56,600 nucleotides of DNA from Sphingobacteriales bacterium (GTDB lineage Bacteria; Bacteroidota; Bacteroidia; CAILMK01; JAAYUY01). The DNA lies in NCBI GenBank assembly GCA_012517435.1, contig JAAYUY010000163.1, forward strand, positions 1 to 56,600, read 5' to 3'. Both the position numbers and the translations under genes were made by a program. Below the pieces are notes generated by a model. It was not told the DNA's origin, did no database searches, and worked only from the letters and a program-made list of their open reading frames with translations. Below are positions 1 to 56,600 of this stretch, piece after piece. Within the stretch, counting starts at the first letter, position 1, and every line of letters starts with the position of its first letter.

Positions 1-2
1 CT

Positions 3-2186
3 ATGGAAAATGTTGACTTACAAAAGGAGAATATCCAACTCAGGAATACCTACCGGACTTTATTGCGTGCTGCCCGACCCTATGTCAGCAATGCTGAAAA
101 AAAGATTATCCGTAAAGCATTCAACTTCGCTTTGAATGCACATAGAGGAATGAGACGAAAATCAGGAGAATTATATATATTTCACCCGCTTTCTGTCGCC
201 ATCATTGCGACCAGAGAAATCGGACTGGGCTGTACTTCCATTGTGTGCTGTTTGCTGCATGATGTAGTTGAAGATACAGACGTAACCTTAGAGGAAATAG
301 AAGGCATTTTTGGGCCTAAGGTGGCTAAAATTATTTCCGGCCTGACTAAAATCAGTGATTTTATCGGACATACTCCTTCCATGCAGGCTGAGAATTTTAA
401 AAAAATATTACTGACCATGTCGGAAGACCTCAGGGTTATTTTAATCAAGATAGCCGACAGGTTGCACAACATGCGGACACTGGATGCTGTCCCAAAACAA
501 ACCCAGCTTAAAATATCCTCTGAAACGCTTGAACTTTTTGCTCCCTTAGCTCACCGTCTTGGACTTTTTGCTATTAAAAGCGAGCTGGAAGACCTGGCAT
601 TTAAATATACTGAGCCTCAGTTGTATCAGGAAATTGACGCCAAAATAAGTGCTTATAGTGCACAAATGAACAGGTTTGTTAAAACCTTCATGAAACCAGT
701 GCAAAAAATTCTTGACCAGCAAAATTTCAAATATGAATACAAGGCAAGGTTTAAATCCAGATACAGCATTTACAAAAAGATGCAGACGCGAAACATAGAT
801 TTCAGTCAAATCTATGACTTATTTGCCATCAGAATCATTATTGATAACTCTGTTGATGAAAAAACAGATTGCTGGAGGGTTTATTCAATCATCACAGATT
901 TTTATAAGCCTAACTCTGACAGAATGAGAGATTGGCTTTCAACACCAAAATTAAATGGTTACGAGGCCTTGCATATTACCGTCATGGGTCCGACCGGCAG
1001 ATGGGTTGAAATTCAGATACGTTCCCGCAGGATGGATGATATTGCAGAAAAAGGTTTTGCTGCACATTGGAAATACAAGGAAAATGCAAACATGCAGGAT
1101 TCCACTCTGGATGAATGGATCAAACAGGTTAGTGAAATTTTGTTAAACCAGGATGGTTCTGCTATTGAGTTTTTCGACCAGTTTAAGTTAAATCTTTTTT
1201 CCGGAGAGGTTTATGTTTTTACTCCCAAAGGGGAAATGAAAGTATTGCCATCTCAATCAACAGTGCTCGATTTCGCATTTTATATCCACTCAGATATTGG
1301 CTTGCATTGCATAGGGGCAAAGGTCAATTCAAGGTTGGTATCGCTAAACTATCCACTCAATAATGGCGATCAGGTAGAAATATTGACTTCCAGCAAACCT
1401 CAGGTTAAGCATGAATGGTTAAATTTTGTCAAAACAGCAAAGGCTATTTCGAAAATCAAACAGGCATTAAAAGAAGAAAGAAAAGAGTTTGCTGCAAAAG
1501 GTGAGGCAATCTTACACAAAAAACTTCAGTTGGAAAATCTCGAAAATGAAAAAAGCATCGAGCTCCTCACCGACTATTTTAATCTTGGATCTGATGAAGA
1601 ACTTTATTACTTTATAGGTACCAATAAAATTGACCATTCCGATTTGCACAATGCCTTCAGGGCATTAAGTTTTGTGGAGAAAAAGGAAAACAAAAATCAG
1701 GTTAATAAAAATCAGGAAATTATCATTCTTGATGATCAGGTGGATGTACCTTATAAGTTTGCCAGTTGTTGCAACCCGATACCCGGAGACAAAATCTTTG
1801 GATTTTTAACTGTTGGTGAAGGAATTATTATACACCGTACCAATTGTCCGGCAGGTATTAAGTTAATGGCAAATTATGGCTTTCGAATAGTCAATGTGGA
1901 TTGGCCTGAGAAAAGATCTATCAATACGGAATATTTTTCTGTTGGTATTTTTTTCAGAGGCATTGATAATATAGGAATGCTGAGTAAAATATCCGATATT
2001 ATTTCCCGTCAGTTTGAAATCAATATGAAATCCATATCTGTCAATTCAAATGCGGGAGCATTTGAAGGCAGAATTGTCGTCAATATTTATGACACCAAAC
2101 ACCTCGATGCATTAATTGATAAGCTCAAAAGTATTGAAGGAATGGAATCAGTAAAACGATTCCATGTGGAAGATGCAGCAAAGTAA
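3..2186 (+). CDS. relA: Bifunctional (p)ppGpp synthetase/hydrolase, RelA/SpoT family
   Basis: This is a long Rel-type stringent-response enzyme that makes and degrades (p)ppGpp in the cytoplasm. The N-terminal HD hydrolase domain (about residues 35-190) keeps the HDVVEDT motif at H86-D87 and DRLHNMRTL, so hydrolase activity is expected. The synthetase domain (about 235-350) shows SRYSIYKKM, NGYEALHITV and VEIQIRS. A TGS domain follows (about 400-465), then the Cys-containing region with SCCNPIPGD (about 590) and a C-terminal ACT domain. The length of 727 residues is normal for a full-length Rel. The ATG lies two bases inside the window, so an upstream start cannot be excluded. It is followed by fur and purA on the same strand. 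Confidence 0.96.
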   Translation: MENVDLQKENIQLRNTYRTLLRAARPYVSNAEKKIIRKAFNFALNAHRGMRRKSGELYIFHPLSVAIIATREIGLGCTSIVCCLLHDVVEDTDVTLEEIEGIFGPKVAKIISGLTKISDFIGHTPSMQAENFKKILLTMSEDLRVILIKIADRLHNMRTLDAVPKQTQLKISSETLELFAPLAHRLGLFAIKSELEDLAFKYTEPQLYQEIDAKISAYSAQMNRFVKTFMKPVQKILDQQNFKYEYKARFKSRYSIYKKMQTRNIDFSQIYDLFAIRIIIDNSVDEKTDCWRVYSIITDFYKPNSDRMRDWLSTPKLNGYEALHITVMGPTGRWVEIQIRSRRMDDIAEKGFAAHWKYKENANMQDSTLDEWIKQVSEILLNQDGSAIEFFDQFKLNLFSGEVYVFTPKGEMKVLPSQSTVLDFAFYIHSDIGLHCIGAKVNSRLVSLNYPLNNGDQVEILTSSKPQVKHEWLNFVKTAKAISKIKQALKEERKEFAAKGEAILHKKLQLENLENEKSIELLTDYFNLGSDEELYYFIGTNKIDHSDLHNAFRALSFVEKKENKNQVNKNQEIIILDDQVDVPYKFASCCNPIPGDKIFGFLTVGEGIIIHRTNCPAGIKLMANYGFRIVNVDWPEKRSINTEYFSVGIFFRGIDNIGMLSKISDIISRQFEINMKSISVNSNAGAFEGRIVVNIYDTKHLDALIDKLKSIEGMESVKRFHVEDAAK

Positions 2187-2220
2187 TTAAATTAATTTTA
2201 ATCAGAATAATTCTTTTAAT

Positions 2221-2228
2221 TAACTTTG
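2221..2228 (+). promoter_or_regulatory. Putative -7 element (TAACTTTG) of the fur-purA unit
   Basis: TAACTTTG matches the Bacteroidota -7 consensus TAnnTTTG exactly and lies 19 bp before the fur ATG, so a start site near 2235 would give a short leader. No clear TTTG -33 element is visible at the expected spacing, which lowers confidence. Confidence 0.5.
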
Positions 2229-2247
2229 AACCTTCAAAATTTAGTAA

Positions 2248-2694
2248 ATGAAAAAATCTAAAAAAGACATCTACAGCGAAGTAAGGGAGATATTTACAAA
2301 TTACCTTGCTGCTAAAAATTATCGTAAAACTCAGGGTCGATATGATATTTTGTATGAAATTTATTCATTTAACGAGCATTTTGAAGTTGAAACTCTTTAC
2401 ATTTCATTAAAAAACAAGAATTATCATATCAGCAGGGCAACCATCTACAATACCGTAGATTTATTGCTTGAATGTGGCCTGATAGTCAAACATAGCTTTG
2501 GAAAAAAAGCCGGCACCTATGAAAAAGCTTATGGCCATCATCAGCATGATCATTTAATAAATATTGAGAATCAGGATGTCATTGAGTTTCACGATGACCG
2601 TATTAACGAACTTGTTGAAGATATTGCCCGCCAGTATAATTTCTCGGTTTCGCACTATGCTTTCACTATTTATGGAAAGCCACAAGAAAAGTAG
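2248..2694 (+). CDS. Fur-family transcriptional regulator
   Basis: This 148-residue protein has the Fur fold: an N-terminal winged helix (about residues 20-85, including SRATIYNTVDLLLECGLI) and a C-terminal metal-binding and dimerisation region starting with GHHQHDH (about 93). It should bind DNA in response to a metal ion or oxidative signal. The paired C-terminal CxxC motifs of classical Fur/PerR/Zur are absent and only one cysteine is visible, so it lacks the usual structural zinc site. Which metal it senses cannot be assigned. It sits between relA and purA on the same strand and has its own good -7 element, so it is probably co-transcribed with purA. Confidence 0.88.
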   Translation: MKKSKKDIYSEVREIFTNYLAAKNYRKTQGRYDILYEIYSFNEHFEVETLYISLKNKNYHISRATIYNTVDLLLECGLIVKHSFGKKAGTYEKAYGHHQHDHLINIENQDVIEFHDDRINELVEDIARQYNFSVSHYAFTIYGKPQEK

Positions 2695-2731
2695 GTAATT
2701 TATAATACATTGAAAATCTTTTATTTATTTT

Positions 2732-3994
2732 ATGCCTGTTGATGTTTTGTTAGGTCTGCAATGGGGAGATGAGGGTAAAGGAAAAATCATTGATACATTA
2801 AGTCCCCGGTATGAAATTGTTGCCCGGTTTCAGGGAGGCCCTAATGCCGGACACACCTTATTAATAAATGGTAAAAAATTTATTTTTCATACGCTTCCTT
2901 CAGGAGTGATTCATACCCATACTAAAAATATTTTAGGTACAGGCATGGTTATCGATCCTGTTACGGTGAGAAAAGAAATAGAAATGGTTGAAAATGAGGG
3001 GATTAATGTTAAAAACAGCATTTTAATTTCTGAAAAGGCTCACTTAATACTTCCTTCTCATAAATACCTGGATGCATTTTTTGAAAAAAAGATGGGTGAA
3101 AATAAGATCGGTTCTACCCTGAAGGGAATAGGCCCGGCTTATCAGGACAAAATTTCAAGAGTAGGCTTACGGATGGGACATGTCAAATCCAATCATTTTC
3201 ATGAACTCTATCAAATTCTTAAACAACGACATTTTGCATTGCTTGACGATGCAGGTAAAGACTTGTCGGAGAGTGAAGAGGGAAAATGGTCAGAAGCCAT
3301 TGAATTTCTTAAAAATTATCCTATAGTCAATACGGAGAATTACTTAAATGAATCATTAAAAGACAATAGAAAAGTTCTGGCAGAGGGAGCACAAGGCACT
3401 TTGCTTGACATTGATTATGGCACCTATCCGTATGTAACTTCTTCCTCAACAATTGCGGCAGGAGCCTGCACCGGATTGGGGATTAGCCCAAAATACGTTA
3501 ATGAGGTTCTCGGTGTCTTTAAAGCATACACCACACGTGTGGGTGAGGGACCTTTTCCAACTGAACAGGTAAATGAAATTGGTGAATTTTTAACTGAAAA
3601 GGGATGTGAATACGGCTCTACTACCGGAAGAAAACGCAGATGTGGATGGCTTGACCTTGTTGCGCTTAAATACGCCATTATGATAAATGGTGTAACTTCC
3701 CTTATAATTACAAAATCCGATGTTCTTTCTTTCCTGGATGAAATAAAGGTTTGTTCGCAATATTCAGACGACAGCATGAAGCGTGTTGAATTTTCAGAGC
3801 TTTATTTCGGTGGAAATATTCATCCTGAATATCAAACGTTTAAAAGCTGGAAAACCGATATTTCACAGATAAAAGAATATGATGAGTTGCCTTCAGCATT
3901 TAAACATTATCTGAAATATATTGAAAATGAAACAAGGCTGAAAATCAGGTTGATTTCAACCGGGCCCGACAGAAATCAAATGATTCAGCGATAA
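2732..3994 (+). CDS. purA: Adenylosuccinate synthetase
   Basis: PurA catalyses the GTP-dependent condensation of IMP and aspartate to adenylosuccinate, the first committed step to AMP. The N-terminal phosphate loop WGDEGKGK (about residues 11-18) is present. So are the GGPNAGHT segment with the conserved histidine, GSTLKGIGPAYQDK, EGAQGTLLDIDYGTYPYVTSS and the GTP-binding STTGRKRRCGW region. The length of 420 residues is typical. It lies 37 bp after fur with no separate promoter visible, so the two probably share a transcript, which ends at the strong hairpin directly after the stop codon. Confidence 0.97.
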   Translation: MPVDVLLGLQWGDEGKGKIIDTLSPRYEIVARFQGGPNAGHTLLINGKKFIFHTLPSGVIHTHTKNILGTGMVIDPVTVRKEIEMVENEGINVKNSILISEKAHLILPSHKYLDAFFEKKMGENKIGSTLKGIGPAYQDKISRVGLRMGHVKSNHFHELYQILKQRHFALLDDAGKDLSESEEGKWSEAIEFLKNYPIVNTENYLNESLKDNRKVLAEGAQGTLLDIDYGTYPYVTSSSTIAAGACTGLGISPKYVNEVLGVFKAYTTRVGEGPFPTEQVNEIGEFLTEKGCEYGSTTGRKRRCGWLDLVALKYAIMINGVTSLIITKSDVLSFLDEIKVCSQYSDDSMKRVEFSELYFGGNIHPEYQTFKSWKTDISQIKEYDELPSAFKHYLKYIENETRLKIRLISTGPDRNQMIQR

Positions 3995-4025
3995 AAAAAA
4001 GGGGACAAAAATGTCCCCTTTTTAA
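3994..4025. terminator. Bidirectional intrinsic terminator between purA and gldN
   Basis: GGGGACA (4001-4007), an AAAA loop, and TGTCCCC (4012-4018) form a perfect stem flanked by an A-run and a T-run, so it reads as a rho-independent terminator on both strands. It separates the convergent purA and gldN genes. Confidence 0.9.
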
Positions 4026-4044
4026 TTTATTTCAAACATCATGA

Positions 4045-4905
4045 TTACCATTCCCAAAGGTCATGTTCCCAATTGAAAAGTTTTTCCTTGATTTTTTCTG
4101 ATTCCAGAAAAGCATCCAGCGTACTTGATTTAAACTCTTCAAACTGTGTAATGGCATAGTCGAATGCATTTGATTCTTTGGTAATGTAACTTGTAAACAT
4201 TCTGTGTTCGAACCAGTCGAGGTAATTCATCCTCATGGCATCATTGTGTCTGTTAAATATTTCCTGACTGACAAGGATTTTCTTGAAATCTTCCCATTTT
4301 ACCCAATACATTTCCTGCTCATTCAATTCAACCCCACCTACTCTTGGTTTGTACATAGGGGCAATTGCAATAATGCGCCAGAAAAACATTGACCTTTGTT
4401 TATCAAAGATATAATCTTCCATCAGGCGGTATTTGATGATCTTTTCAGGGCGGAATGGGTTAATGACGGTGGAATCAATGTAATAGTCAGGATAATTTTC
4501 CGGGTCAGGATAAATCTGAATAACTTCTTCTTCCCCGCCTAGTTTTAAAATTTCTTCCGCTGTATAAAATGAAATTAAGGAGTCATTTTTATAAGCAGTA
4601 ATGGGTGCACTGCCATATCCCTGTGTAACTGCCTCATAAATAATACGATAGAGTGGGCTACGTGGCCATTTCATGATGACGTTCATTTTTTCACGCGAAT
4701 CAATGATTCTCTGAATTCTCCACATCATCATCACATCAGCTTCACGCAATGGTGGATAAGGAATAATGGAACGCTCCTTAATGGCTTTTTTCTCATAAGT
4801 AAAGTCACCATATTCCGTTTGAGCAGAGGCAAGTTGTATAAAGACTGTTACCACAATAACAGTTGCTACAAATTTAACCAGCCAAAAGAAATTTTTATTA
4901 ATCAT
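4045..4905 (-). CDS. gldN: Gliding motility / type IX secretion protein GldN (PorN)
   Basis: GldN is a periplasmic T9SS component that works with the outer-membrane lipoprotein GldK to form the ring around the secretion channel. The protein has an N-terminal signal peptide ending near LASAQ (about residue 28) and the family features of GldN, including YPPLREADVMMMWRIQRIID, MKWPRSPLYRII and the MFFWRIIAIAPMY segment. The length of 286 residues is normal. It is the last gene of the gldKLMN run, 9 bp after gldM, and transcription probably ends at the hairpin near 4010. Confidence 0.93.
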   Translation of the reverse strand: MINKNFFWLVKFVATVIVVTVFIQLASAQTEYGDFTYEKKAIKERSIIPYPPLREADVMMMWRIQRIIDSREKMNVIMKWPRSPLYRIIYEAVTQGYGSAPITAYKNDSLISFYTAEEILKLGGEEEVIQIYPDPENYPDYYIDSTVINPFRPEKIIKYRLMEDYIFDKQRSMFFWRIIAIAPMYKPRVGGVELNEQEMYWVKWEDFKKILVSQEIFNRHNDAMRMNYLDWFEHRMFTSYITKESNAFDYAITQFEEFKSSTLDAFLESEKIKEKLFNWEHDLWEW

Positions 4906-4914
4906 GGCAATAAT

Positions 4915-6510
4915 TTATTTAACAGTTAACACAACGGCACCGGGAATCTGTTTATTGCCTAATCCGGGTGCTTCGGCCCAGATATTAGTTACAATAAGCA
5001 TATCACCTGCACCGGGAGCGGTCATCCAGCCTTTCATTTCATTTGTCAGCTGTGCACCATTCCCATCAGCAAACTGAGCATTTCCTCTTTTGGGTTGATA
5101 AACCATTTTAAACTTGGTTACTCTGTAAGTCAGATCAAATGCAAAGTTTTCCAGTCGGGCAGCTACCATATTAATCGTACGTAATTCAGCAGCACTGATT
5201 TCCCCTCCTGATTTTGACCCCAGATAAGGAACAGGAGCAGGAACCTTTTTCAAACGAAATTCGCCAGAACCTGCATTCTTGATACCTCCTCCGGGAAGAT
5301 TTACCGTAACATTTATTTTTGCATTTTCAAGTTTAAATTGTCCTTTTGGCTCAGGAACAACAACAATAAAATCACCGGGTTTTCCAGCTACCGGAGTAAT
5401 AGATCCACCGGCAGTGGATGATATGGAAGCTTTCACATCGGTAGGCCTGAAACCAGGAACAGAAATAGAAAACGGATTTTCAAGACCCATGTAAATAACA
5501 TTCATTTTGGTGGGTGAAATAATTGCCGGTGCATTGAAAACGTCATAAGCCAATTCATAAGGATACTTGGTCTTTTCACCTGTTGATTTATTGGTTACAA
5601 CAATTTCTCCGCTGAACTTGAATGATCCCTGTGATGCAGTGCTTCCCACATAGGTGGCTTTACCATTTTTTACCTCAAGAGGTTTTCCACTCAGAAAAAT
5701 TTCAGGTTGTTGATTAGAGTCATAAGCAGCAAGTAATATTTCTGCTTCGTACTTTTCACCCACAGCAACTGCACTCTTTCCCGTAGTAACACGAACAACG
5801 GGAATAAGCGTATTGAATTTGAAGTCTAATTTTCCAATCTGACTCAGTAATTCAGTATTTATATTCTGTTGTGTTGTGCGCACATCTGATTGGATTTTGG
5901 TTAAAAGCGTTACACAGGCAATAACCGGAACCATGTGAAAACGTTCAGCTGCCCATGTTTTACCGGGAGTCATTGCTTCTTCTTTCTTGATAATTATTTT
6001 CGGTTCGAAAGTTTCCCAGTTTTTCTTGATGTTATCAACTGATTTGGCTACTTCCTCAAGTTTTTCCCGTGTTTTGCCAATTTCCTCCTGCAGTGCATCA
6101 CCTCTTTTGTTGTTTACCATAATACGGGTAACACTTTCAAGGTCTTTCATGTTTTTATATGCACTGTCGTTTTCTTTGGCATTCCACTCCATACCCCCGC
6201 TTTCTTCAATAATCAGGTGCTTTAAATTCTCGACATAGGCATAAAGTTCATCACAAGCTTTATTAACTTCAACAGCTTTTGCCTGATACAGAGCGGCTTC
6301 TTTTGTGGTTTCTTTGAGCTTTTCAAAGTTATCCATCACTGCTTTTTCCTGATTATCAATCAATGCAATGGTTTTTAACATACCATCGTTCACTGTTTTG
6401 AAAGCCAGGAGGATTTCCGCAGATACGTTGAGTGCAAGCATTGCCGTTAAAACCAGATACATCATGTTGATCATCATCTGGCGTAACGGATTGGTTTTTC
6501 CTACTGACAT
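4915..6510 (-). CDS. gldM: Gliding motility / type IX secretion motor protein GldM (PorM)
   Basis: GldM pairs with GldL to form the proton-driven inner-membrane motor of the T9SS and spans the periplasm to reach GldK/GldN. The start region shows the classic cytoplasmic SVGKTNPLRQMMINMMYLVL segment running into a single transmembrane helix (about residues 12-35). A helical N-terminal periplasmic domain follows (about 40-225), then beta-rich D2-D4 domains to the end. The length of 531 residues is typical. It lies 38 bp after gldL and 9 bp before gldN, within one operon. Confidence 0.95.
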   Translation of the reverse strand: MSVGKTNPLRQMMINMMYLVLTAMLALNVSAEILLAFKTVNDGMLKTIALIDNQEKAVMDNFEKLKETTKEAALYQAKAVEVNKACDELYAYVENLKHLIIEESGGMEWNAKENDSAYKNMKDLESVTRIMVNNKRGDALQEEIGKTREKLEEVAKSVDNIKKNWETFEPKIIIKKEEAMTPGKTWAAERFHMVPVIACVTLLTKIQSDVRTTQQNINTELLSQIGKLDFKFNTLIPVVRVTTGKSAVAVGEKYEAEILLAAYDSNQQPEIFLSGKPLEVKNGKATYVGSTASQGSFKFSGEIVVTNKSTGEKTKYPYELAYDVFNAPAIISPTKMNVIYMGLENPFSISVPGFRPTDVKASISSTAGGSITPVAGKPGDFIVVVPEPKGQFKLENAKINVTVNLPGGGIKNAGSGEFRLKKVPAPVPYLGSKSGGEISAAELRTINMVAARLENFAFDLTYRVTKFKMVYQPKRGNAQFADGNGAQLTNEMKGWMTAPGAGDMLIVTNIWAEAPGLGNKQIPGAVVLTVK

Positions 6511-6548
6511 ATTTTTAATTTTTAATCGTTACACAAAGATTTTTTCGT

Positions 6549-7370
6549 TTAACCACGGTAGGTCATTGCACTAAGCATATTCCCGTAAATATTGTTCAGT
6601 CCGGTAAGATTTTCATTCAATTTTGAAAATCCATCTTTAATCTGAACCGAAATAGAACCAACATCCGACAGGTTGGACAAAACTTCACCCAACTTATCCT
6701 GATACTGACTCATGATTTCTTTATGTTTCGATTGTTCATTCAGCTCAAGCTCATAAACGGAATTCAAAGCTGTCAGATTACTTGTTGCCAGCTTAATCTG
6801 GTCGAAATATTCTTTTGAAGAAGCTGATGCTTCGGAGAGCAATGTCATGGCTTCAGCAGCTTTTCCGTAAGATTCATTAATCTTATCCAGACTGGCTGAT
6901 GCGACCTGTAATTTACCTGCATATTCACTGGTCAACACTGCAGCATTTCCAACTTCTTTCAAGCCATCAACGGTATTGGCAAGTTTGTTCATGCCTTCAC
7001 CAAGTCGTCTTACCAGAGTGGTTTCAATTTTGGCTTCTTCCAGCATTTTTTCAATTTCTCCTGAAATTGACTTTTTAGCAGTTGATTCACCTTCTTCATG
7101 CTCATCAGTTACAGCAAGCTCAGGATAAACTTTCGTCCAGTCATATTCTTTCTGGATATCAAAAGCTGACAGGAAGAATATCAGTGCTTCTGTTGAAAGA
7201 CCCAGTGTAAGCATAATACCAGCGCCCTTCCAGTGCTGAATTTTAAACAGCGCACCTAAAATAACGACTGATGCACCCCATCCATAAAGTTTTGCCATAA
7301 ATGCTTTAAAAGCATGGCTTTGTAAAAAACTTCCTTTTTTCTTTGAAGGTTTTGATTTTGCCTTTGCCAT
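6549..7370 (-). CDS. gldL: Gliding motility / type IX secretion motor protein GldL (PorL)
   Basis: GldL is the inner-membrane partner of GldM and uses the proton gradient to power T9SS secretion and gliding. The protein has a basic N-terminus, then two closely spaced transmembrane helices (about residues 30-50 and 55-75), with GAGIMLTLGLSTEALIFFLSAFD in the second. A long, mainly helical cytoplasmic tail follows. The conserved glutamate in the second helix (TEALIFF) is the residue type expected to take part in proton flow. The length of 273 residues fits the family. It lies 41 bp after gldK in the same operon. Confidence 0.94.
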   Translation of the reverse strand: MAKAKSKPSKKKGSFLQSHAFKAFMAKLYGWGASVVILGALFKIQHWKGAGIMLTLGLSTEALIFFLSAFDIQKEYDWTKVYPELAVTDEHEEGESTAKKSISGEIEKMLEEAKIETTLVRRLGEGMNKLANTVDGLKEVGNAAVLTSEYAGKLQVASASLDKINESYGKAAEAMTLLSEASASSKEYFDQIKLATSNLTALNSVYELELNEQSKHKEIMSQYQDKLGEVLSNLSDVGSISVQIKDGFSKLNENLTGLNNIYGNMLSAMTYRG

Positions 7371-7411
7371 CTTTTTCTGAATTTTAGTTAGTTGTTTAAG
7401 AATTTAAAAAA

Positions 7412-8728
7412 TTAGTAATTAGAATTTTTATCTTTAATGGAACGACCCATATAAGTCATGACACAACGAAAACCGATGTAGGCTTTGGCTGTATCCTGAT
7501 ATTCATAGGAGCGTGTTCCATTTTGAAGCCAGTATCCGACATCTTTGAAAGAACCTCCGCGAATGGCTTTCCGTTTGATGCTTGCCCGTGATTCTTCATC
7601 TCCGACATTTCTGAAATAGTACGGATTCATATCATGAATTACACTGTTAATTCCTTCATCATAGGCATTATCACACCATTCGGCCACATTTCCTGCCATG
7701 CAATACAAACCATAGTCATTCGGAAAATAACTGGTAACCCTGACAGGATAATACCCACCATCCTCTGAATAATTACCACGAAGAGGCTTAAAGTTAGCCA
7801 GAAAACAACCTTTGCTGTTTCTCAGATAAGGACCTCCCCATGGATATGGACTGAAATCTCTGCCGCCACGGGATGCATATTCCCATTCAGCTTCGGTAGG
7901 CAGCCTGAAATCGTTTACTTTTGGCATTCCAATCGATTTGTAATAATCATTGAGATATTTTGTCCTCCAGTGGCAGAATGCTCTGGCCTGAATCCATGAA
8001 ACACCAACGACAGGATATTCGTCATAAGCAGGATGAAAGAAATATAATTGCGTAAGCGGCTCATTGAAAGCATAAGTAAAGTCTCTTATCCAGCAAAGTG
8101 TATCTGGATAAATTCTTACTTTTTCATTGCGGATAAATTTTTCCCTTGAAACAGGGGTTCCTTTACGGTTAAGTTCGTAATATTCTCTTTTGGCTGCTTC
8201 ATTTAAGTCAAACCATTGATATTCATAAATATATTTTCTGACATCAAACTCATATAAATCACCTTCAAAAACTTCATTGCCCTGATAAAACATTTCTGCA
8301 AGGTTTTCCCTGATTTCCGGTAATTCATAATCAAGTTTGGTACGCCAGTTAATGTATTCATCACCATTGGCATTTTCCATTACCCATGCATCTCCAAGGG
8401 TTTTTCGGGCAATTGAGTCACGAACCCAGTAAACAAACTGACGGTATTCGTTGTTGGTAATTTCTGTATCATCCATAAAAAATGACTGGATGGTTACCTG
8501 CATAGGCCTTGAAGTAAGCGCATAGATAATGTCTTCATCACTTTGCCCCATGTGAAATGTTCCCGTAGGTATGTTGACAGTACCATAGGGCTGGGGGTGA
8601 TTCCAGATCATTCTTCCACTAACTCCAACAAGTTGACCCTTAGTATTCCTAAGTCCACAACTCTGAAAAAGGAAAGTCAGCGAAACGAACGCAAGTGTAA
8701 TTAGCCTGAAGTCCTTTAGATATCTCAT
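7412..8728 (-). CDS. gldK: Gliding motility / type IX secretion lipoprotein GldK (PorK)
   Basis: GldK is an outer-membrane lipoprotein with a formylglycine-generating-enzyme (FGE/SUMF1) fold that forms a periplasmic ring with GldN. The N-terminus is a lipoprotein signal with lipobox LFQSC (Cys near residue 24). The FGE-like domain covers most of the rest, with IPTGTFHMGQ, FRLPTEAEWEYASRGG, YCMAGNVAEWC and AIRGGSFKDVGYW. In T9SS the domain is structural rather than enzymatic. A matching promoter lies directly upstream, so gldKLMN appears to be transcribed separately from porP as well as possibly by read-through. Confidence 0.95.
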   Translation of the reverse strand: MRYLKDFRLITLAFVSLTFLFQSCGLRNTKGQLVGVSGRMIWNHPQPYGTVNIPTGTFHMGQSDEDIIYALTSRPMQVTIQSFFMDDTEITNNEYRQFVYWVRDSIARKTLGDAWVMENANGDEYINWRTKLDYELPEIRENLAEMFYQGNEVFEGDLYEFDVRKYIYEYQWFDLNEAAKREYYELNRKGTPVSREKFIRNEKVRIYPDTLCWIRDFTYAFNEPLTQLYFFHPAYDEYPVVGVSWIQARAFCHWRTKYLNDYYKSIGMPKVNDFRLPTEAEWEYASRGGRDFSPYPWGGPYLRNSKGCFLANFKPLRGNYSEDGGYYPVRVTSYFPNDYGLYCMAGNVAEWCDNAYDEGINSVIHDMNPYYFRNVGDEESRASIKRKAIRGGSFKDVGYWLQNGTRSYEYQDTAKAYIGFRCVMTYMGRSIKDKNSNY

Positions 8729-8751
8729 GATGTTGATAATTAATCAATCGG

Positions 8752-8784
8752 CAAATTTATACTTTTTTATTTTTATCCTGCAAA
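8752..8784 (-). promoter_or_regulatory. gldKLMN promoter (-33 TTTG, -7 TAAATTTG)
   Basis: On the minus strand TTTG (8784-8781) is followed after 21 bp by TAAATTTG (8759-8752), an exact match to the Bacteroidota TAnnTTTG -7 motif with an accepted -33 spacing. The predicted start site is near 8745, some 17 nt before the gldK ATG. Confidence 0.7.
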
Positions 8785-8856
8785 TTTTTTAACGCAATTA
8801 ATTTCAAGTTATTATATCCATAAATATTTTGTCAAAATTAAAGTTGTCATTTTAGC

Positions 8857-9864
8857 CTAATTATAGGGTTTTAAATACCTTGGGGACCAGATAATGTTGG
8901 GAATAACCACCTTTGTTTTGGTAACAATTTTGAAACAGTAATTGAATACAACTTCATGAGAACCAGTACTGTAGTTAAGAATCCTGGTAGTGGTCAGGTC
9001 GTAGGAATAGCCAAAAGTAAGCTGAGGGGTAAGTCGCATTCCCAGCAATAAAGAAATATCTGCTGCAGGTGAACCCTGTCTGTAATTCAGGCCGCCATAA
9101 AATTTGTTTTTGTAAGTAACATTACAGTTGACATCAAATTGTTGTTTTGCTTTATCGATTTTGTAAAGTATCGATGGTTGAATTTCAATATCGGGATTGG
9201 CAGGTAATAAAAGATTATATCCGGCCACAACATAGGATTGCCTGACCAGTTTATTGGTGGGTCCGCCATAATTAAATTCTCCTCCTAAAAGATGCTGTGA
9301 GGAAATACCAACATAAAACTTATTTGCGGTGAAAACATACATCCCCAGCCCCAAATCCGGTTTAATATCCGAAGCATTCACAGGAATGCCGGGGTCGTTG
9401 GGATTGTCAGGTGGTTTCCAGACACCGTCAAAGGCACTTTGAATTCCTCCAACATTGGCACCTACCTGAATCGTACCGAAAGAAAAGTATTTTTTGAGGG
9501 AAAGTGTAAAATTTGCAGTCGTTCTTGATTCAAAACCATGTTTATCATTGATAACATAAAAGCCGGCTCCTCCAAGAAAATTTGAGCCGGGTATGGGAGC
9601 ATGAATGCTGAAAGTTTGCGTTTGAGGGGCAATACCCTGATACTCATTGTCTCCACCAAACCCAAGCCATTGATTGTGATACAAAAAGGTCATACAGATA
9701 AATTCCGGATTTGAACCTGTAAATGCGGGATTATAAACAAGTTTGTTAAACATAAAGTTGGTGTACATAGGATCTTGTTGGGCATGAGCAATATTTGCAG
9801 AGAAGAAAAAATAGCCTGCCAGCAGACTGAAATAAAGGTGTAACTGATTAATTCTCATAGTCAT
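8857..9864 (-). CDS. porP: Type IX secretion system outer-membrane protein, PorP/SprF family
   Basis: This 335-residue protein has a signal peptide ending near NIAHAQ (about residue 29) and then the PorP/SprF signature QQDPMYTNFMFNKLVYNPAFTGS. A beta-barrel-like sequence with alternating hydrophobic strands follows to the C-terminus. PorP/SprF proteins sit in the outer membrane and are needed for surface localisation or attachment of T9SS cargo. Its position immediately upstream of gldK reproduces the porPKLMN order of Porphyromonas gingivalis, which supports the porP call over a cargo-specific sprF. A 128 bp gap with a promoter separates it from gldK. Confidence 0.9.
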   Translation of the reverse strand: MTMRINQLHLYFSLLAGYFFFSANIAHAQQDPMYTNFMFNKLVYNPAFTGSNPEFICMTFLYHNQWLGFGGDNEYQGIAPQTQTFSIHAPIPGSNFLGGAGFYVINDKHGFESRTTANFTLSLKKYFSFGTIQVGANVGGIQSAFDGVWKPPDNPNDPGIPVNASDIKPDLGLGMYVFTANKFYVGISSQHLLGGEFNYGGPTNKLVRQSYVVAGYNLLLPANPDIEIQPSILYKIDKAKQQFDVNCNVTYKNKFYGGLNYRQGSPAADISLLLGMRLTPQLTFGYSYDLTTTRILNYSTGSHEVVFNYCFKIVTKTKVVIPNIIWSPRYLKPYN

Positions 9865-9915
9865 TTATCTTAAAAATGTACATAACGACTGAAATAACTG
9901 AATTGAAAACGCCTG

Positions 9916-9943
9916 CAAGATAATAAAATTGTAATATATGCAA
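9916..9943 (-). promoter_or_regulatory. Possible porP promoter, imperfect
   Basis: The minus strand shows TATCTTG (9922-9916), one T short of the TAnnTTTG consensus, with a TTG 18 bp upstream (9943-9941). It lies about 50 bp before the porP start. This is the best candidate in the gap but is not a full match. Confidence 0.3.
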
Positions 9944-9964
9944 GCTTTTCCAAAAAAATCTTCA

Positions 9965-10708
9965 CTATTTGTTGACATTTTTAATATATTGCTCGATAGC
10001 CATTTTCATGGAAGGTGTTTGTGGAGTCGGAGCGGGAATATCCAGTCGCAGTCCTGCATCGACAACGGCCTTGCAGGTACTTTCACCAAAAGCGGCAATT
10101 CTGATGTCATTTTGAACAAATCCGGGAAAATTTTCACGCAAAGAGTTAATTCCGGCAGGGCTGAAAAATGCAATAATATCGTAACTATAGATATCAATAT
10201 CACTCAAATCTGCTGACACGGTATTGTAAAGAACACTGCTTGAATATCGAATTCCATTGGCATCCAGAAACTCAAATAACTCATTACTGGAAATATTGGA
10301 ACAGGGAATAAAATAATATTCGTGAGGATTTTTCAGTAAAAGCTCTTCAAGTGTGCGGTCTTTTGTTTTTGGGAAAAAAATTCTTCTTTTTCTGTAAGAA
10401 GTAAATTTCTGCAGATATAAGGCATAAGGTTCACTGAGACAGAAGAATTTCATTTCGTTCGGTATGTCAATCTTGGTCTCTTTACATATTCTGAAAAAGT
10501 TTTCAATGGCCGTTCTGCTGGTCATTATCACAGCGGAATGATCAAGAATTCTTACTCTTTCCTTTAAAAAATCCATTGATTGAACAGGCTCAACCTTTAT
10601 AAATTTTCTATAGGTAATTTTAACATTATATTTATTGGCTAAATCCTGAAAGGGGGATGTCTCATCCTTTGGCTCAGGTTGTGAAATTAAAAGATGCTTT
10701 ATTTTCAA
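9965..10708 (-). CDS. Uroporphyrinogen-III synthase-like protein (HemD family)
   Basis: The 247-residue protein has the two-lobed HemD fold pattern. The first lobe shows LLISQPEP and HSAVIMTSRTAIENFF, and the second shows YDIIAFFSPAGINSLRENFP and RIAAFGESTCKAVVDAGLRLDI followed by TPSMKMAIEQYI. True HemD cyclises hydroxymethylbilane to uroporphyrinogen III in tetrapyrrole synthesis. Sequence conservation in this family is weak and no other heme gene is nearby, so the enzymatic role is inferred. The start appears to be TTG at 10708, 11 bp after the DUF4271 gene. It is the last gene of the LOG-rnhA-radA-DUF4271 operon. Confidence 0.8.
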   Translation of the reverse strand: MKIKHLLISQPEPKDETSPFQDLANKYNVKITYRKFIKVEPVQSMDFLKERVRILDHSAVIMTSRTAIENFFRICKETKIDIPNEMKFFCLSEPYALYLQKFTSYRKRRIFFPKTKDRTLEELLLKNPHEYYFIPCSNISSNELFEFLDANGIRYSSSVLYNTVSADLSDIDIYSYDIIAFFSPAGINSLRENFPGFVQNDIRIAAFGESTCKAVVDAGLRLDIPAPTPQTPSMKMAIEQYIKNVNK

Positions 10709-10719
10709 TGCCTTAAATT

Positions 10720-11571
10720 TTAATTGTGATTCAACCCGATAAATTCTTTAATTATCGCAAAATAAAGCGATATTTCAAAGACGCAAAGGTATAACAAAAC
10801 ATAAAACAAATTTGACAGATTAATTTTTTTTATGATGAAATAATTTTTAATTAGCCTGAACAGAATCATGACAATCAGGAAAACTTTTATTATTTCAAAG
10901 GCAAACTTATTAATTGGCGGGCTTGCAAAGTAAATTAAAATCAGAAAAGGAATTAATAAGACTCCTGCCATTCTGTTAAAAGTGAGAATCTGACTCAAAT
11001 GTACATTTTCAGTTCCTCTTTTAAAAAAGACACGATAAAAAATCCTGATGATCATGATTTGAACAAGGTATAACAATGTAATTATCCTGAAAATCTGCCA
11101 ATAACCCATTACTGATCTGATTTCTGACAATTTAAGAAAAAACAGGGATAGGGAGAAAATAAAAATGATATCAAGAATAATATTATTAATTAATAGGAAG
11201 GACTGAGCTTCCTTTTTCGACAAGTTATCAAGAAAAGAAGTGGTCGAATAAGTATTTCTGAAAATATTCAGGAAATAATCCGGATTTAATATCCTGATTA
11301 ACAGAACGATTAACAACATAAATATCAGCGCAAAAAATAAATAGGTACTAAATAAGTTGTACTTTTCCCGGGGTTTTTCAGGATACAAAAGATGCATCTT
11401 TATTATTTGGCTGTGCGTTTTCCAAAGATTGCTATCCTGATGATATTGAAAATGATAGACAGTAAATGGAACAGGTAAAGTGGTATCTGATGAAGGATGA
11501 TATTTTTGTGAATATGTTAATGAAAAGAAGGTCAGACTAAAGCATAACAATATTCCTGCTTTGAGTTTCAT
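10720..11571 (-). CDS. DUF4271-type multi-pass membrane protein
   Basis: A 283-residue protein with an N-terminal signal-like segment ending near TYSQ (about residue 22), a short soluble stretch, and then about six or seven hydrophobic helices (from about residue 78 to 275). The architecture and its position next to a HemD-like gene match the Bacteroidota DUF4271 family, whose function is not established. It overlaps the radA stop codon by one base (TAATG), implying translational coupling. I cannot assign a substrate or enzymatic activity. Confidence 0.75.
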   Translation of the reverse strand: MKLKAGILLCFSLTFFSLTYSQKYHPSSDTTLPVPFTVYHFQYHQDSNLWKTHSQIIKMHLLYPEKPREKYNLFSTYLFFALIFMLLIVLLIRILNPDYFLNIFRNTYSTTSFLDNLSKKEAQSFLLINNIILDIIFIFSLSLFFLKLSEIRSVMGYWQIFRIITLLYLVQIMIIRIFYRVFFKRGTENVHLSQILTFNRMAGVLLIPFLILIYFASPPINKFAFEIIKVFLIVMILFRLIKNYFIIKKINLSNLFYVLLYLCVFEISLYFAIIKEFIGLNHN

Positions 11572-12926
11572 TATTTATACAAGAGTTTAATAAACTGATT
11601 CAAATGTTCAACCGGAGTAATTTTTATGTTTTTAAAGGATTTATGCTGAAACTTATTGTAAGAAGAAATAAAAATCTGCGAAAAACCCAATTTTTCAGCC
11701 TCAAAAATTCTTCTTTCCAGTTGCCTGACAGGCCTGATTTCTCCTGAAAGCCCAATTTCGCCAGTAAAACAGGTATCAGCCTGAATAGGGCTATCGAAAA
11801 AAGAAGAAGTTAAGGCCGAAACAATGCCGAGATCAGTAGCTGTGTCGGTGATTTTCAGCCCACCGGCCACATTAAAGAAAACATCCTGCGAAATAATTTT
11901 TAGTCCGCACCTTTTTTCCAGAACTGCCAGCAACATGGAAAGTCTTCTGTTATCGTAACCCGTACTGTTTCGCTGGGGAGTTCCATAATAAGTAGGAGTT
12001 ACAAGTGCCTGAAGTTCAATTAACATAGGTCTTAGCCCTTCCAGCATGGCTGAAACGGCAATACCGCTTAAATGGCTCTGGCGGTGAGTGAGTAAGATAT
12101 CTGAGGGATTGGATACTTCAATTAATCCTTTTTCCGACATTTCATAAATACCTAAATCAGACACTGAACCAAACCGGTTTTTGATTGTACGGAGAATTCT
12201 GTAGTCATAATTTCTGTCACCCTCAAAATACAGCACTGTATCAACCATGTGTTCGAGTAGCTTAGGCCCTGCCAGATAACCATCTTTGGTGATATGACCA
12301 ATTAATATTAATGTAATATGCTGGTTTTTAGCAATCTCACTTAACCTCGCTGTGCAATCCCTGATTTGCGACAGGCTGCCTGCAGGGCTTTCGATATTGG
12401 AGGATGATAAAGTTTGAACCGAGTCAATGATGATAAGTTTTGGATTCAGGTGCTGGAGATATTGGATAATTAACTCAAGATTTGTTTCTGTCAGCAGGTA
12501 GCAGTCGGGATTGGCCAATCCAAGTCTTTTTGCTCTCATTTTGATTTGTGAAGCACTTTCTTCACCTGAAATATAAAGGCTTGAAAAGTTTTTCAGACGT
12601 AAAGCAAGTTGTAAAAGAAGTGTCGATTTACCTATTCCGGGTTCGCCTCCGATAAGTGTAACAGATCCGGGGATAAGTCCACCTCCTGTAATCCTGTTCA
12701 GTTCACCATCCGGCAGCATCAACCTGTCTTTCTCAGAAATCTCCAGATTCCCAAAGTTATCAATATTTATAGGCTTTGATGACCCGGCTAATTCCTGTTT
12801 TGATTTTTCAGGGACAATTTCTTCTGCAAAGGTATTCCATTCTCCACATGAAGGACATTTTCCCTGCCACTTCAATGAACTGGCGCCACAGTTCTGACAA
12901 ATATAGGTTGTCTTTATTTTTGACAT
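11571..12926 (-). CDS. radA: DNA repair protein RadA (branch migration ATPase)
   Basis: RadA is a RecA-like, DnaB-like ATPase that promotes branch migration during recombinational repair. The N-terminal zinc finger is intact (CQNCG at about residue 10 and CPSCG at about 25). The RecA core has Walker A GGEPGIGKSTLL (about 92), Walker B LIIIDSVQTL and the RadA-specific KNRFG motif (about 250). The C-terminal Lon-protease-like domain ends the protein, with GEIGLSGEIRPV. The length of 451 residues is normal. It lies 12 bp after rnhA in the operon. Confidence 0.96.
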   Translation of the reverse strand: MSKIKTTYICQNCGASSLKWQGKCPSCGEWNTFAEEIVPEKSKQELAGSSKPINIDNFGNLEISEKDRLMLPDGELNRITGGGLIPGSVTLIGGEPGIGKSTLLLQLALRLKNFSSLYISGEESASQIKMRAKRLGLANPDCYLLTETNLELIIQYLQHLNPKLIIIDSVQTLSSSNIESPAGSLSQIRDCTARLSEIAKNQHITLILIGHITKDGYLAGPKLLEHMVDTVLYFEGDRNYDYRILRTIKNRFGSVSDLGIYEMSEKGLIEVSNPSDILLTHRQSHLSGIAVSAMLEGLRPMLIELQALVTPTYYGTPQRNSTGYDNRRLSMLLAVLEKRCGLKIISQDVFFNVAGGLKITDTATDLGIVSALTSSFFDSPIQADTCFTGEIGLSGEIRPVRQLERRIFEAEKLGFSQIFISSYNKFQHKSFKNIKITPVEHLNQFIKLLYK

Positions 12927-12938
12927 ACTCTTGAAGTA

Positions 12939-13424
12939 TTAATCAAACAAATCCTGCTTATCCATGTTATTTTCATACCATTCATCAATTTCAGAAGGCA
13001 TCTCGGCAGCTTTTTTTGCCAGATAATCACATCTCTCATTTTCGGGAATACCTACATGCGATTCAACCCATTTGAATTTAACATTTTGCTTTTTAATCAG
13101 TTTTAAAATTTTCAGCCATAAATCAGGATTTTTTTTCCCTTTAAATCCTTTGCTGTGCCATGAATAAACCCATTTTTTTTCTATGGCATCGACCACATAT
13201 CTTGAGTCTGAATAAACAGTAAAATTCAGTCCTTCTTTGTTCAGTGCTTCCAGTGCTAAAATAACCCCCATCAGTTCCATCCGGTTATTGGTAGTTTTTC
13301 TAAAACCTTTTGAGATTTCTTTCCTGTTTGAACCATATTTCAGTACAGCGGCACATCCACCTGGCCCCGGATTTCCGAGAGCCGAACCATCTGTATAAAT
13401 TATTAATTCCGGTGGGTTTTTCAT
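12939..13424 (-). CDS. rnhA: Ribonuclease HI
   Basis: RNase HI cleaves the RNA strand of RNA-DNA hybrids and removes R-loops and primer RNA. The catalytic acidic residues can be seen in order: IIYTDGSALGNPGPGG (Asp near residue 12), NNRMELMGVILALEAL (Glu near 50), VYSDSRYVVDAI (Asp near 74) and the C-terminal ESHVGIPENERCDYLA region with the last aspartate. The length of 161 residues is typical of the single-domain bacterial enzyme. Its ATG overlaps the stop of the upstream LOG-like gene by one base (TAATG), so the two are probably translationally coupled. Confidence 0.95.
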   Translation of the reverse strand: MKNPPELIIYTDGSALGNPGPGGCAAVLKYGSNRKEISKGFRKTTNNRMELMGVILALEALNKEGLNFTVYSDSRYVVDAIEKKWVYSWHSKGFKGKKNPDLWLKILKLIKKQNVKFKWVESHVGIPENERCDYLAKKAAEMPSEIDEWYENNMDKQDLFD

Positions 13425-14008
13425 TACAGGGAATATTTGTTTTCGAGCATGGCAGAATATAACCCCTTGTATCTGTTTTGATAATGATGATAATGGGCAT
13501 TAATGATTGAGATAACCTCTTCTTCATTATTCACTTTGAAAATGATATCGCCCTCCCATTCGACTCTTTTTCTGTCGTCAAGGCGTGTACCTGCCAGTTT
13601 TCCGCTCCATCCTTCAACATTGTAAGCAATAAGCATACGTTTGAAAGTCCATGCAAATGCCATTTCTGAAAGTGTTCCTGCTCTGCCACCGATAGCCACC
13701 ACCACATCAGAATTTGCAACGATTGCATTGCGATAAGTATCTAATCCTGTTGCAATTACCACATCAAGATATTTATTTGAAATTTCGGGATCAAAGGTTG
13801 GCAAAATACCAATACAAAGACCATCATAATATTTTTCCGATTGCTTTGCCCCTTTTGCAACTGCTTCCATGATGCCGGTCATTCCACCTGAAACTATTCT
13901 GAAACCATTGTCAATCAGGGCTTTTCCTAATTGTTCCGATAATTTATAAATGGATGAATCTCTGTCAATTCCGGCATCTCCGATGATACCTACGGTAATT
14001 TTTCGCAT
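13424..14008 (-). CDS. LOG-like Rossmann-fold protein (TIGR00725-type)
   Basis: This 194-residue protein has a Rossmann-like fold with VGIIGDAG at the N-terminus, SGGMTGIMEAVAKGA (about residue 40) and AIGGRAGTLSEMAFAW (about 106-121), which corresponds to the PGGxGTxxE nucleotide/phosphoribohydrolase motif of the LOG family. Members of this subgroup are often mislabelled lysine decarboxylases; some relatives release bases from nucleoside 5'-monophosphates. The substrate here is unknown. It is the first gene of a five-gene operon with rnhA and radA and has a promoter just upstream. Confidence 0.82.
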   Translation of the reverse strand: MRKITVGIIGDAGIDRDSSIYKLSEQLGKALIDNGFRIVSGGMTGIMEAVAKGAKQSEKYYDGLCIGILPTFDPEISNKYLDVVIATGLDTYRNAIVANSDVVVAIGGRAGTLSEMAFAWTFKRMLIAYNVEGWSGKLAGTRLDDRKRVEWEGDIIFKVNNEEEVISIINAHYHHYQNRYKGLYSAMLENKYSL

Positions 14009-14031
14009 GAAATACCAAATTAATTTTCATG

Positions 14032-14060
14032 CAAAGGTAACGAGAAGACTTAATCTTCAA
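14032..14060 (-). promoter_or_regulatory. Promoter of the LOG-rnhA-radA-DUF4271-hemD operon
   Basis: The minus strand carries TACCTTTG (14039-14032), an exact TAnnTTTG -7 element, with a TTG 18 bp upstream (14060-14058). The predicted start site is near 14025, some 17 nt before the first ATG. The -33 element overlaps the 3' end of the 77-residue gene. Confidence 0.6.
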
Positions 14061-14283
14061 GCAGATGCGAATAGTTTTCGATCTTTTTCAAACATTTCGC
14101 TGAAGGTCTGATGTATCCTATATCAAGCAACTTCAGCAAACGTGTTGTTTCTGCATATTCAGCCTCAAAATCCTGGCGGGTTTCTTTCAGCTGATTGATT
14201 GTTAACTCGCTTTCCTTATCAAGTTCGTTGTAAAATGACAATATTGCAAGATCTTTCCATGTGTCACTATGTTGCATAGGCAT
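14050..14283 (-). CDS. Small hypothetical protein, 77 residues
   Basis: A short, mostly helical and highly charged protein with no signal peptide or membrane segment, containing a stretch of alternating acidic and leucine-rich residues (about 20-55). Two in-frame ATGs (residues 1 and 3) could serve as start. I do not recognise the family. It fills the gap between the vWA protein and the LOG operon on the same strand with no overlap of better genes, which is the main reason to accept it. Confidence 0.5.
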   Translation of the reverse strand: MPMQHSDTWKDLAILSFYNELDKESELTINQLKETRQDFEAEYAETTRLLKLLDIGYIRPSAKCLKKIENYSHLLED

Positions 14284-14348
14284 TTCATTTTGATGATTTT
14301 AACTTAGAAACGTACTTTCTGAAATATTATTGTAATGGGGCGATTTTT

Positions 14349-16490
14349 TTAATAACTCCCAAAATATTTTCTTAAAAACCATTCTGCGGCAAGCAGGAAA
14401 ACAATAAGAAAGAATATAACTTTATTGTCAATCAAATCCCTTGTCTCATAGCTGAAAAAAGTAACGGGTTTAATTTCTTTGCTGTTGAAAATCTCTTTTG
14501 TTAACTGATTCATCGTTTCAGGATAAAACATTTTTCCGTTATTGTTGATGGCCAATTGGTACATCAGATGATGATCGGCCGTTAATTCCAAATGTTCCAG
14601 CTCTGTTTTTTTAACGATCAAAATTGCTTTGATCTGCGTTTTTTTCCCGTCAATAATTGTTTCAGCGACTAATAAATATTGCCCCTCGGGAAAATAACCG
14701 GCATTCACCCGATAACCTTCACTGATTTCCTGAAACTGAAAGTTTGTCGATTTGTTTTCAGAATTAATGACAGAAAGCATGATTTGTGCATTCTTCTGCT
14801 TTTCATAACTTTTATTAAGCAATTCAACAAAAATTTCAATCTGTTCATCTTCATCGAAAACATACGTTGGCTGGCTAAACCGGAACAGCCTTCTGTCTTC
14901 CTTCAGGGATAAAAAGCGGATGGTTTTGGATAAAAATTCATTAAAAAACTCCGTTTTTCCTGAAAGCTTAAACTCGGTCATTTTCCATCGCCAGATTCCT
15001 TCACCACAAATCACTGCAGCCCTTTTTTCTTCGTTTCGGAAAAAAACAATCAATGGTCTTTCAGATTTGACATTTCCGATTTTCTGATAAAACAATGTCT
15101 GATTTTCACCGGAGATTTTATAATTGCCATAAAAAGTAGTCAGGGGAGGTAATTCATTTATCATTCCGGAAGGAGAATTTTCGAGTTCAAAATAGCTGAA
15201 ATGTTCGGATAAAACAGGTTGTGCATTTTCGAATGATCGCTTGTTTTGCAATATCTGCAGGCCTGTATTCAATCTGTTGAAATTTCCGGCTGAACTTTGA
15301 CTTCCGAGGATATAAAGTACCGGTATTTTTTGTTTGTTCAGATAATCCAATATTTTTACGGCAGGTTGATTTTCAGAAGGCAATTGATGAAGAATGACAA
15401 CTGTCCGGTTTGAAATATTTTTGTCTAATAATGCCGGATTTGCTTCAATTTCAGCAGCCAGATAATCCTCTACTTCAAAATTATTGGATTCCCTGAAGGC
15501 TGATTTTATGGCTGAAATATCGGGGTGCGGGCTGTTGCCAATCAGTAAAATCTTATTTTTGTTTTCAAGGACTTCAACATAGAAATCCCTGATATTATTT
15601 TTCCATGTAATTTCATTTTTCAGAAAGTTGAGGGTTACCGTATATTTTTGAATACCTGATTCTTCTGCATCTATCAAAGCATCTGTTTCATAGAAAAAAA
15701 TATTGTCTTTTATTGGAATAGTTGTATTAAAAACCGTTTTACCGTTATGGATTATTTTTAAAACTGCACTTTCCCCTCTGCATTTCCGGGCTTCAATGAA
15801 CATCTTGACAGGAAACTGATTCCCTTTAAAGGAAATATCATTAAAAACCACATTTTTAATTTTCAGATCTCTGCGTGGAGATGTGTCTCCAAGTGCAACG
15901 GTATAGACCGGACAGGAAAAAACAGGTGAAGCCAGTAAAGGATCGCTCCCCTGATTGTAAATGCCATCAGACATGATAATGATAGCTCCTGCATTCCGGT
16001 TATAGGTCTGCTCATATAAGGAATTAATCATCGCAGAAATATCCGTCCGTTTTTCTTTGAAGTCGGCCTTAGCATTCTTTTTAACCTCGCTCCCAAAGCT
16101 GTAGCTGATGACTTCGTATTTTTCTGACAGTTTTTCTTTCAGATCAGTATATTCATTAAAGAAATCTTTTCTGTAATACTGGCTGTCTTCGTTTAAAACT
16201 ATGGATTCTGAATTGTCAAACGCCATTACGATAAATGGCTTTTCTATCTTTTTGTAAAATTTTTTGATAAAGGGAGATAAAAGGAAAAAGCTAATCAGGG
16301 TGATGGTTAAAAACCTTAGGAGAATCAGAAGGCTTTTAGGGAAAGAGAGAAGTTTTTCATTCCTGAAAAAACTTTTTTTCCCGTACATCAGCCAGGTAAG
16401 AGTAACACCAAGGATAATGCAAAAAATAATTAGCCAGTATGGATAAAGAGTATGAATCACGCCAAATAAAAATTTGAATACAATTATCAA
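14349..16490 (-). CDS. Membrane-anchored vWA-domain protein (BatA-like)
   Basis: The 713-residue protein starts with two hydrophobic helices (about residues 15-36 and 52-72) and ends with one transmembrane helix (about 690-706). Between them lies a von Willebrand A domain with the MIDAS motif DNSES (D92, S94, S96) and IIIMSDGIYNQ, then a class-I amidotransferase-like segment starting ILLIGNSPHPD and a beta-rich region. The order resembles the large uncharacterised vWA proteins of Bacteroidota, which probably organise envelope complexes. The first codon appears to be TTG at 16490; GTG at 16460 is a plausible alternative because the predicted start site is at about 16492. Confidence 0.72.
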   Translation of the reverse strand: MIIVFKFLFGVIHTLYPYWLIIFCIILGVTLTWLMYGKKSFFRNEKLLSFPKSLLILLRFLTITLISFFLLSPFIKKFYKKIEKPFIVMAFDNSESIVLNEDSQYYRKDFFNEYTDLKEKLSEKYEVISYSFGSEVKKNAKADFKEKRTDISAMINSLYEQTYNRNAGAIIIMSDGIYNQGSDPLLASPVFSCPVYTVALGDTSPRRDLKIKNVVFNDISFKGNQFPVKMFIEARKCRGESAVLKIIHNGKTVFNTTIPIKDNIFFYETDALIDAEESGIQKYTVTLNFLKNEITWKNNIRDFYVEVLENKNKILLIGNSPHPDISAIKSAFRESNNFEVEDYLAAEIEANPALLDKNISNRTVVILHQLPSENQPAVKILDYLNKQKIPVLYILGSQSSAGNFNRLNTGLQILQNKRSFENAQPVLSEHFSYFELENSPSGMINELPPLTTFYGNYKISGENQTLFYQKIGNVKSERPLIVFFRNEEKRAAVICGEGIWRWKMTEFKLSGKTEFFNEFLSKTIRFLSLKEDRRLFRFSQPTYVFDEDEQIEIFVELLNKSYEKQKNAQIMLSVINSENKSTNFQFQEISEGYRVNAGYFPEGQYLLVAETIIDGKKTQIKAILIVKKTELEHLELTADHHLMYQLAINNNGKMFYPETMNQLTKEIFNSKEIKPVTFFSYETRDLIDNKVIFFLIVFLLAAEWFLRKYFGSY

Positions 16491-16498
16491 AAGGAGTG

Positions 16499-16529
16499 CA
16501 AAAATACGGGATTGTTATAGTTGGCTCAA
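16499..16529 (-). promoter_or_regulatory. Promoter of the vWA gene
   Basis: The minus strand has TATTTTTG (16506-16499), matching TAnnTTTG, with TTG 20 bp upstream (16529-16527). The predicted start site near 16492 is almost at the TTG start codon, so the transcript would be nearly leaderless or the GTG at 16460 is used. Confidence 0.5.
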
Positions 16530-16535
16530 GAGAAA

Positions 16536-18509
16536 TTACTTCAGCCGCTTTCTGACAAGCTGAATCTCATTTTCATTTAGCTGAAAAATATTGTAAACCA
16601 GTTGGTTGAGTTCATTATATCTGATTTCAAACAATTTTTCATCCATCGTTGAAAGTACGATTCTGTCATGCAGCTTTTCTATTTGCTTCAAGGTTTCCTG
16701 AGGTAAAACGGGCAGTGGCAGGCTTTCAAGGTGGCTCCGCAACACTTTATGGGTAAAATATTTTTGTCTGAAAATAAACTGATAGAGCTCGGAATTAAAT
16801 AAACAGGCAATGACTTTCATCGGATAATCTTTTAGTTTGGGGATCACAGCATTGGCACTGTTAAGCGTCAGGTGTTTTCCCGTATCATAGGCAAACACAA
16901 GCCTGTTAGAAATAAAACGGTAAATGAGTTTTTCTTTTGCCTTGAATTTATATAAAGGAGAAGCCTGTTGCAGTTGACTCGGGTCGTAAAAGATGAAATT
17001 TGAAGCAGTTTTTATTCTGAAGGGCTGAATATCAACACCTTTAAGAATTTTCTGATAGCCTTTCTTTTTGATTTTAGCTAAAAACTTCGAGTTGTCTCCT
17101 GTTACAATTCCCAATACCCAGTCAGCATTTCCTGTTAGGGTAATATGGGGAAAAGCCCAGATTTTTTCCAGTAATCTGACATCTTCCTCTGTGTTATGAA
17201 TATCAAAGATAAACTGGTCGTTCCGTAAAAAGCGAATAGGGGAAATAAAGTACTGTCTCCCGTTTTCGACAGAAGCAAGATAGGCTTTCTCCGGATTTTT
17301 TTTCTCCAGATCAATCCTGACAACCGGACTGAAAACACCTGAAAATACGCGGTTATAATTTTTAATTTTCCTGATTTCTGCATTTTTTAAGATAAATGCC
17401 CTGATGTCTTTATGGGTTTTGATATTCAGAATGGATTCAGGAAGCAAATAGGAAAGATAACCTCCTTCCTGAAGAAGGTTAAGTCCGATAAAGATAAAAT
17501 AGGAATATGATTCCATGCTGAGTATTTCCGGGTAATATTCTTTCAGAAAAGTCAGCTGTTCGTGGCGGAATTCAGCCCCCCATGGCGGATTGCCCAAAAT
17601 CAGGTCAAATTTTCTGTATTTTCTGCTATGATCGTCAAGCGAATAATTGTAAATGAAATTTCTTTGATAAATATTCGGATTAAAGTCAAAATCGCTGAAA
17701 AGTATCATCAGATTAATGCGTGCTATCTGAACAGCAACCGGATCAATATCATAACCCCAAAGGCAGGTTGGCTTCAGCAGGCGTCCCAGTTTTTTAATTC
17801 TTTCGCCAGCAGCCAGTAAAAACTGACCGCTTCCGCAGCACAAATCCAGTATTTTAGCATTACCCTTGATTTTGTTGAGGTATTCTCCAGCCATTTCATC
17901 GCATATTTGTTTTGGCGTATAAAATGACCCGTTTTTTGACTTTTCACCCGAAGATGTCAGCGACTGATAAATAACACCGATGGGATCGCTTATCTCTGGG
18001 AGCTGAAAATCAAGCAATTGTTGATACAGGTCAGTCTTTTTCTCAAAATCAAGGTGTGTCTGCCAGAGATTAAGCTCCTGAATGACGTTGATATTATTAC
18101 TTTTCTTGTTGTATAGTTTAAGCAATTCCCTGAAAGGAAGCTTCAGTAATAAACCGGATGAAATAAGGTGATTTAAACAAAGACAGAAAATGCTTTCATT
18201 GATATTTAACTGATTTTCAATGATGTATTCGTAAATAAGTTTTATTTTATGCGTATCTTCAGGATGGTCGAAATGTTCATCAGGAATAAAAGTTTTGTTC
18301 GAATTTTTTTTATTGGCTCTGGAATTAAGACGCCCGATCAGTCCGCTTTCAATTTTTTTCTGAAGGTTTACTATTTCAGAAAAACTGAAGAAAACTCCTT
18401 TATCGGCACGGATGCCATTCAAATAACCTTGTTTTTCCCAGTTTAAAATCGTTGCTGAAGAAACCCCCAGCTGACGGGCTGATTCAATTAAAGTCAGATT
18501 CTTTTTCAT
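16536..18509 (-). CDS. HTH-fused N6-adenine DNA methyltransferase, orphan (type IIG-like)
   Basis: The N-terminus is a MerR/excisionase-like helix-turn-helix (about residues 5-50, with SARQLGVSSATILNWEKQGYL). A helical linker follows, then an N6-adenine methyltransferase: motif I ILDLCCGSGQFLLAAG (about 220) and the catalytic motif IV NPPWG (about 300). The C-terminal part looks like a TaqI-type target-recognition domain, ending with LNSANAVIP and LRSHLESLPLPVLP. It should methylate adenine in a specific DNA site. No PD-(D/E)xK nuclease segment is apparent and no restriction gene is adjacent, so it may act as an orphan methylase or as an epigenetic regulator. Confidence 0.85.
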   Translation of the reverse strand: MKKNLTLIESARQLGVSSATILNWEKQGYLNGIRADKGVFFSFSEIVNLQKKIESGLIGRLNSRANKKNSNKTFIPDEHFDHPEDTHKIKLIYEYIIENQLNINESIFCLCLNHLISSGLLLKLPFRELLKLYNKKSNNINVIQELNLWQTHLDFEKKTDLYQQLLDFQLPEISDPIGVIYQSLTSSGEKSKNGSFYTPKQICDEMAGEYLNKIKGNAKILDLCCGSGQFLLAAGERIKKLGRLLKPTCLWGYDIDPVAVQIARINLMILFSDFDFNPNIYQRNFIYNYSLDDHSRKYRKFDLILGNPPWGAEFRHEQLTFLKEYYPEILSMESYSYFIFIGLNLLQEGGYLSYLLPESILNIKTHKDIRAFILKNAEIRKIKNYNRVFSGVFSPVVRIDLEKKNPEKAYLASVENGRQYFISPIRFLRNDQFIFDIHNTEEDVRLLEKIWAFPHITLTGNADWVLGIVTGDNSKFLAKIKKKGYQKILKGVDIQPFRIKTASNFIFYDPSQLQQASPLYKFKAKEKLIYRFISNRLVFAYDTGKHLTLNSANAVIPKLKDYPMKVIACLFNSELYQFIFRQKYFTHKVLRSHLESLPLPVLPQETLKQIEKLHDRIVLSTMDEKLFEIRYNELNQLVYNIFQLNENEIQLVRKRLK

Positions 18510-18621
18510 CTTAAACCGACTGACAAATATCTATGGTAATTTAATACAAATATTCAGAATTTATCAACAAGTCATAAGTATGACTGCGTTTTAAATCCCC
18601 TGTTTTCCACAGAGAAAAAAT

Positions 18622-18651
18622 TTTGTATAATTTAAAAAAGCTGTATTTTAG
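18622..18651 (+). promoter_or_regulatory. Possible promoter of the DoxX-like gene
   Basis: TTTG (18622-18625) is followed after 18 bp by TATTTTAG (18644-18651), one mismatch from TAnnTTTG. Its position argues against a start codon at 18623 and for the ATG at 18704. Confidence 0.4.
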
Positions 18652-18703
18652 CAACCCAATAATATGTCAATTTCTATACAGTAATAAGCAAAATTACAAG
18701 ATT

Positions 18704-19048
18704 ATGAAAATTTTAGGCTGGATTGGAAGAATTATTTTTGGACTGGCATTTATGGGGTTCGGAATTAATCATTTCAGGAAAACAGAAAAAATTGCAGGAT
18801 ATATTCCCGATTACATTCCCTGGCATACGTTCTGGGTATATTTTACAGGTATTGCATTTATTCTTGCCGGAATCAGCATTGCCATTCATTATAAGTCAAA
18901 AATTGCAGCCATTGCCCTTGCAGCTATGATTTTCCTTTTTATTGTCATTCTCTATCTGCCCGACATGATGTCGTCAAAAATGGCAATTGTTAATTATGGT
19001 GCTTTTATTGGAGCCGCTCTGTTTGTGGCTGCCAATTCAAAAAGCTGA
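18704..19048 (+). CDS. DoxX-family small membrane protein
   Basis: A 114-residue protein with four hydrophobic helices, beginning MKILGWIGRIIFGLAFMGFG, with the DoxX-like pattern of a first helix followed by FRKTEKIAGYIPDYIP and a YFTGIAFILAGI helix. DoxX relatives are inner-membrane proteins linked loosely to redox or thiosulfate metabolism, and the function here is unknown. I chose the ATG at 18704 over an in-frame TTG at 18623 because that longer version would place its first codons inside the likely promoter and adds an unrelated N-terminus. Confidence 0.8.
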   Translation: MKILGWIGRIIFGLAFMGFGINHFRKTEKIAGYIPDYIPWHTFWVYFTGIAFILAGISIAIHYKSKIAAIALAAMIFLFIVILYLPDMMSSKMAIVNYGAFIGAALFVAANSKS

Positions 19049-19153
19049 TTGTTTTTTTGTTTTATATGAATTTTTTAATTGTTTGAAAAAACTTTAACTG
19101 GCATGAAAATCGCATTAAAGCGAATCAAAATTTAACCCTTAAAAATTTTCACT

Positions 19154-19936
19154 ATGAAAAAAGTTAAAAATTTATTATTCTTTTTGTCATTATTAGCCGG
19201 TCTGACCTTTGTTATCAGCAGCTGTGTTGATGAACCTGTTGTTTCAGACCTTGATGTAACCGTTACAGCTAATAAAACAATTCTGATGAATGGTGACACT
19301 TTAAAAATCACTATTGAGGCAGTAACGACCAATGATAAGATTACCAACATTACAGCCGTTAAAACCGGTGGAACTGCATTGAATGTACCTGCCATCACTG
19401 ACAATAAAAACTACACCGGTGTTGCAGAATACATTGTAAATGATGCAGATGGTGATCTGGAATTTACTGTTACAGTTTCGAGTCAGGAAAATGCCACTCC
19501 CGTTGTGAAAACATTGAAAGTGAAAGTAGTTTCCGCTATTGAAGTTACACTTGGTGCTTCCGCAAGTCCGCTGCCAAGTTTCATAAATGGAACTACCCTT
19601 CAAACCTATACTGCTACTCAGGCATTTGCCAATCAGGATCAGGTTGACCTCGTTTATACCTGGAGTGATACAGAAGGAGCCATTATCGGTGCCCCTGCCG
19701 ACAATGCATTTGTCCTGGCTAACTGGACCACCAAACATACCACCAAAATTGCCCGTATTTCAGAAGAATCTTTATCCGCAGTCAGTGGTGTTACCGGAAC
19801 TTCAGTCAGAAATCTCGTTGTTGGGGATAAACTTGGATATATTACTGATTCAGGCACCCAGGGAATTATCATTGTAACTGCTATCGTAGTTAATAACAAT
19901 GGCAATACTACCTTTAAATTTAAGGTAATCAAATAA
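19154..19936 (+). CDS. Hypothetical lipoprotein with beta-sandwich repeats
   Basis: The protein of 260 residues has a lipoprotein signal peptide with lipobox VISSC (Cys24), then two threonine- and valine-rich stretches typical of Ig-like beta domains (about 30-125 and 130-260). No catalytic motif is visible. It is probably anchored to the periplasmic or outer face of the envelope. I do not recognise a family. The strong hairpin after the stop codon ends this transcript and separates it from the convergent T9SS cargo gene. Confidence 0.65.
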   Translation: MKKVKNLLFFLSLLAGLTFVISSCVDEPVVSDLDVTVTANKTILMNGDTLKITIEAVTTNDKITNITAVKTGGTALNVPAITDNKNYTGVAEYIVNDADGDLEFTVTVSSQENATPVVKTLKVKVVSAIEVTLGASASPLPSFINGTTLQTYTATQAFANQDQVDLVYTWSDTEGAIIGAPADNAFVLANWTTKHTTKIARISEESLSAVSGVTGTSVRNLVVGDKLGYITDSGTQGIIIVTAIVVNNNGNTTFKFKVIK

Positions 19937-19953
19937 TAAATCCATAACAACTT

Positions 19954-19990
19954 AAAAAGGCTGTTTCTTTGATGAGGCAGCCTTTTTTTT
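19954..19990. terminator. Intrinsic terminator between the lipoprotein and the type-B cargo gene
   Basis: AAAAAGGCTG (19954-19963) pairs with CAGCCTTTTT (19978-19987). The stem can be extended by TTTC/GAGG with two G-U pairs, leaving a six-base loop, and ends in a run of T. The A-run on the other side lets it also work for the minus-strand gene ending at 19991. Confidence 0.85.
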
Positions 19991-22162
19991 TTACCTCAGA
20001 AGTGAAATGGTACCGTAATAATATTTGGCTATTCCATTGGTACCTTTTGCTGTTAAATGATAATAATAGATTCCATCCTGACAAGGATTTCCACTCAGGG
20101 TACCATCCCATCCTTCATTTAACCTATTGCTTTCAAATACTTTTTCTCCCCATGAGTTAAAGATAATCAATTGAAATTCAGTAATAAATGCACCAACAGA
20201 CAAAAAGACCTCATTCAGATTATCTCCGTTTGGGGTAAATGAATTGGGAATGAATAAACGGAATGATGTAGGTGTACAGACAATATTAGAAGCCGATTCA
20301 AGCTGATCAGGATTTCTCATTGCAATGATACGGTAACAATAATAGTCAGCATCGAATTGTGAATGATTATCTCTGAAACTATAGTCGATGCCGGGATTGG
20401 CAGCAGGACTGACAAAGCCGATGGGAATGAACTCATTCTCACTGATGTAGGAAACACAAGCAGGACTTAAGCATGGTGCTGCTTCAACCTGATAGGATGA
20501 AACTCCCCATGGCCAGCTCTGATAAGCTGTCCATTTTAATAAGTTTAGTGCTTCATTTGTATCTGGCTGCAATAAAACAGGTTTCCCGACATTTTTTGAC
20601 AAAACGATATTATTACAACTGTCAGTTAAACTGATTCTGTAGTAATAGCTTGTTTTATTTACATCGCATGAATCGTCATAAGCAGAAAATACATTGGCAT
20701 TCAGAATTTTAAAAGGTTTAAAATCGTTTCCGTTTACTGATTTCTCAAGTGTAAATGATTTTACCAATCCGCTATCCGGAGGTAGCCACTCAATAAGCGG
20801 TTTCTGATCGATGATGGTAGCCCTGACAATTTCATTCTGATGAGTTTTGCCCGGAATTTTCAGAGTTTTAATGATTTCTGCTGTACAACCCTTGTCAGAG
20901 GTTGCCTGATGAATGACAGGATATTCTCCCGGACTCAGATACAGGAAATTAGGGTCCTTGTTCTGAGAAGTAACATTACCGTAACCGAAATCCCAAAACC
21001 AGGAAACAATCTGATAGCCCGGCTTTATGGTGCATTTTGAGTAAAAACGTATTTCTTTTTCGGGGCATAGCGTAGAGTAGGTGAAATCCATAACAGGGTC
21101 AGGATAAACTATTACTTTTTTCTCCGTTGAATCACTGCATTTTTTATCTGAAATAGCAATAAGCCTTATGGTAAATACTGAATCGAAATAATAAGTGTGT
21201 GTCGGCAGGGGATCGGGGCAGGTGGTATAGTCGCCCCAATTCCAGTTGTAATAAATGATCCCATCCGAAATGGTTGTTTCGTTGGAAAATGAAAAATAAT
21301 TACCGCTCAGGCATTGGGCAGTATCACTTGTTATTTTGAATTTTGCTCTGGGAGCGGGATGAATTTTTATCGTCCGGGATACAATGTTAGTACATCCGGA
21401 ATCATTCACCGCTATCAACATGACAACCTTAACTCCATCATTATCATAATGATGCATTACGACACTGTCTTTGGTATAGCAGACCTTATCATCCCCGAAA
21501 TGCCAGTAATACTGCAGATTTTTCTGCCTGACTTTAAAAATGAAAAGATTGTCATTTTCGCATTGAATGGTATCGTTAACAGTAAAATAAGCATCAGGCG
21601 AAGGCCTTACCGAAAAATATTTTTTAATGCTGTCGCGGCAATGATGTGATGTGATGACATATAAATCAATTTCATAAATGCCAGGTTCAGGTAATTTCGG
21701 TGAATATGTTTTCTTGTTAAAGAAGGTGTCATTATTAAATACCCAGTACTTATTCAGGAAAACATCACCCGAAAGTGAAGAATTATCAGTGAATACAAAA
21801 TTCTGTTCATCATAGCATTGAGAATATTGATTGATGCTGAAATCTGCCACAGGCATGGGAAAAATGCTCACAATTAATACAATAATACTATCACAGCCGT
21901 CATACTTCTGAAGTGTATCGTAATAAATTCCTGATAAAGAGTATGTTGAGTTATTAAAAATATAATTTCCGCACGAACTGGCAAAAATACTGTCAAAAAC
22001 CGCTTCGCAAGGAGGAGGGGACTGAGACTCAGAAAAAGTTTGCCGACTATAATTTTCAGGATGTATTTTTTCCTCCGGAATAGAAGATGCATTTGCAATG
22101 AACAAAGCCCCTGTCAGCAACAGAATTGAAATAAATACCTTTTTTGCTTTAATGAGAGGCAT
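19991..22162 (-). CDS. PKD-repeat protein with T9SS type-B (CHU_C) sorting domain
   Basis: A 723-residue exported protein with a signal peptide (LLTGALFIANASS, about residues 15-27). It then has about four PKD-like domains (recognisable by YYWHFGDD, YYNWNWGD and SWFWDFGYG), a fibronectin-III-like middle region, and a C-terminal CHU_C domain starting IPNSFTPNGDNLNEVF and ending in a basic residue. Such proteins are T9SS type-B substrates, usually displayed at the surface or in the matrix and dependent on an SprF-like partner. The PorP/SprF-like gene two positions upstream on the same strand fits this. Confidence 0.85.
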   Translation of the reverse strand: MPLIKAKKVFISILLLTGALFIANASSIPEEKIHPENYSRQTFSESQSPPPCEAVFDSIFASSCGNYIFNNSTYSLSGIYYDTLQKYDGCDSIIVLIVSIFPMPVADFSINQYSQCYDEQNFVFTDNSSLSGDVFLNKYWVFNNDTFFNKKTYSPKLPEPGIYEIDLYVITSHHCRDSIKKYFSVRPSPDAYFTVNDTIQCENDNLFIFKVRQKNLQYYWHFGDDKVCYTKDSVVMHHYDNDGVKVVMLIAVNDSGCTNIVSRTIKIHPAPRAKFKITSDTAQCLSGNYFSFSNETTISDGIIYYNWNWGDYTTCPDPLPTHTYYFDSVFTIRLIAISDKKCSDSTEKKVIVYPDPVMDFTYSTLCPEKEIRFYSKCTIKPGYQIVSWFWDFGYGNVTSQNKDPNFLYLSPGEYPVIHQATSDKGCTAEIIKTLKIPGKTHQNEIVRATIIDQKPLIEWLPPDSGLVKSFTLEKSVNGNDFKPFKILNANVFSAYDDSCDVNKTSYYYRISLTDSCNNIVLSKNVGKPVLLQPDTNEALNLLKWTAYQSWPWGVSSYQVEAAPCLSPACVSYISENEFIPIGFVSPAANPGIDYSFRDNHSQFDADYYCYRIIAMRNPDQLESASNIVCTPTSFRLFIPNSFTPNGDNLNEVFLSVGAFITEFQLIIFNSWGEKVFESNRLNEGWDGTLSGNPCQDGIYYYHLTAKGTNGIAKYYYGTISLLR

Positions 22163-22253
22163 GTATTTGTCGATTCAGTGAAAATTATTCATTAGTATCT
22201 GAAAATGAAAAATGTTACATCATTTTCAAAAAAAATGAACATTAACAGTCAGG

Positions 22254-24359
22254 TTAATCTTCATACATGAACGACTGATAATCCTGTTTGATTCCCGTTA
22301 CTTTGAATTCAGTTCTTCTGTTTTTTGCCCTGCCTTCGGGATTATCGCTACCATCTTCAAATTCATTCGGAGCAACCGGCTGACTTTCCCCATATCCTCT
22401 GGCAATCAGCCTATCCGGACTTATCCCTTTCTTAATCAGGTAATTAACCACACTTTGGGCTCTTTTTTGAGAAAGCGTCATGTTGTAGCTGTCACTTCCC
22501 TTACTGTCGGTGTGAGAGCTAATTTCAACAGTAATTTCAGGATTCTCAATCATTAACTGATAAATAGTGGAATCAATGACAGCTTTTGCAGAATCTGTCA
22601 ACGTATATTTGTCGAAAAGATAATAAATGTTTTTGACAATCAATGGTTTAACCGGTATTTTTCTCAGAACGAAATCATGGAAAAATGAATCAGAATGGTT
22701 AATGTTCTTTGTTGATAATGAATAATTTGACGAAAAGTACCCATTTTTGGAGGCAGTCATTTTGTAGGAATAGCCGGGTTCGAGCCTGAACAGATACATC
22801 CCTTCTGCATTGGTGATGAATGGTTTAACCAGAATTTCCTCATTTCCTGAAACGACAAACAATGATACTGTGGCACTATCGAGCAGTTTCCCTTCGGAGG
22901 GAAGTTTTTTAAAAGGTTTATCAATAAATTCTTCAATGTACAGTTCTTTGTTCAGGTTTTCAAAAGAAATCACCCTTCCCGATATTTTGAGAAATATTGA
23001 TTGTTTTACTGTAAATTCATAGATATCATCACAGCAGGTAATACCTGCCATGGAAGTTCCCCCTCCTCTGTTTGAAACGATAAAGCCTTTATCGGGGTTA
23101 TGTGGAAAAGTTCTGTACCAGAGGTCATCAGCGCTGCTGTTGATGGGAATACCAGCATTTTTAGGCTCTTCCCATTTCCGCAGGGCACCCACTGTACTAA
23201 AAACATCATAGCCTCCAATTCCGGCAAGGCCATCGGAACTGAAATAAAACTTATTGGTATTCAGATCGATAAAGGGAGTAGCCTCGTTCATGGGCGTGTT
23301 GATTTTACTCCCGCAGTTTTTTGGCTCAGTATATTCATTGGTTTTGGGATCAAGAATACTGTACCAGATATCGAGGCCACCTTTTCCGCCTTTTCTGTTG
23401 CTGACAAAGTAAAGTACTTCTCTGTTCTGCCTGGGTTCAAAACCTGCTGCCGGCTGTGTATTAGTTGTCCCGGGCTTATTAATCGTTTTCGGGAGCTTTA
23501 CCGGAGCTGTCCAATTATTTCCGTTTTTCTCAGAATACCAGATGGAACATATTATCTGATGATTTTCATCACTTTCGCAAACAGTAAAATAAATACGGTT
23601 CCCATGCGGGCAGATATAGGGGTTACCCACATTCTTCTTCATCAGATTAAAAGAATCACTGAGCTTCATTCCACCTTTCCAGTTTCCGTTTTCTGCAATT
23701 GCCTTGTAAAAGCTGCTGTATTCAGAAAAACTTTCGCTGACTGAGCTGAAATAAACCGCACGGTCGGTTCTGACAGAAGAGTAAATAAAACTTTTTTCAT
23801 CAATCGGGAAGGGAGCAAAATCAGTATGTAATTTATTGACTGTTGTATCAAGGATTCTGATTTCTGTGAGACGGGTTGTATCGTTCAATAAGTTATTCAA
23901 AATCAAATCACAACCTTCAATTTCTATTTTAGCCTGTTTTCTGAAAACTTCATTTCTGCCACCCGGCCTGACCTTTTTCCTGTAGGAAGTAAAAACCTTC
24001 CTTGCTTCCTCATATTTTCCGTTCATCTTCAATACTCTGGCATAGGAGAACATCAGTTCAGGCTTAGGATGGGGAGAAAGTTTCAGGGCTTTTTCGAAAT
24101 AAATCTCAGCCAGCAAGTAATTTCTGGTTTCAAGGTAAAGATGAGCTACTTTGTTGAGATAATACCTGTTTTCAGGCTTCTTTTTAAGAAATGCTGAATA
24201 TTGTTCAATAGCTGAATATTTATCACCCATCATTTCATATCGTAATCCCAGTTTTTTATTTCTGGCAGCAGAAAGTTCATCTGCTGTCTGGCTGAATGCT
24301 GAAAATATCAGAAAAAAGACAAACAGAACGGAAAAACTATATGAAATATAAATTTTCAT
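22254..24359 (-). CDS. PorE-like protein: TPR, PD40 propeller, CRD and OmpA domains
   Basis: The 701-residue protein has an N-terminal signal peptide (residues 1-24), TPR-like repeats (about 30-150), a PD40/WD40-like beta-propeller (about 190-450; FIYSSVRTDRAVYFSS, YFVSNRKGGKGGLDIWY, FYFSSDGLAGIGGYDVF), a carboxypeptidase-regulatory-like domain (about 460-560) and a C-terminal OmpA peptidoglycan-binding domain (ISSHTDSKGSDSYNMTLSQKRAQSVVNYL). The order equals that of P. gingivalis PorE. It probably ties T9SS parts or cargo to the cell wall. It starts one base before the PorP/SprF-like stop, so the two are co-translated. Confidence 0.85.
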   Translation of the reverse strand: MKIYISYSFSVLFVFFLIFSAFSQTADELSAARNKKLGLRYEMMGDKYSAIEQYSAFLKKKPENRYYLNKVAHLYLETRNYLLAEIYFEKALKLSPHPKPELMFSYARVLKMNGKYEEARKVFTSYRKKVRPGGRNEVFRKQAKIEIEGCDLILNNLLNDTTRLTEIRILDTTVNKLHTDFAPFPIDEKSFIYSSVRTDRAVYFSSVSESFSEYSSFYKAIAENGNWKGGMKLSDSFNLMKKNVGNPYICPHGNRIYFTVCESDENHQIICSIWYSEKNGNNWTAPVKLPKTINKPGTTNTQPAAGFEPRQNREVLYFVSNRKGGKGGLDIWYSILDPKTNEYTEPKNCGSKINTPMNEATPFIDLNTNKFYFSSDGLAGIGGYDVFSTVGALRKWEEPKNAGIPINSSADDLWYRTFPHNPDKGFIVSNRGGGTSMAGITCCDDIYEFTVKQSIFLKISGRVISFENLNKELYIEEFIDKPFKKLPSEGKLLDSATVSLFVVSGNEEILVKPFITNAEGMYLFRLEPGYSYKMTASKNGYFSSNYSLSTKNINHSDSFFHDFVLRKIPVKPLIVKNIYYLFDKYTLTDSAKAVIDSTIYQLMIENPEITVEISSHTDSKGSDSYNMTLSQKRAQSVVNYLIKKGISPDRLIARGYGESQPVAPNEFEDGSDNPEGRAKNRRTEFKVTGIKQDYQSFMYED

Positions 24360-25382
24360 TCAGAATCTTTCACAAGGAATTTTGTATTGATCAAAAACCT
24401 TATTAATTGCCGTGTAAATCAGCGTAATCTCAACAGCTCCCTGATAAGTAGTATATTTTCCAAGACCTGAGATATTGATGTCATAGCCAAGTCCAAGGTC
24501 AAATTTCCTGTAACTCAATCCGGTCATAAATATCAGGGCATCTACATTTCTGTCAAAGCCATTTCTGAGAAATACCCCGGTATTGATGGATTTTAAACTG
24601 TTTTTCAATTGATTGGTTTTGAAATTAAAATAAAATCCCGAAAGCATCTCAGAAGCTTTATTCATTTCAGAAAACATCCACGAAGGAGTTACAATCCATT
24701 TTTCTGATAAAGGGAAAGAAAGTCTGAAGAAAGCTGTTTTTCTGAGAGGTAAAAAATTCTGCCTGTTATTAAATGATTCCTCAGGCCTGTTGATATGGAA
24801 AAAGGCAATTCCTGCTTCAGGCCTGATATTGTGGAACGACTTATTCCAGGAAATACCAGCATTAAGATCATAATAATCAATCTTTTGGCTTAAACCCGCA
24901 TCAGCTGTCGGGAAAGTCGGGTCATAATAACCTGAAATTTTATCATACTGGTCAGGAAAAGTCAGTTTGGTTAAATCATACTTTCTTATGACATATCCTG
25001 TCTGAACGCCCAGATGAAAATGGTTTTTCCCCAGATCAGGATGCCATGAGAGGTTGAGAAAATACTTTGACAGGTGATAAACATCATCACCACTGTTGTC
25101 ATCAACCAGACTCAAGCCATAGCTTAACTTATTTTTTCTGAGGAACAATTGTTTATCAAATGAAAAATAATGGCTTTTAAAGGGGTATTTCAACGTAAAC
25201 CATTGATTTCGATAGACATCTGCCAGTCTCCATTCCCCGGAATGATTCCCCGAAAGAGCAGGGTTAAGGGAAACAGGAGACAAAAAAAATTGGGAAAAAT
25301 GAATGTCCTGAGCAAAAACATTCAATCTGGTAAATACTATAATGATGAAAAATGTGTGAAACGTTTTTGTATCAATGCTCAA
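24360..25382 (-). CDS. PorP/SprF-family outer-membrane protein, second copy
   Basis: A 340-residue outer-membrane protein with a signal peptide ending near NVFAQ (about residue 25) and the PorP/SprF entry motif DIHFSQFFLSPVSLNPALSG, followed by alternating beta strands and a C-terminal barrel-like end. This is a second PorP/SprF copy in the window, sitting with PorE-like and PKD/type-B genes, so it is more likely a cargo-specific SprF than the core PorP. The only usable start is a TTG at 25382, about 14 nt after the predicted start site of the symmetric promoter. Confidence 0.87.
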   Translation of the reverse strand: MSIDTKTFHTFFIIIVFTRLNVFAQDIHFSQFFLSPVSLNPALSGNHSGEWRLADVYRNQWFTLKYPFKSHYFSFDKQLFLRKNKLSYGLSLVDDNSGDDVYHLSKYFLNLSWHPDLGKNHFHLGVQTGYVIRKYDLTKLTFPDQYDKISGYYDPTFPTADAGLSQKIDYYDLNAGISWNKSFHNIRPEAGIAFFHINRPEESFNNRQNFLPLRKTAFFRLSFPLSEKWIVTPSWMFSEMNKASEMLSGFYFNFKTNQLKNSLKSINTGVFLRNGFDRNVDALIFMTGLSYRKFDLGLGYDINISGLGKYTTYQGAVEITLIYTAINKVFDQYKIPCERF

Positions 25383-25436
25383 AATCGTATTATCTTTGTA
25401 TGCAAAGATAAACAGATACTTGCTTAGGAAATCAAA
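25366..25436. promoter_or_regulatory. Symmetric bidirectional promoter with palindromic -7 elements
   Basis: The core is TATCTTTG-TATG-CAAAGATA (25391-25410), a perfect inverted repeat whose two halves are each an exact TAnnTTTG -7 element, one for each strand. The plus-strand -33 TTTG is at 25366-25369 (21 bp spacer) and the minus-strand TTTG at 25436-25433 (22 bp spacer). Predicted start sites are near 25405 (+) and 25396 (-), so transcripts diverge back to back. Confidence 0.72.
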
Positions 25437-28400
25437 TATTATATTAACATTTTCAGGTAAAAGTGTTCTGCATGTCTTATTTATCTTTATTCTCCCTTAT
25501 CTGACAAAAGCTCAACCTGTTGCGGATTTTACAGCCAATATTACTATCGGGTGCAGTCCGCTGGTAGTATCTTTTACCGATAAGTCCACCGGCAATGTCA
25601 AATCATGGTATTGGGATTTCGGAAACAGCAACACTTCCACCCTCCAAAATCCGCAAACCACATACACCTCTCCCGGAAAATATACGGTAAAACTTACGGT
25701 TTCAGACGGGACAAACAATCATACGGTAACCAAAACAGATTATATCGTAGTTTTAAAAAATCCGACAGCCGGATTTTCAGTTTCCGCTGCCACGGTAGGT
25801 TGTGCACCCTTTACCGTCAGTTTTATCGACCAGTCGAATCAGGGAGATGCCATCATCTCGCAATGGATATGGGATTTCGGAGATGGAAATATCGGTACTC
25901 AGAAAAATCCGACACATACTTATTCTTCTCCCGGCAGCTATTCTGTATCCCTTCATGTGATTGACATCTACGGATGTTCGGATACAAGATTTATTACAAA
26001 TTATATAAAGGTCAATAGTACTCCGAAAGCGATATTTTCAAACAGTCAGCAGAAATATTGCAAGACACCTGCTCTGGTCAGTTTTACAAATTCCTCAACA
26101 GGCAATCCCACATTAAGCTATTTATGGGATTTTGGAGATACTACCACCTCCACCGTGAAAGATCCCGTCCATAGTTACCTGTATCCGGGAACATTTTCCG
26201 TTAAACTGGTTGTTACCGATGGAAACGGGTGTAAAGATTCAATTATAAAAAACAATCAGATAGAAATTGATAATGTGAAGGCATATTTCCAGCCCGATAA
26301 GGATACCGTCTGTACTGCTACTTTTTTCAGGTTGAACAATCAGTCGCAGGGTGCAAAAAACTATTTCTGGAATTTTGGAGATGGAAACACGACCAATGTC
26401 CCCAATCCGAGTTATTTATACCTCAATCCCGGGAAATACCTGGTGTCTCTGAAGGTTACCAATGGATCCTCCTGTGTTGACAGTATGGCAAGGTATATTA
26501 CTGTCGAACAGCTTACAGCAGGCTTTCTGACCTCGCTGCCCTTATACAGTTGTAAACCTCCGTTAACCGTAAGTTTTGTAAATCAGTCCGTCAATGCGGT
26601 AAAATATATCTGGGATTTCGGAGATGGCGACAGCTCGACAGATAAAAATCCTGTGCATGTTTATACCACGCCCGGGGTTTTTACCCCCAGCCTGACCGTG
26701 ATAGGCGCGGGAGGTTGCGTTAAAACGGTTATTTCTGATAAAAATGTTGAAATTATCCCGCCACAGGCAGCTTTTATGGCCGATTCCATGTCGGGATGTG
26801 CCCCTCTGCATGTTACCTTTACTGACCGTTCGAATTCAAAAGAGCCTATAACTTCATGGCACTGGGATTTTGATGATGGTGATACCTCTGACCTGCAAAA
26901 CCCGGCTCATGTTTTCGTTAAAGATACTACTTATGAAGTAACGCTTAAAATTACAAATTCAGCGGGATGTGTTGGCATCAGCAAACTTCATATCACTGTA
27001 GGAATCAAACCCATAGCAGGATTTTATGTCAAGCCCGACACCTCCTGTGCTGTCGATTCCGTCTGGTTTTACAGTACGTCTTATACGCCTTCAGGAAAGC
27101 CGATTGATTTCTGGCAATGGACTTTTGGAGACGGGGGCAGTGGCTCTGGAGACAGTTGCGGACATCAGCATGTAGATACCGGATTTATGAGTACTCAACT
27201 GGTGGTGGGCTATCTCGGCTGTTACGATACCATCAAAAAAGATAGTGTTACCTATATCAACGGTCCTATTTCGGTTATTTCCTTCCAGCAGGATTGTAAA
27301 AAGCCGTATGATGTAACCTTCGTCAATCATCACAAAGGCATGCATCACTGGGAAATTGATTTCGGAGACGGCCAGAAACTTACGCACCTGACCGTGGACA
27401 GTGTCTATCACAAATATACCGGAAAAGGCATGTATACTGTCAATACTGTTGCCTATAACGACTCAACCGGATGTAAATGGCCGAACACCGTTTATGTCAG
27501 TGTTCAGGAAGTGCTTGCCGATTTCAAGCCATCTGTTAAACACATTTGTGCTGAAGATTCTTTTATGTTTCTTTATACCGGAACAGGCGGAAGTATTCAT
27601 ACCTGGCATTTCGGAGACGGAACGGTTTCGTATGAATCTTCCCCCAAACACGCTTACCGAAAACCCGGCTATTACAAGGTTAAACTCCTTTCAAAAGAAT
27701 TTGGCGGATGTGCAGACAGTATTGAAAAAACAGTCAGGGTTTACGGGATTACCTCCGATTTCAGCTGTGATACTTTTGGATGTGCTCCGTCAGCCATTCG
27801 CTTTTTCGACAAATCAGTGTCGGATACAGCCATTTATCTCTGGCGGTATTTATTTGATGACGGGCAGACTTCCTCATTGCCCAATCCTGTGCATACCTAT
27901 AAAAACAAAAAATTTTATTCACCAACCCTGATTGTTGAAAATCTTGCCAACTGCAATGATACCCTTACCCTGACCGACAAAGTCATCATTGAAAGGCCTG
28001 CAGCAGGCTTTTATGCTTATGACAAACAGCTTTGCTGGCAGGATTCCGTAAAATTTTCCAACACTTCTCTTGGAACAGGATTAAAATTTTTATGGAATTT
28101 CGGGGATGGCAATACTTCTTCAATACGTGAACCGGTCCACCATTATTCTACTTCAGGAAAATTTACAATTACTCTGATGGTTACCGATCAGAACGGCTGT
28201 AAAGATACCCTTACGGCTGTCAACTACATCGAAGTTCAGGAAAAGCTGAAAACTAATTTTTATGCTGATACCATTTATGCCAATTGTTATCCGCTTCTGG
28301 TCAAATTCTATGACAGTTCAAACATTCAGGACATCCTGCTGTATGAATGGGATTTTGGCGACAAAACACCTAAATCGTACCTGAAATCTCCTGCACACAG

Positions 28401-29277
28401 CTATACAAAACCCGGTAAATATGATGTTTCGCTTTTCATGGTAACCAATTTTGGCTGCACAGATACCATGATAAAAAAACAATATATCGTCATCAAAGGG
28501 CCTGTAGCCGATATTGGCATTTCCCCTGATACTATCTGCAAAAACCAGTTTACCAGTCTGTTTATTACTTCAAAAAAAGATGTTTATCAGTTCGAGTGGG
28601 ATTTTGGCGATGGTGTCATTGCAAAAAATGCCCCCGACTCGATCAGGCATCAGTATAAACATGCAGGAATGTTTTTCCCGAAACTCCTGTATATGGATTC
28701 TTCCAAAACCTGTGTAAAATATGCGGAAGACACTTTGTTTGTTTCGTCAGTAAACGGCTATTTTACGGTAAGTGATTCGGTGGGTATCATTCCTCTGACT
28801 GTTCAGTTTACCGGATACGGTGATCCAGGAATTATCTCGTGGTGGTATGATTTTGCCGATAGTATTACTTCCGTTTTGAAAAATCCGGAACATACCTTCA
28901 AACGTCCCGATACATTCTTTGTAAAACTGGTTGTTACCAATACACTTGGCTGTAAAGATACCTTTACAAAAATGATCATTGTGGAGCCCCTGCCACCCAT
29001 TGTCGATATGCCGAAAGCCTTTACACCAAACGGAGATGGACAGAACGACAAGGTTTATGTGATGGGAGCCGGCATACGTTATGAAACACTGCTTGACTTC
29101 AGCATTTACAACAGATATGGCGAAAGAGTTTTCCATACTACTAATCCTCAGGACGGATGGGATGGCTATTACAAGGGAAAACTGCAAAACATCGATACCT
29201 ATCAATATATTGTATCAGTGAGATTGTTTGACGGACAGGTTGTTACTTTAAAAGGCTTTATTGCTTTAATATTATAA
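25420..29277 (+). CDS. Giant PKD-repeat adhesin-like protein with T9SS type-B (CHU_C) sorting domain
   Basis: A very large exported protein with 14 PKD-like repeats that I can count by the WDFGDG-type motif (WYWDFGNSNT at the start to SWWYDFADS at the end), many with cysteine pairs. It ends in a CHU_C domain starting MPKAFTPNGDGQNDKVYV. It is a probable T9SS type-B surface protein that could build extended, flexible adhesive stalks. The reading frame is open from an ATG at 25375, but the promoter's start site is near 25405, so I place the start at TTG 25420, which gives a good signal peptide (VLHVLFIFILPYLTKAQ). Confidence 0.85.
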   Translation: MLRKSNIILTFSGKSVLHVLFIFILPYLTKAQPVADFTANITIGCSPLVVSFTDKSTGNVKSWYWDFGNSNTSTLQNPQTTYTSPGKYTVKLTVSDGTNNHTVTKTDYIVVLKNPTAGFSVSAATVGCAPFTVSFIDQSNQGDAIISQWIWDFGDGNIGTQKNPTHTYSSPGSYSVSLHVIDIYGCSDTRFITNYIKVNSTPKAIFSNSQQKYCKTPALVSFTNSSTGNPTLSYLWDFGDTTTSTVKDPVHSYLYPGTFSVKLVVTDGNGCKDSIIKNNQIEIDNVKAYFQPDKDTVCTATFFRLNNQSQGAKNYFWNFGDGNTTNVPNPSYLYLNPGKYLVSLKVTNGSSCVDSMARYITVEQLTAGFLTSLPLYSCKPPLTVSFVNQSVNAVKYIWDFGDGDSSTDKNPVHVYTTPGVFTPSLTVIGAGGCVKTVISDKNVEIIPPQAAFMADSMSGCAPLHVTFTDRSNSKEPITSWHWDFDDGDTSDLQNPAHVFVKDTTYEVTLKITNSAGCVGISKLHITVGIKPIAGFYVKPDTSCAVDSVWFYSTSYTPSGKPIDFWQWTFGDGGSGSGDSCGHQHVDTGFMSTQLVVGYLGCYDTIKKDSVTYINGPISVISFQQDCKKPYDVTFVNHHKGMHHWEIDFGDGQKLTHLTVDSVYHKYTGKGMYTVNTVAYNDSTGCKWPNTVYVSVQEVLADFKPSVKHICAEDSFMFLYTGTGGSIHTWHFGDGTVSYESSPKHAYRKPGYYKVKLLSKEFGGCADSIEKTVRVYGITSDFSCDTFGCAPSAIRFFDKSVSDTAIYLWRYLFDDGQTSSLPNPVHTYKNKKFYSPTLIVENLANCNDTLTLTDKVIIERPAAGFYAYDKQLCWQDSVKFSNTSLGTGLKFLWNFGDGNTSSIREPVHHYSTSGKFTITLMVTDQNGCKDTLTAVNYIEVQEKLKTNFYADTIYANCYPLLVKFYDSSNIQDILLYEWDFGDKTPKSYLKSPAHSYTKPGKYDVSLFMVTNFGCTDTMIKKQYIVIKGPVADIGISPDTICKNQFTSLFITSKKDVYQFEWDFGDGVIAKNAPDSIRHQYKHAGMFFPKLLYMDSSKTCVKYAEDTLFVSSVNGYFTVSDSVGIIPLTVQFTGYGDPGIISWWYDFADSITSVLKNPEHTFKRPDTFFVKLVVTNTLGCKDTFTKMIIVEPLPPIVDMPKAFTPNGDGQNDKVYVMGAGIRYETLLDFSIYNRYGERVFHTTNPQDGWDGYYKGKLQNIDTYQYIVSVRLFDGQVVTLKGFIALIL

Positions 29278-29305
29278 TTTTTTTAACCAGTAAAACTGAA
29301 AAACT

Positions 29306-30319
29306 ATGAGAATTCTTAAAACAGTACTTTATGTAATCGTAGCAATCATTTTATTGCTTTTTATCATTTCTTTGTTTTTACCTTCTAAGTTGGTTTTTGA
29401 AAATTCAGTCAACATTTCTGCGAAAAACTCAACTGTTTATCCTTTAGTGCTGAATTATCAAAACTGGGAGAAATGGGATCCCTGGGTTAAAGCCGATAAG
29501 GATATGAAAAATACTTATACAGGTGTTCCGGGAATCGGCCATAAAAGAACATGGGAAAGCAAAAAACAGGGAAATGGCTCAATGGAAATTGTGGAAGCTG
29601 AAACAAACAAAAGGATAAAAGCTAAACTAATGTTTCAGGATTCGGGGAAACCCGCATGGGACAACTGGCAGTTTGATGAAACGCCTGAAGGGACTAAAGT
29701 TACCTGGAAAATAGAAGTGGAAACCGGATTCAATCCCATCGTTAAATATATGTTTGCCTTTACCAAAGGAAAAATGAACAAGGTCTTTAAAGATGGTCTT
29801 GACAACCTGAAAACCCTCGCAGAATCGTTACCTGAAACGCCTGAGGTCAGTGTTATTGAACAACCACTCATGCCTCAGAAATACATTGGGATCAAGAAAA
29901 CGATTGGCTTTAATCCTTCTGAAATACATGCATTTATGGCCGAATCCTATCAGGCTATCATGACGTTTATTCAAAAGAATAATATTCAGTGTACGGGGCC
30001 TTTGGCAAGTTTCTATTTCAGTTATGATGAAAACATGAAAACGATGGAAGCCATGCCTGCAGTTCCCGTGCCTCTCGAAACCAATGTCAGATTGCCTGAT
30101 GGTATGCAATATCATGATATAGCTCCCGGAAACTCAGTAATGGTTATTCATATCGGTGCCTATGAAGGTCTCGCATCTGCATGGAATGCTCTTGAAAAAT
30201 ACATTAAGGATAAAAACCTTGAAGTTAACGGAGCTCCCTTTGAAGTTTACCTCACCGATCCGAATGTGGATAAAGATACGGCTCACTGGCAGACACAGGT
30301 GGTCTTTCCCATTAAATAA
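29306..30319 (+). CDS. Membrane-anchored SRPBCC-GyrI-like ligand-binding protein
   Basis: A 337-residue protein with one N-terminal transmembrane helix (about residues 5-27), a polyketide-cyclase/SRPBCC domain (about 33-172; NWEKWDPWVKADKDM, WDNWQFDETPEGTKVTWKIE) and a C-terminal GyrI-like effector-binding domain (about 185-337; IGIKKTIGF, GPLASFYF, VIHIGAYEGLASAW). Both domains bind small hydrophobic or aromatic ligands in other proteins, and there is no DNA-binding part. The role is unknown. It follows the giant PKD gene by 28 bp on the same strand and may be read through from it. Confidence 0.85.
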   Translation: MRILKTVLYVIVAIILLLFIISLFLPSKLVFENSVNISAKNSTVYPLVLNYQNWEKWDPWVKADKDMKNTYTGVPGIGHKRTWESKKQGNGSMEIVEAETNKRIKAKLMFQDSGKPAWDNWQFDETPEGTKVTWKIEVETGFNPIVKYMFAFTKGKMNKVFKDGLDNLKTLAESLPETPEVSVIEQPLMPQKYIGIKKTIGFNPSEIHAFMAESYQAIMTFIQKNNIQCTGPLASFYFSYDENMKTMEAMPAVPVPLETNVRLPDGMQYHDIAPGNSVMVIHIGAYEGLASAWNALEKYIKDKNLEVNGAPFEVYLTDPNVDKDTAHWQTQVVFPIK

Positions 30320-30350
30320 TTTTCTCAGTAGATTATTTATTATCTGATAT

Positions 30351-31553
30351 TCAGGGTTTTAAAATCTTAGAATATGCTGCTGACTGGTCATTCGCTACCC
30401 TGACGATGTAAACACCTGAGGGAAATCCGGAAATGTCAATACTGATATAATCGCCAAAAGCTTCCGGATTCAGATAAAGAGTTTTTCCTGAAACACTGAT
30501 GATTTCAATATGATAAACATCTATTTCAGGCAGAAACAGGTTCAGATTCTTTTCAGTGGTTGTACATTTAAGGGTAAGGGGTTTAACCTCAGAAACAGAG
30601 CTTGTATAGGGACTGAGCTTAGCCAGACCGCTTCCCCAGGTAGCAACCCAGATATTGTCGTTTTTGTCTATTTTGAGGTCAAGAAGCTGATTGGTAGGCA
30701 AAGGAGAATTCGATTTATTGTAAACCGTCCAGTTTTTACGGTCAAACATAAAAACACCGCCATTGGTAAAATCGGGATTGCTGATCCAGATATTTCCCTT
30801 TGAATCCAATTGAATGGAATTGGCACTTGCCAGGTTGGATTTTGGATAAAAATTCCAGTTTGTACCAGTAAAATAACCCAGATTGCCGGGACAAACAAAC
30901 CAGAGGGTGTCGCCATTCCCCTCTTTCATGGCATAAACGGAATTGGAAGGTAGCGGAGAATTGCTTTTGTCATAAACCTTGCTTTGATTGGCCGACAACT
31001 GAATCATTCCGCTGTCTTTTGTACCGATCATTAAGTCATATCTGAACCCGGACAAACAAAGAAAAATAGTATTTTTTACAACTGAATTGGTATAATCATA
31101 TTTTGACCATGCCGAGCCATTGAATTTCAGAATGAAATAGTTGGTTTTGTCGGCAATCCAGACATTCTTGGTCTTGTCAACAAACAAAGGTTCCATCCAC
31201 GGAGAGCTGATCAGGGCATTGGTATAAATCTGAAAATTCCCGTTGTATTTGTATAATTCCATGTTGCTGGTCGTGAACCAGATATCACCGTCATTGTCAG
31301 CTGCAACGGCATTGACCCATGCATCATAAATATAGTTTTTGAAAGTATCACCGTCAAATTCAGTTAAGTGAGGGACATTTCCGCTGTTGTCGTAACCTGC
31401 CCACAAATGGCCGTTTTTATCAAAATCCATGGATTTTATCTTGTTCCATGGGATTTGTGAATTTGAAGGATTATAAATCTTCCACTGAGGAACCTGGTTA
31501 AACACCAGCAAAGGGATAAATATAAAAATCCCTGAAATAATATAATTTTTCAT
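30351..31553 (-). CDS. T9SS type-A cargo with two-component-regulator-like beta-propeller
   Basis: A 400-residue exported protein with a signal peptide (IISGIFIFIPLLVFNQ). It has repeated propeller blades of the type GHLWAGYDNSGN, GDIWFTTSNMELYKYN, GNIWISNPDF and DNIWVATWGSGLAKL. The C-terminal sorting domain ends GVYIVRVANDQSAAYSKILK. The blades resemble the ligand-sensing half of hybrid two-component sensors, but here they are a free secreted protein. The type-A sorting tail means export by T9SS and usually cleavage with attachment to A-LPS. It has its own promoter and overlaps no neighbour. Confidence 0.83.
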   Translation of the reverse strand: MKNYIISGIFIFIPLLVFNQVPQWKIYNPSNSQIPWNKIKSMDFDKNGHLWAGYDNSGNVPHLTEFDGDTFKNYIYDAWVNAVAADNDGDIWFTTSNMELYKYNGNFQIYTNALISSPWMEPLFVDKTKNVWIADKTNYFILKFNGSAWSKYDYTNSVVKNTIFLCLSGFRYDLMIGTKDSGMIQLSANQSKVYDKSNSPLPSNSVYAMKEGNGDTLWFVCPGNLGYFTGTNWNFYPKSNLASANSIQLDSKGNIWISNPDFTNGGVFMFDRKNWTVYNKSNSPLPTNQLLDLKIDKNDNIWVATWGSGLAKLSPYTSSVSEVKPLTLKCTTTEKNLNLFLPEIDVYHIEIISVSGKTLYLNPEAFGDYISIDISGFPSGVYIVRVANDQSAAYSKILKP

Positions 31554-31578
31554 CCGCAGAAAGGTTAAATGTTGGTAT

Positions 31579-31608
31579 CAAATATAAGGATTAAATGGCA
31601 AAATGCAA
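31579..31608 (-). promoter_or_regulatory. Promoter of the type-A propeller gene
   Basis: The minus strand shows TATATTTG (31586-31579), an exact TAnnTTTG element, with TTG 19 bp upstream (31608-31606). The start site would be near 31572, about 19 nt before the ATG. Confidence 0.6.
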
Positions 31609-31712
31609 TCTATTAAAATGGGGAATTGAAACATAAGGCAATATCAAAAAATAACGTCTTTCAATGTTAGACTTTTGTTACACAATATTATTCCTGACAA
31701 TTTCACCCATTT

Positions 31713-32529
31713 ACTCCCTGTTTTATTTGCTCTGCCAAGGCTAATTATAAACCCCTCAATATCTCTCAGAATTGCCTTTTTCTCAGTGTTCTGCGTGGTG
31801 AGAGGTATTTTAACCACAGAGGTCACGGAGGAGCATAGCGTTTTTTTCTCCGTGAATCTCCGTGTTCTCTGTGGTGAGATATGATTAAAATAGTGTTTTA
31901 AATTCACTTATTTAGTCATAATGTTTAGGGGGCTATATCATTTTAACCACAGAGGTCACGGAGGAGCACAGAGTTTTTGTTTATCTCCGTGAGTCTCTGT
32001 GTTCTCTGTGGTGAGATTTGATTAAATTAGTGTTTTTAAATCACTTATTTAGTCCTAATGTTTAGGGGGCTAGATCACTCCCTGTTTTATTTGCTTTGCC
32101 AAGGCTAATTACGAACCCCTCAATATCTCTCAGAATTGCCTTTTTCTCAGTGTTCTGCGTGGTGAGATGTATTTTTAACCACAGAGGTCATGGAGGAGCA
32201 TAGCGTTTTTTTCTCCGTGAATCTCTGTGTTCTCTGTGGTGAGATATGATTAAATTAGTGTTTTTAATTCACTAATTTAGTCCTAATGTTTAGGGGGCTA
32301 GATCACTCCCTGTTTTATTTGTTTTTCTAAGGCTAATTACGAACCCCTCAATTTCTCTCAGAATTGCCTTTTTTCTCAGCATATCTCTGTGGTGAGATGT
32401 ATTTTAACCACCGAGGTCACGGAGGAGCACAGAGTTTTTTTCTCCGTGAATCTCTGTGTTCTCTGTGGTGGATTTGATTAAATTAATGTTTTAAATCACT
32501 AATCCGGTCCGAATGTTCCGGGGAAAAGA
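31713..32529. repeat. Array of four hairpin-bearing intergenic repeats
   Basis: The 970 bp between sufD and the propeller gene hold a repeat array instead of genes. The full unit has three parts: a lead (A, starting ACTCCCTGTTTTATTTG) at 31713, 32077 and 32305; a hairpin (B) opening AACCACAGAGGTCACGG and closing CTCTGTGGT, at 31812-31880, 31945-32016, 32177-32245 and 32406-32470; and a tail (C) with a small inverted repeat CCTAA-TGT-TTAGG. The second copy lacks part A, so spacing is 133 bp there and about 230 bp otherwise. CTCTGTGG-type repeats of this kind occur between genes in various environmental bacteria. Confidence 0.9.
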
Positions 32530-33918
32530 TCAATCATAACAATTTAACACACAGGTTGCACAGTGTGAAAGTTCTCCTCTCAGTCGTTTTGAAACAAGCA
32601 TGGAAATACGGTCATGAAGGGCGGGAATTTCAATTTTATCAGTGATTTCACTGGTAAATGATTTCATCAGCATGATACGTGCTTCGTATTCACAAATCCC
32701 TCTCGAACGAAGATAGAAAAGTTCATCGCTTCCAAGGTACCCAACAGTAGCTCCATGGCTGCATTTAACATCGTCTGCATAAATTTCAAGCTGAGGCATG
32801 GTGTTTATTCTCGCATCATCCGTCAGCAATAATGTATTGTTTTTCTGGTAAGAGTCGATTTTTTGTGCATCTTTTCTGACCAGTATTCTTCCCCGGAAAA
32901 CACCACTGGCCTTACCATCGAGAATGCCTTTAAACAGCTCGGAGCTTGAGGTTTCGGCAATATTGTGTTCAATAAATGTATTGTTGTCAACGTGTTGCTG
33001 GCGATCCATCAGGTAGAGTCCATAAACTTCTGCCCGTGCATGTCTGCCATCTAAGCTGATGGATTGATTATTACGGGTAAAACCTCCGTTGAGCGTGATG
33101 GTATTGGTTTGCACCATCGAATTGGCCTCCTGATGAACAAACAGTGAAGACACCATGGCACTTTTGTTACTCTGGTTCTGTAGTCTCAGTATCTTAACGG
33201 TAGCATTTTCACCGACATAAATTTCGGTAAGAGAATTGGTGAAGGAGGGCTGTCCGCTTAATGTATGGTCGCATAAAACAATGCTGAGGTCAGAATTTTT
33301 GCCGACTATTATCAGGTTTCTCGGCTGAATGATGGGTCTTAATAATGCATTTTCCTTTTGAGATAAAAGATTGACAAACTGAAGAGGTTTTTGTATCTTT
33401 GAATTATCCGGGAAAAAGGCAAAAATACCATCCATTGAAAAAGCAGTATTCAGCGCCACAAATGCTTCCTCATTTAATGCAAGCTTTCCGTAATATTCTG
33501 CAACAAGATCAGGATAAAGCTGAAAAGCTGCAGCAAGGCTTCCGACAATGCCCTGATGGTCGAATTTCTGAATCAATGGCAAAGAGTGAGGATACCAGCC
33601 GTTGATAGTCGCAAAATCGTAGGTATCGAGTTCGTTGATGTCGCACCTGAAAATATCTTTAATAGGTGTATTGACATCCTCAGGAGGGATAAAGGGATGA
33701 ACAAGCCTCCCGATTTCTGCCATAACTTTTTGAATATCAGTAAATCGCCAAAGCTCCTGCCTGAGGTCAGGTAAGCCATTCTGATTCAGAAAGTCAATGG
33801 CTTGTTTCCTGCTCTGACGTAAAAATTCAGGACTTTCTGCATTAATGATTTTCTCATTTGTCAAAAAGTCGCTGACAAAAATTTTATCTAATGAAACAGT
33901 TTCCTGCATAATCTTCAT
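32530..33918 (-). CDS. sufD: Fe-S cluster assembly protein SufD
   Basis: SufD works with SufB and the ATPase SufC as the scaffold that assembles iron-sulfur clusters. The protein of 462 residues has the SufB/SufD beta-helical core, with RNLIIVGKNSDLSIVLCDH, SFTNSLTEIYVGENA and EIYADDVKCSHGATVGYLGSDELFYLRSRG near the C-terminus, which contains the conserved Cys and His. It follows sufC without a gap. The last residues HCATCVLNCYD form an unusual C-x2-C-x3-C cluster, and the stop codon lies inside the end of the neighbouring repeat array. Confidence 0.95.
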   Translation of the reverse strand: MKIMQETVSLDKIFVSDFLTNEKIINAESPEFLRQSRKQAIDFLNQNGLPDLRQELWRFTDIQKVMAEIGRLVHPFIPPEDVNTPIKDIFRCDINELDTYDFATINGWYPHSLPLIQKFDHQGIVGSLAAAFQLYPDLVAEYYGKLALNEEAFVALNTAFSMDGIFAFFPDNSKIQKPLQFVNLLSQKENALLRPIIQPRNLIIVGKNSDLSIVLCDHTLSGQPSFTNSLTEIYVGENATVKILRLQNQSNKSAMVSSLFVHQEANSMVQTNTITLNGGFTRNNQSISLDGRHARAEVYGLYLMDRQQHVDNNTFIEHNIAETSSSELFKGILDGKASGVFRGRILVRKDAQKIDSYQKNNTLLLTDDARINTMPQLEIYADDVKCSHGATVGYLGSDELFYLRSRGICEYEARIMLMKSFTSEITDKIEIPALHDRISMLVSKRLRGELSHCATCVLNCYD

Positions 33919-34659
33919 TTATTCTTTCAACCAGTCATAACCTTTTTCTTCCAGTTCGAGAGCCAGTTCCCTGGTTCCTGATTTCACAATTTTTCCCTGA
34001 TACAGAACATGAACAAAATCCGGGACAATATAATCAAGCAGTCGCTGGTAATGTGTAATCACAAGGAAAGAATTGGTTTTGTTTTTCAGCAAGTTAACTC
34101 CATTTGCCACCACTCTGAGGGCATCAATGTCAAGGCCTGAATCGGTTTCATCAAGGATAGCCAGTTCGGGTTCGAGCATGGCCATCTGAAATATTTCGTT
34201 ACGTTTTTTTTCACCACCTGAAAAGCCCTCATTGACAGAGCGGTTTGTCAGTTGGGTGGTAATATCGACAACTTTCTTTTTTTCGTTCATGAGTTTAACG
34301 AATTCAGCTCCTGAGATAGGTTCCTGTCCAAAATATTTCCTCTTTTCATTGATGGCTGTGCGCATAAAATTGGTGATACTGACTCCCGGAATTTCAACCG
34401 GATATTGAAAAGCAAGGAAAATACCTTCCCATGAACGGTGTTCGGGACTCATGTCAAGCAGATTTTTGCCTTTATATAAGACCTCGCCTTGTGTAACTTC
34501 CACAAGCTCTTTCCCGGCCAAAACAGAGGCAAGTGTACTTTTCCCCGAACCATTCGGCCCCATGATGGCGTGAATTTCACCGGGTTTGATGCTTAAATTC
34601 AGCCCCTTTAATATCTCATTTCCATTAATGGATGCATTTAAATTTCTGATTTCCAACAT
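33919..34659 (-). CDS. sufC: Fe-S cluster assembly ATPase SufC
   Basis: SufC is the ABC-type ATPase that drives shape changes in the SufBD scaffold. All nucleotide-binding motifs are present: Walker [10 protein letters not shown] (about residues 34-42), the signature [10 protein letters not shown] (about 147), Walker [17 protein letters not shown] (about 165) and the switch histidine in [12 protein letters not shown]. The length of 246 residues is typical. It lies 12 bp after sufB, and its stop is directly followed by the sufD ATG, so the three genes form one operon. Confidence 0.97.
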
Positions 34660-34671
34660 ATTATTTCGATT

Positions 34672-36117
34672 TTAACCCACGCTGTTTTCAAGCGTAATTG
34701 ACAATAATTTTTGTGCTTCAACGGCAAATTCCATGGGTAGTTTGTTTAAAACTTCTCTGGCATATCCATTGACAATCAAAGCTACTGCATTTTCATTACT
34801 TATTCCCCGTTGATTGCAGTAAAACAACTGATCATCAGCAATTTTGGAGGTAGTAGCCTCATGTTCAACGATGGCAGTCCGGTTAGCTACATCCACATAG
34901 GGAAAGGTATGTGCCCCGCATTTGTCGCCAAGCAATAATGAATCGCATTGGGTATGATTGCGGGCATTGATGGCACTTTTCATGATCTTCACTAGTCCCC
35001 TGTAGCTGTTGTTACTTTTTCCTGCGGAGATACCTTTGCTCACAATGCGGCTACGTGTGTTTTTGCCGATGTGAATCATTTTGGTTCCTGTATCTGCCTG
35101 CTGAAAATGGTTGGTTACCGCTACTGAATAAAACTCCCCTGTGCTGTTGTCGCCAAGCAGGATAACACTCGGATATTTCCAGGTGATGGCTGAACCGGTT
35201 TCTACCTGTGTCCATGATATATGGCTGTTTTTGCCCTTGCAAATACCTCTTTTGGTCACAAAGTTATAAATGCCACCTTTTCCTTCACTATCGCCAGGGT
35301 ACCAGTTCTGAACTGTGCTGTATTTCACCTCAGCATGGTCGAGTGCAACAATTTCCACTACGGCTGCATGCAACTGGTTTTCATCACGCATGGGAGCTGT
35401 ACAACCTTCAAGATAGCTGACATAACTGCCTTCTTCGGCAACGATAAGAGTTCTTTCAAACTGCCCTGTTTCTGCAGCATTTATTCTGAAATAAGTCGAT
35501 AACTCTATCGGGCAACGAACACCTTTGGGAATAAAGACAAAAGAACCGTCACTGAAAACTGCGGAATTCAATGCAGCATAGTAATTATCAGTTGGTGGTA
35601 CGACAGACCCCAGGTATTTCCTGACCAGATCAGGATGGGTTTGCAGCGCTTCTCCTATCGAAGTGAAAATAATCCCGAGTTCATTAAGTTTTTCTTTATA
35701 GGTAGTAATTACCGAACTGCTGTCCATCACCACATCAACAGCAACTCCAGCCAGCACTTTTTGTTCTTCCAGCGGAATGCCCAGTTTGTTGAATGTTTCC
35801 AGCAGCTCCGGATCGGCTTCATCAAGGCTTTTGAGATTCTTCTTTTTGGGTGCAGCAAAGTAAGTAATATCCTGAAAATCAACAGGAGGATAAGTCAGAT
35901 GTGCCCAAGCCGGTTCTTTCATTTTCTGCCAGTTTCTGAAAGCTTTCAGCCTGAACTCAAGCATAAAATCAGGCTCATTTTTTTTAGCAGAAATAAACCG
36001 GATAATCTCTTCATTCAGCCCCTTTGGTGCAAATTCCTGTTCCAGGGGGGTATAAAAGCCATATTTATATTTTTCCTCGGTTATCGAGTTAATTACCTGT
36101 TGACTGTCGTTCATCAT
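34672..36117 (-). CDS. sufB: Fe-S cluster assembly protein SufB
   Basis: SufB is the main scaffold on which nascent Fe-S clusters form, receiving sulfur from a SufS/SufE-type donor that is not in this window. The 481-residue protein shows [58 protein letters not shown] and [20 protein letters not shown]. It starts the sufBCD operon. No exact TAnnTTTG element is seen upstream; the nearest candidate on the minus strand is TAAACTTTG with one extra base, about 24 bp before the ATG. Oxidative or iron control is likely but not shown. Confidence 0.97.
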
Positions 36118-36204
36118 AAATAAATTTCAATTGCAAAGTTTACAAAATGATATTCAATATAAAATAAACAAAGGGGAAAACACGACTGCCTCATACTTTT
36201 AGGT

Positions 36205-37158
36205 TTAAAATCGCTTTGTATAGTGGTGGCAGTAAGGAGTGCCCCCTGTTTTCTGATAATAATCCTGATGATAGTCTTCCGCTATCCAGAATTTCTCAAA
36301 TTTATTAAGCTCCGTAGCTATTTTATATCCTTTCTGCCGCAGTATTTCCATCAGGGATTCAGCTATCTTTTTTTGTTGTTCATCTTTATAAAAAATGGCA
36401 GAACGATACTGATGGCCGATGTCAGGACCTTGTCCGTCCCGCTGCTCAGGGTTATGTGTTTCAAAAAACAATTTTGCCAATTCCTCATAGCTTGTTTCAG
36501 CAGGATTAAAAACGACCATAACAGCTTCTGCATGGCCGGTATTACCCTGACAAACCTGTTTATAGGTAGGATTTTGGGTATGACCACCTGTAAAACCTAC
36601 CTGGGTTGAAATAACCCCCTTTGCCTTTTGAAAATAAAATTCCGTTCCCCAGAAACAACCGGAAGCAAAAACAGCCGTGTCGTAATGCCTGGAGACTTCC
36701 GTCTCCGGAATGAATCTGAGAGACAAAGAATTGACGCAATGCCGGGTATTTTTTGGGGTAAATCCCTCTCCTTCAAACACATGGCCAAGATGACCGCCAC
36801 AATTGGAACAAATGATCTCTGTCCGCATACCATCCCTGTCCGGGATTCTGAGCACCGCTCCCTGTATTTCTTCATCGAAGCTGGGCCATCCGCAACCAGA
36901 GTGAAACTTGGCGGATGAATGAAACAAGGGAGCATTGCACTGCTTGCAGGCGTACAATCCCTTTTCAAAAAAATTGTCATACTCCCCTGTAAAAGGTCTT
37001 TCAGTTGCTTTATAAAGTATTACTTTTTTTTCTTCCTCAGTTAAAACATTGTATTTCATCTCTTTGGATTTAAAATATTGAATATTTGTATTTTGCCCCT
37101 TCGAGCAGGAAATTAAAATAAAGGCTAATAAAAAATATGTCAGATACGGTTTAATCAT
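36205..37158 (-). CDS. Lipoprotein MsrB-MsrA fusion, methionine sulfoxide reductase
   Basis: This 317-residue protein repairs oxidised methionine in envelope proteins. It starts with a lipoprotein signal (ILISCSKG, Cys near residue 19). The first domain is MsrB (about 35-155), with zinc-binding CKQC and CSNCGGHLGH and the catalytic Cys in RHCVNSLSLRF. The second is MsrA (about 160-317), with the catalytic GCFWG motif and GYKIATELNKFEKFWIAEDYHQDYY. Together they reduce both R- and S-sulfoxides of methionine. The order MsrB before MsrA differs from the well-known neisserial MsrA-MsrB type. Confidence 0.93.
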   Translation of the reverse strand: MIKPYLTYFLLAFILISCSKGQNTNIQYFKSKEMKYNVLTEEEKKVILYKATERPFTGEYDNFFEKGLYACKQCNAPLFHSSAKFHSGCGWPSFDEEIQGAVLRIPDRDGMRTEIICSNCGGHLGHVFEGEGFTPKNTRHCVNSLSLRFIPETEVSRHYDTAVFASGCFWGTEFYFQKAKGVISTQVGFTGGHTQNPTYKQVCQGNTGHAEAVMVVFNPAETSYEELAKLFFETHNPEQRDGQGPDIGHQYRSAIFYKDEQQKKIAESLMEILRQKGYKIATELNKFEKFWIAEDYHQDYYQKTGGTPYCHHYTKRF

Positions 37159-37360
37159 TATTTAATGAGCTACTCAATTAACAAGTTTTATGCCCCCTTG
37201 GTTCGTTTTAAAATGAGATTTGTTGCCGGCAGCATGTCGGGAAGAAATTCTGCATATCGGGATTCAGCTGAAGCAAAACTCTGCACTCATCATTAATGCA
37301 GGATACTGATCAGGATTTAAAAAAATTTTTCTCAGAGTAAGCTGATAATCAAAAATAATG

Positions 37361-37368
37361 TATATTTG
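37361..37368 (+). promoter_or_regulatory. -7 element of the initiator tRNA gene
   Basis: TATATTTG matches TAnnTTTG exactly and lies 14 bp before the mature 5' end of the tRNA. No clear TTTG -33 element is seen. Confidence 0.6.
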
Positions 37369-37382
37369 CACCTGAATTTTAT

Positions 37383-37458
<76 letters not shown>

Positions 37459-37461
37459 CGT

Positions 37462-37487
37462 AACCCTGCTTTTTGCAGGGTTTTTTA
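37462..37487 (+). terminator. Intrinsic terminator of the initiator tRNA
   Basis: AACCCTGC (37462-37469), a five-T loop and GCAGGGTT (37475-37482) form a perfect 8 bp stem followed by a T-run, only 4 bp past the CCA end. Confidence 0.9.
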
Positions 37488-37590
37488 TTTCCACTCATTT
37501 ATTCCCATGATTAAAATTACTGAGGTTCATTCAGTGTTTGATGAATTTCCTTAATTTTACCCCATCATCAGAAAGTTAAAATATTGAAAA

Positions 37591-38415
37591 ATGAAGGCTT
37601 TTTTTATCACTTTAATTTCATTTCTGGTCATTAATTCAGTGTTTGCATTAAATCCTGTAAGAGAATATCCGGTTACCCCGGCCGACTATGGCATGGATTA
37701 CAACAACATCAGAGTGAAGACTTCAGATAATATGATGCTGCAGGTATGGTTTTTCAAGGCAACCGACAAACTGTCGAGAAAAGTAATCATTTTAAGCGAT
37801 GACGGAGACGGGAATATGGCCGACCTTATTGAATATGCCAGTAATTTCCTGTCGCTGGGCTACAACGTAGTAACCTATGATTACCGTGGATACGGGAAAA
37901 GCGATGATTTCCCCATAAACAATAATTTTTTCATGTACAGCCAGTTTCAAAAAGATCTGGAAGGCGTGCTCGACTGGGTAAAACGCGATTATCCTTCTCT
38001 GAAAACCATTCATTTATTTGGTTTGGGAATTGGGGGAGGTTTATCAATAGGTATTGGTTGTAACAGGGCTGAAATCAGTCGTATTATTGCTGATTCACCT
38101 TATTCCACCTTTGAACTTACAGAAAAACGATATATGGATGTTTACGGGCAGAAGGTAATGATGCCGCTTGGGTATGATAAGACCTTCCTTGAACCCTATT
38201 ACGCAATGAGTGAAAAAGGTTCTGGCCTTCAGGGGATTTTGCTGATCTGCGGGGCAGATGATAAAATTTTTACCCCGACCGACATGAAAGAGCTTTACAA
38301 GCTGAAAAAAAGCATCACTTCCATTTACACGGTTGCCGGAGCCACCTCAAAAACCACCTATACGACCAGCAAACAGGCTTATTTTGCCGAAATTAAAAAA
38401 TTTCTTGGTCAATAA
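37591..38415 (+). CDS. Exported alpha/beta-hydrolase-fold protein lacking catalytic residues
   Basis: A 274-residue protein with a signal peptide (FFITLISFLVINSVFA). Its core resembles alpha/beta-hydrolases: VVTYDYRGYGKSDDFP, then the strand and helix of the nucleophile elbow, and LLICGADDKIFTP with the acidic residue. But the elbow reads G144-L-G146-I-G148, with glycine where serine should be, and the segment expected to hold the catalytic histidine (AGATSKTTYT, about 249-258) has none. It is therefore likely a pseudoenzyme with a binding role, in the periplasm. It lies 66 bp before the caspase gene on the same strand. Confidence 0.82.
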   Translation: MKAFFITLISFLVINSVFALNPVREYPVTPADYGMDYNNIRVKTSDNMMLQVWFFKATDKLSRKVIILSDDGDGNMADLIEYASNFLSLGYNVVTYDYRGYGKSDDFPINNNFFMYSQFQKDLEGVLDWVKRDYPSLKTIHLFGLGIGGGLSIGIGCNRAEISRIIADSPYSTFELTEKRYMDVYGQKVMMPLGYDKTFLEPYYAMSEKGSGLQGILLICGADDKIFTPTDMKELYKLKKSITSIYTVAGATSKTTYTTSKQAYFAEIKKFLGQ

Positions 38416-38435
38416 AATTATTTAATGGTGTTTAC

Positions 38436-38455
38436 ATACCCTGTAATAAGGGTAT
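38436..38455. other. Short inverted repeat before the caspase gene
   Basis: ATACCCT (38436-38442) and AGGGTAT (38449-38455) form a 7 bp stem with a six-base loop, between the pseudohydrolase stop and the caspase ATG. No T-run follows, so it could be a weak attenuator, an operator or chance. Confidence 0.35.
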
Positions 38456-38481
38456 TTAGTTAATTACAAAAATAAAAAACG

Positions 38482-41400
38482 ATGAAAAACACAATTTGGT
38501 GTGTAGCTATTGTTATGCTACTTTTCAGTTCAGGTGTGCAGGCTCAGAAGCGTCCGATCGATAAATCACTGATAAAAGCCATTCAGGCTTCAGATTACAA
38601 GCAGGTTAAAAAACTTATCGACATTGGAGCCAATGTCAATGCTCAGGATGAAAATCAGGCCACAGCCCTCATGTGGGCAATTTATAAATCAGACCTTAAG
38701 ATGGTCAAACTGCTTGTAAAATATGGGGCAGATGTAAAAAAGAAAGGCTTTATTTATCTTGATGAAGAAAAAGAAAGCTATTATGGCGCTCCTCTTTCAA
38801 TAGCTGCAGGGACAGGAAAACTGGACATTGTACAGTATCTGGTAGAAAAACTGGGTGTTTTGCCCAAAGACAAGCAACTGGTAAAAGATAAGGGCGAAAC
38901 AGGATGGACTGCGCTTCATGAAGCCTGTGCTTCGGGGCATACCGAAATCGTTAAATATTTGCTCGAAAAAGGGGCTGATATCAATTCGCAGGTAAAAGAA
39001 AATTTTAAACCGCTTACTCCAACTCCTTTAATTTGTGCCATCCGCACCAAAGATTTAGAGCTCATTAAGTATTTGCTGGATCAAAAAGCTGACCCTGATC
39101 TTGCCGATGAATATGATATTACACCACTTGGCTATGCTGTAATCAACAACAATCTTTCACTTATTCGACTACTTTTAAGCTACAAGGCCAATATTAACTA
39201 TCCTCAGATTAACGGTGCCGGTATTCTGATGCTGGCTGCATACATGAATTTTACTGATATCTTCAGGTTCCTTGTCTGGAATGGAGCGGAAGTCAAATCA
39301 GGGAATGCACTTTATCTGGGTGATCAGAAAATATATGTCTATTCTCTGCCAGCCATGGCTGCTGCAAGGGGAAATATTGAATTGCTCAAATACCTCAGGG
39401 ATAGTTTTCATTACGACCTGACAACAGATTTGTTTACCCTTAACGATAGTGTCATTCATGTTTTATCACCCTTACATGCTGCAGTTTTATCCGACCAGAC
39501 TGAAACAGCTGAATTTCTGATTGAACAGGGGAGCCCTGTTGATCAGCTGGAATACGTCAATAAACTGACAGCTCTGATTTACGCAGTATTCAGAAACAAT
39601 TTTGAACTGACCAGATTCCTTGTTGAAAAAGGAGCCGATATTAACTTCAATAATTCGAAATCGGGTTATACCCCTTTAATTATTGCCACCCGTGATGGTT
39701 ATACTGACATAGCAAAATATCTACTCGAAAAGGGTGCCGACCCTACCTTTACCGACATTGACGGTTACGGGCCGTATTATTATGCATTGAAAAGCGATGA
39801 CGACAAGCTGGCTGATTTGTTTGACTGGAAAAAACTTTTTAACGAAAAAAAAGTCAGATATCCTTCCTCATTATTGTATCAGGCTTTGCTTACACAAAAG
39901 CCTGATACTGCTGAACTTATGCTGAAATATGGCTTTGACCCCAATCAACCCGATAAATACGGGAACAATGGTTTGGTCTATGCGGTCAGAAGCGGAAACC
40001 TGCAGGAAGTTAAGTTGCTTTTAAACAACAAAGCCATAATAAATTATTCAACCAGTGAAAATCCCCTCTGTAAAGCCATTGAAACAAATACAGAAATAGC
40101 CAGACTTCTGATTGACAAAGGTGTTGACATCAATGCAAAAACCATTGACGGAGATTATCCTGTTTTCCGTGCTATTGATTATCAGAATTATGAGATTCTG
40201 AATTTACTGATTAAGCATGGTGTTGATTTGACAAAACTGAACAAGGAAGGTCTCACCGTATTACAGGCAGCTATCCTGAAAAATGATTTACTGACCGTAA
40301 AGGCACTTCTGGCAGCCGGAGCACAGGTTAACCAGACAAATTCAAAGGGGGAAAATGCCTATCAGTTTGCAGAAGCACAAAAGGCTGATAAAAAAATGAT
40401 GGAATTGCTTTTCGTAGAAGAATTAAGTCTTATTGAACTCATTGATAACCAACTTGAATGGAGTATTATTCCTCTGATAAAAAAACATCCTGAACTGGCC
40501 AATGAAAAAGACAGCAATGGTTTTCCCTTGCTCCACCGTCTGGTTAAGGTTAATGCAAAAGATATCATTCAAAAAATTGCAGGGTACGGAATAAACCTCA
40601 ATATTACAGATTCCATGGGAAGAACAGCCCTTTATTATGCCATTCTGCTTGGGAATAAAGAAATGGCTTATTATCTTGGTGGTTTAAATATCGACATCAA
40701 TAAGCCATGTTCAAAGGGAGAAAATGCACTTGAACTGGCTATTTCGCATGGATACACAGATTTAGCTCAGTTTCTGACGACCAAAGGAGCTAAAGTTCGC
40801 AAAAATGTGTCAGTCAGGCCTGATCTATTTGTCCCTGTCGGGCACACTGCCGGTGTGGCTGCATTTGACATCTCAGCAGATGGGAAATATTTGATTTCTC
40901 ATGGCAGAGACAAAACCGTCAGGTTGTGGGAAATATCATCAGGAAAAGAAATCAAGGTTTTCAATGAGATATATCCGAATTTTGCCTTTGAGAAAACAAA
41001 CTTTCACAAAAATGTTATCAGGTTTTCTCCGGATGGTAACCGATTCCTGGTATTTAACAAAAAAAAGATAGAAGAATATGATGTTCAAAGCGGAGAAAAA
41101 CTCAGGGAATTTAATGAAGCAGGATATGCCGCTTATTCTCCGGATGGGAAATACATTCTGACCACTGGTTATAATGAGGATAAAAATAAACAGAAAGCCA
41201 TACTGTTTGATGCACAGTCAGGTGAAATACTTTATAAAAGTGAAAACTTTTCAGAAGGAGTTGCTGCTTTCAGTCCCTCCGGCAAATATTTTATTTATCA
41301 GGATCAAGGGAAAACGATACTCTGTAATACTTCAGATTTTTCAATAATTAAGGTTTTTGAAACCGGCACTTTGCGTTCCTTCAGTTTTTCCCCTGATGAA

Positions 41401-44400
41401 AAAAAACTGGTTTATTCAGATGACGGAAGAAATATTGAGCTGATTGATCTTGACAGTGGCAGGCATCTTATTGAAACCATTAAACATCCGGGTGCGGTTG
41501 TCTGCTTTTCCCCTGACGGGAAAATTATTGCCAGCGGAGGGCACGACCAACTGGTGATTTTATGGAATGCTGAAACCGGTGAAAAAATCAGGGAATTATT
41601 CGGGCACGATCATTATATCTCAGGATTAAAATTTTCTCCTGACGGGAAATATCTCTTTTCGTCCAGCCGCGACCAGACCATTATCCAATGGGATGTAACA
41701 ACCGGTAAAAAATTCAGAGTGTTTGGCAGCAATTCATGGAGACCGACCCATGTTGCTTTCAGCCCTGACAGCAAATACCTTGTTTGTACGGGCAATGATT
41801 ATTCGGTGAACATCTGGGACTTACACAAATCAACCTCCGTAAATCATCTGGTTGGACACAAGGGCGTACTTTTTGGATTTGCCTTTTCACCCGATTCCAC
41901 CAATGTATTGACCTTCGGAGAAGACCGTGTGCCAAGAATGTGGAATTTCTCAACAGGAAAAAGAACAGCCACTTTCAGAACACACGATGATGCCGTTTTA
42001 GGAGCCGGATTTTCCCCTGACGGAAAATATTGCTTTTCTTACAGCAATGACAATAAAGTAATATTATGGGAAGTCAATACCGGAAAAATGATCCTGAAAT
42101 TAACACAGAAATATCTTGTCAATCAGGCACATATGATTATTCCCAACCAGTATCCTTCAGGAATGTTTGGTTTTACTCCCGACTCAAAATACTTTATTAC
42201 AGGAGATACTGTGGTTACGATTGCTCCAACATTATTGTTCTGGGAAGTTTCTACAGGCAGGTTAATTAAAAAGATTACATTGACTCCTGACAAAGACAAA
42301 AATGTTAAAAGTCCTGCCATACGGTTCATCAATAACACACCTGATGGAAAATCAATCGTTTGCGGCTTTTCTTACACTTCAGGTAAAACTGATTATTCAG
42401 AAATTCATTTTTTTGATGCCGTTACATTTGAGTTTCAGAAACGTCTTGAATTTGAAGGTTCTCATCAAAGAGTTAGCTTTACCCCCGATGGGAAAAAAAT
42501 CATTGTCTTTGAAGAAACAGATAATAAAATCATTGTTCTTGATGCCGAAAACGGGAATATTCTTTATAAAATCAACAAATATGAAATTGATGACCGGAAT
42601 TCACCGGTTTCTCCTGACGGAAACTTCCTGCTGGCTTTCCATGAGAAAATCATTATGCTGGTCAACCTGAATAATCTTACCGATGTAAAGGTTTTCACAC
42701 CCTGTGACAAAATAATCTCTTCAGCTGGTTTTTCACCCGATGGGAAATATCTTGTTTACAGTGCCACAGATAACACCATTGGCATCATCGAAACAGAAAA
42801 CTTCAAGACAATTGCAAAACTTGTCCTGTTCGGGGAAAACGACTGGGTGGTCAGCAATGAAGACGGTTTATTCGATGCCTCATCTCAGGCCATGAAACTG
42901 TTATATTATATATCAGGGCTTGAAGTCATCGAATTGGATCAGATGAAAGAACGCTATTATGAGCCCAATCTCTTACCTAAATTACTGGGATTCAATAAAG
43001 AAAAAATCAGGGATGTAAAAGCGCTGGAAGAAGTAAACCTCTATCCGGAGGTGGATGTCAACATCAGCAACAGCAATCTGATGATTGATCTGACCAACCG
43101 TGGTGGCGGTATCGGAAAAGTGGTGGTTCTTGTCAACGGAAAAGAAGTGGCTTCTGACGCCAGAGGGCCGAAACCCGATCCCAAAGCCGACAAGCTTAAA
43201 ATCAATCTTGACCTGAAAAATCATCCATATTTACAAAGCGGAAAGGAAAATATCATTGAAGTCAAGGCATACAATGCCGAGGGCTATCTGGTCAGCAGGG
43301 GTTCGAGCATCAGCTATAATCCCGGAGCCGGAAAGATCAGCAAACCTCCGCATTTATATGTCATTGCCTGCGGTGTTTCAGATTATACAGGAGAACAGAT
43401 CGACCTGAAATATGCAGCCAAAGATGCAGAAGATGTAGGAAATGCCCTGAAAATTGGCGGAGAAAGGCTTTTTGGTACTGACAAAACCCATCTCTACCTG
43501 ATGACCACTAATGCCGGGGATGAAAAGATGCAACCGACAAAAGCCAATATTCTGAGGGTATTCGATGAAATTTCAAAAAATGCTACTTCAGATGATGTTT
43601 TTGTGCTGTACCTTTCCGGTCATGGTATCAACTGGGGAGGACAGGACGGTGATTTTTATTATCTGACAAAAGACGCATACACTGCTTCGCCAGAAGCTTA
43701 CGGAGACCCCAAAATCAGAACTGCCACCACCATCTCGAGTGCTGAACTGACCGATTTGTTCAAAAAAATCCCCGCTTTAAAACAAGTGATGATGATAGAC
43801 GCCTGTGCCTCCGGAAAAGCAGTTGAAAACCTGATGGCCAAGCGCGATATCTCCGCAAGTACTCTGCGTGCACTCGACAGGATGAAAGACCGCGTAGGAA
43901 TGTACATTATCACAGGTTGTGCAGCTGATGCAGTCAGCTATGAAGCCAGTAAATTCGGACAAGGTCTGCTGACCTATAGCCTGCTGGAAGGAATAAAAGG
44001 CCTTTCCCTCCGTGAAGACAGATTTATCGACATTGCCATGCTCTTTACACGTGCACAGGAACGGGTGCCGGAACTTGCCGCTGACATTGGCGGCATTCAG
44101 AAGCCCCAGATTTTCAGTCCTTATGGTTCTCAAAGCTTTGATATTGGCGAACTTACCGAGCAGGATAAAGAAAAAATCAGCCTTGCTCAGCCCAAACCTA
44201 TGTTTCTCATGTCTGTTTTTCTCGAAGAAGAAAGCATGGATGATATTCTCGGTCTCGAAAAGCTGGTTGATGACGAATTCAGGCTAATATCTTCAAAAGG
44301 AATATCACCAGTTATTTTTGTCCAGGCAAAAGAGTTTCCGGAAGCATACCGGATGCGCGGACAATATGCTGTCAATGGGGATCAGGTGGAGATTAAAATT

Positions 44401-44514
44401 AACCTGTTTAAAGGAAAAGAAAAAGCAGGAAGCTTTACCGTTTCAGGTAAAAAAGATAATCCTGAAAATATTGTCAAAACTATTGTCGAAAAAGCACTTG
44501 AAATTGCAAAATAA
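38482..44514 (+). CDS. Exported ankyrin-WD40-caspase (C14) giant protein with TolB/FlgO-like tail
   Basis: A 2010-residue protein with a clear signal peptide (WCVAIVMLLFSSGVQAQ, about residues 5-21), so it should act outside the cytoplasm. About 20 ankyrin-like repeats occupy residues 28-770. Repeats of WD40 type (FSPDGKYL and variants) occupy about 785-1450. A beta-rich linker follows. A caspase/C14 domain covers about 1620-1880, with both catalytic residues: His1714 in LSGHG and Cys1775 in DACASG. The end (about 1905-2010) resembles TolB-N/FlgO-type domains, with YAVNGDQVEIKINLF. It could be a sensor-protease, since ankyrin and WD40 arrays are usually protein-binding. It is flanked by two other exported-protein genes on the same strand. 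Confidence 0.88.
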   Translation: MKNTIWCVAIVMLLFSSGVQAQKRPIDKSLIKAIQASDYKQVKKLIDIGANVNAQDENQATALMWAIYKSDLKMVKLLVKYGADVKKKGFIYLDEEKESYYGAPLSIAAGTGKLDIVQYLVEKLGVLPKDKQLVKDKGETGWTALHEACASGHTEIVKYLLEKGADINSQVKENFKPLTPTPLICAIRTKDLELIKYLLDQKADPDLADEYDITPLGYAVINNNLSLIRLLLSYKANINYPQINGAGILMLAAYMNFTDIFRFLVWNGAEVKSGNALYLGDQKIYVYSLPAMAAARGNIELLKYLRDSFHYDLTTDLFTLNDSVIHVLSPLHAAVLSDQTETAEFLIEQGSPVDQLEYVNKLTALIYAVFRNNFELTRFLVEKGADINFNNSKSGYTPLIIATRDGYTDIAKYLLEKGADPTFTDIDGYGPYYYALKSDDDKLADLFDWKKLFNEKKVRYPSSLLYQALLTQKPDTAELMLKYGFDPNQPDKYGNNGLVYAVRSGNLQEVKLLLNNKAIINYSTSENPLCKAIETNTEIARLLIDKGVDINAKTIDGDYPVFRAIDYQNYEILNLLIKHGVDLTKLNKEGLTVLQAAILKNDLLTVKALLAAGAQVNQTNSKGENAYQFAEAQKADKKMMELLFVEELSLIELIDNQLEWSIIPLIKKHPELANEKDSNGFPLLHRLVKVNAKDIIQKIAGYGINLNITDSMGRTALYYAILLGNKEMAYYLGGLNIDINKPCSKGENALELAISHGYTDLAQFLTTKGAKVRKNVSVRPDLFVPVGHTAGVAAFDISADGKYLISHGRDKTVRLWEISSGKEIKVFNEIYPNFAFEKTNFHKNVIRFSPDGNRFLVFNKKKIEEYDVQSGEKLREFNEAGYAAYSPDGKYILTTGYNEDKNKQKAILFDAQSGEILYKSENFSEGVAAFSPSGKYFIYQDQGKTILCNTSDFSIIKVFETGTLRSFSFSPDEKKLVYSDDGRNIELIDLDSGRHLIETIKHPGAVVCFSPDGKIIASGGHDQLVILWNAETGEKIRELFGHDHYISGLKFSPDGKYLFSSSRDQTIIQWDVTTGKKFRVFGSNSWRPTHVAFSPDSKYLVCTGNDYSVNIWDLHKSTSVNHLVGHKGVLFGFAFSPDSTNVLTFGEDRVPRMWNFSTGKRTATFRTHDDAVLGAGFSPDGKYCFSYSNDNKVILWEVNTGKMILKLTQKYLVNQAHMIIPNQYPSGMFGFTPDSKYFITGDTVVTIAPTLLFWEVSTGRLIKKITLTPDKDKNVKSPAIRFINNTPDGKSIVCGFSYTSGKTDYSEIHFFDAVTFEFQKRLEFEGSHQRVSFTPDGKKIIVFEETDNKIIVLDAENGNILYKINKYEIDDRNSPVSPDGNFLLAFHEKIIMLVNLNNLTDVKVFTPCDKIISSAGFSPDGKYLVYSATDNTIGIIETENFKTIAKLVLFGENDWVVSNEDGLFDASSQAMKLLYYISGLEVIELDQMKERYYEPNLLPKLLGFNKEKIRDVKALEEVNLYPEVDVNISNSNLMIDLTNRGGGIGKVVVLVNGKEVASDARGPKPDPKADKLKINLDLKNHPYLQSGKENIIEVKAYNAEGYLVSRGSSISYNPGAGKISKPPHLYVIACGVSDYTGEQIDLKYAAKDAEDVGNALKIGGERLFGTDKTHLYLMTTNAGDEKMQPTKANILRVFDEISKNATSDDVFVLYLSGHGINWGGQDGDFYYLTKDAYTASPEAYGDPKIRTATTISSAELTDLFKKIPALKQVMMIDACASGKAVENLMAKRDISASTLRALDRMKDRVGMYIITGCAADAVSYEASKFGQGLLTYSLLEGIKGLSLREDRFIDIAMLFTRAQERVPELAADIGGIQKPQIFSPYGSQSFDIGELTEQDKEKISLAQPKPMFLMSVFLEEESMDDILGLEKLVDDEFRLISSKGISPVIFVQAKEFPEAYRMRGQYAVNGDQVEIKINLFKGKEKAGSFTVSGKKDNPENIVKTIVEKALEIAK

Positions 44515-44521
44515 TCTGAAA

Positions 44522-45106
44522 ATGAAAAAGATAACTATAAGCTCAGCATTGATTTTCATGGCCATGTTCAGTCATGCTCAGACTGATTTTTCATGGATTA
44601 AACCAGGCTTAAAAATACGGTATTACCTGCATGAATATTCCTCTAACTACGAATTTGTTGTGGAATTACTGGATAATGGCAAAGCAAAAAAATTCAACTG
44701 GTGGATGACATGGCCGGTCAACCGGAAAGGCACCTGCCTGACTACTGAATATGCCATGCAGAATGCCACCAAACAACAGAATTATTTCAGGGGAGGTTAT
44801 GAAGAGCAAAACGACCGTACGACCGGCTTTGTTTCATATCCCGTCTGGAAAGCGATGAAAGATAAGGGAAGCATTACCATTCAACCCGTTGATGATGAGG
44901 AAGTTTTAAAATATGTCTGCGATTATCCCTATACTATTGTCATTGATGGGAAAAGCATGATCGTCCCTACCTTTTATTGTGAAACCGATCTCGGCTCAAA
45001 ATACTGGATACTGGACAATCCTGAAAATCCGATTATTCTGAAAATGGTGCTTGATTTTAACATCGAAATCGGGGAAATATTAACGCCAGAATACTGGGAA
45101 AACTGA
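44522..45106 (+). CDS. Exported protein of unknown function, partner of the caspase gene
   Basis: A 194-residue protein with signal peptide MKKITISSALIFMAMFSHAQ, then a beta-rich domain with several tryptophans and cysteines; the stretch SKYWILDNPENPIILKM near the C-terminus looks like a beta-sheet edge. I do not recognise the family. It starts only 7 bp after the caspase stop, so the two are almost certainly co-translated. An in-frame upstream start at 44318 would lie inside the caspase gene and gives no signal peptide, so I use ATG 44522. Confidence 0.75.
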   Translation: MKKITISSALIFMAMFSHAQTDFSWIKPGLKIRYYLHEYSSNYEFVVELLDNGKAKKFNWWMTWPVNRKGTCLTTEYAMQNATKQQNYFRGGYEEQNDRTTGFVSYPVWKAMKDKGSITIQPVDDEEVLKYVCDYPYTIVIDGKSMIVPTFYCETDLGSKYWILDNPENPIILKMVLDFNIEIGEILTPEYWEN

Positions 45107-45127
45107 TGAAAAATTGAATCGGAATAT

Positions 45128-45907
45128 TTAATCTGATATATCGGTTTTCAGAGTATCAAAGACATCTTTTGCTGCTTTATAGCCAATTTCAAACATCTCC
45201 TTCCCTTTTTTGATTTCATAATAGGCGAATTTGGAAATTTTGGTGGTTTCGATATAAATATCAGCCTGGCTTTTTTTTGAGGCAATATCCTTCGAAGCCG
45301 CCATCAGAAAACTCCTGACCAGAATGCTCACTACTCCTGATATTTCCTTTTGAAAAGTTAAAGGATTCACATTTACTGCAATCAGTCTGTTACACAAAGG
45401 TCTGATGGGTTCGACAGGAAGATTGTTTACCACCCCGCCATCAACATAGATTATATCATTTCGGATGAGGGGTTCAAAAATGACAGGAATAGCACAGGAA
45501 GCCAGCACTGCTTCGATAAGATTTCCCTGATTCAGGTATTCAGCACGGGCATTGTTTAAGTCGGTAACACAGACATAAAGCGGTTTTTTAAGTTCTTCAA
45601 ATGTTTTTGCCCTTAAATGACCTTCCAGTATTTTTTTCAGCCCGTCTTTTTTAAGCAAGCCTTTTTTAGGCAGTGAAATGTCGAGAAAATCCATGATTTT
45701 GGTATGGGAAAAAATTTCAAAGGTTTCATCGGGGCTGTAGCCATCCGCATAAAAAGCACCCGCAATAGAGCCTGCACTGGTTCCGGCAACAATACCGGGA
45801 AAGATATTTTGTTCTTCAATGAATTTTAACACCCCAAGATGGGCAAATCCACGGGCAGCACCTCCGCTCAGTGCTATGCCCCATTCATGTTTTTTTTGTT
45901 TAGCCAT
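45128..45907 (-). CDS. Patatin-like phospholipase (RssA-like)
   Basis: A cytoplasmic-looking lipid acyl hydrolase of 259 residues with the complete patatin set: oxyanion loop SGGAARGFAHLGVL (about 14-27), the nucleophile Ser44 in GTSAG and the Asp156 of the DGG motif (YVDGGVVNNLP). It has no signal peptide. The natural substrate is unknown; relatives hydrolyse phospholipids or neutral lipids. It overlaps the upstream 5-formyl-THF cyclo-ligase gene by 8 bp and so is co-transcribed with it. It ends 21 bp from the convergent end of the caspase locus. Confidence 0.92.
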   Translation of the reverse strand: MAKQKKHEWGIALSGGAARGFAHLGVLKFIEEQNIFPGIVAGTSAGSIAGAFYADGYSPDETFEIFSHTKIMDFLDISLPKKGLLKKDGLKKILEGHLRAKTFEELKKPLYVCVTDLNNARAEYLNQGNLIEAVLASCAIPVIFEPLIRNDIIYVDGGVVNNLPVEPIRPLCNRLIAVNVNPLTFQKEISGVVSILVRSFLMAASKDIASKKSQADIYIETTKISKFAYYEIKKGKEMFEIGYKAAKDVFDTLKTDISD

Positions 45908-46451
45908 AAATAATCAGGTTCATTTTTATATCTGACGCTGTAGCAGGTATTTCATCAAAATATTGAAAATCAAAACATACGCCTATCCTGTAAGCCTGAA
46001 GCTGAGGCAATAACCTGTCGTAAAAAGCCTTTCCTCTCCCCATCCGGTTGTTATTTTTATCAAAAGCAAGTCCCGGCACAATGATTAACCCGATTTTATG
46101 AAGCTCTGTAAATACCTCCCCATCCGGCTCCGGAATCCGGTATTTTTCTTCAATAACCAGATGCTCTGTTCCCCTGAATTTCTTAAAAACTATATCATCA
46201 CCTTTGATGCATGGCAGCAGAATTTCCTTTTCTCTGTACCACTTTTTGATAAAATCATGGGTAGAAACCTCATCATCTAACGACCAGTATGCCGCCAAAA
46301 CTGATACTTTCTGAAATACTTCCGTTTTTTCAAGCTGTTCAAATATGACGGCTGATTTTTCTTTCAAAATACTGACAGGATATTTTTGTTTTTCGTCACG
46401 GATAAATTTCCGCCATTTCTTTTTCTCAATATCTATCTGTTCGATGCTCAT
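45900..46451 (-). CDS. 5-formyltetrahydrofolate cyclo-ligase
   Basis: This enzyme converts 5-formyl-THF to 5,10-methenyl-THF using ATP and so feeds one-carbon units back into folate metabolism. The 183-residue protein shows the N-terminal KKKWRKFIRDEKQKYP, LLPCIKGDDIVFKKF and the substrate loop RMGRGKAFYDRLLPQL, with the end PATASDIKMNLIIYG. Length fits the family. It lies 2 bp after the sortilin-like gene and overlaps the patatin gene by 8 bp, so it belongs to a three-gene transcript. Confidence 0.92.
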   Translation of the reverse strand: MSIEQIDIEKKKWRKFIRDEKQKYPVSILKEKSAVIFEQLEKTEVFQKVSVLAAYWSLDDEVSTHDFIKKWYREKEILLPCIKGDDIVFKKFRGTEHLVIEEKYRIPEPDGEVFTELHKIGLIIVPGLAFDKNNNRMGRGKAFYDRLLPQLQAYRIGVCFDFQYFDEIPATASDIKMNLIIYG

Positions 46452-46453
46452 TA

Positions 46454-49198
46454 TCAGCGTTTAATAAAACTTAACGTATGTCGCTGAGTTTCTGATTCCA
46501 GAAAGACCAGATAATAACCGGGCTTTAATGATGCTGTCTCATATTCATAAAAGAAATTCTTTTCAGTGCCGGTATTCAGTTGTTTACTGCAGATACGCTT
46601 TCCGTTCAGGTCATAAACTGAAAAAAGATAATTTCCCTTTGCCTCCCTGATGGCAAGCGTAATCTTTTCATTGGCTAAAGAAGGGAAAATTTTCACATTT
46701 TCCTGCATGAAAAGCTTGTCTTCAGGAGTTCCGAGCAAATCTTCAGGGCTTGATATATGGGTGGTAAAAATGCCGTTTCCATGCGTGGCAACTACCACCA
46801 GGCCATCTTCACTTCTTGTTTTCACCATATCGACCACGACATTTCCGATCATGTTATGCCCGATGTTGACCCAGCGCGTAGCAATACCCATCAGGCTATC
46901 CGTTGCGTAGAGGCCGGTGCTTGCAGCGACAAAATACATTGTTTTTCCATTTTTCAACGGCATTATCGATGCCCAGCGCAGACTCGGGCCATTCCCGCTC
47001 CCATCATCCTTTTCTTCAAGGTTCCCGGCTACCTTTTCCCAGCTTGAACCACCGTCTTTCGAATAAAACAAACTGTAAACCTTATAGTTGGAAAAAACAA
47101 CCAGAACTTTGTTCCCGTCCCGTGGATCGACTGCAATGCAGCTGATATTTCCGGCATTGCTCAGGGAAGTAATCCTTTCCAGAACGGGATCTCCCTGATG
47201 AGCATTCTCCACCTTGTAAAGCAGGCTTTTACTGGTACCCACATACAAGCGGTTGGCCGGCTTTTGCCTGGTGATGGCAAGCGCAGAAATAGAACGGTTG
47301 GGATATTTTACGGTATCTGAAAACCTGACCCATCCTGTCGATATCGAGTCGTAATTATTGAGCCAGGGAAGGCTTGCAAGACTGTCGTTTCGCCAAAGCT
47401 TCAATCCCTCTGCCAGATAAAGCTTATTGTTTGAAGGATCGAGCAATAAGGGATTGATAAATAAATAATTTTTACCCCCGATGGGATCAATTCTGGTGAA
47501 GTCAATCACATTGCCTTTGTCGTCCAGTTTTAGTTTCCTGATTTTACCCAGTTGGGTTGACATGATGTAATATTCTCTTCCTGTTGCAATACCCGAAAAA
47601 GAACCATCACCATTGTAAGGAATCACCCAATCACTTTCCGGATTTGTGCTGTTTGAAAAAAGGTTGCCGTTATCCTGAAGCCCGGCAATAATGACATCAC
47701 TCACACCATCTTCCTCAATGCCAATGGTGTACATTTGAGTTGTCAGGTATCCATTGTTCAAAGAAACCCAGTTTACGGTATCCTTCAGGCAGTTAAAGGT
47801 TTTAAAAACACCTCCATCGTTTCCATTGAATAAAATCTTAGGATTTGACGGATTAAAAAACAATACATGCTGGTCGGGATGATGATTTTTATAAACTTCC
47901 CATTTAGGCCGTTTGGTATGAACAGCATATCCACCAATCTGCCGGATCAGACTATCTGAACGAAAAGCATCAGTTGAACGATAAATATTTGTTCCTGAAA
48001 TAAATACGACATTGCTGTCGCCAGGCAACACACTTACCACCAGATCATATCCCCCCTGTGCATTGAAATTATCAAAACTTTTACCGCCATCAGAAGGAAT
48101 ATGCGCTGAGAGATTCTCCCACTTGCCACCCGTACCACTTCCATCCCCGGAAAGATATCTGTATTTCCAAAGGCTGTTCCAGTCTTCTTCGTCCTGAGAA
48201 CGAATGGATTTTTTACCATATCCCGGAGTATGTGCGAGAAAATAAACTACATTCTCATTATTGGGATCAATGCCTATCACTATGCGGTTGTATTCGGCAG
48301 GGAAAGTATCGGCAGGCAGAATATTGGTAAAGTTTATACCGTCAGGAGAGCGCCATATCCCAGCCTGATTGCCGTCTTTGCTCATCGTAGCATACACCAC
48401 CCCTGACGAGGTAACAGCTACATCGGTAAAATAAGAACCATAGTCGCCACCAAGGAGTTTTGTCCATGTTTGTCCTCCGTCAGTGCTTCTGAAAAGCCTT
48501 CTCAGGGTGGCAGCATAAACCACGTCCTGACTGTCATTTGAAATATCGGTTGCAATATTCCAGACCAGGTCCCAGGGGTCAAAATCGGTCAGATTGGGTG
48601 AATTCGTTGAAGCAAGTTGAGTCCATGTAATTCCGTTGTCAGTACTTTTATAAATGCCATTGCCATAATAATAAGCTCCCGAAGCATAGGCTGAATTGCC
48701 ATAAGCTTCCCCGGTACCATAATACCAGATATTTGTTTTTCCTTTCCTTTTGTCCTGTACCAAACAACTGACATTGTGCAACTGATCGGGTATGGTTACT
48801 TTTTGCCAGCTTTTACCTCCGTCAGTTGAGCGCCACATTCCTGCAGAAACTCCTCCCGCCAGCAAGATATTGGTATCTGCAACATCCATGGCAAAAGCTC
48901 TGGTACGTCCGCCAATGTTGAAAGGCCCGCGTTGTATCCATTTGGCTGCACGGTAACCTAAAACCTGCTCATCATTCGGCAAGGCAGAGGCATATTCCAG
49001 TTCAAGCGCAGCAATATTAACAGGTAATTTTCCCGTAACCGGATCAGCAAGACGGTTCAGCTCCCACTCCTGACGGCTTTTCAGATTAAAAGATAATCCA
49101 TCATCCGCTGGCAAAGACAGGCTTTTCTTATGATTGCTGTTACTGAAAACAAATAGCAACAACGGAAAGAAAATTAGTATTAGCTTGTATTTAATCAT
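46454..49198 (-). CDS. T9SS type-A cargo with VPS10/sortilin-like BNR repeats
   Basis: A 914-residue exported protein with a signal peptide (KLILIFFPLLLFVFSNS). It consists of BNR/sortilin-type propeller blades with STDGGKSWQKV (about 125), STDNGITWTQL, STDGGQTWTKL and SKDGGSSWEKV. The C-terminal sorting domain has NVKIFPSLANEKITLAI and ends in SFIKR. These WxxN/DGG blades are found in sialidases and glycan hydrolases, but no catalytic residues are clear. It is probably released or displayed at the cell surface by T9SS. It has a good -7 element upstream. Confidence 0.87.
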   Translation of the reverse strand: MIKYKLILIFFPLLLFVFSNSNHKKSLSLPADDGLSFNLKSRQEWELNRLADPVTGKLPVNIAALELEYASALPNDEQVLGYRAAKWIQRGPFNIGGRTRAFAMDVADTNILLAGGVSAGMWRSTDGGKSWQKVTIPDQLHNVSCLVQDKRKGKTNIWYYGTGEAYGNSAYASGAYYYGNGIYKSTDNGITWTQLASTNSPNLTDFDPWDLVWNIATDISNDSQDVVYAATLRRLFRSTDGGQTWTKLLGGDYGSYFTDVAVTSSGVVYATMSKDGNQAGIWRSPDGINFTNILPADTFPAEYNRIVIGIDPNNENVVYFLAHTPGYGKKSIRSQDEEDWNSLWKYRYLSGDGSGTGGKWENLSAHIPSDGGKSFDNFNAQGGYDLVVSVLPGDSNVVFISGTNIYRSTDAFRSDSLIRQIGGYAVHTKRPKWEVYKNHHPDQHVLFFNPSNPKILFNGNDGGVFKTFNCLKDTVNWVSLNNGYLTTQMYTIGIEEDGVSDVIIAGLQDNGNLFSNSTNPESDWVIPYNGDGSFSGIATGREYYIMSTQLGKIRKLKLDDKGNVIDFTRIDPIGGKNYLFINPLLLDPSNNKLYLAEGLKLWRNDSLASLPWLNNYDSISTGWVRFSDTVKYPNRSISALAITRQKPANRLYVGTSKSLLYKVENAHQGDPVLERITSLSNAGNISCIAVDPRDGNKVLVVFSNYKVYSLFYSKDGGSSWEKVAGNLEEKDDGSGNGPSLRWASIMPLKNGKTMYFVAASTGLYATDSLMGIATRWVNIGHNMIGNVVVDMVKTRSEDGLVVVATHGNGIFTTHISSPEDLLGTPEDKLFMQENVKIFPSLANEKITLAIREAKGNYLFSVYDLNGKRICSKQLNTGTEKNFFYEYETASLKPGYYLVFLESETQRHTLSFIKR

Positions 49199-49506
49199 CT
49201 GATATTGTTTTTCGTTGCAAAGATAATGAAGATGTTGATGAATGAGCGTTTCATGTATTCTTAAACAGGGAAGTTAAGTTCTGTTCATCTTCACGGATAA
49301 CGAAATTTCTCAGTTCTGCTTTTTTTCCAATCTGTACGGACTACTTTTAATTGGAATATTTGTCAAGTCAATTGGGAATAATCTACCATGTATTTCAAAA
49401 ACGGGAAAAACTTCATTATCCCTTTACATTGCATTTATACCAATAGAAATAGGAGTTTTAAAATTTTATCAGGACATTCATTCTTCCAGGCCGGAATAAA
49501 AACTTT
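49199..49506. other. Gene-free gap with a single promoter element
   Basis: The 308 bp between the sortilin-like gene and the rhomboid gene hold no convincing gene. The only recognisable signal is TATCTTTG on the minus strand near 49218. The rest is AT-rich with no repeat or hairpin that I can see. Confidence 0.6.
49218..49225 (-). promoter_or_regulatory. -7 element (TATCTTTG) of the sortilin-like gene unit
   Basis: The minus strand has TATCTTTG (49225-49218), an exact TAnnTTTG match, 19 bp before the ATG. No clear TTG -33 is seen at the expected distance. Confidence 0.5.
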
Positions 49507-50304
49507 TCAATTCAGCCGCCTCACTTTCCAGTATTTCAGCAAAATAAAACCGAAAAGCATACCACCGATATGGGCAAAGTGTGCAATGTTGCTTTCTCCC
49601 ATACGTGAAATGCCTGTAAACAATTCGAGGACTCCGTAAAGGATGACAAAATATTTTGCTTTGATAGGAAACAGGAAGTAGATATAAATTGGGGAATTGG
49701 GAAACATCATACCGAAGGCAAGCAAAATACCGAAAACTGCACCCGAAGCGCCCACCACCACAGGAGTATTCAGCAATTCGGTTTTGAAACTTTCCACCAT
49801 ATCAACCGATACATCTGCTGCGGTCAGGCTTCTGCTGATATCAAGGCCTGAAACATGATAATATGGAGCAAGTACTTCCGCTACTCTCTGCTGAAAATCA
49901 GGATTGGAAGGCTCATTAAGAAAATCGTTGATGGGATTGAGCAAATGGGCAATTTCAAGGTAAAAAACGCCATAATGTATCAGCGCAGCACCAATACCCG
50001 TAACGAGATAATAAATGAGGAAACGTTTGGGCCCCCAGAAGTTTTCTATGGCATACCCAAACATCCACAAGGCAAACATGTTGAAAAGAATATGAGAAAA
50101 CCCTCCATGCATGAACATATAGGTGAAAAACTGGAAAGGCCTGAACTTTTCAGAGCCAAAATAATGAAGGCCAAAGAGGTCAATCAGGTCTATACCAAAA
50201 CGTCCAAGCGTAAAGGTTGCAACAAAAAACAGTATATTGATAATCAATAGGTTTTTAACAACAGGGGGTAAAATCTGAAAACTTCCGGGACGGTAATAAT
50301 TCAT
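49507..50304 (-). CDS. Rhomboid-family intramembrane serine protease
   Basis: The 265-residue membrane protein has about six hydrophobic helices. The catalytic pair is present: Ser187 in GASGAVFG and His245 in AHIGGMLFG. The N-terminal helix contains LLIINILFFVATF. Between helices there is an insertion of about 60 residues (about 118-180) that is mostly polar. Rhomboids cleave membrane proteins inside or just outside the bilayer; the substrate is unknown. It follows mfd by 62 bp on the same strand. Confidence 0.9.
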   Translation of the reverse strand: MNYYRPGSFQILPPVVKNLLIINILFFVATFTLGRFGIDLIDLFGLHYFGSEKFRPFQFFTYMFMHGGFSHILFNMFALWMFGYAIENFWGPKRFLIYYLVTGIGAALIHYGVFYLEIAHLLNPINDFLNEPSNPDFQQRVAEVLAPYYHVSGLDISRSLTAADVSVDMVESFKTELLNTPVVVGASGAVFGILLAFGMMFPNSPIYIYFLFPIKAKYFVILYGVLELFTGISRMGESNIAHFAHIGGMLFGFILLKYWKVRRLN

Positions 50305-50366
50305 ATTTAAGCTTTAAGGAATATTTTTCACGATAAAATTATGCCACAAATATTTATTTTTCATTA

Positions 50367-53300
50367 TTAACCGGATTGATGAATTTCGCTGACCAGCCTG
50401 AGGGCTTCATCAATAAAAACAACAGGCTTTATGACCAGCTCAAGGCCGTTAGGTTTCTCGCTGAAACGGCAGATATTCGGATGATTCTTACTGAAATTCA
50501 GTATTTTAACAAAAATGTGCTTCCCGAACTTTTCACTTTTTGAGTAAACATAAGGGAAAAAGAGTTTCATCACACTGTTTTTGAAAGTAATTTTTTCAAC
50601 TCCAAGTTTAGTGGCCTGCCACTTCAGCCTGATCAGGTCGAGCAAATCGTTTACCTGCCAAGGCAAGGGCCCGAACCTGTCGGCAAGTTCCTGCTCAAAA
50701 GCAATGAGTTTTTTCTCTTCCTGTATGACATTCAGTTTGTTATATAAAATCAGACGCTCTTCTATATTGCTGACATATTCATCAGGAATAAGTACTTCAA
50801 GGTCGGTTTCGATAACACATTCCTGAAAGAGTTTTTCCTGATCTTTTTCATCGAATATATCGCTGAATTCTTCGAGTTTGAGCTCAGCAACGGCTTCATC
50901 CAGAATTTTTTTATAGGTTTCGATTCCGATTTCATTGATAAAACCGCTTTGTTCAGCACCAAGCAGATTTCCTGCTCCCCTGATGTCGAGGTCGCGAAGG
51001 GCAATATGAAGCCCGCTGCCGAGTTCTGAAAATTCCTCAATGGCAGCCAATCTGCGTCTGGCATCAATGGTAAGGCTGGCAAAATCAGGGATGATCAGAT
51101 AGCAATAGGCCTTTATATTGGATCTGCCAACACGTCCTCTCATCTGATACAGGTCGCTGAGGCCGAAATTCTGGGCATCATCAATAATGATGGTGTTGGC
51201 ATTGGGAATGTCGAGCCCTGATTCAATGATGTTGGTCGAAACAAGTATGTCGTAATATCCGTCAATAAAATTCAGCATGGTTTCTTCGAGGTCGTAGCCT
51301 TCCATTTGTCCGTGAGCCACCCCGACTTTTGCATAAGGAACAAGGTTTTTCACAATGTTGGCCGTCCTGTTCAGATCTTTTATCCTGTTGTGGACGAAAA
51401 ACACTTGTCCTCCCCTGTCAAGTTCCCTTTCAATGGCTTCCCTGATAATATCCTTGTCAAAAGTTTTGATATAGGTTTCAATGGATTGCCGGTTGGGTGG
51501 CGGAGTGTTAATGACAGAAAGGTCGCGGACACCCATCAGCGAAAACTGAAGTGTGCGGGGAATTGGCGTTGCAGTAAGTGTCAGCGTATCCACATTCACT
51601 TTTAAAGCCCGGAGTCTTTCTTTTGCTGCTACTCCGAATTTTTGTTCTTCATCGATGATTAAGAGCCCAAGGTCTTTGAATTTAATTTCCTTGCCAAGCA
51701 ATTTATGTGTCCCGATGATGATGTCAGTCTTACCGTTTTCAAGCCTTTTCAGAATTTCTTTCTGCTGCCCGGGCGATTTGAATCTTGACAAATATTCAAT
51801 ATTGCAGGGAAAATCTTTCAGTCTTTCGGAAAAAGTTTTAAAATGCTGAAAAGCAAGGATGGTAGTAGGAACCAGCACGGCCACCTGTTTGCTGTCGGCC
51901 ACGGCTTTAAAAGCAGCTCGAATGGCCACTTCAGTTTTTCCATAACCGACATCCCCGCATATCAGCCTGTCCATCGGATAGCTTCTTTCCATGTCGAGCT
52001 TCACATCTTCGGTGGCTTTACTTTGGTCGGGAGTATCTTCATAAATAAAAGAAGCCTCGAGTTCAACCTGCATATAGGTATCAGGAGAAAAAGCAAAGCC
52101 TTCTTTTGTCTTTCGCTGGGCATAGAGTTTAATCAGGTTGCGAGCAATGTCTTTAACCCTGCTCTTGGTTTTGTTTTTCAGGTTTTCCCAAGCTTTTGAG
52201 CCTAAACGGTGCAAAACAGGCTGGGTCCCTTCTTTTCCGGTATATCTTGAAATTTTATGTAAGGAATGAATGCTGACGTACAACAAATCCCCGTCTTTGT
52301 ATTCAATACGCAAAGCCTCCTGTTTTCTTCCGCCTGCCATTATTTTTTCAAGGCCTGAAAATCGGCCGATGCCATAATTGATATGGGTTACATAGTCACC
52401 GGGCTTAAGCTGATACAGTTCCTTAAGTCCAAGGGCTTTATTTTTGGTAAATGTTTTTTCCTGCCTGTATTTATGAAAACGGGCAAAAATTTCATGCTCC
52501 GTAAAAACCGCTATTTTAAGCTGATGATCGGTAAATCCACTCTGCAGACTTTCATAAACCGCCTTGAAACTGACATCCGGATTGATATCTTCAAAAATAG
52601 CATAAATACGTTCTATTTGCCGTGATGACTCCGAAAAAATATAATTGGTATAGTTGTTTTTCTGGTTTTCAAGAAGTGTTTCAGCGAGCATGTTAAAATT
52701 CCGGTTGAAAGAAGGCTGAGGTGTCAGTGAGAAACTTACCTGTTGATCAATGTTTAGTTTTTCGGTATGAGAAAAAGAAACGCATGAAAACTGAATCAGA
52801 TTGGTAAAAAACGTCTTTGCATCCAGAAGCTGAACCTGATTTTCTTTCTCTTCCTGCTTTTCAGCCTTCCGGATTTTTTTCCTGAACGAATCCATCCGGG
52901 CATAAACAAGGTCCGGGCTCTGAAGCAGGATAACGCATTCAGGGCTCAGAATTCCTGTAAACGGGATCATCATACCGGAGGTGGATGGCTGTTCAAGGTT
53001 GGGAATAATGGAAATAAAATCCATTTTTCTGAGAGAAAGTTGGGTTTCAGGGTCAAATTCACGAATTGATTCAATATTATCTCCTTTCAGCTCAATGCGA
53101 TAGGGATAGGTGTTGCCAAAAGAAAAAACGTCAATGATTCCGCCACGTATGGCATAACTTCCGGCTTCATACACATATTCTCCTGCCTCAAAACCATATT
53201 CGTTCAGAAAATCAATTAAAAAATCAATATCGAGTTCTTTCCCTGCTTTTAAAGTCAATGTGTTTGATTCAATAACCCCCACACTGACCACTAACTCGGT

Positions 53301-53687
53301 CAGGGCTTCAGGATAAGTTACGATGAGCCGTGGTTGCTGACTTTTTCTGGAAATGATGTTTAAAACTTCCGTTCTTTTTTGAATAGATGGATTAAAAATA
53401 ATCTCCGGATCGTCATTTTTAAAAGAGGATGGGAAAAAATAAGATTTAAACCGTTCTGAAAACGTTTCAAGGTCGTTGATAAAATAGAGGGCTTCTTCCC
53501 TGTCGCTCAGGATAAAACAGCAGTCACGTCCGGTTAGTTCAGCCAGCAAACTGCCGGCAAGTGCTCTGGATGAACCTTTTAAGCCTTCTGCAAACAATTT
53601 AATGGCTGTATAGGTTTCAAGCAGTTTTGCCAGCTCCGAAATTCCGGGATGTTTCTGAAATGCAGCTAATAAATCTTTCTTGCTCAA
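50367..53687 (-). CDS. mfd: Transcription-repair coupling factor Mfd
   Basis: Mfd removes stalled RNA polymerase at DNA lesions and recruits UvrA. The 1106-residue protein shows the UvrB-homology part at the N-terminus (RGGIIDVFSFG), the RNA-polymerase-interaction/CarD-like domain (LKPGDYVTHINYGIGRF, about 424), the translocase motor with Walker A GDVGYGKTE (about 589) and DEEQ in IIDEEQKFGV, and the C-terminal TRCF domain. The start is TTG at 53687, as no ATG is suitably placed. The leader carries an inverted repeat. Confidence 0.97.
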   Translation of the reverse strand: MSKKDLLAAFQKHPGISELAKLLETYTAIKLFAEGLKGSSRALAGSLLAELTGRDCCFILSDREEALYFINDLETFSERFKSYFFPSSFKNDDPEIIFNPSIQKRTEVLNIISRKSQQPRLIVTYPEALTELVVSVGVIESNTLTLKAGKELDIDFLIDFLNEYGFEAGEYVYEAGSYAIRGGIIDVFSFGNTYPYRIELKGDNIESIREFDPETQLSLRKMDFISIIPNLEQPSTSGMMIPFTGILSPECVILLQSPDLVYARMDSFRKKIRKAEKQEEKENQVQLLDAKTFFTNLIQFSCVSFSHTEKLNIDQQVSFSLTPQPSFNRNFNMLAETLLENQKNNYTNYIFSESSRQIERIYAIFEDINPDVSFKAVYESLQSGFTDHQLKIAVFTEHEIFARFHKYRQEKTFTKNKALGLKELYQLKPGDYVTHINYGIGRFSGLEKIMAGGRKQEALRIEYKDGDLLYVSIHSLHKISRYTGKEGTQPVLHRLGSKAWENLKNKTKSRVKDIARNLIKLYAQRKTKEGFAFSPDTYMQVELEASFIYEDTPDQSKATEDVKLDMERSYPMDRLICGDVGYGKTEVAIRAAFKAVADSKQVAVLVPTTILAFQHFKTFSERLKDFPCNIEYLSRFKSPGQQKEILKRLENGKTDIIIGTHKLLGKEIKFKDLGLLIIDEEQKFGVAAKERLRALKVNVDTLTLTATPIPRTLQFSLMGVRDLSVINTPPPNRQSIETYIKTFDKDIIREAIERELDRGGQVFFVHNRIKDLNRTANIVKNLVPYAKVGVAHGQMEGYDLEETMLNFIDGYYDILVSTNIIESGLDIPNANTIIIDDAQNFGLSDLYQMRGRVGRSNIKAYCYLIIPDFASLTIDARRRLAAIEEFSELGSGLHIALRDLDIRGAGNLLGAEQSGFINEIGIETYKKILDEAVAELKLEEFSDIFDEKDQEKLFQECVIETDLEVLIPDEYVSNIEERLILYNKLNVIQEEKKLIAFEQELADRFGPLPWQVNDLLDLIRLKWQATKLGVEKITFKNSVMKLFFPYVYSKSEKFGKHIFVKILNFSKNHPNICRFSEKPNGLELVIKPVVFIDEALRLVSEIHQSG

Positions 53688-53709
53688 TATGTTATTTAAA
53701 AATAAATAT

Positions 53710-53747
53710 CAGCAGTTATTCCCCTGACGCAAAAGAAACAACTGCTG
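53710..53747 (-). other. Hairpin in the mfd leader
   Basis: CAGCAGTT (53710-53717) and AACTGCTG (53740-53747) form a perfect 8 bp stem with a 22-base loop. It lies between the predicted mfd start site (near 53786) and its TTG, so the transcript would carry it in a leader of about 100 nt. No T-run on the minus strand makes it a clear terminator. Confidence 0.45.
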
Positions 53748-53792
53748 AAAAATATATTTTTTTTCGCTGAAATTCAATAAAATTTCTGGCTA

Positions 53793-53820
53793 CAAAAGTA
53801 AAATGTCCTGAGGAATTCAA
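53793..53820 (-). promoter_or_regulatory. mfd promoter
   Basis: The minus strand has TACTTTTG (53800-53793), matching TAnnTTTG, with TTG (53820-53818) 17 bp upstream. The start site would be near 53786, so the leader before mfd is about 100 nt. Confidence 0.55.
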
Positions 53821-53842
53821 AAACCGTATTCAATTAAAATTT

Positions 53843-53850
53843 TACCTTTG
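53843..53850 (+). promoter_or_regulatory. -7 element (TACCTTTG) of the AhpD-like gene
   Basis: An exact TAnnTTTG match on the plus strand, 42 bp before the ATG. It diverges from the mfd promoter, which is only about 45 bp away. No clear -33 is seen. Confidence 0.5.
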
Positions 53851-53892
53851 GAAGAGAAAATAAACCTGATTTTAAACCTAAAATGATGTTTT

Positions 53893-54435
53893 ATGCCAGT
53901 CATAGACTTAAAAAATAATCTTCCCGGTATGGGGTCTCTGATTGCTTACCGAAATGAAACAGGTTATCCCCTTGCCCAATTTGTTGAGGCAGTTTTAAAC
54001 GGGAATTCTGATCTGAGCCGTGCGGAGAGAGAACTCATTTCCGCTTTTGTTTCATTTAAAAACAATTGTCAATATTGCCTTCGCTCTCATGGCTGGGTAG
54101 CGGCCAAACTGATGAATCTTCAATATGACGATGTTTTAAACATCTTCAGTTCTCCGGAAAAGTCAGGAAACAGGATTTCGGTATTACTCAGAATAGCTGA
54201 AGCCGTAAGGGTAATCAATGCTGAAGAATCAGCCCGTTTGGTAAAAGAAGCAAAAGAAGCAGGAATAAGCGAACAAGGCTATCATGATGCGGTGCTGACC
54301 GCTTCCGTGGCCTGTCTGTTCAACCGGTACATTGATATGATGCAGGCACCCGTTCCGACAGATGAAGCATTTTACCTGATGATTGCCGACAGGCTCATTT
54401 CAAAAGGATATGCCGGCACCGGGCAAAGGCAATAA
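53893..54435 (+). CDS. Carboxymuconolactone decarboxylase / AhpD-like peroxidase-related protein
   Basis: A 180-residue helical protein of the AhpD fold with the redox motif CQYCLRSH (C59, C62, H66). Related proteins reduce peroxides using the CxxC pair or take part in aromatic catabolism. The substrate is not shown, but the intact CxxC and nearby histidine suggest a peroxidase-like or disulfide role. The start codon lies 42 bp after a TACCTTTG element. It is followed after 75 bp by the aminotransferase gene. Confidence 0.87.
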   Translation: MPVIDLKNNLPGMGSLIAYRNETGYPLAQFVEAVLNGNSDLSRAERELISAFVSFKNNCQYCLRSHGWVAAKLMNLQYDDVLNIFSSPEKSGNRISVLLRIAEAVRVINAEESARLVKEAKEAGISEQGYHDAVLTASVACLFNRYIDMMQAPVPTDEAFYLMIADRLISKGYAGTGQRQ

Positions 54436-54510
54436 TTTTTTTCTGAAAAATTTCGCAGAAAATCTAATTTCATTGAATAGTCTATTTTCGCTGTTATAAA
54501 AAAAACAACT

Positions 54511-55707
54511 ATGACGTTAAAAATATCAAAAAGAGTAGAAAAACTCAACGAATCGGAAACCCTTAAAATGGCCCAGCTTTCCCGTCAGCTCATTTCAGAA
54601 GGAAAAGATGTTATCAACCTGAGCATTGGAGAACCTGATTTCAATACCCCGGATCATATCAAATCAGCTGCTATTGAAGCTATTAATAAAAATATAACTC
54701 ATTATCCCCCGGTACCTGGCTTTCCCGAGCTGCGAAAAGCAATAGCTGCATTGTACAAAAAAGATTTCGGTATCGAATTCGACTTCAACCAGGTCATTGT
54801 CAGCAACGGAGCCAAACAATCTCTCAGCAATGCCATCCTCAGCCTGCTCGATGAAGGTGATGAAGCCATTGTCCCGTCTCCTTACTGGGTCAGTTATCCC
54901 GAAATGATTAAACTGGCAGGTGCTGAAATGGTTGTCATCAAAGCAAGGATGGAGAATAATTTTAAAATCACTCCTGAAGAGCTTGAAAGTGCCATTACTC
55001 CCAAAACAAGAATGTTTTTATTCAGCTCACCTTCAAATCCTTCCGGAAGTGTCTATTGCCTGGAAGAGCTGGAAAATCTGGCAAAGGTTTTCAGAAAATA
55101 TCCTGATATTGTCATTATAGCTGATGAAATCTATGATTATATCAATTTTTCCGGTAATCGCTGTACATTTGCCCAGATTACTGACCTGCTCGACAGAATG
55201 GTCATTATCAACGGAGTATCGAAGGGTTTTGCCATGACCGGCTGGCGTATCGGCTATATGATTGCTCCCCTGCCACTTGCCAGGGCATGTAATAAACTTC
55301 AGGGACAACTGACATCAGGAGCTTGTACCATATCACAAATGGCTGCCCTCGCAGCATATACCCAGGACATATACCCGACTCTTCAGATGAAAAATGAATT
55401 TTTAAAGCGGGGAAAAATCGTCAGTCAGAAACTTTCAGAAATTCCCGGCATTAAAGCAAACAACCCTGAAGGTGCCTTTTACAGTCTGATTGATGTATCA
55501 GGGTTTTTCGGAAAATCAGACGGCAAAAGAACCATTCTCAACAGCAACGACATGGCAATGTACCTGCTGGAAGAAGCCTATGTTTCAACCGTTTCGGGTG
55601 ACGCTTTCGGTGTGCCTGAATGTATCCGTATTTCATTTGCCACCTCTGAAGAAAACATCGTAAAAGCTATTGACAAAATGAAAACAGCTTTTTCACGTTT
55701 ATCATAA
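54511..55707 (+). CDS. PLP-dependent aspartate-type aminotransferase
   Basis: A fold-type I aminotransferase of 398 residues that moves an amino group between aspartate-like amino acids and keto acids. It has the N-terminal LSIGEPDFNTP, the cofactor-binding SPSNPSG (about 173), the PLP-bearing Lys238 in NGVSKGFAMTGWRIGY, and the substrate arginine in PECIRISFA near the C-terminus. The length is normal. The preferred amino acid cannot be told from sequence. It is followed after 15 bp by the heptose kinase gene, so the two are co-transcribed. Confidence 0.93.
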   Translation: MTLKISKRVEKLNESETLKMAQLSRQLISEGKDVINLSIGEPDFNTPDHIKSAAIEAINKNITHYPPVPGFPELRKAIAALYKKDFGIEFDFNQVIVSNGAKQSLSNAILSLLDEGDEAIVPSPYWVSYPEMIKLAGAEMVVIKARMENNFKITPEELESAITPKTRMFLFSSPSNPSGSVYCLEELENLAKVFRKYPDIVIIADEIYDYINFSGNRCTFAQITDLLDRMVIINGVSKGFAMTGWRIGYMIAPLPLARACNKLQGQLTSGACTISQMAALAAYTQDIYPTLQMKNEFLKRGKIVSQKLSEIPGIKANNPEGAFYSLIDVSGFFGKSDGKRTILNSNDMAMYLLEEAYVSTVSGDAFGVPECIRISFATSEENIVKAIDKMKTAFSRLS

Positions 55708-55722
55708 TCAAACTGTCTCACA

Positions 55723-56600
55723 TTGAATAAACAAACTCCAACAGACATTTTATCTGAGTTTTCGAAAAAGAAAATTCTGGTAATAGGCGATATCATGCTC
55801 GATGCCTATATCTGGGGAAATGTCAGCCGCATTTCTCCTGAAGCTCCGGTGCCGGTTGTGCTGGTCAATCAAAAGGAATACCGACTGGGTGGTGCCGGGA
55901 ATGTGGCCCTGAACATTAAAAGCCTTGGTGCAGCCCCATTGCTGGTTTCCATGACCGGAGATGACGAGGAAGCATCCTTTCTCTTTAATTTGCTAAATGA
56001 GAAAAAAATAGCCCCGGAATTTTTGCTGAAATCCTCCATGCGTAAAACCACTACCAAAACACGTATTATTGCCAATCATCAGCAACAGCTGATCAGGATA
56101 GACAACGAAGACAGCCGCCCATTAAACGAGTTTGACCAGAATTTACTGACAGATAAAGTCATGGAAATTTTACCCCTTGCCGATGCAGTTGTTTTTTCCG
56201 ATTACGACAAGGGTGTTCTGAATCAAAAGATTATTCAGCTTGTTATCAGTGAAGCCAGGCGTTTGCATATTCCCACCATTGCAGACCCCAAAAAAGATAA
56301 CTTTTTCAGTTATCAGCAGGCTACTCTGTTTAAACCTAATTTGAAAGAGCTTCAGGAAGGACTTCAGATGACTTTCAGAAGACCTGTGGTTATGGAAGAA
56401 TTGAATGCCGCAGCAAACAAGCTTTTTGAAAAGATGAATATTGATATTGCATTCATCACCTTGTCTGATGAAGGCATTTATGTGAATAACAGGGAGTCAG
56501 GAAAAATTATTCCATCTCATAAACGAAATATTTATGACGTTTCCGGTGCAGGAGACACGGTGTCGGCAGTAGCTGCCCTTTCGATGGCCTGTGGCCTCGA
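55723..56600 (+). CDS. D-glycero-beta-D-manno-heptose-7-phosphate kinase (HldE N-domain / RfaE1), partial
   Basis: The open reading frame runs from a TTG at 55723 to the window end, giving 292 complete residues of a PfkB-family kinase. It shows VIGDIMLDAYIWG at the start, RISPEAPVPVV, LGGAGNVALNIKSLGA and the anion-hole/catalytic DVSGAGDTV near the end. This matches the heptose-7-phosphate kinase step of ADP-heptose synthesis for LPS core. The C-terminus, and whether an adenylyltransferase domain follows, are outside the window. It lies 15 bp after the aminotransferase. Confidence 0.9.
   Translation, partial: MNKQTPTDILSEFSKKKILVIGDIMLDAYIWGNVSRISPEAPVPVVLVNQKEYRLGGAGNVALNIKSLGAAPLLVSMTGDDEEASFLFNLLNEKKIAPEFLLKSSMRKTTTKTRIIANHQQQLIRIDNEDSRPLNEFDQNLLTDKVMEILPLADAVVFSDYDKGVLNQKIIQLVISEARRLHIPTIADPKKDNFFSYQQATLFKPNLKELQEGLQMTFRRPVVMEELNAAANKLFEKMNIDIAFITLSDEGIYVNNRESGKIIPSHKRNIYDVSGAGDTVSAVAALSMACGL

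Follow-up and report, generated by a model that had tools for sequence, protein, structure and literature searches.

Prokaryotic WD40-caspases were already known from a 2012 survey, in which probable signal-peptide helices were also noted at the N termini of 46 prokaryotic metacaspases that have no further domains (PMC3501461). The closest relatives of the protein described here are exported WD40-caspases that are annotated as 'caspase family protein', carry no family name and are typically 1100–1300 aa long. In genome searches and a named scan this family proved to be mostly from Bacteroidota, among them the cultivable Lutibacter agarilyticus (L058), other records being labelled Chlorobiota, Kapaibacterium, Ignavibacteria, Acidobacteria, Planctomycetota and others, and plasmid records yielded only distant caspases (27% identity at the best place). 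S1-pocket residues have been described for MALT1 paracaspase and the metacaspase TbMCA2, in both of which two Asp positions accommodate basic P1 residues (PMC4357240, PMC6426788). Literature searches found no biochemical or experimental work on close relatives of the present protein or on exported Bacteroidota caspases, and no paper on an ankyrin-WD40-caspase protein.

The window, i.e., the whole stretch of DNA analysed, is one entire 56.6-kb contig of a draft assembly of 3.19 Mb in 252 contigs. The gene of interest and the segments of its product are as follows.

38482–44514, plus strand: ankyrin-WD40-caspase fusion gene, a single uninterrupted ORF from ATG to stop, 2010 aa
38482..38544, plus strand: signal peptide, residues 1–21 (MKNTIWCVAIVMLLFSSGVQA, then QK), by hydrophobicity and equivalent '...AQ' leaders in relatives
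38554..40806, plus strand: ankyrin array, residues 25–775, 17 clear repeats and about 20 in all (Pfam Ank_2, E 7.2e-97; shuffle test)
40807..42831, plus strand: WD40 region, residues 776–1450, two tandem beta-propellers (Pfam WD40, E 4.2e-45)
42832..43341, plus strand: all-beta Ig-like linker with a conserved helical lead-in, residues 1451–1620 (model, conservation)
43342..44151, plus strand: caspase (peptidase C14) domain with p20 and p10-like parts, residues 1621–1890 (Pfam, metacaspase profile, fold)
44152..44511, plus strand: C-terminal alpha-beta-beta-beta-alpha domain, residues 1891–2010 (confident AlphaFold2 model)

In agreement with the original prediction, the open ORF, Pfam matches and motifs confirmed a 2010-residue ankyrin, WD40 and caspase chain with His1714 and Cys1775, and Pfam profiles and AlphaFold2 models upheld the order of its parts: signal peptide, ankyrin array, WD40 region, Ig-like linker, caspase domain and C-terminal domain. 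Profile searches of each segment recovered ankyrin, WD40 and Peptidase_C14, while the segment predicted as FlgO/TolB-N had no Pfam match. About 70% of the chain consists of recognition repeats. The protein has the layout of the exported WD40-caspase group, i.e., signal peptide, WD40, linker, caspase and C-terminal domain in that order.

Evidence for the protease was consistent across methods. Residues 1600–2010 matched Pfam Peptidase_C14 with an E-value of 1.3e-16 (score 61.5 bits, cut-off 21.4), and the caspase domain matched a metacaspase profile at E 2.9e-9. An AlphaFold2 model of residues 1450–2010, made with 68 sequences, gave a confident caspase fold around His1714 and Cys1775 (pLDDT 90.7, pTM 0.90), as had been anticipated, and Foldseek matched this model with a probability of 1.00 to metacaspases, a Geobacter protein, MALT1 and caspases. 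The residues expected at the active site and in the S1 pocket were located as follows.

43621..43623, plus strand: catalytic His1714, in SGHG (1712–1715), invariant in 78/78 proteins
43804..43806, plus strand: catalytic Cys1775, in DACAS (1773–1777), invariant in 78/78, partly by selection
43423..43425, plus strand: Asp1648, predicted S1-pocket acid (TbMCA2 Asp95/MALT1 Asp365 position), invariant in 78/78 and aligned with the metacaspase ND/KD position
43798..43800, plus strand: Asp1773, predicted S1-pocket acid (TbMCA2 Asp211/MALT1 Asp462 position), invariant in 78/78, partly by selection
43942..43944, plus strand: Glu1821, possible third S1 acid (putative MALT1 Glu500 position), invariant in 78/78

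The invariance of Cys1775 and Asp1773 was in part selected for, since one of the two patterns used in the named scan contained the DAC motif. Asp1705 and Gln1827 were likewise unchanged in all 78 proteins. Comparison of a p10 profile with solved structures showed no equivalence of Glu1821 with MALT1 Glu500, the sole match being a chance kinase. Because the two invariant Asp residues match TbMCA2 Asp95 and Asp211, the fusion protein is predicted from its sequence to cleave after Arg or Lys; cleavage after Asp, which the original prediction had left as an option, is disfavoured by an acidic S1 pocket that is invariant among 78 proteins. The metacaspases TbMCA2, yeast Yca1 and Arabidopsis metacaspase-4 resemble the fusion protein in fold, dyad and the two pocket Asp residues, but are eukaryotic and lack ankyrin and WD40 arrays. 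MALT1 resembles it in having an acidic P1 pocket and an Ig-like domain adjoining the caspase fold (PMC4357240), although this domain (Ig3) follows the caspase in MALT1 and precedes it in the fusion protein.

Between the ankyrins and the protease, 15 FSPDG-type WD40 motifs were counted, and the best Foldseek matches of the modelled WD40 region (AlphaFold2 pLDDT 80.9) were double propellers. Residues 1451–1620 matched no Pfam family; they were modelled as confident beta structure, and the relatives shared an invariant GGxG as well as other positions. In a second AlphaFold2 model the placement of the propellers with respect to the caspase was unreliable, and parts of the caspase region had pLDDT values below 60; the model therefore gives no structural support to gating of the protease by the arrays.

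The C-terminal domain was conserved across 52 relatives, with few invariant residues. Its labelling as TolB-N/FlgO-like was the weak point of the original prediction. At the level of sequence, Pfam gave no match for the fusion protein and, for the C termini of the 52 relatives, a single FlgO match (E 0.14), and hhalign to TolB-N and one FlgO sequence, a comparison with single sequences only, gave nothing. In contrast, weak support came from the fold, namely the alpha-beta-beta-beta-alpha topology and a Foldseek match to TolB (4jml) over 128 columns at E 9e-4, for which the aligned region was not reported. A TolB-N/FlgO-like domain is thus possible, as judged from the model. At another locus (L129 in G069, positions 2181–3329, minus strand), an ORF appeared to encode a FlgO/CsgG-like domain and, behind it, a caspase-like segment containing YFSGHG and DACFSG; it adjoined a larger FlgO-domain ORF.

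Residues 1–22 formed the most hydrophobic stretch of the fusion protein, and the signal peptide is probably cleaved after residue 21. By a simple hydropathy rule that required a hydrophobic N-terminal segment, a signal-peptide-like N terminus was present in 54 of the 56 full-length relatives, i.e., ORFs of more than 1000 aa with an upstream stop. The view that caspase-like proteins of bacteria mostly stay in the cytoplasm, an exported one being unusual, therefore fails for the WD40-caspase family. What remains unusual, in a protein that had been singled out for combining export, both arrays and a full dyad, is the ankyrin block, which was seen in 0/77 relatives, whereas export is common.

With respect to the destination of the protein, no Por_Secre_tail match, indicative of a type IX C-terminal sorting domain, was found in the fusion gene, while elsewhere the genome had 112 such matches, most of them above the cut-off. 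Two other genes of the window carried such tails:

30363–30524 and 46475–46690, minus strand: type IX secretion tails of two other genes (Por_Secre_tail matches)

Because the fusion gene is without a type IX tail in a genome with 112 matches, a periplasmic location is favoured.

In the ankyrin array, 17 units scored higher than the 95% maximum obtained by shuffling, there was space for another 3–4 units of degenerate sequence, and the block was inserted exactly between the signal peptide and the start of the conserved WD40 domain. Searches with phmmer found ankyrins in none of 77 relative loci, about 15 of which were 5'-cut or missing the N-terminal part, and no other open frame of more than 1350 aa was found in the class and phylum samples searched. 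Exported WD40-caspases otherwise shared with the fusion protein a signal-like N terminus, propellers, the Ig-like linker, the catalytic and pocket residues and mostly the same C-terminal domain, with a caspase part up to 59% identical, but were shorter and without the ankyrin block. A parallel was seen in a Bacteroidota MAG (L073, JAUVKA010000327.1), in which the same core was combined with an extra repeat array in the corresponding slot, the array consisting of leucine-rich repeats (Pfam LRR_14, E 4e-55) instead of ankyrins:

306–4895 of L073: single chain of signal peptide, some 13 leucine-rich repeats, WD40 and caspase, truncated by the end of the contig

In another relative, L096, a different segment that matched no Pfam family occupied the slot behind the signal peptide. 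The new element is the ankyrin array in this slot; the exported WD40-caspase core is common in the phylum.

Since the same genome encodes three other C14 proteins as well as further ankyrin proteins with open frames of 444–562 aa, several of which have a signal-like N terminus, the fusion gene is best read as two stock exported modules joined. That it arose instead by misassembly of an exported ankyrin gene with a WD40-caspase gene would fit the draft state of the assembly, with its 252 contigs, and the failure to find this architecture in a second genome. However, the frame is single and open, the two sides of the seam are similar in codon usage and no run of N occurs; moreover, the seam lies between the ankyrins and the conserved WD40 start and retains no second signal peptide, which makes an artefact very improbable. 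In this genome, genes resembling a two-component regulator lay next to that of a second exported WD40-caspase of 1033 aa (L131, positions 7618–10719; C239), and an apparent trypsin-like protease ORF adjoined that of an exported 528-aa caspase-like protein (L150; C207).

The immediate neighbours of the fusion gene were also predicted to be exported.

37591..38415, plus strand: upstream exported alpha/beta hydrolase (Pfam Hydrolase_4, E 8.7e-10), 66 bp before the fusion gene
44522..45106, plus strand: downstream small exported protein of 194 aa, no Pfam match

A terminator-like site was noted ahead of the hydrolase gene (37462–37482) and none on the plus strand in the gap between hydrolase and fusion gene; the two genes are possibly co-transcribed, as judged from sequence. 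Sites with the Bacteroidota -33/-7 promoter pattern were absent near the fusion gene and showed no excess over chance. Neither the hydrolase nor the 194-aa protein was found near any of the relatives, and gene context therefore provides no link to a pathway. In other loci, a TPR protein was encoded near the WD40-caspase gene (15/78), in some together with CHASE2 and DUF928-like proteins. Such TPR and sometimes CHASE2/DUF928-like genes beside a WD40-caspase were noted in L084, L072, L097, L082 and others, mostly Saprospiraceae, and may form a conserved cassette; a WD40-CHASE2-DUF928 cluster has been described in a cyanobacterium (PMC5587647). By analogy, these neighbours, all from loci other than that of the fusion gene, hint at a sensing role for the WD40-caspase family.

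Taken together, the results are best explained, with a probability of roughly 0.5, by a Sec-exported and most likely periplasmic orthocaspase whose arrays bind partners and thereby target or switch the protease. Thus, the fusion protein would be exported by Sec, most likely to the periplasm, where the ankyrin solenoid and the double WD40 propeller would bind partner proteins; binding would bring the protease to its substrates and/or switch it on, and the C14-type His-Cys protease would then cut after Arg or Lys. Recruitment of partners or control of the protease by the arrays is suggested by the roles of ankyrin and WD40 repeats elsewhere. Sensing of ligands or partner proteins followed by cleavage, as put forward in the original prediction, is plausible. 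The large share of recognition repeats in the chain, together with the scaffolding that is typical of WD40 proteins (PMC10907252), would also suit a protein that mainly assembles envelope complexes, proteolysis being self-processing or incidental. That reading is rather unlikely given that 78 divergent proteins all retain the His, the Cys and the S1 acids, which argues for selection for catalysis.

Other alternatives concern where and for what purpose the protease acts. A protease that needs no type IX tail for its export and, displayed at the surface or secreted, cuts external proteins would agree with the signal-like N terminus and with a resemblance of the ankyrin arrays to interaction modules of secreted proteins. 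The NCBIfam matches behind this resemblance, however, were all far below the cut-off and reflect the generic repeat only, and absence of Por_Secre_tail in a genome rich in such tails also makes a surface location improbable. Still more improbable is a role in defence or cell death, in which the caspase would kill its own cell on sensing phage or damage; such a role has been proposed for bacterial caspase systems of the cytoplasm. In its favour one can cite a PADLOC 'caspase' match, which was weak (E 3e-9), and the 28 metacaspases of Haliscomenobacter, a Bacteroidota (PMC3501461), but the N terminus is signal-like, an NTPase switch or adaptor domain was not detected in the chain, the two immediate neighbours had no PADLOC match, no partner genes were conserved among relatives and the surrounding genes of the window look like housekeeping genes (Suf, Msr, Mfd).

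The fusion protein is a new architecture variant within the exported caspase family. The position behind the signal peptide holds ankyrins in this protein and leucine-rich repeats in L073, in support of the tentative and, at present, doubtful idea that Bacteroidota may have a class of exported receptor-proteases in which an exchangeable slot (ankyrins, leucine-rich repeats or nothing) precedes a constant WD40-linker-caspase core, and which would act as envelope sensors that signal by proteolysis. These findings indicate that Bacteroidota routinely export caspase-type proteases whose catalytic machinery is complete, and that the exported WD40-caspase core has one fixed position at which recognition arrays can be added. 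The fusion protein thus offers a simple system in which to ask how a bacterial caspase located outside the cytoplasm might be controlled by recognition repeats.
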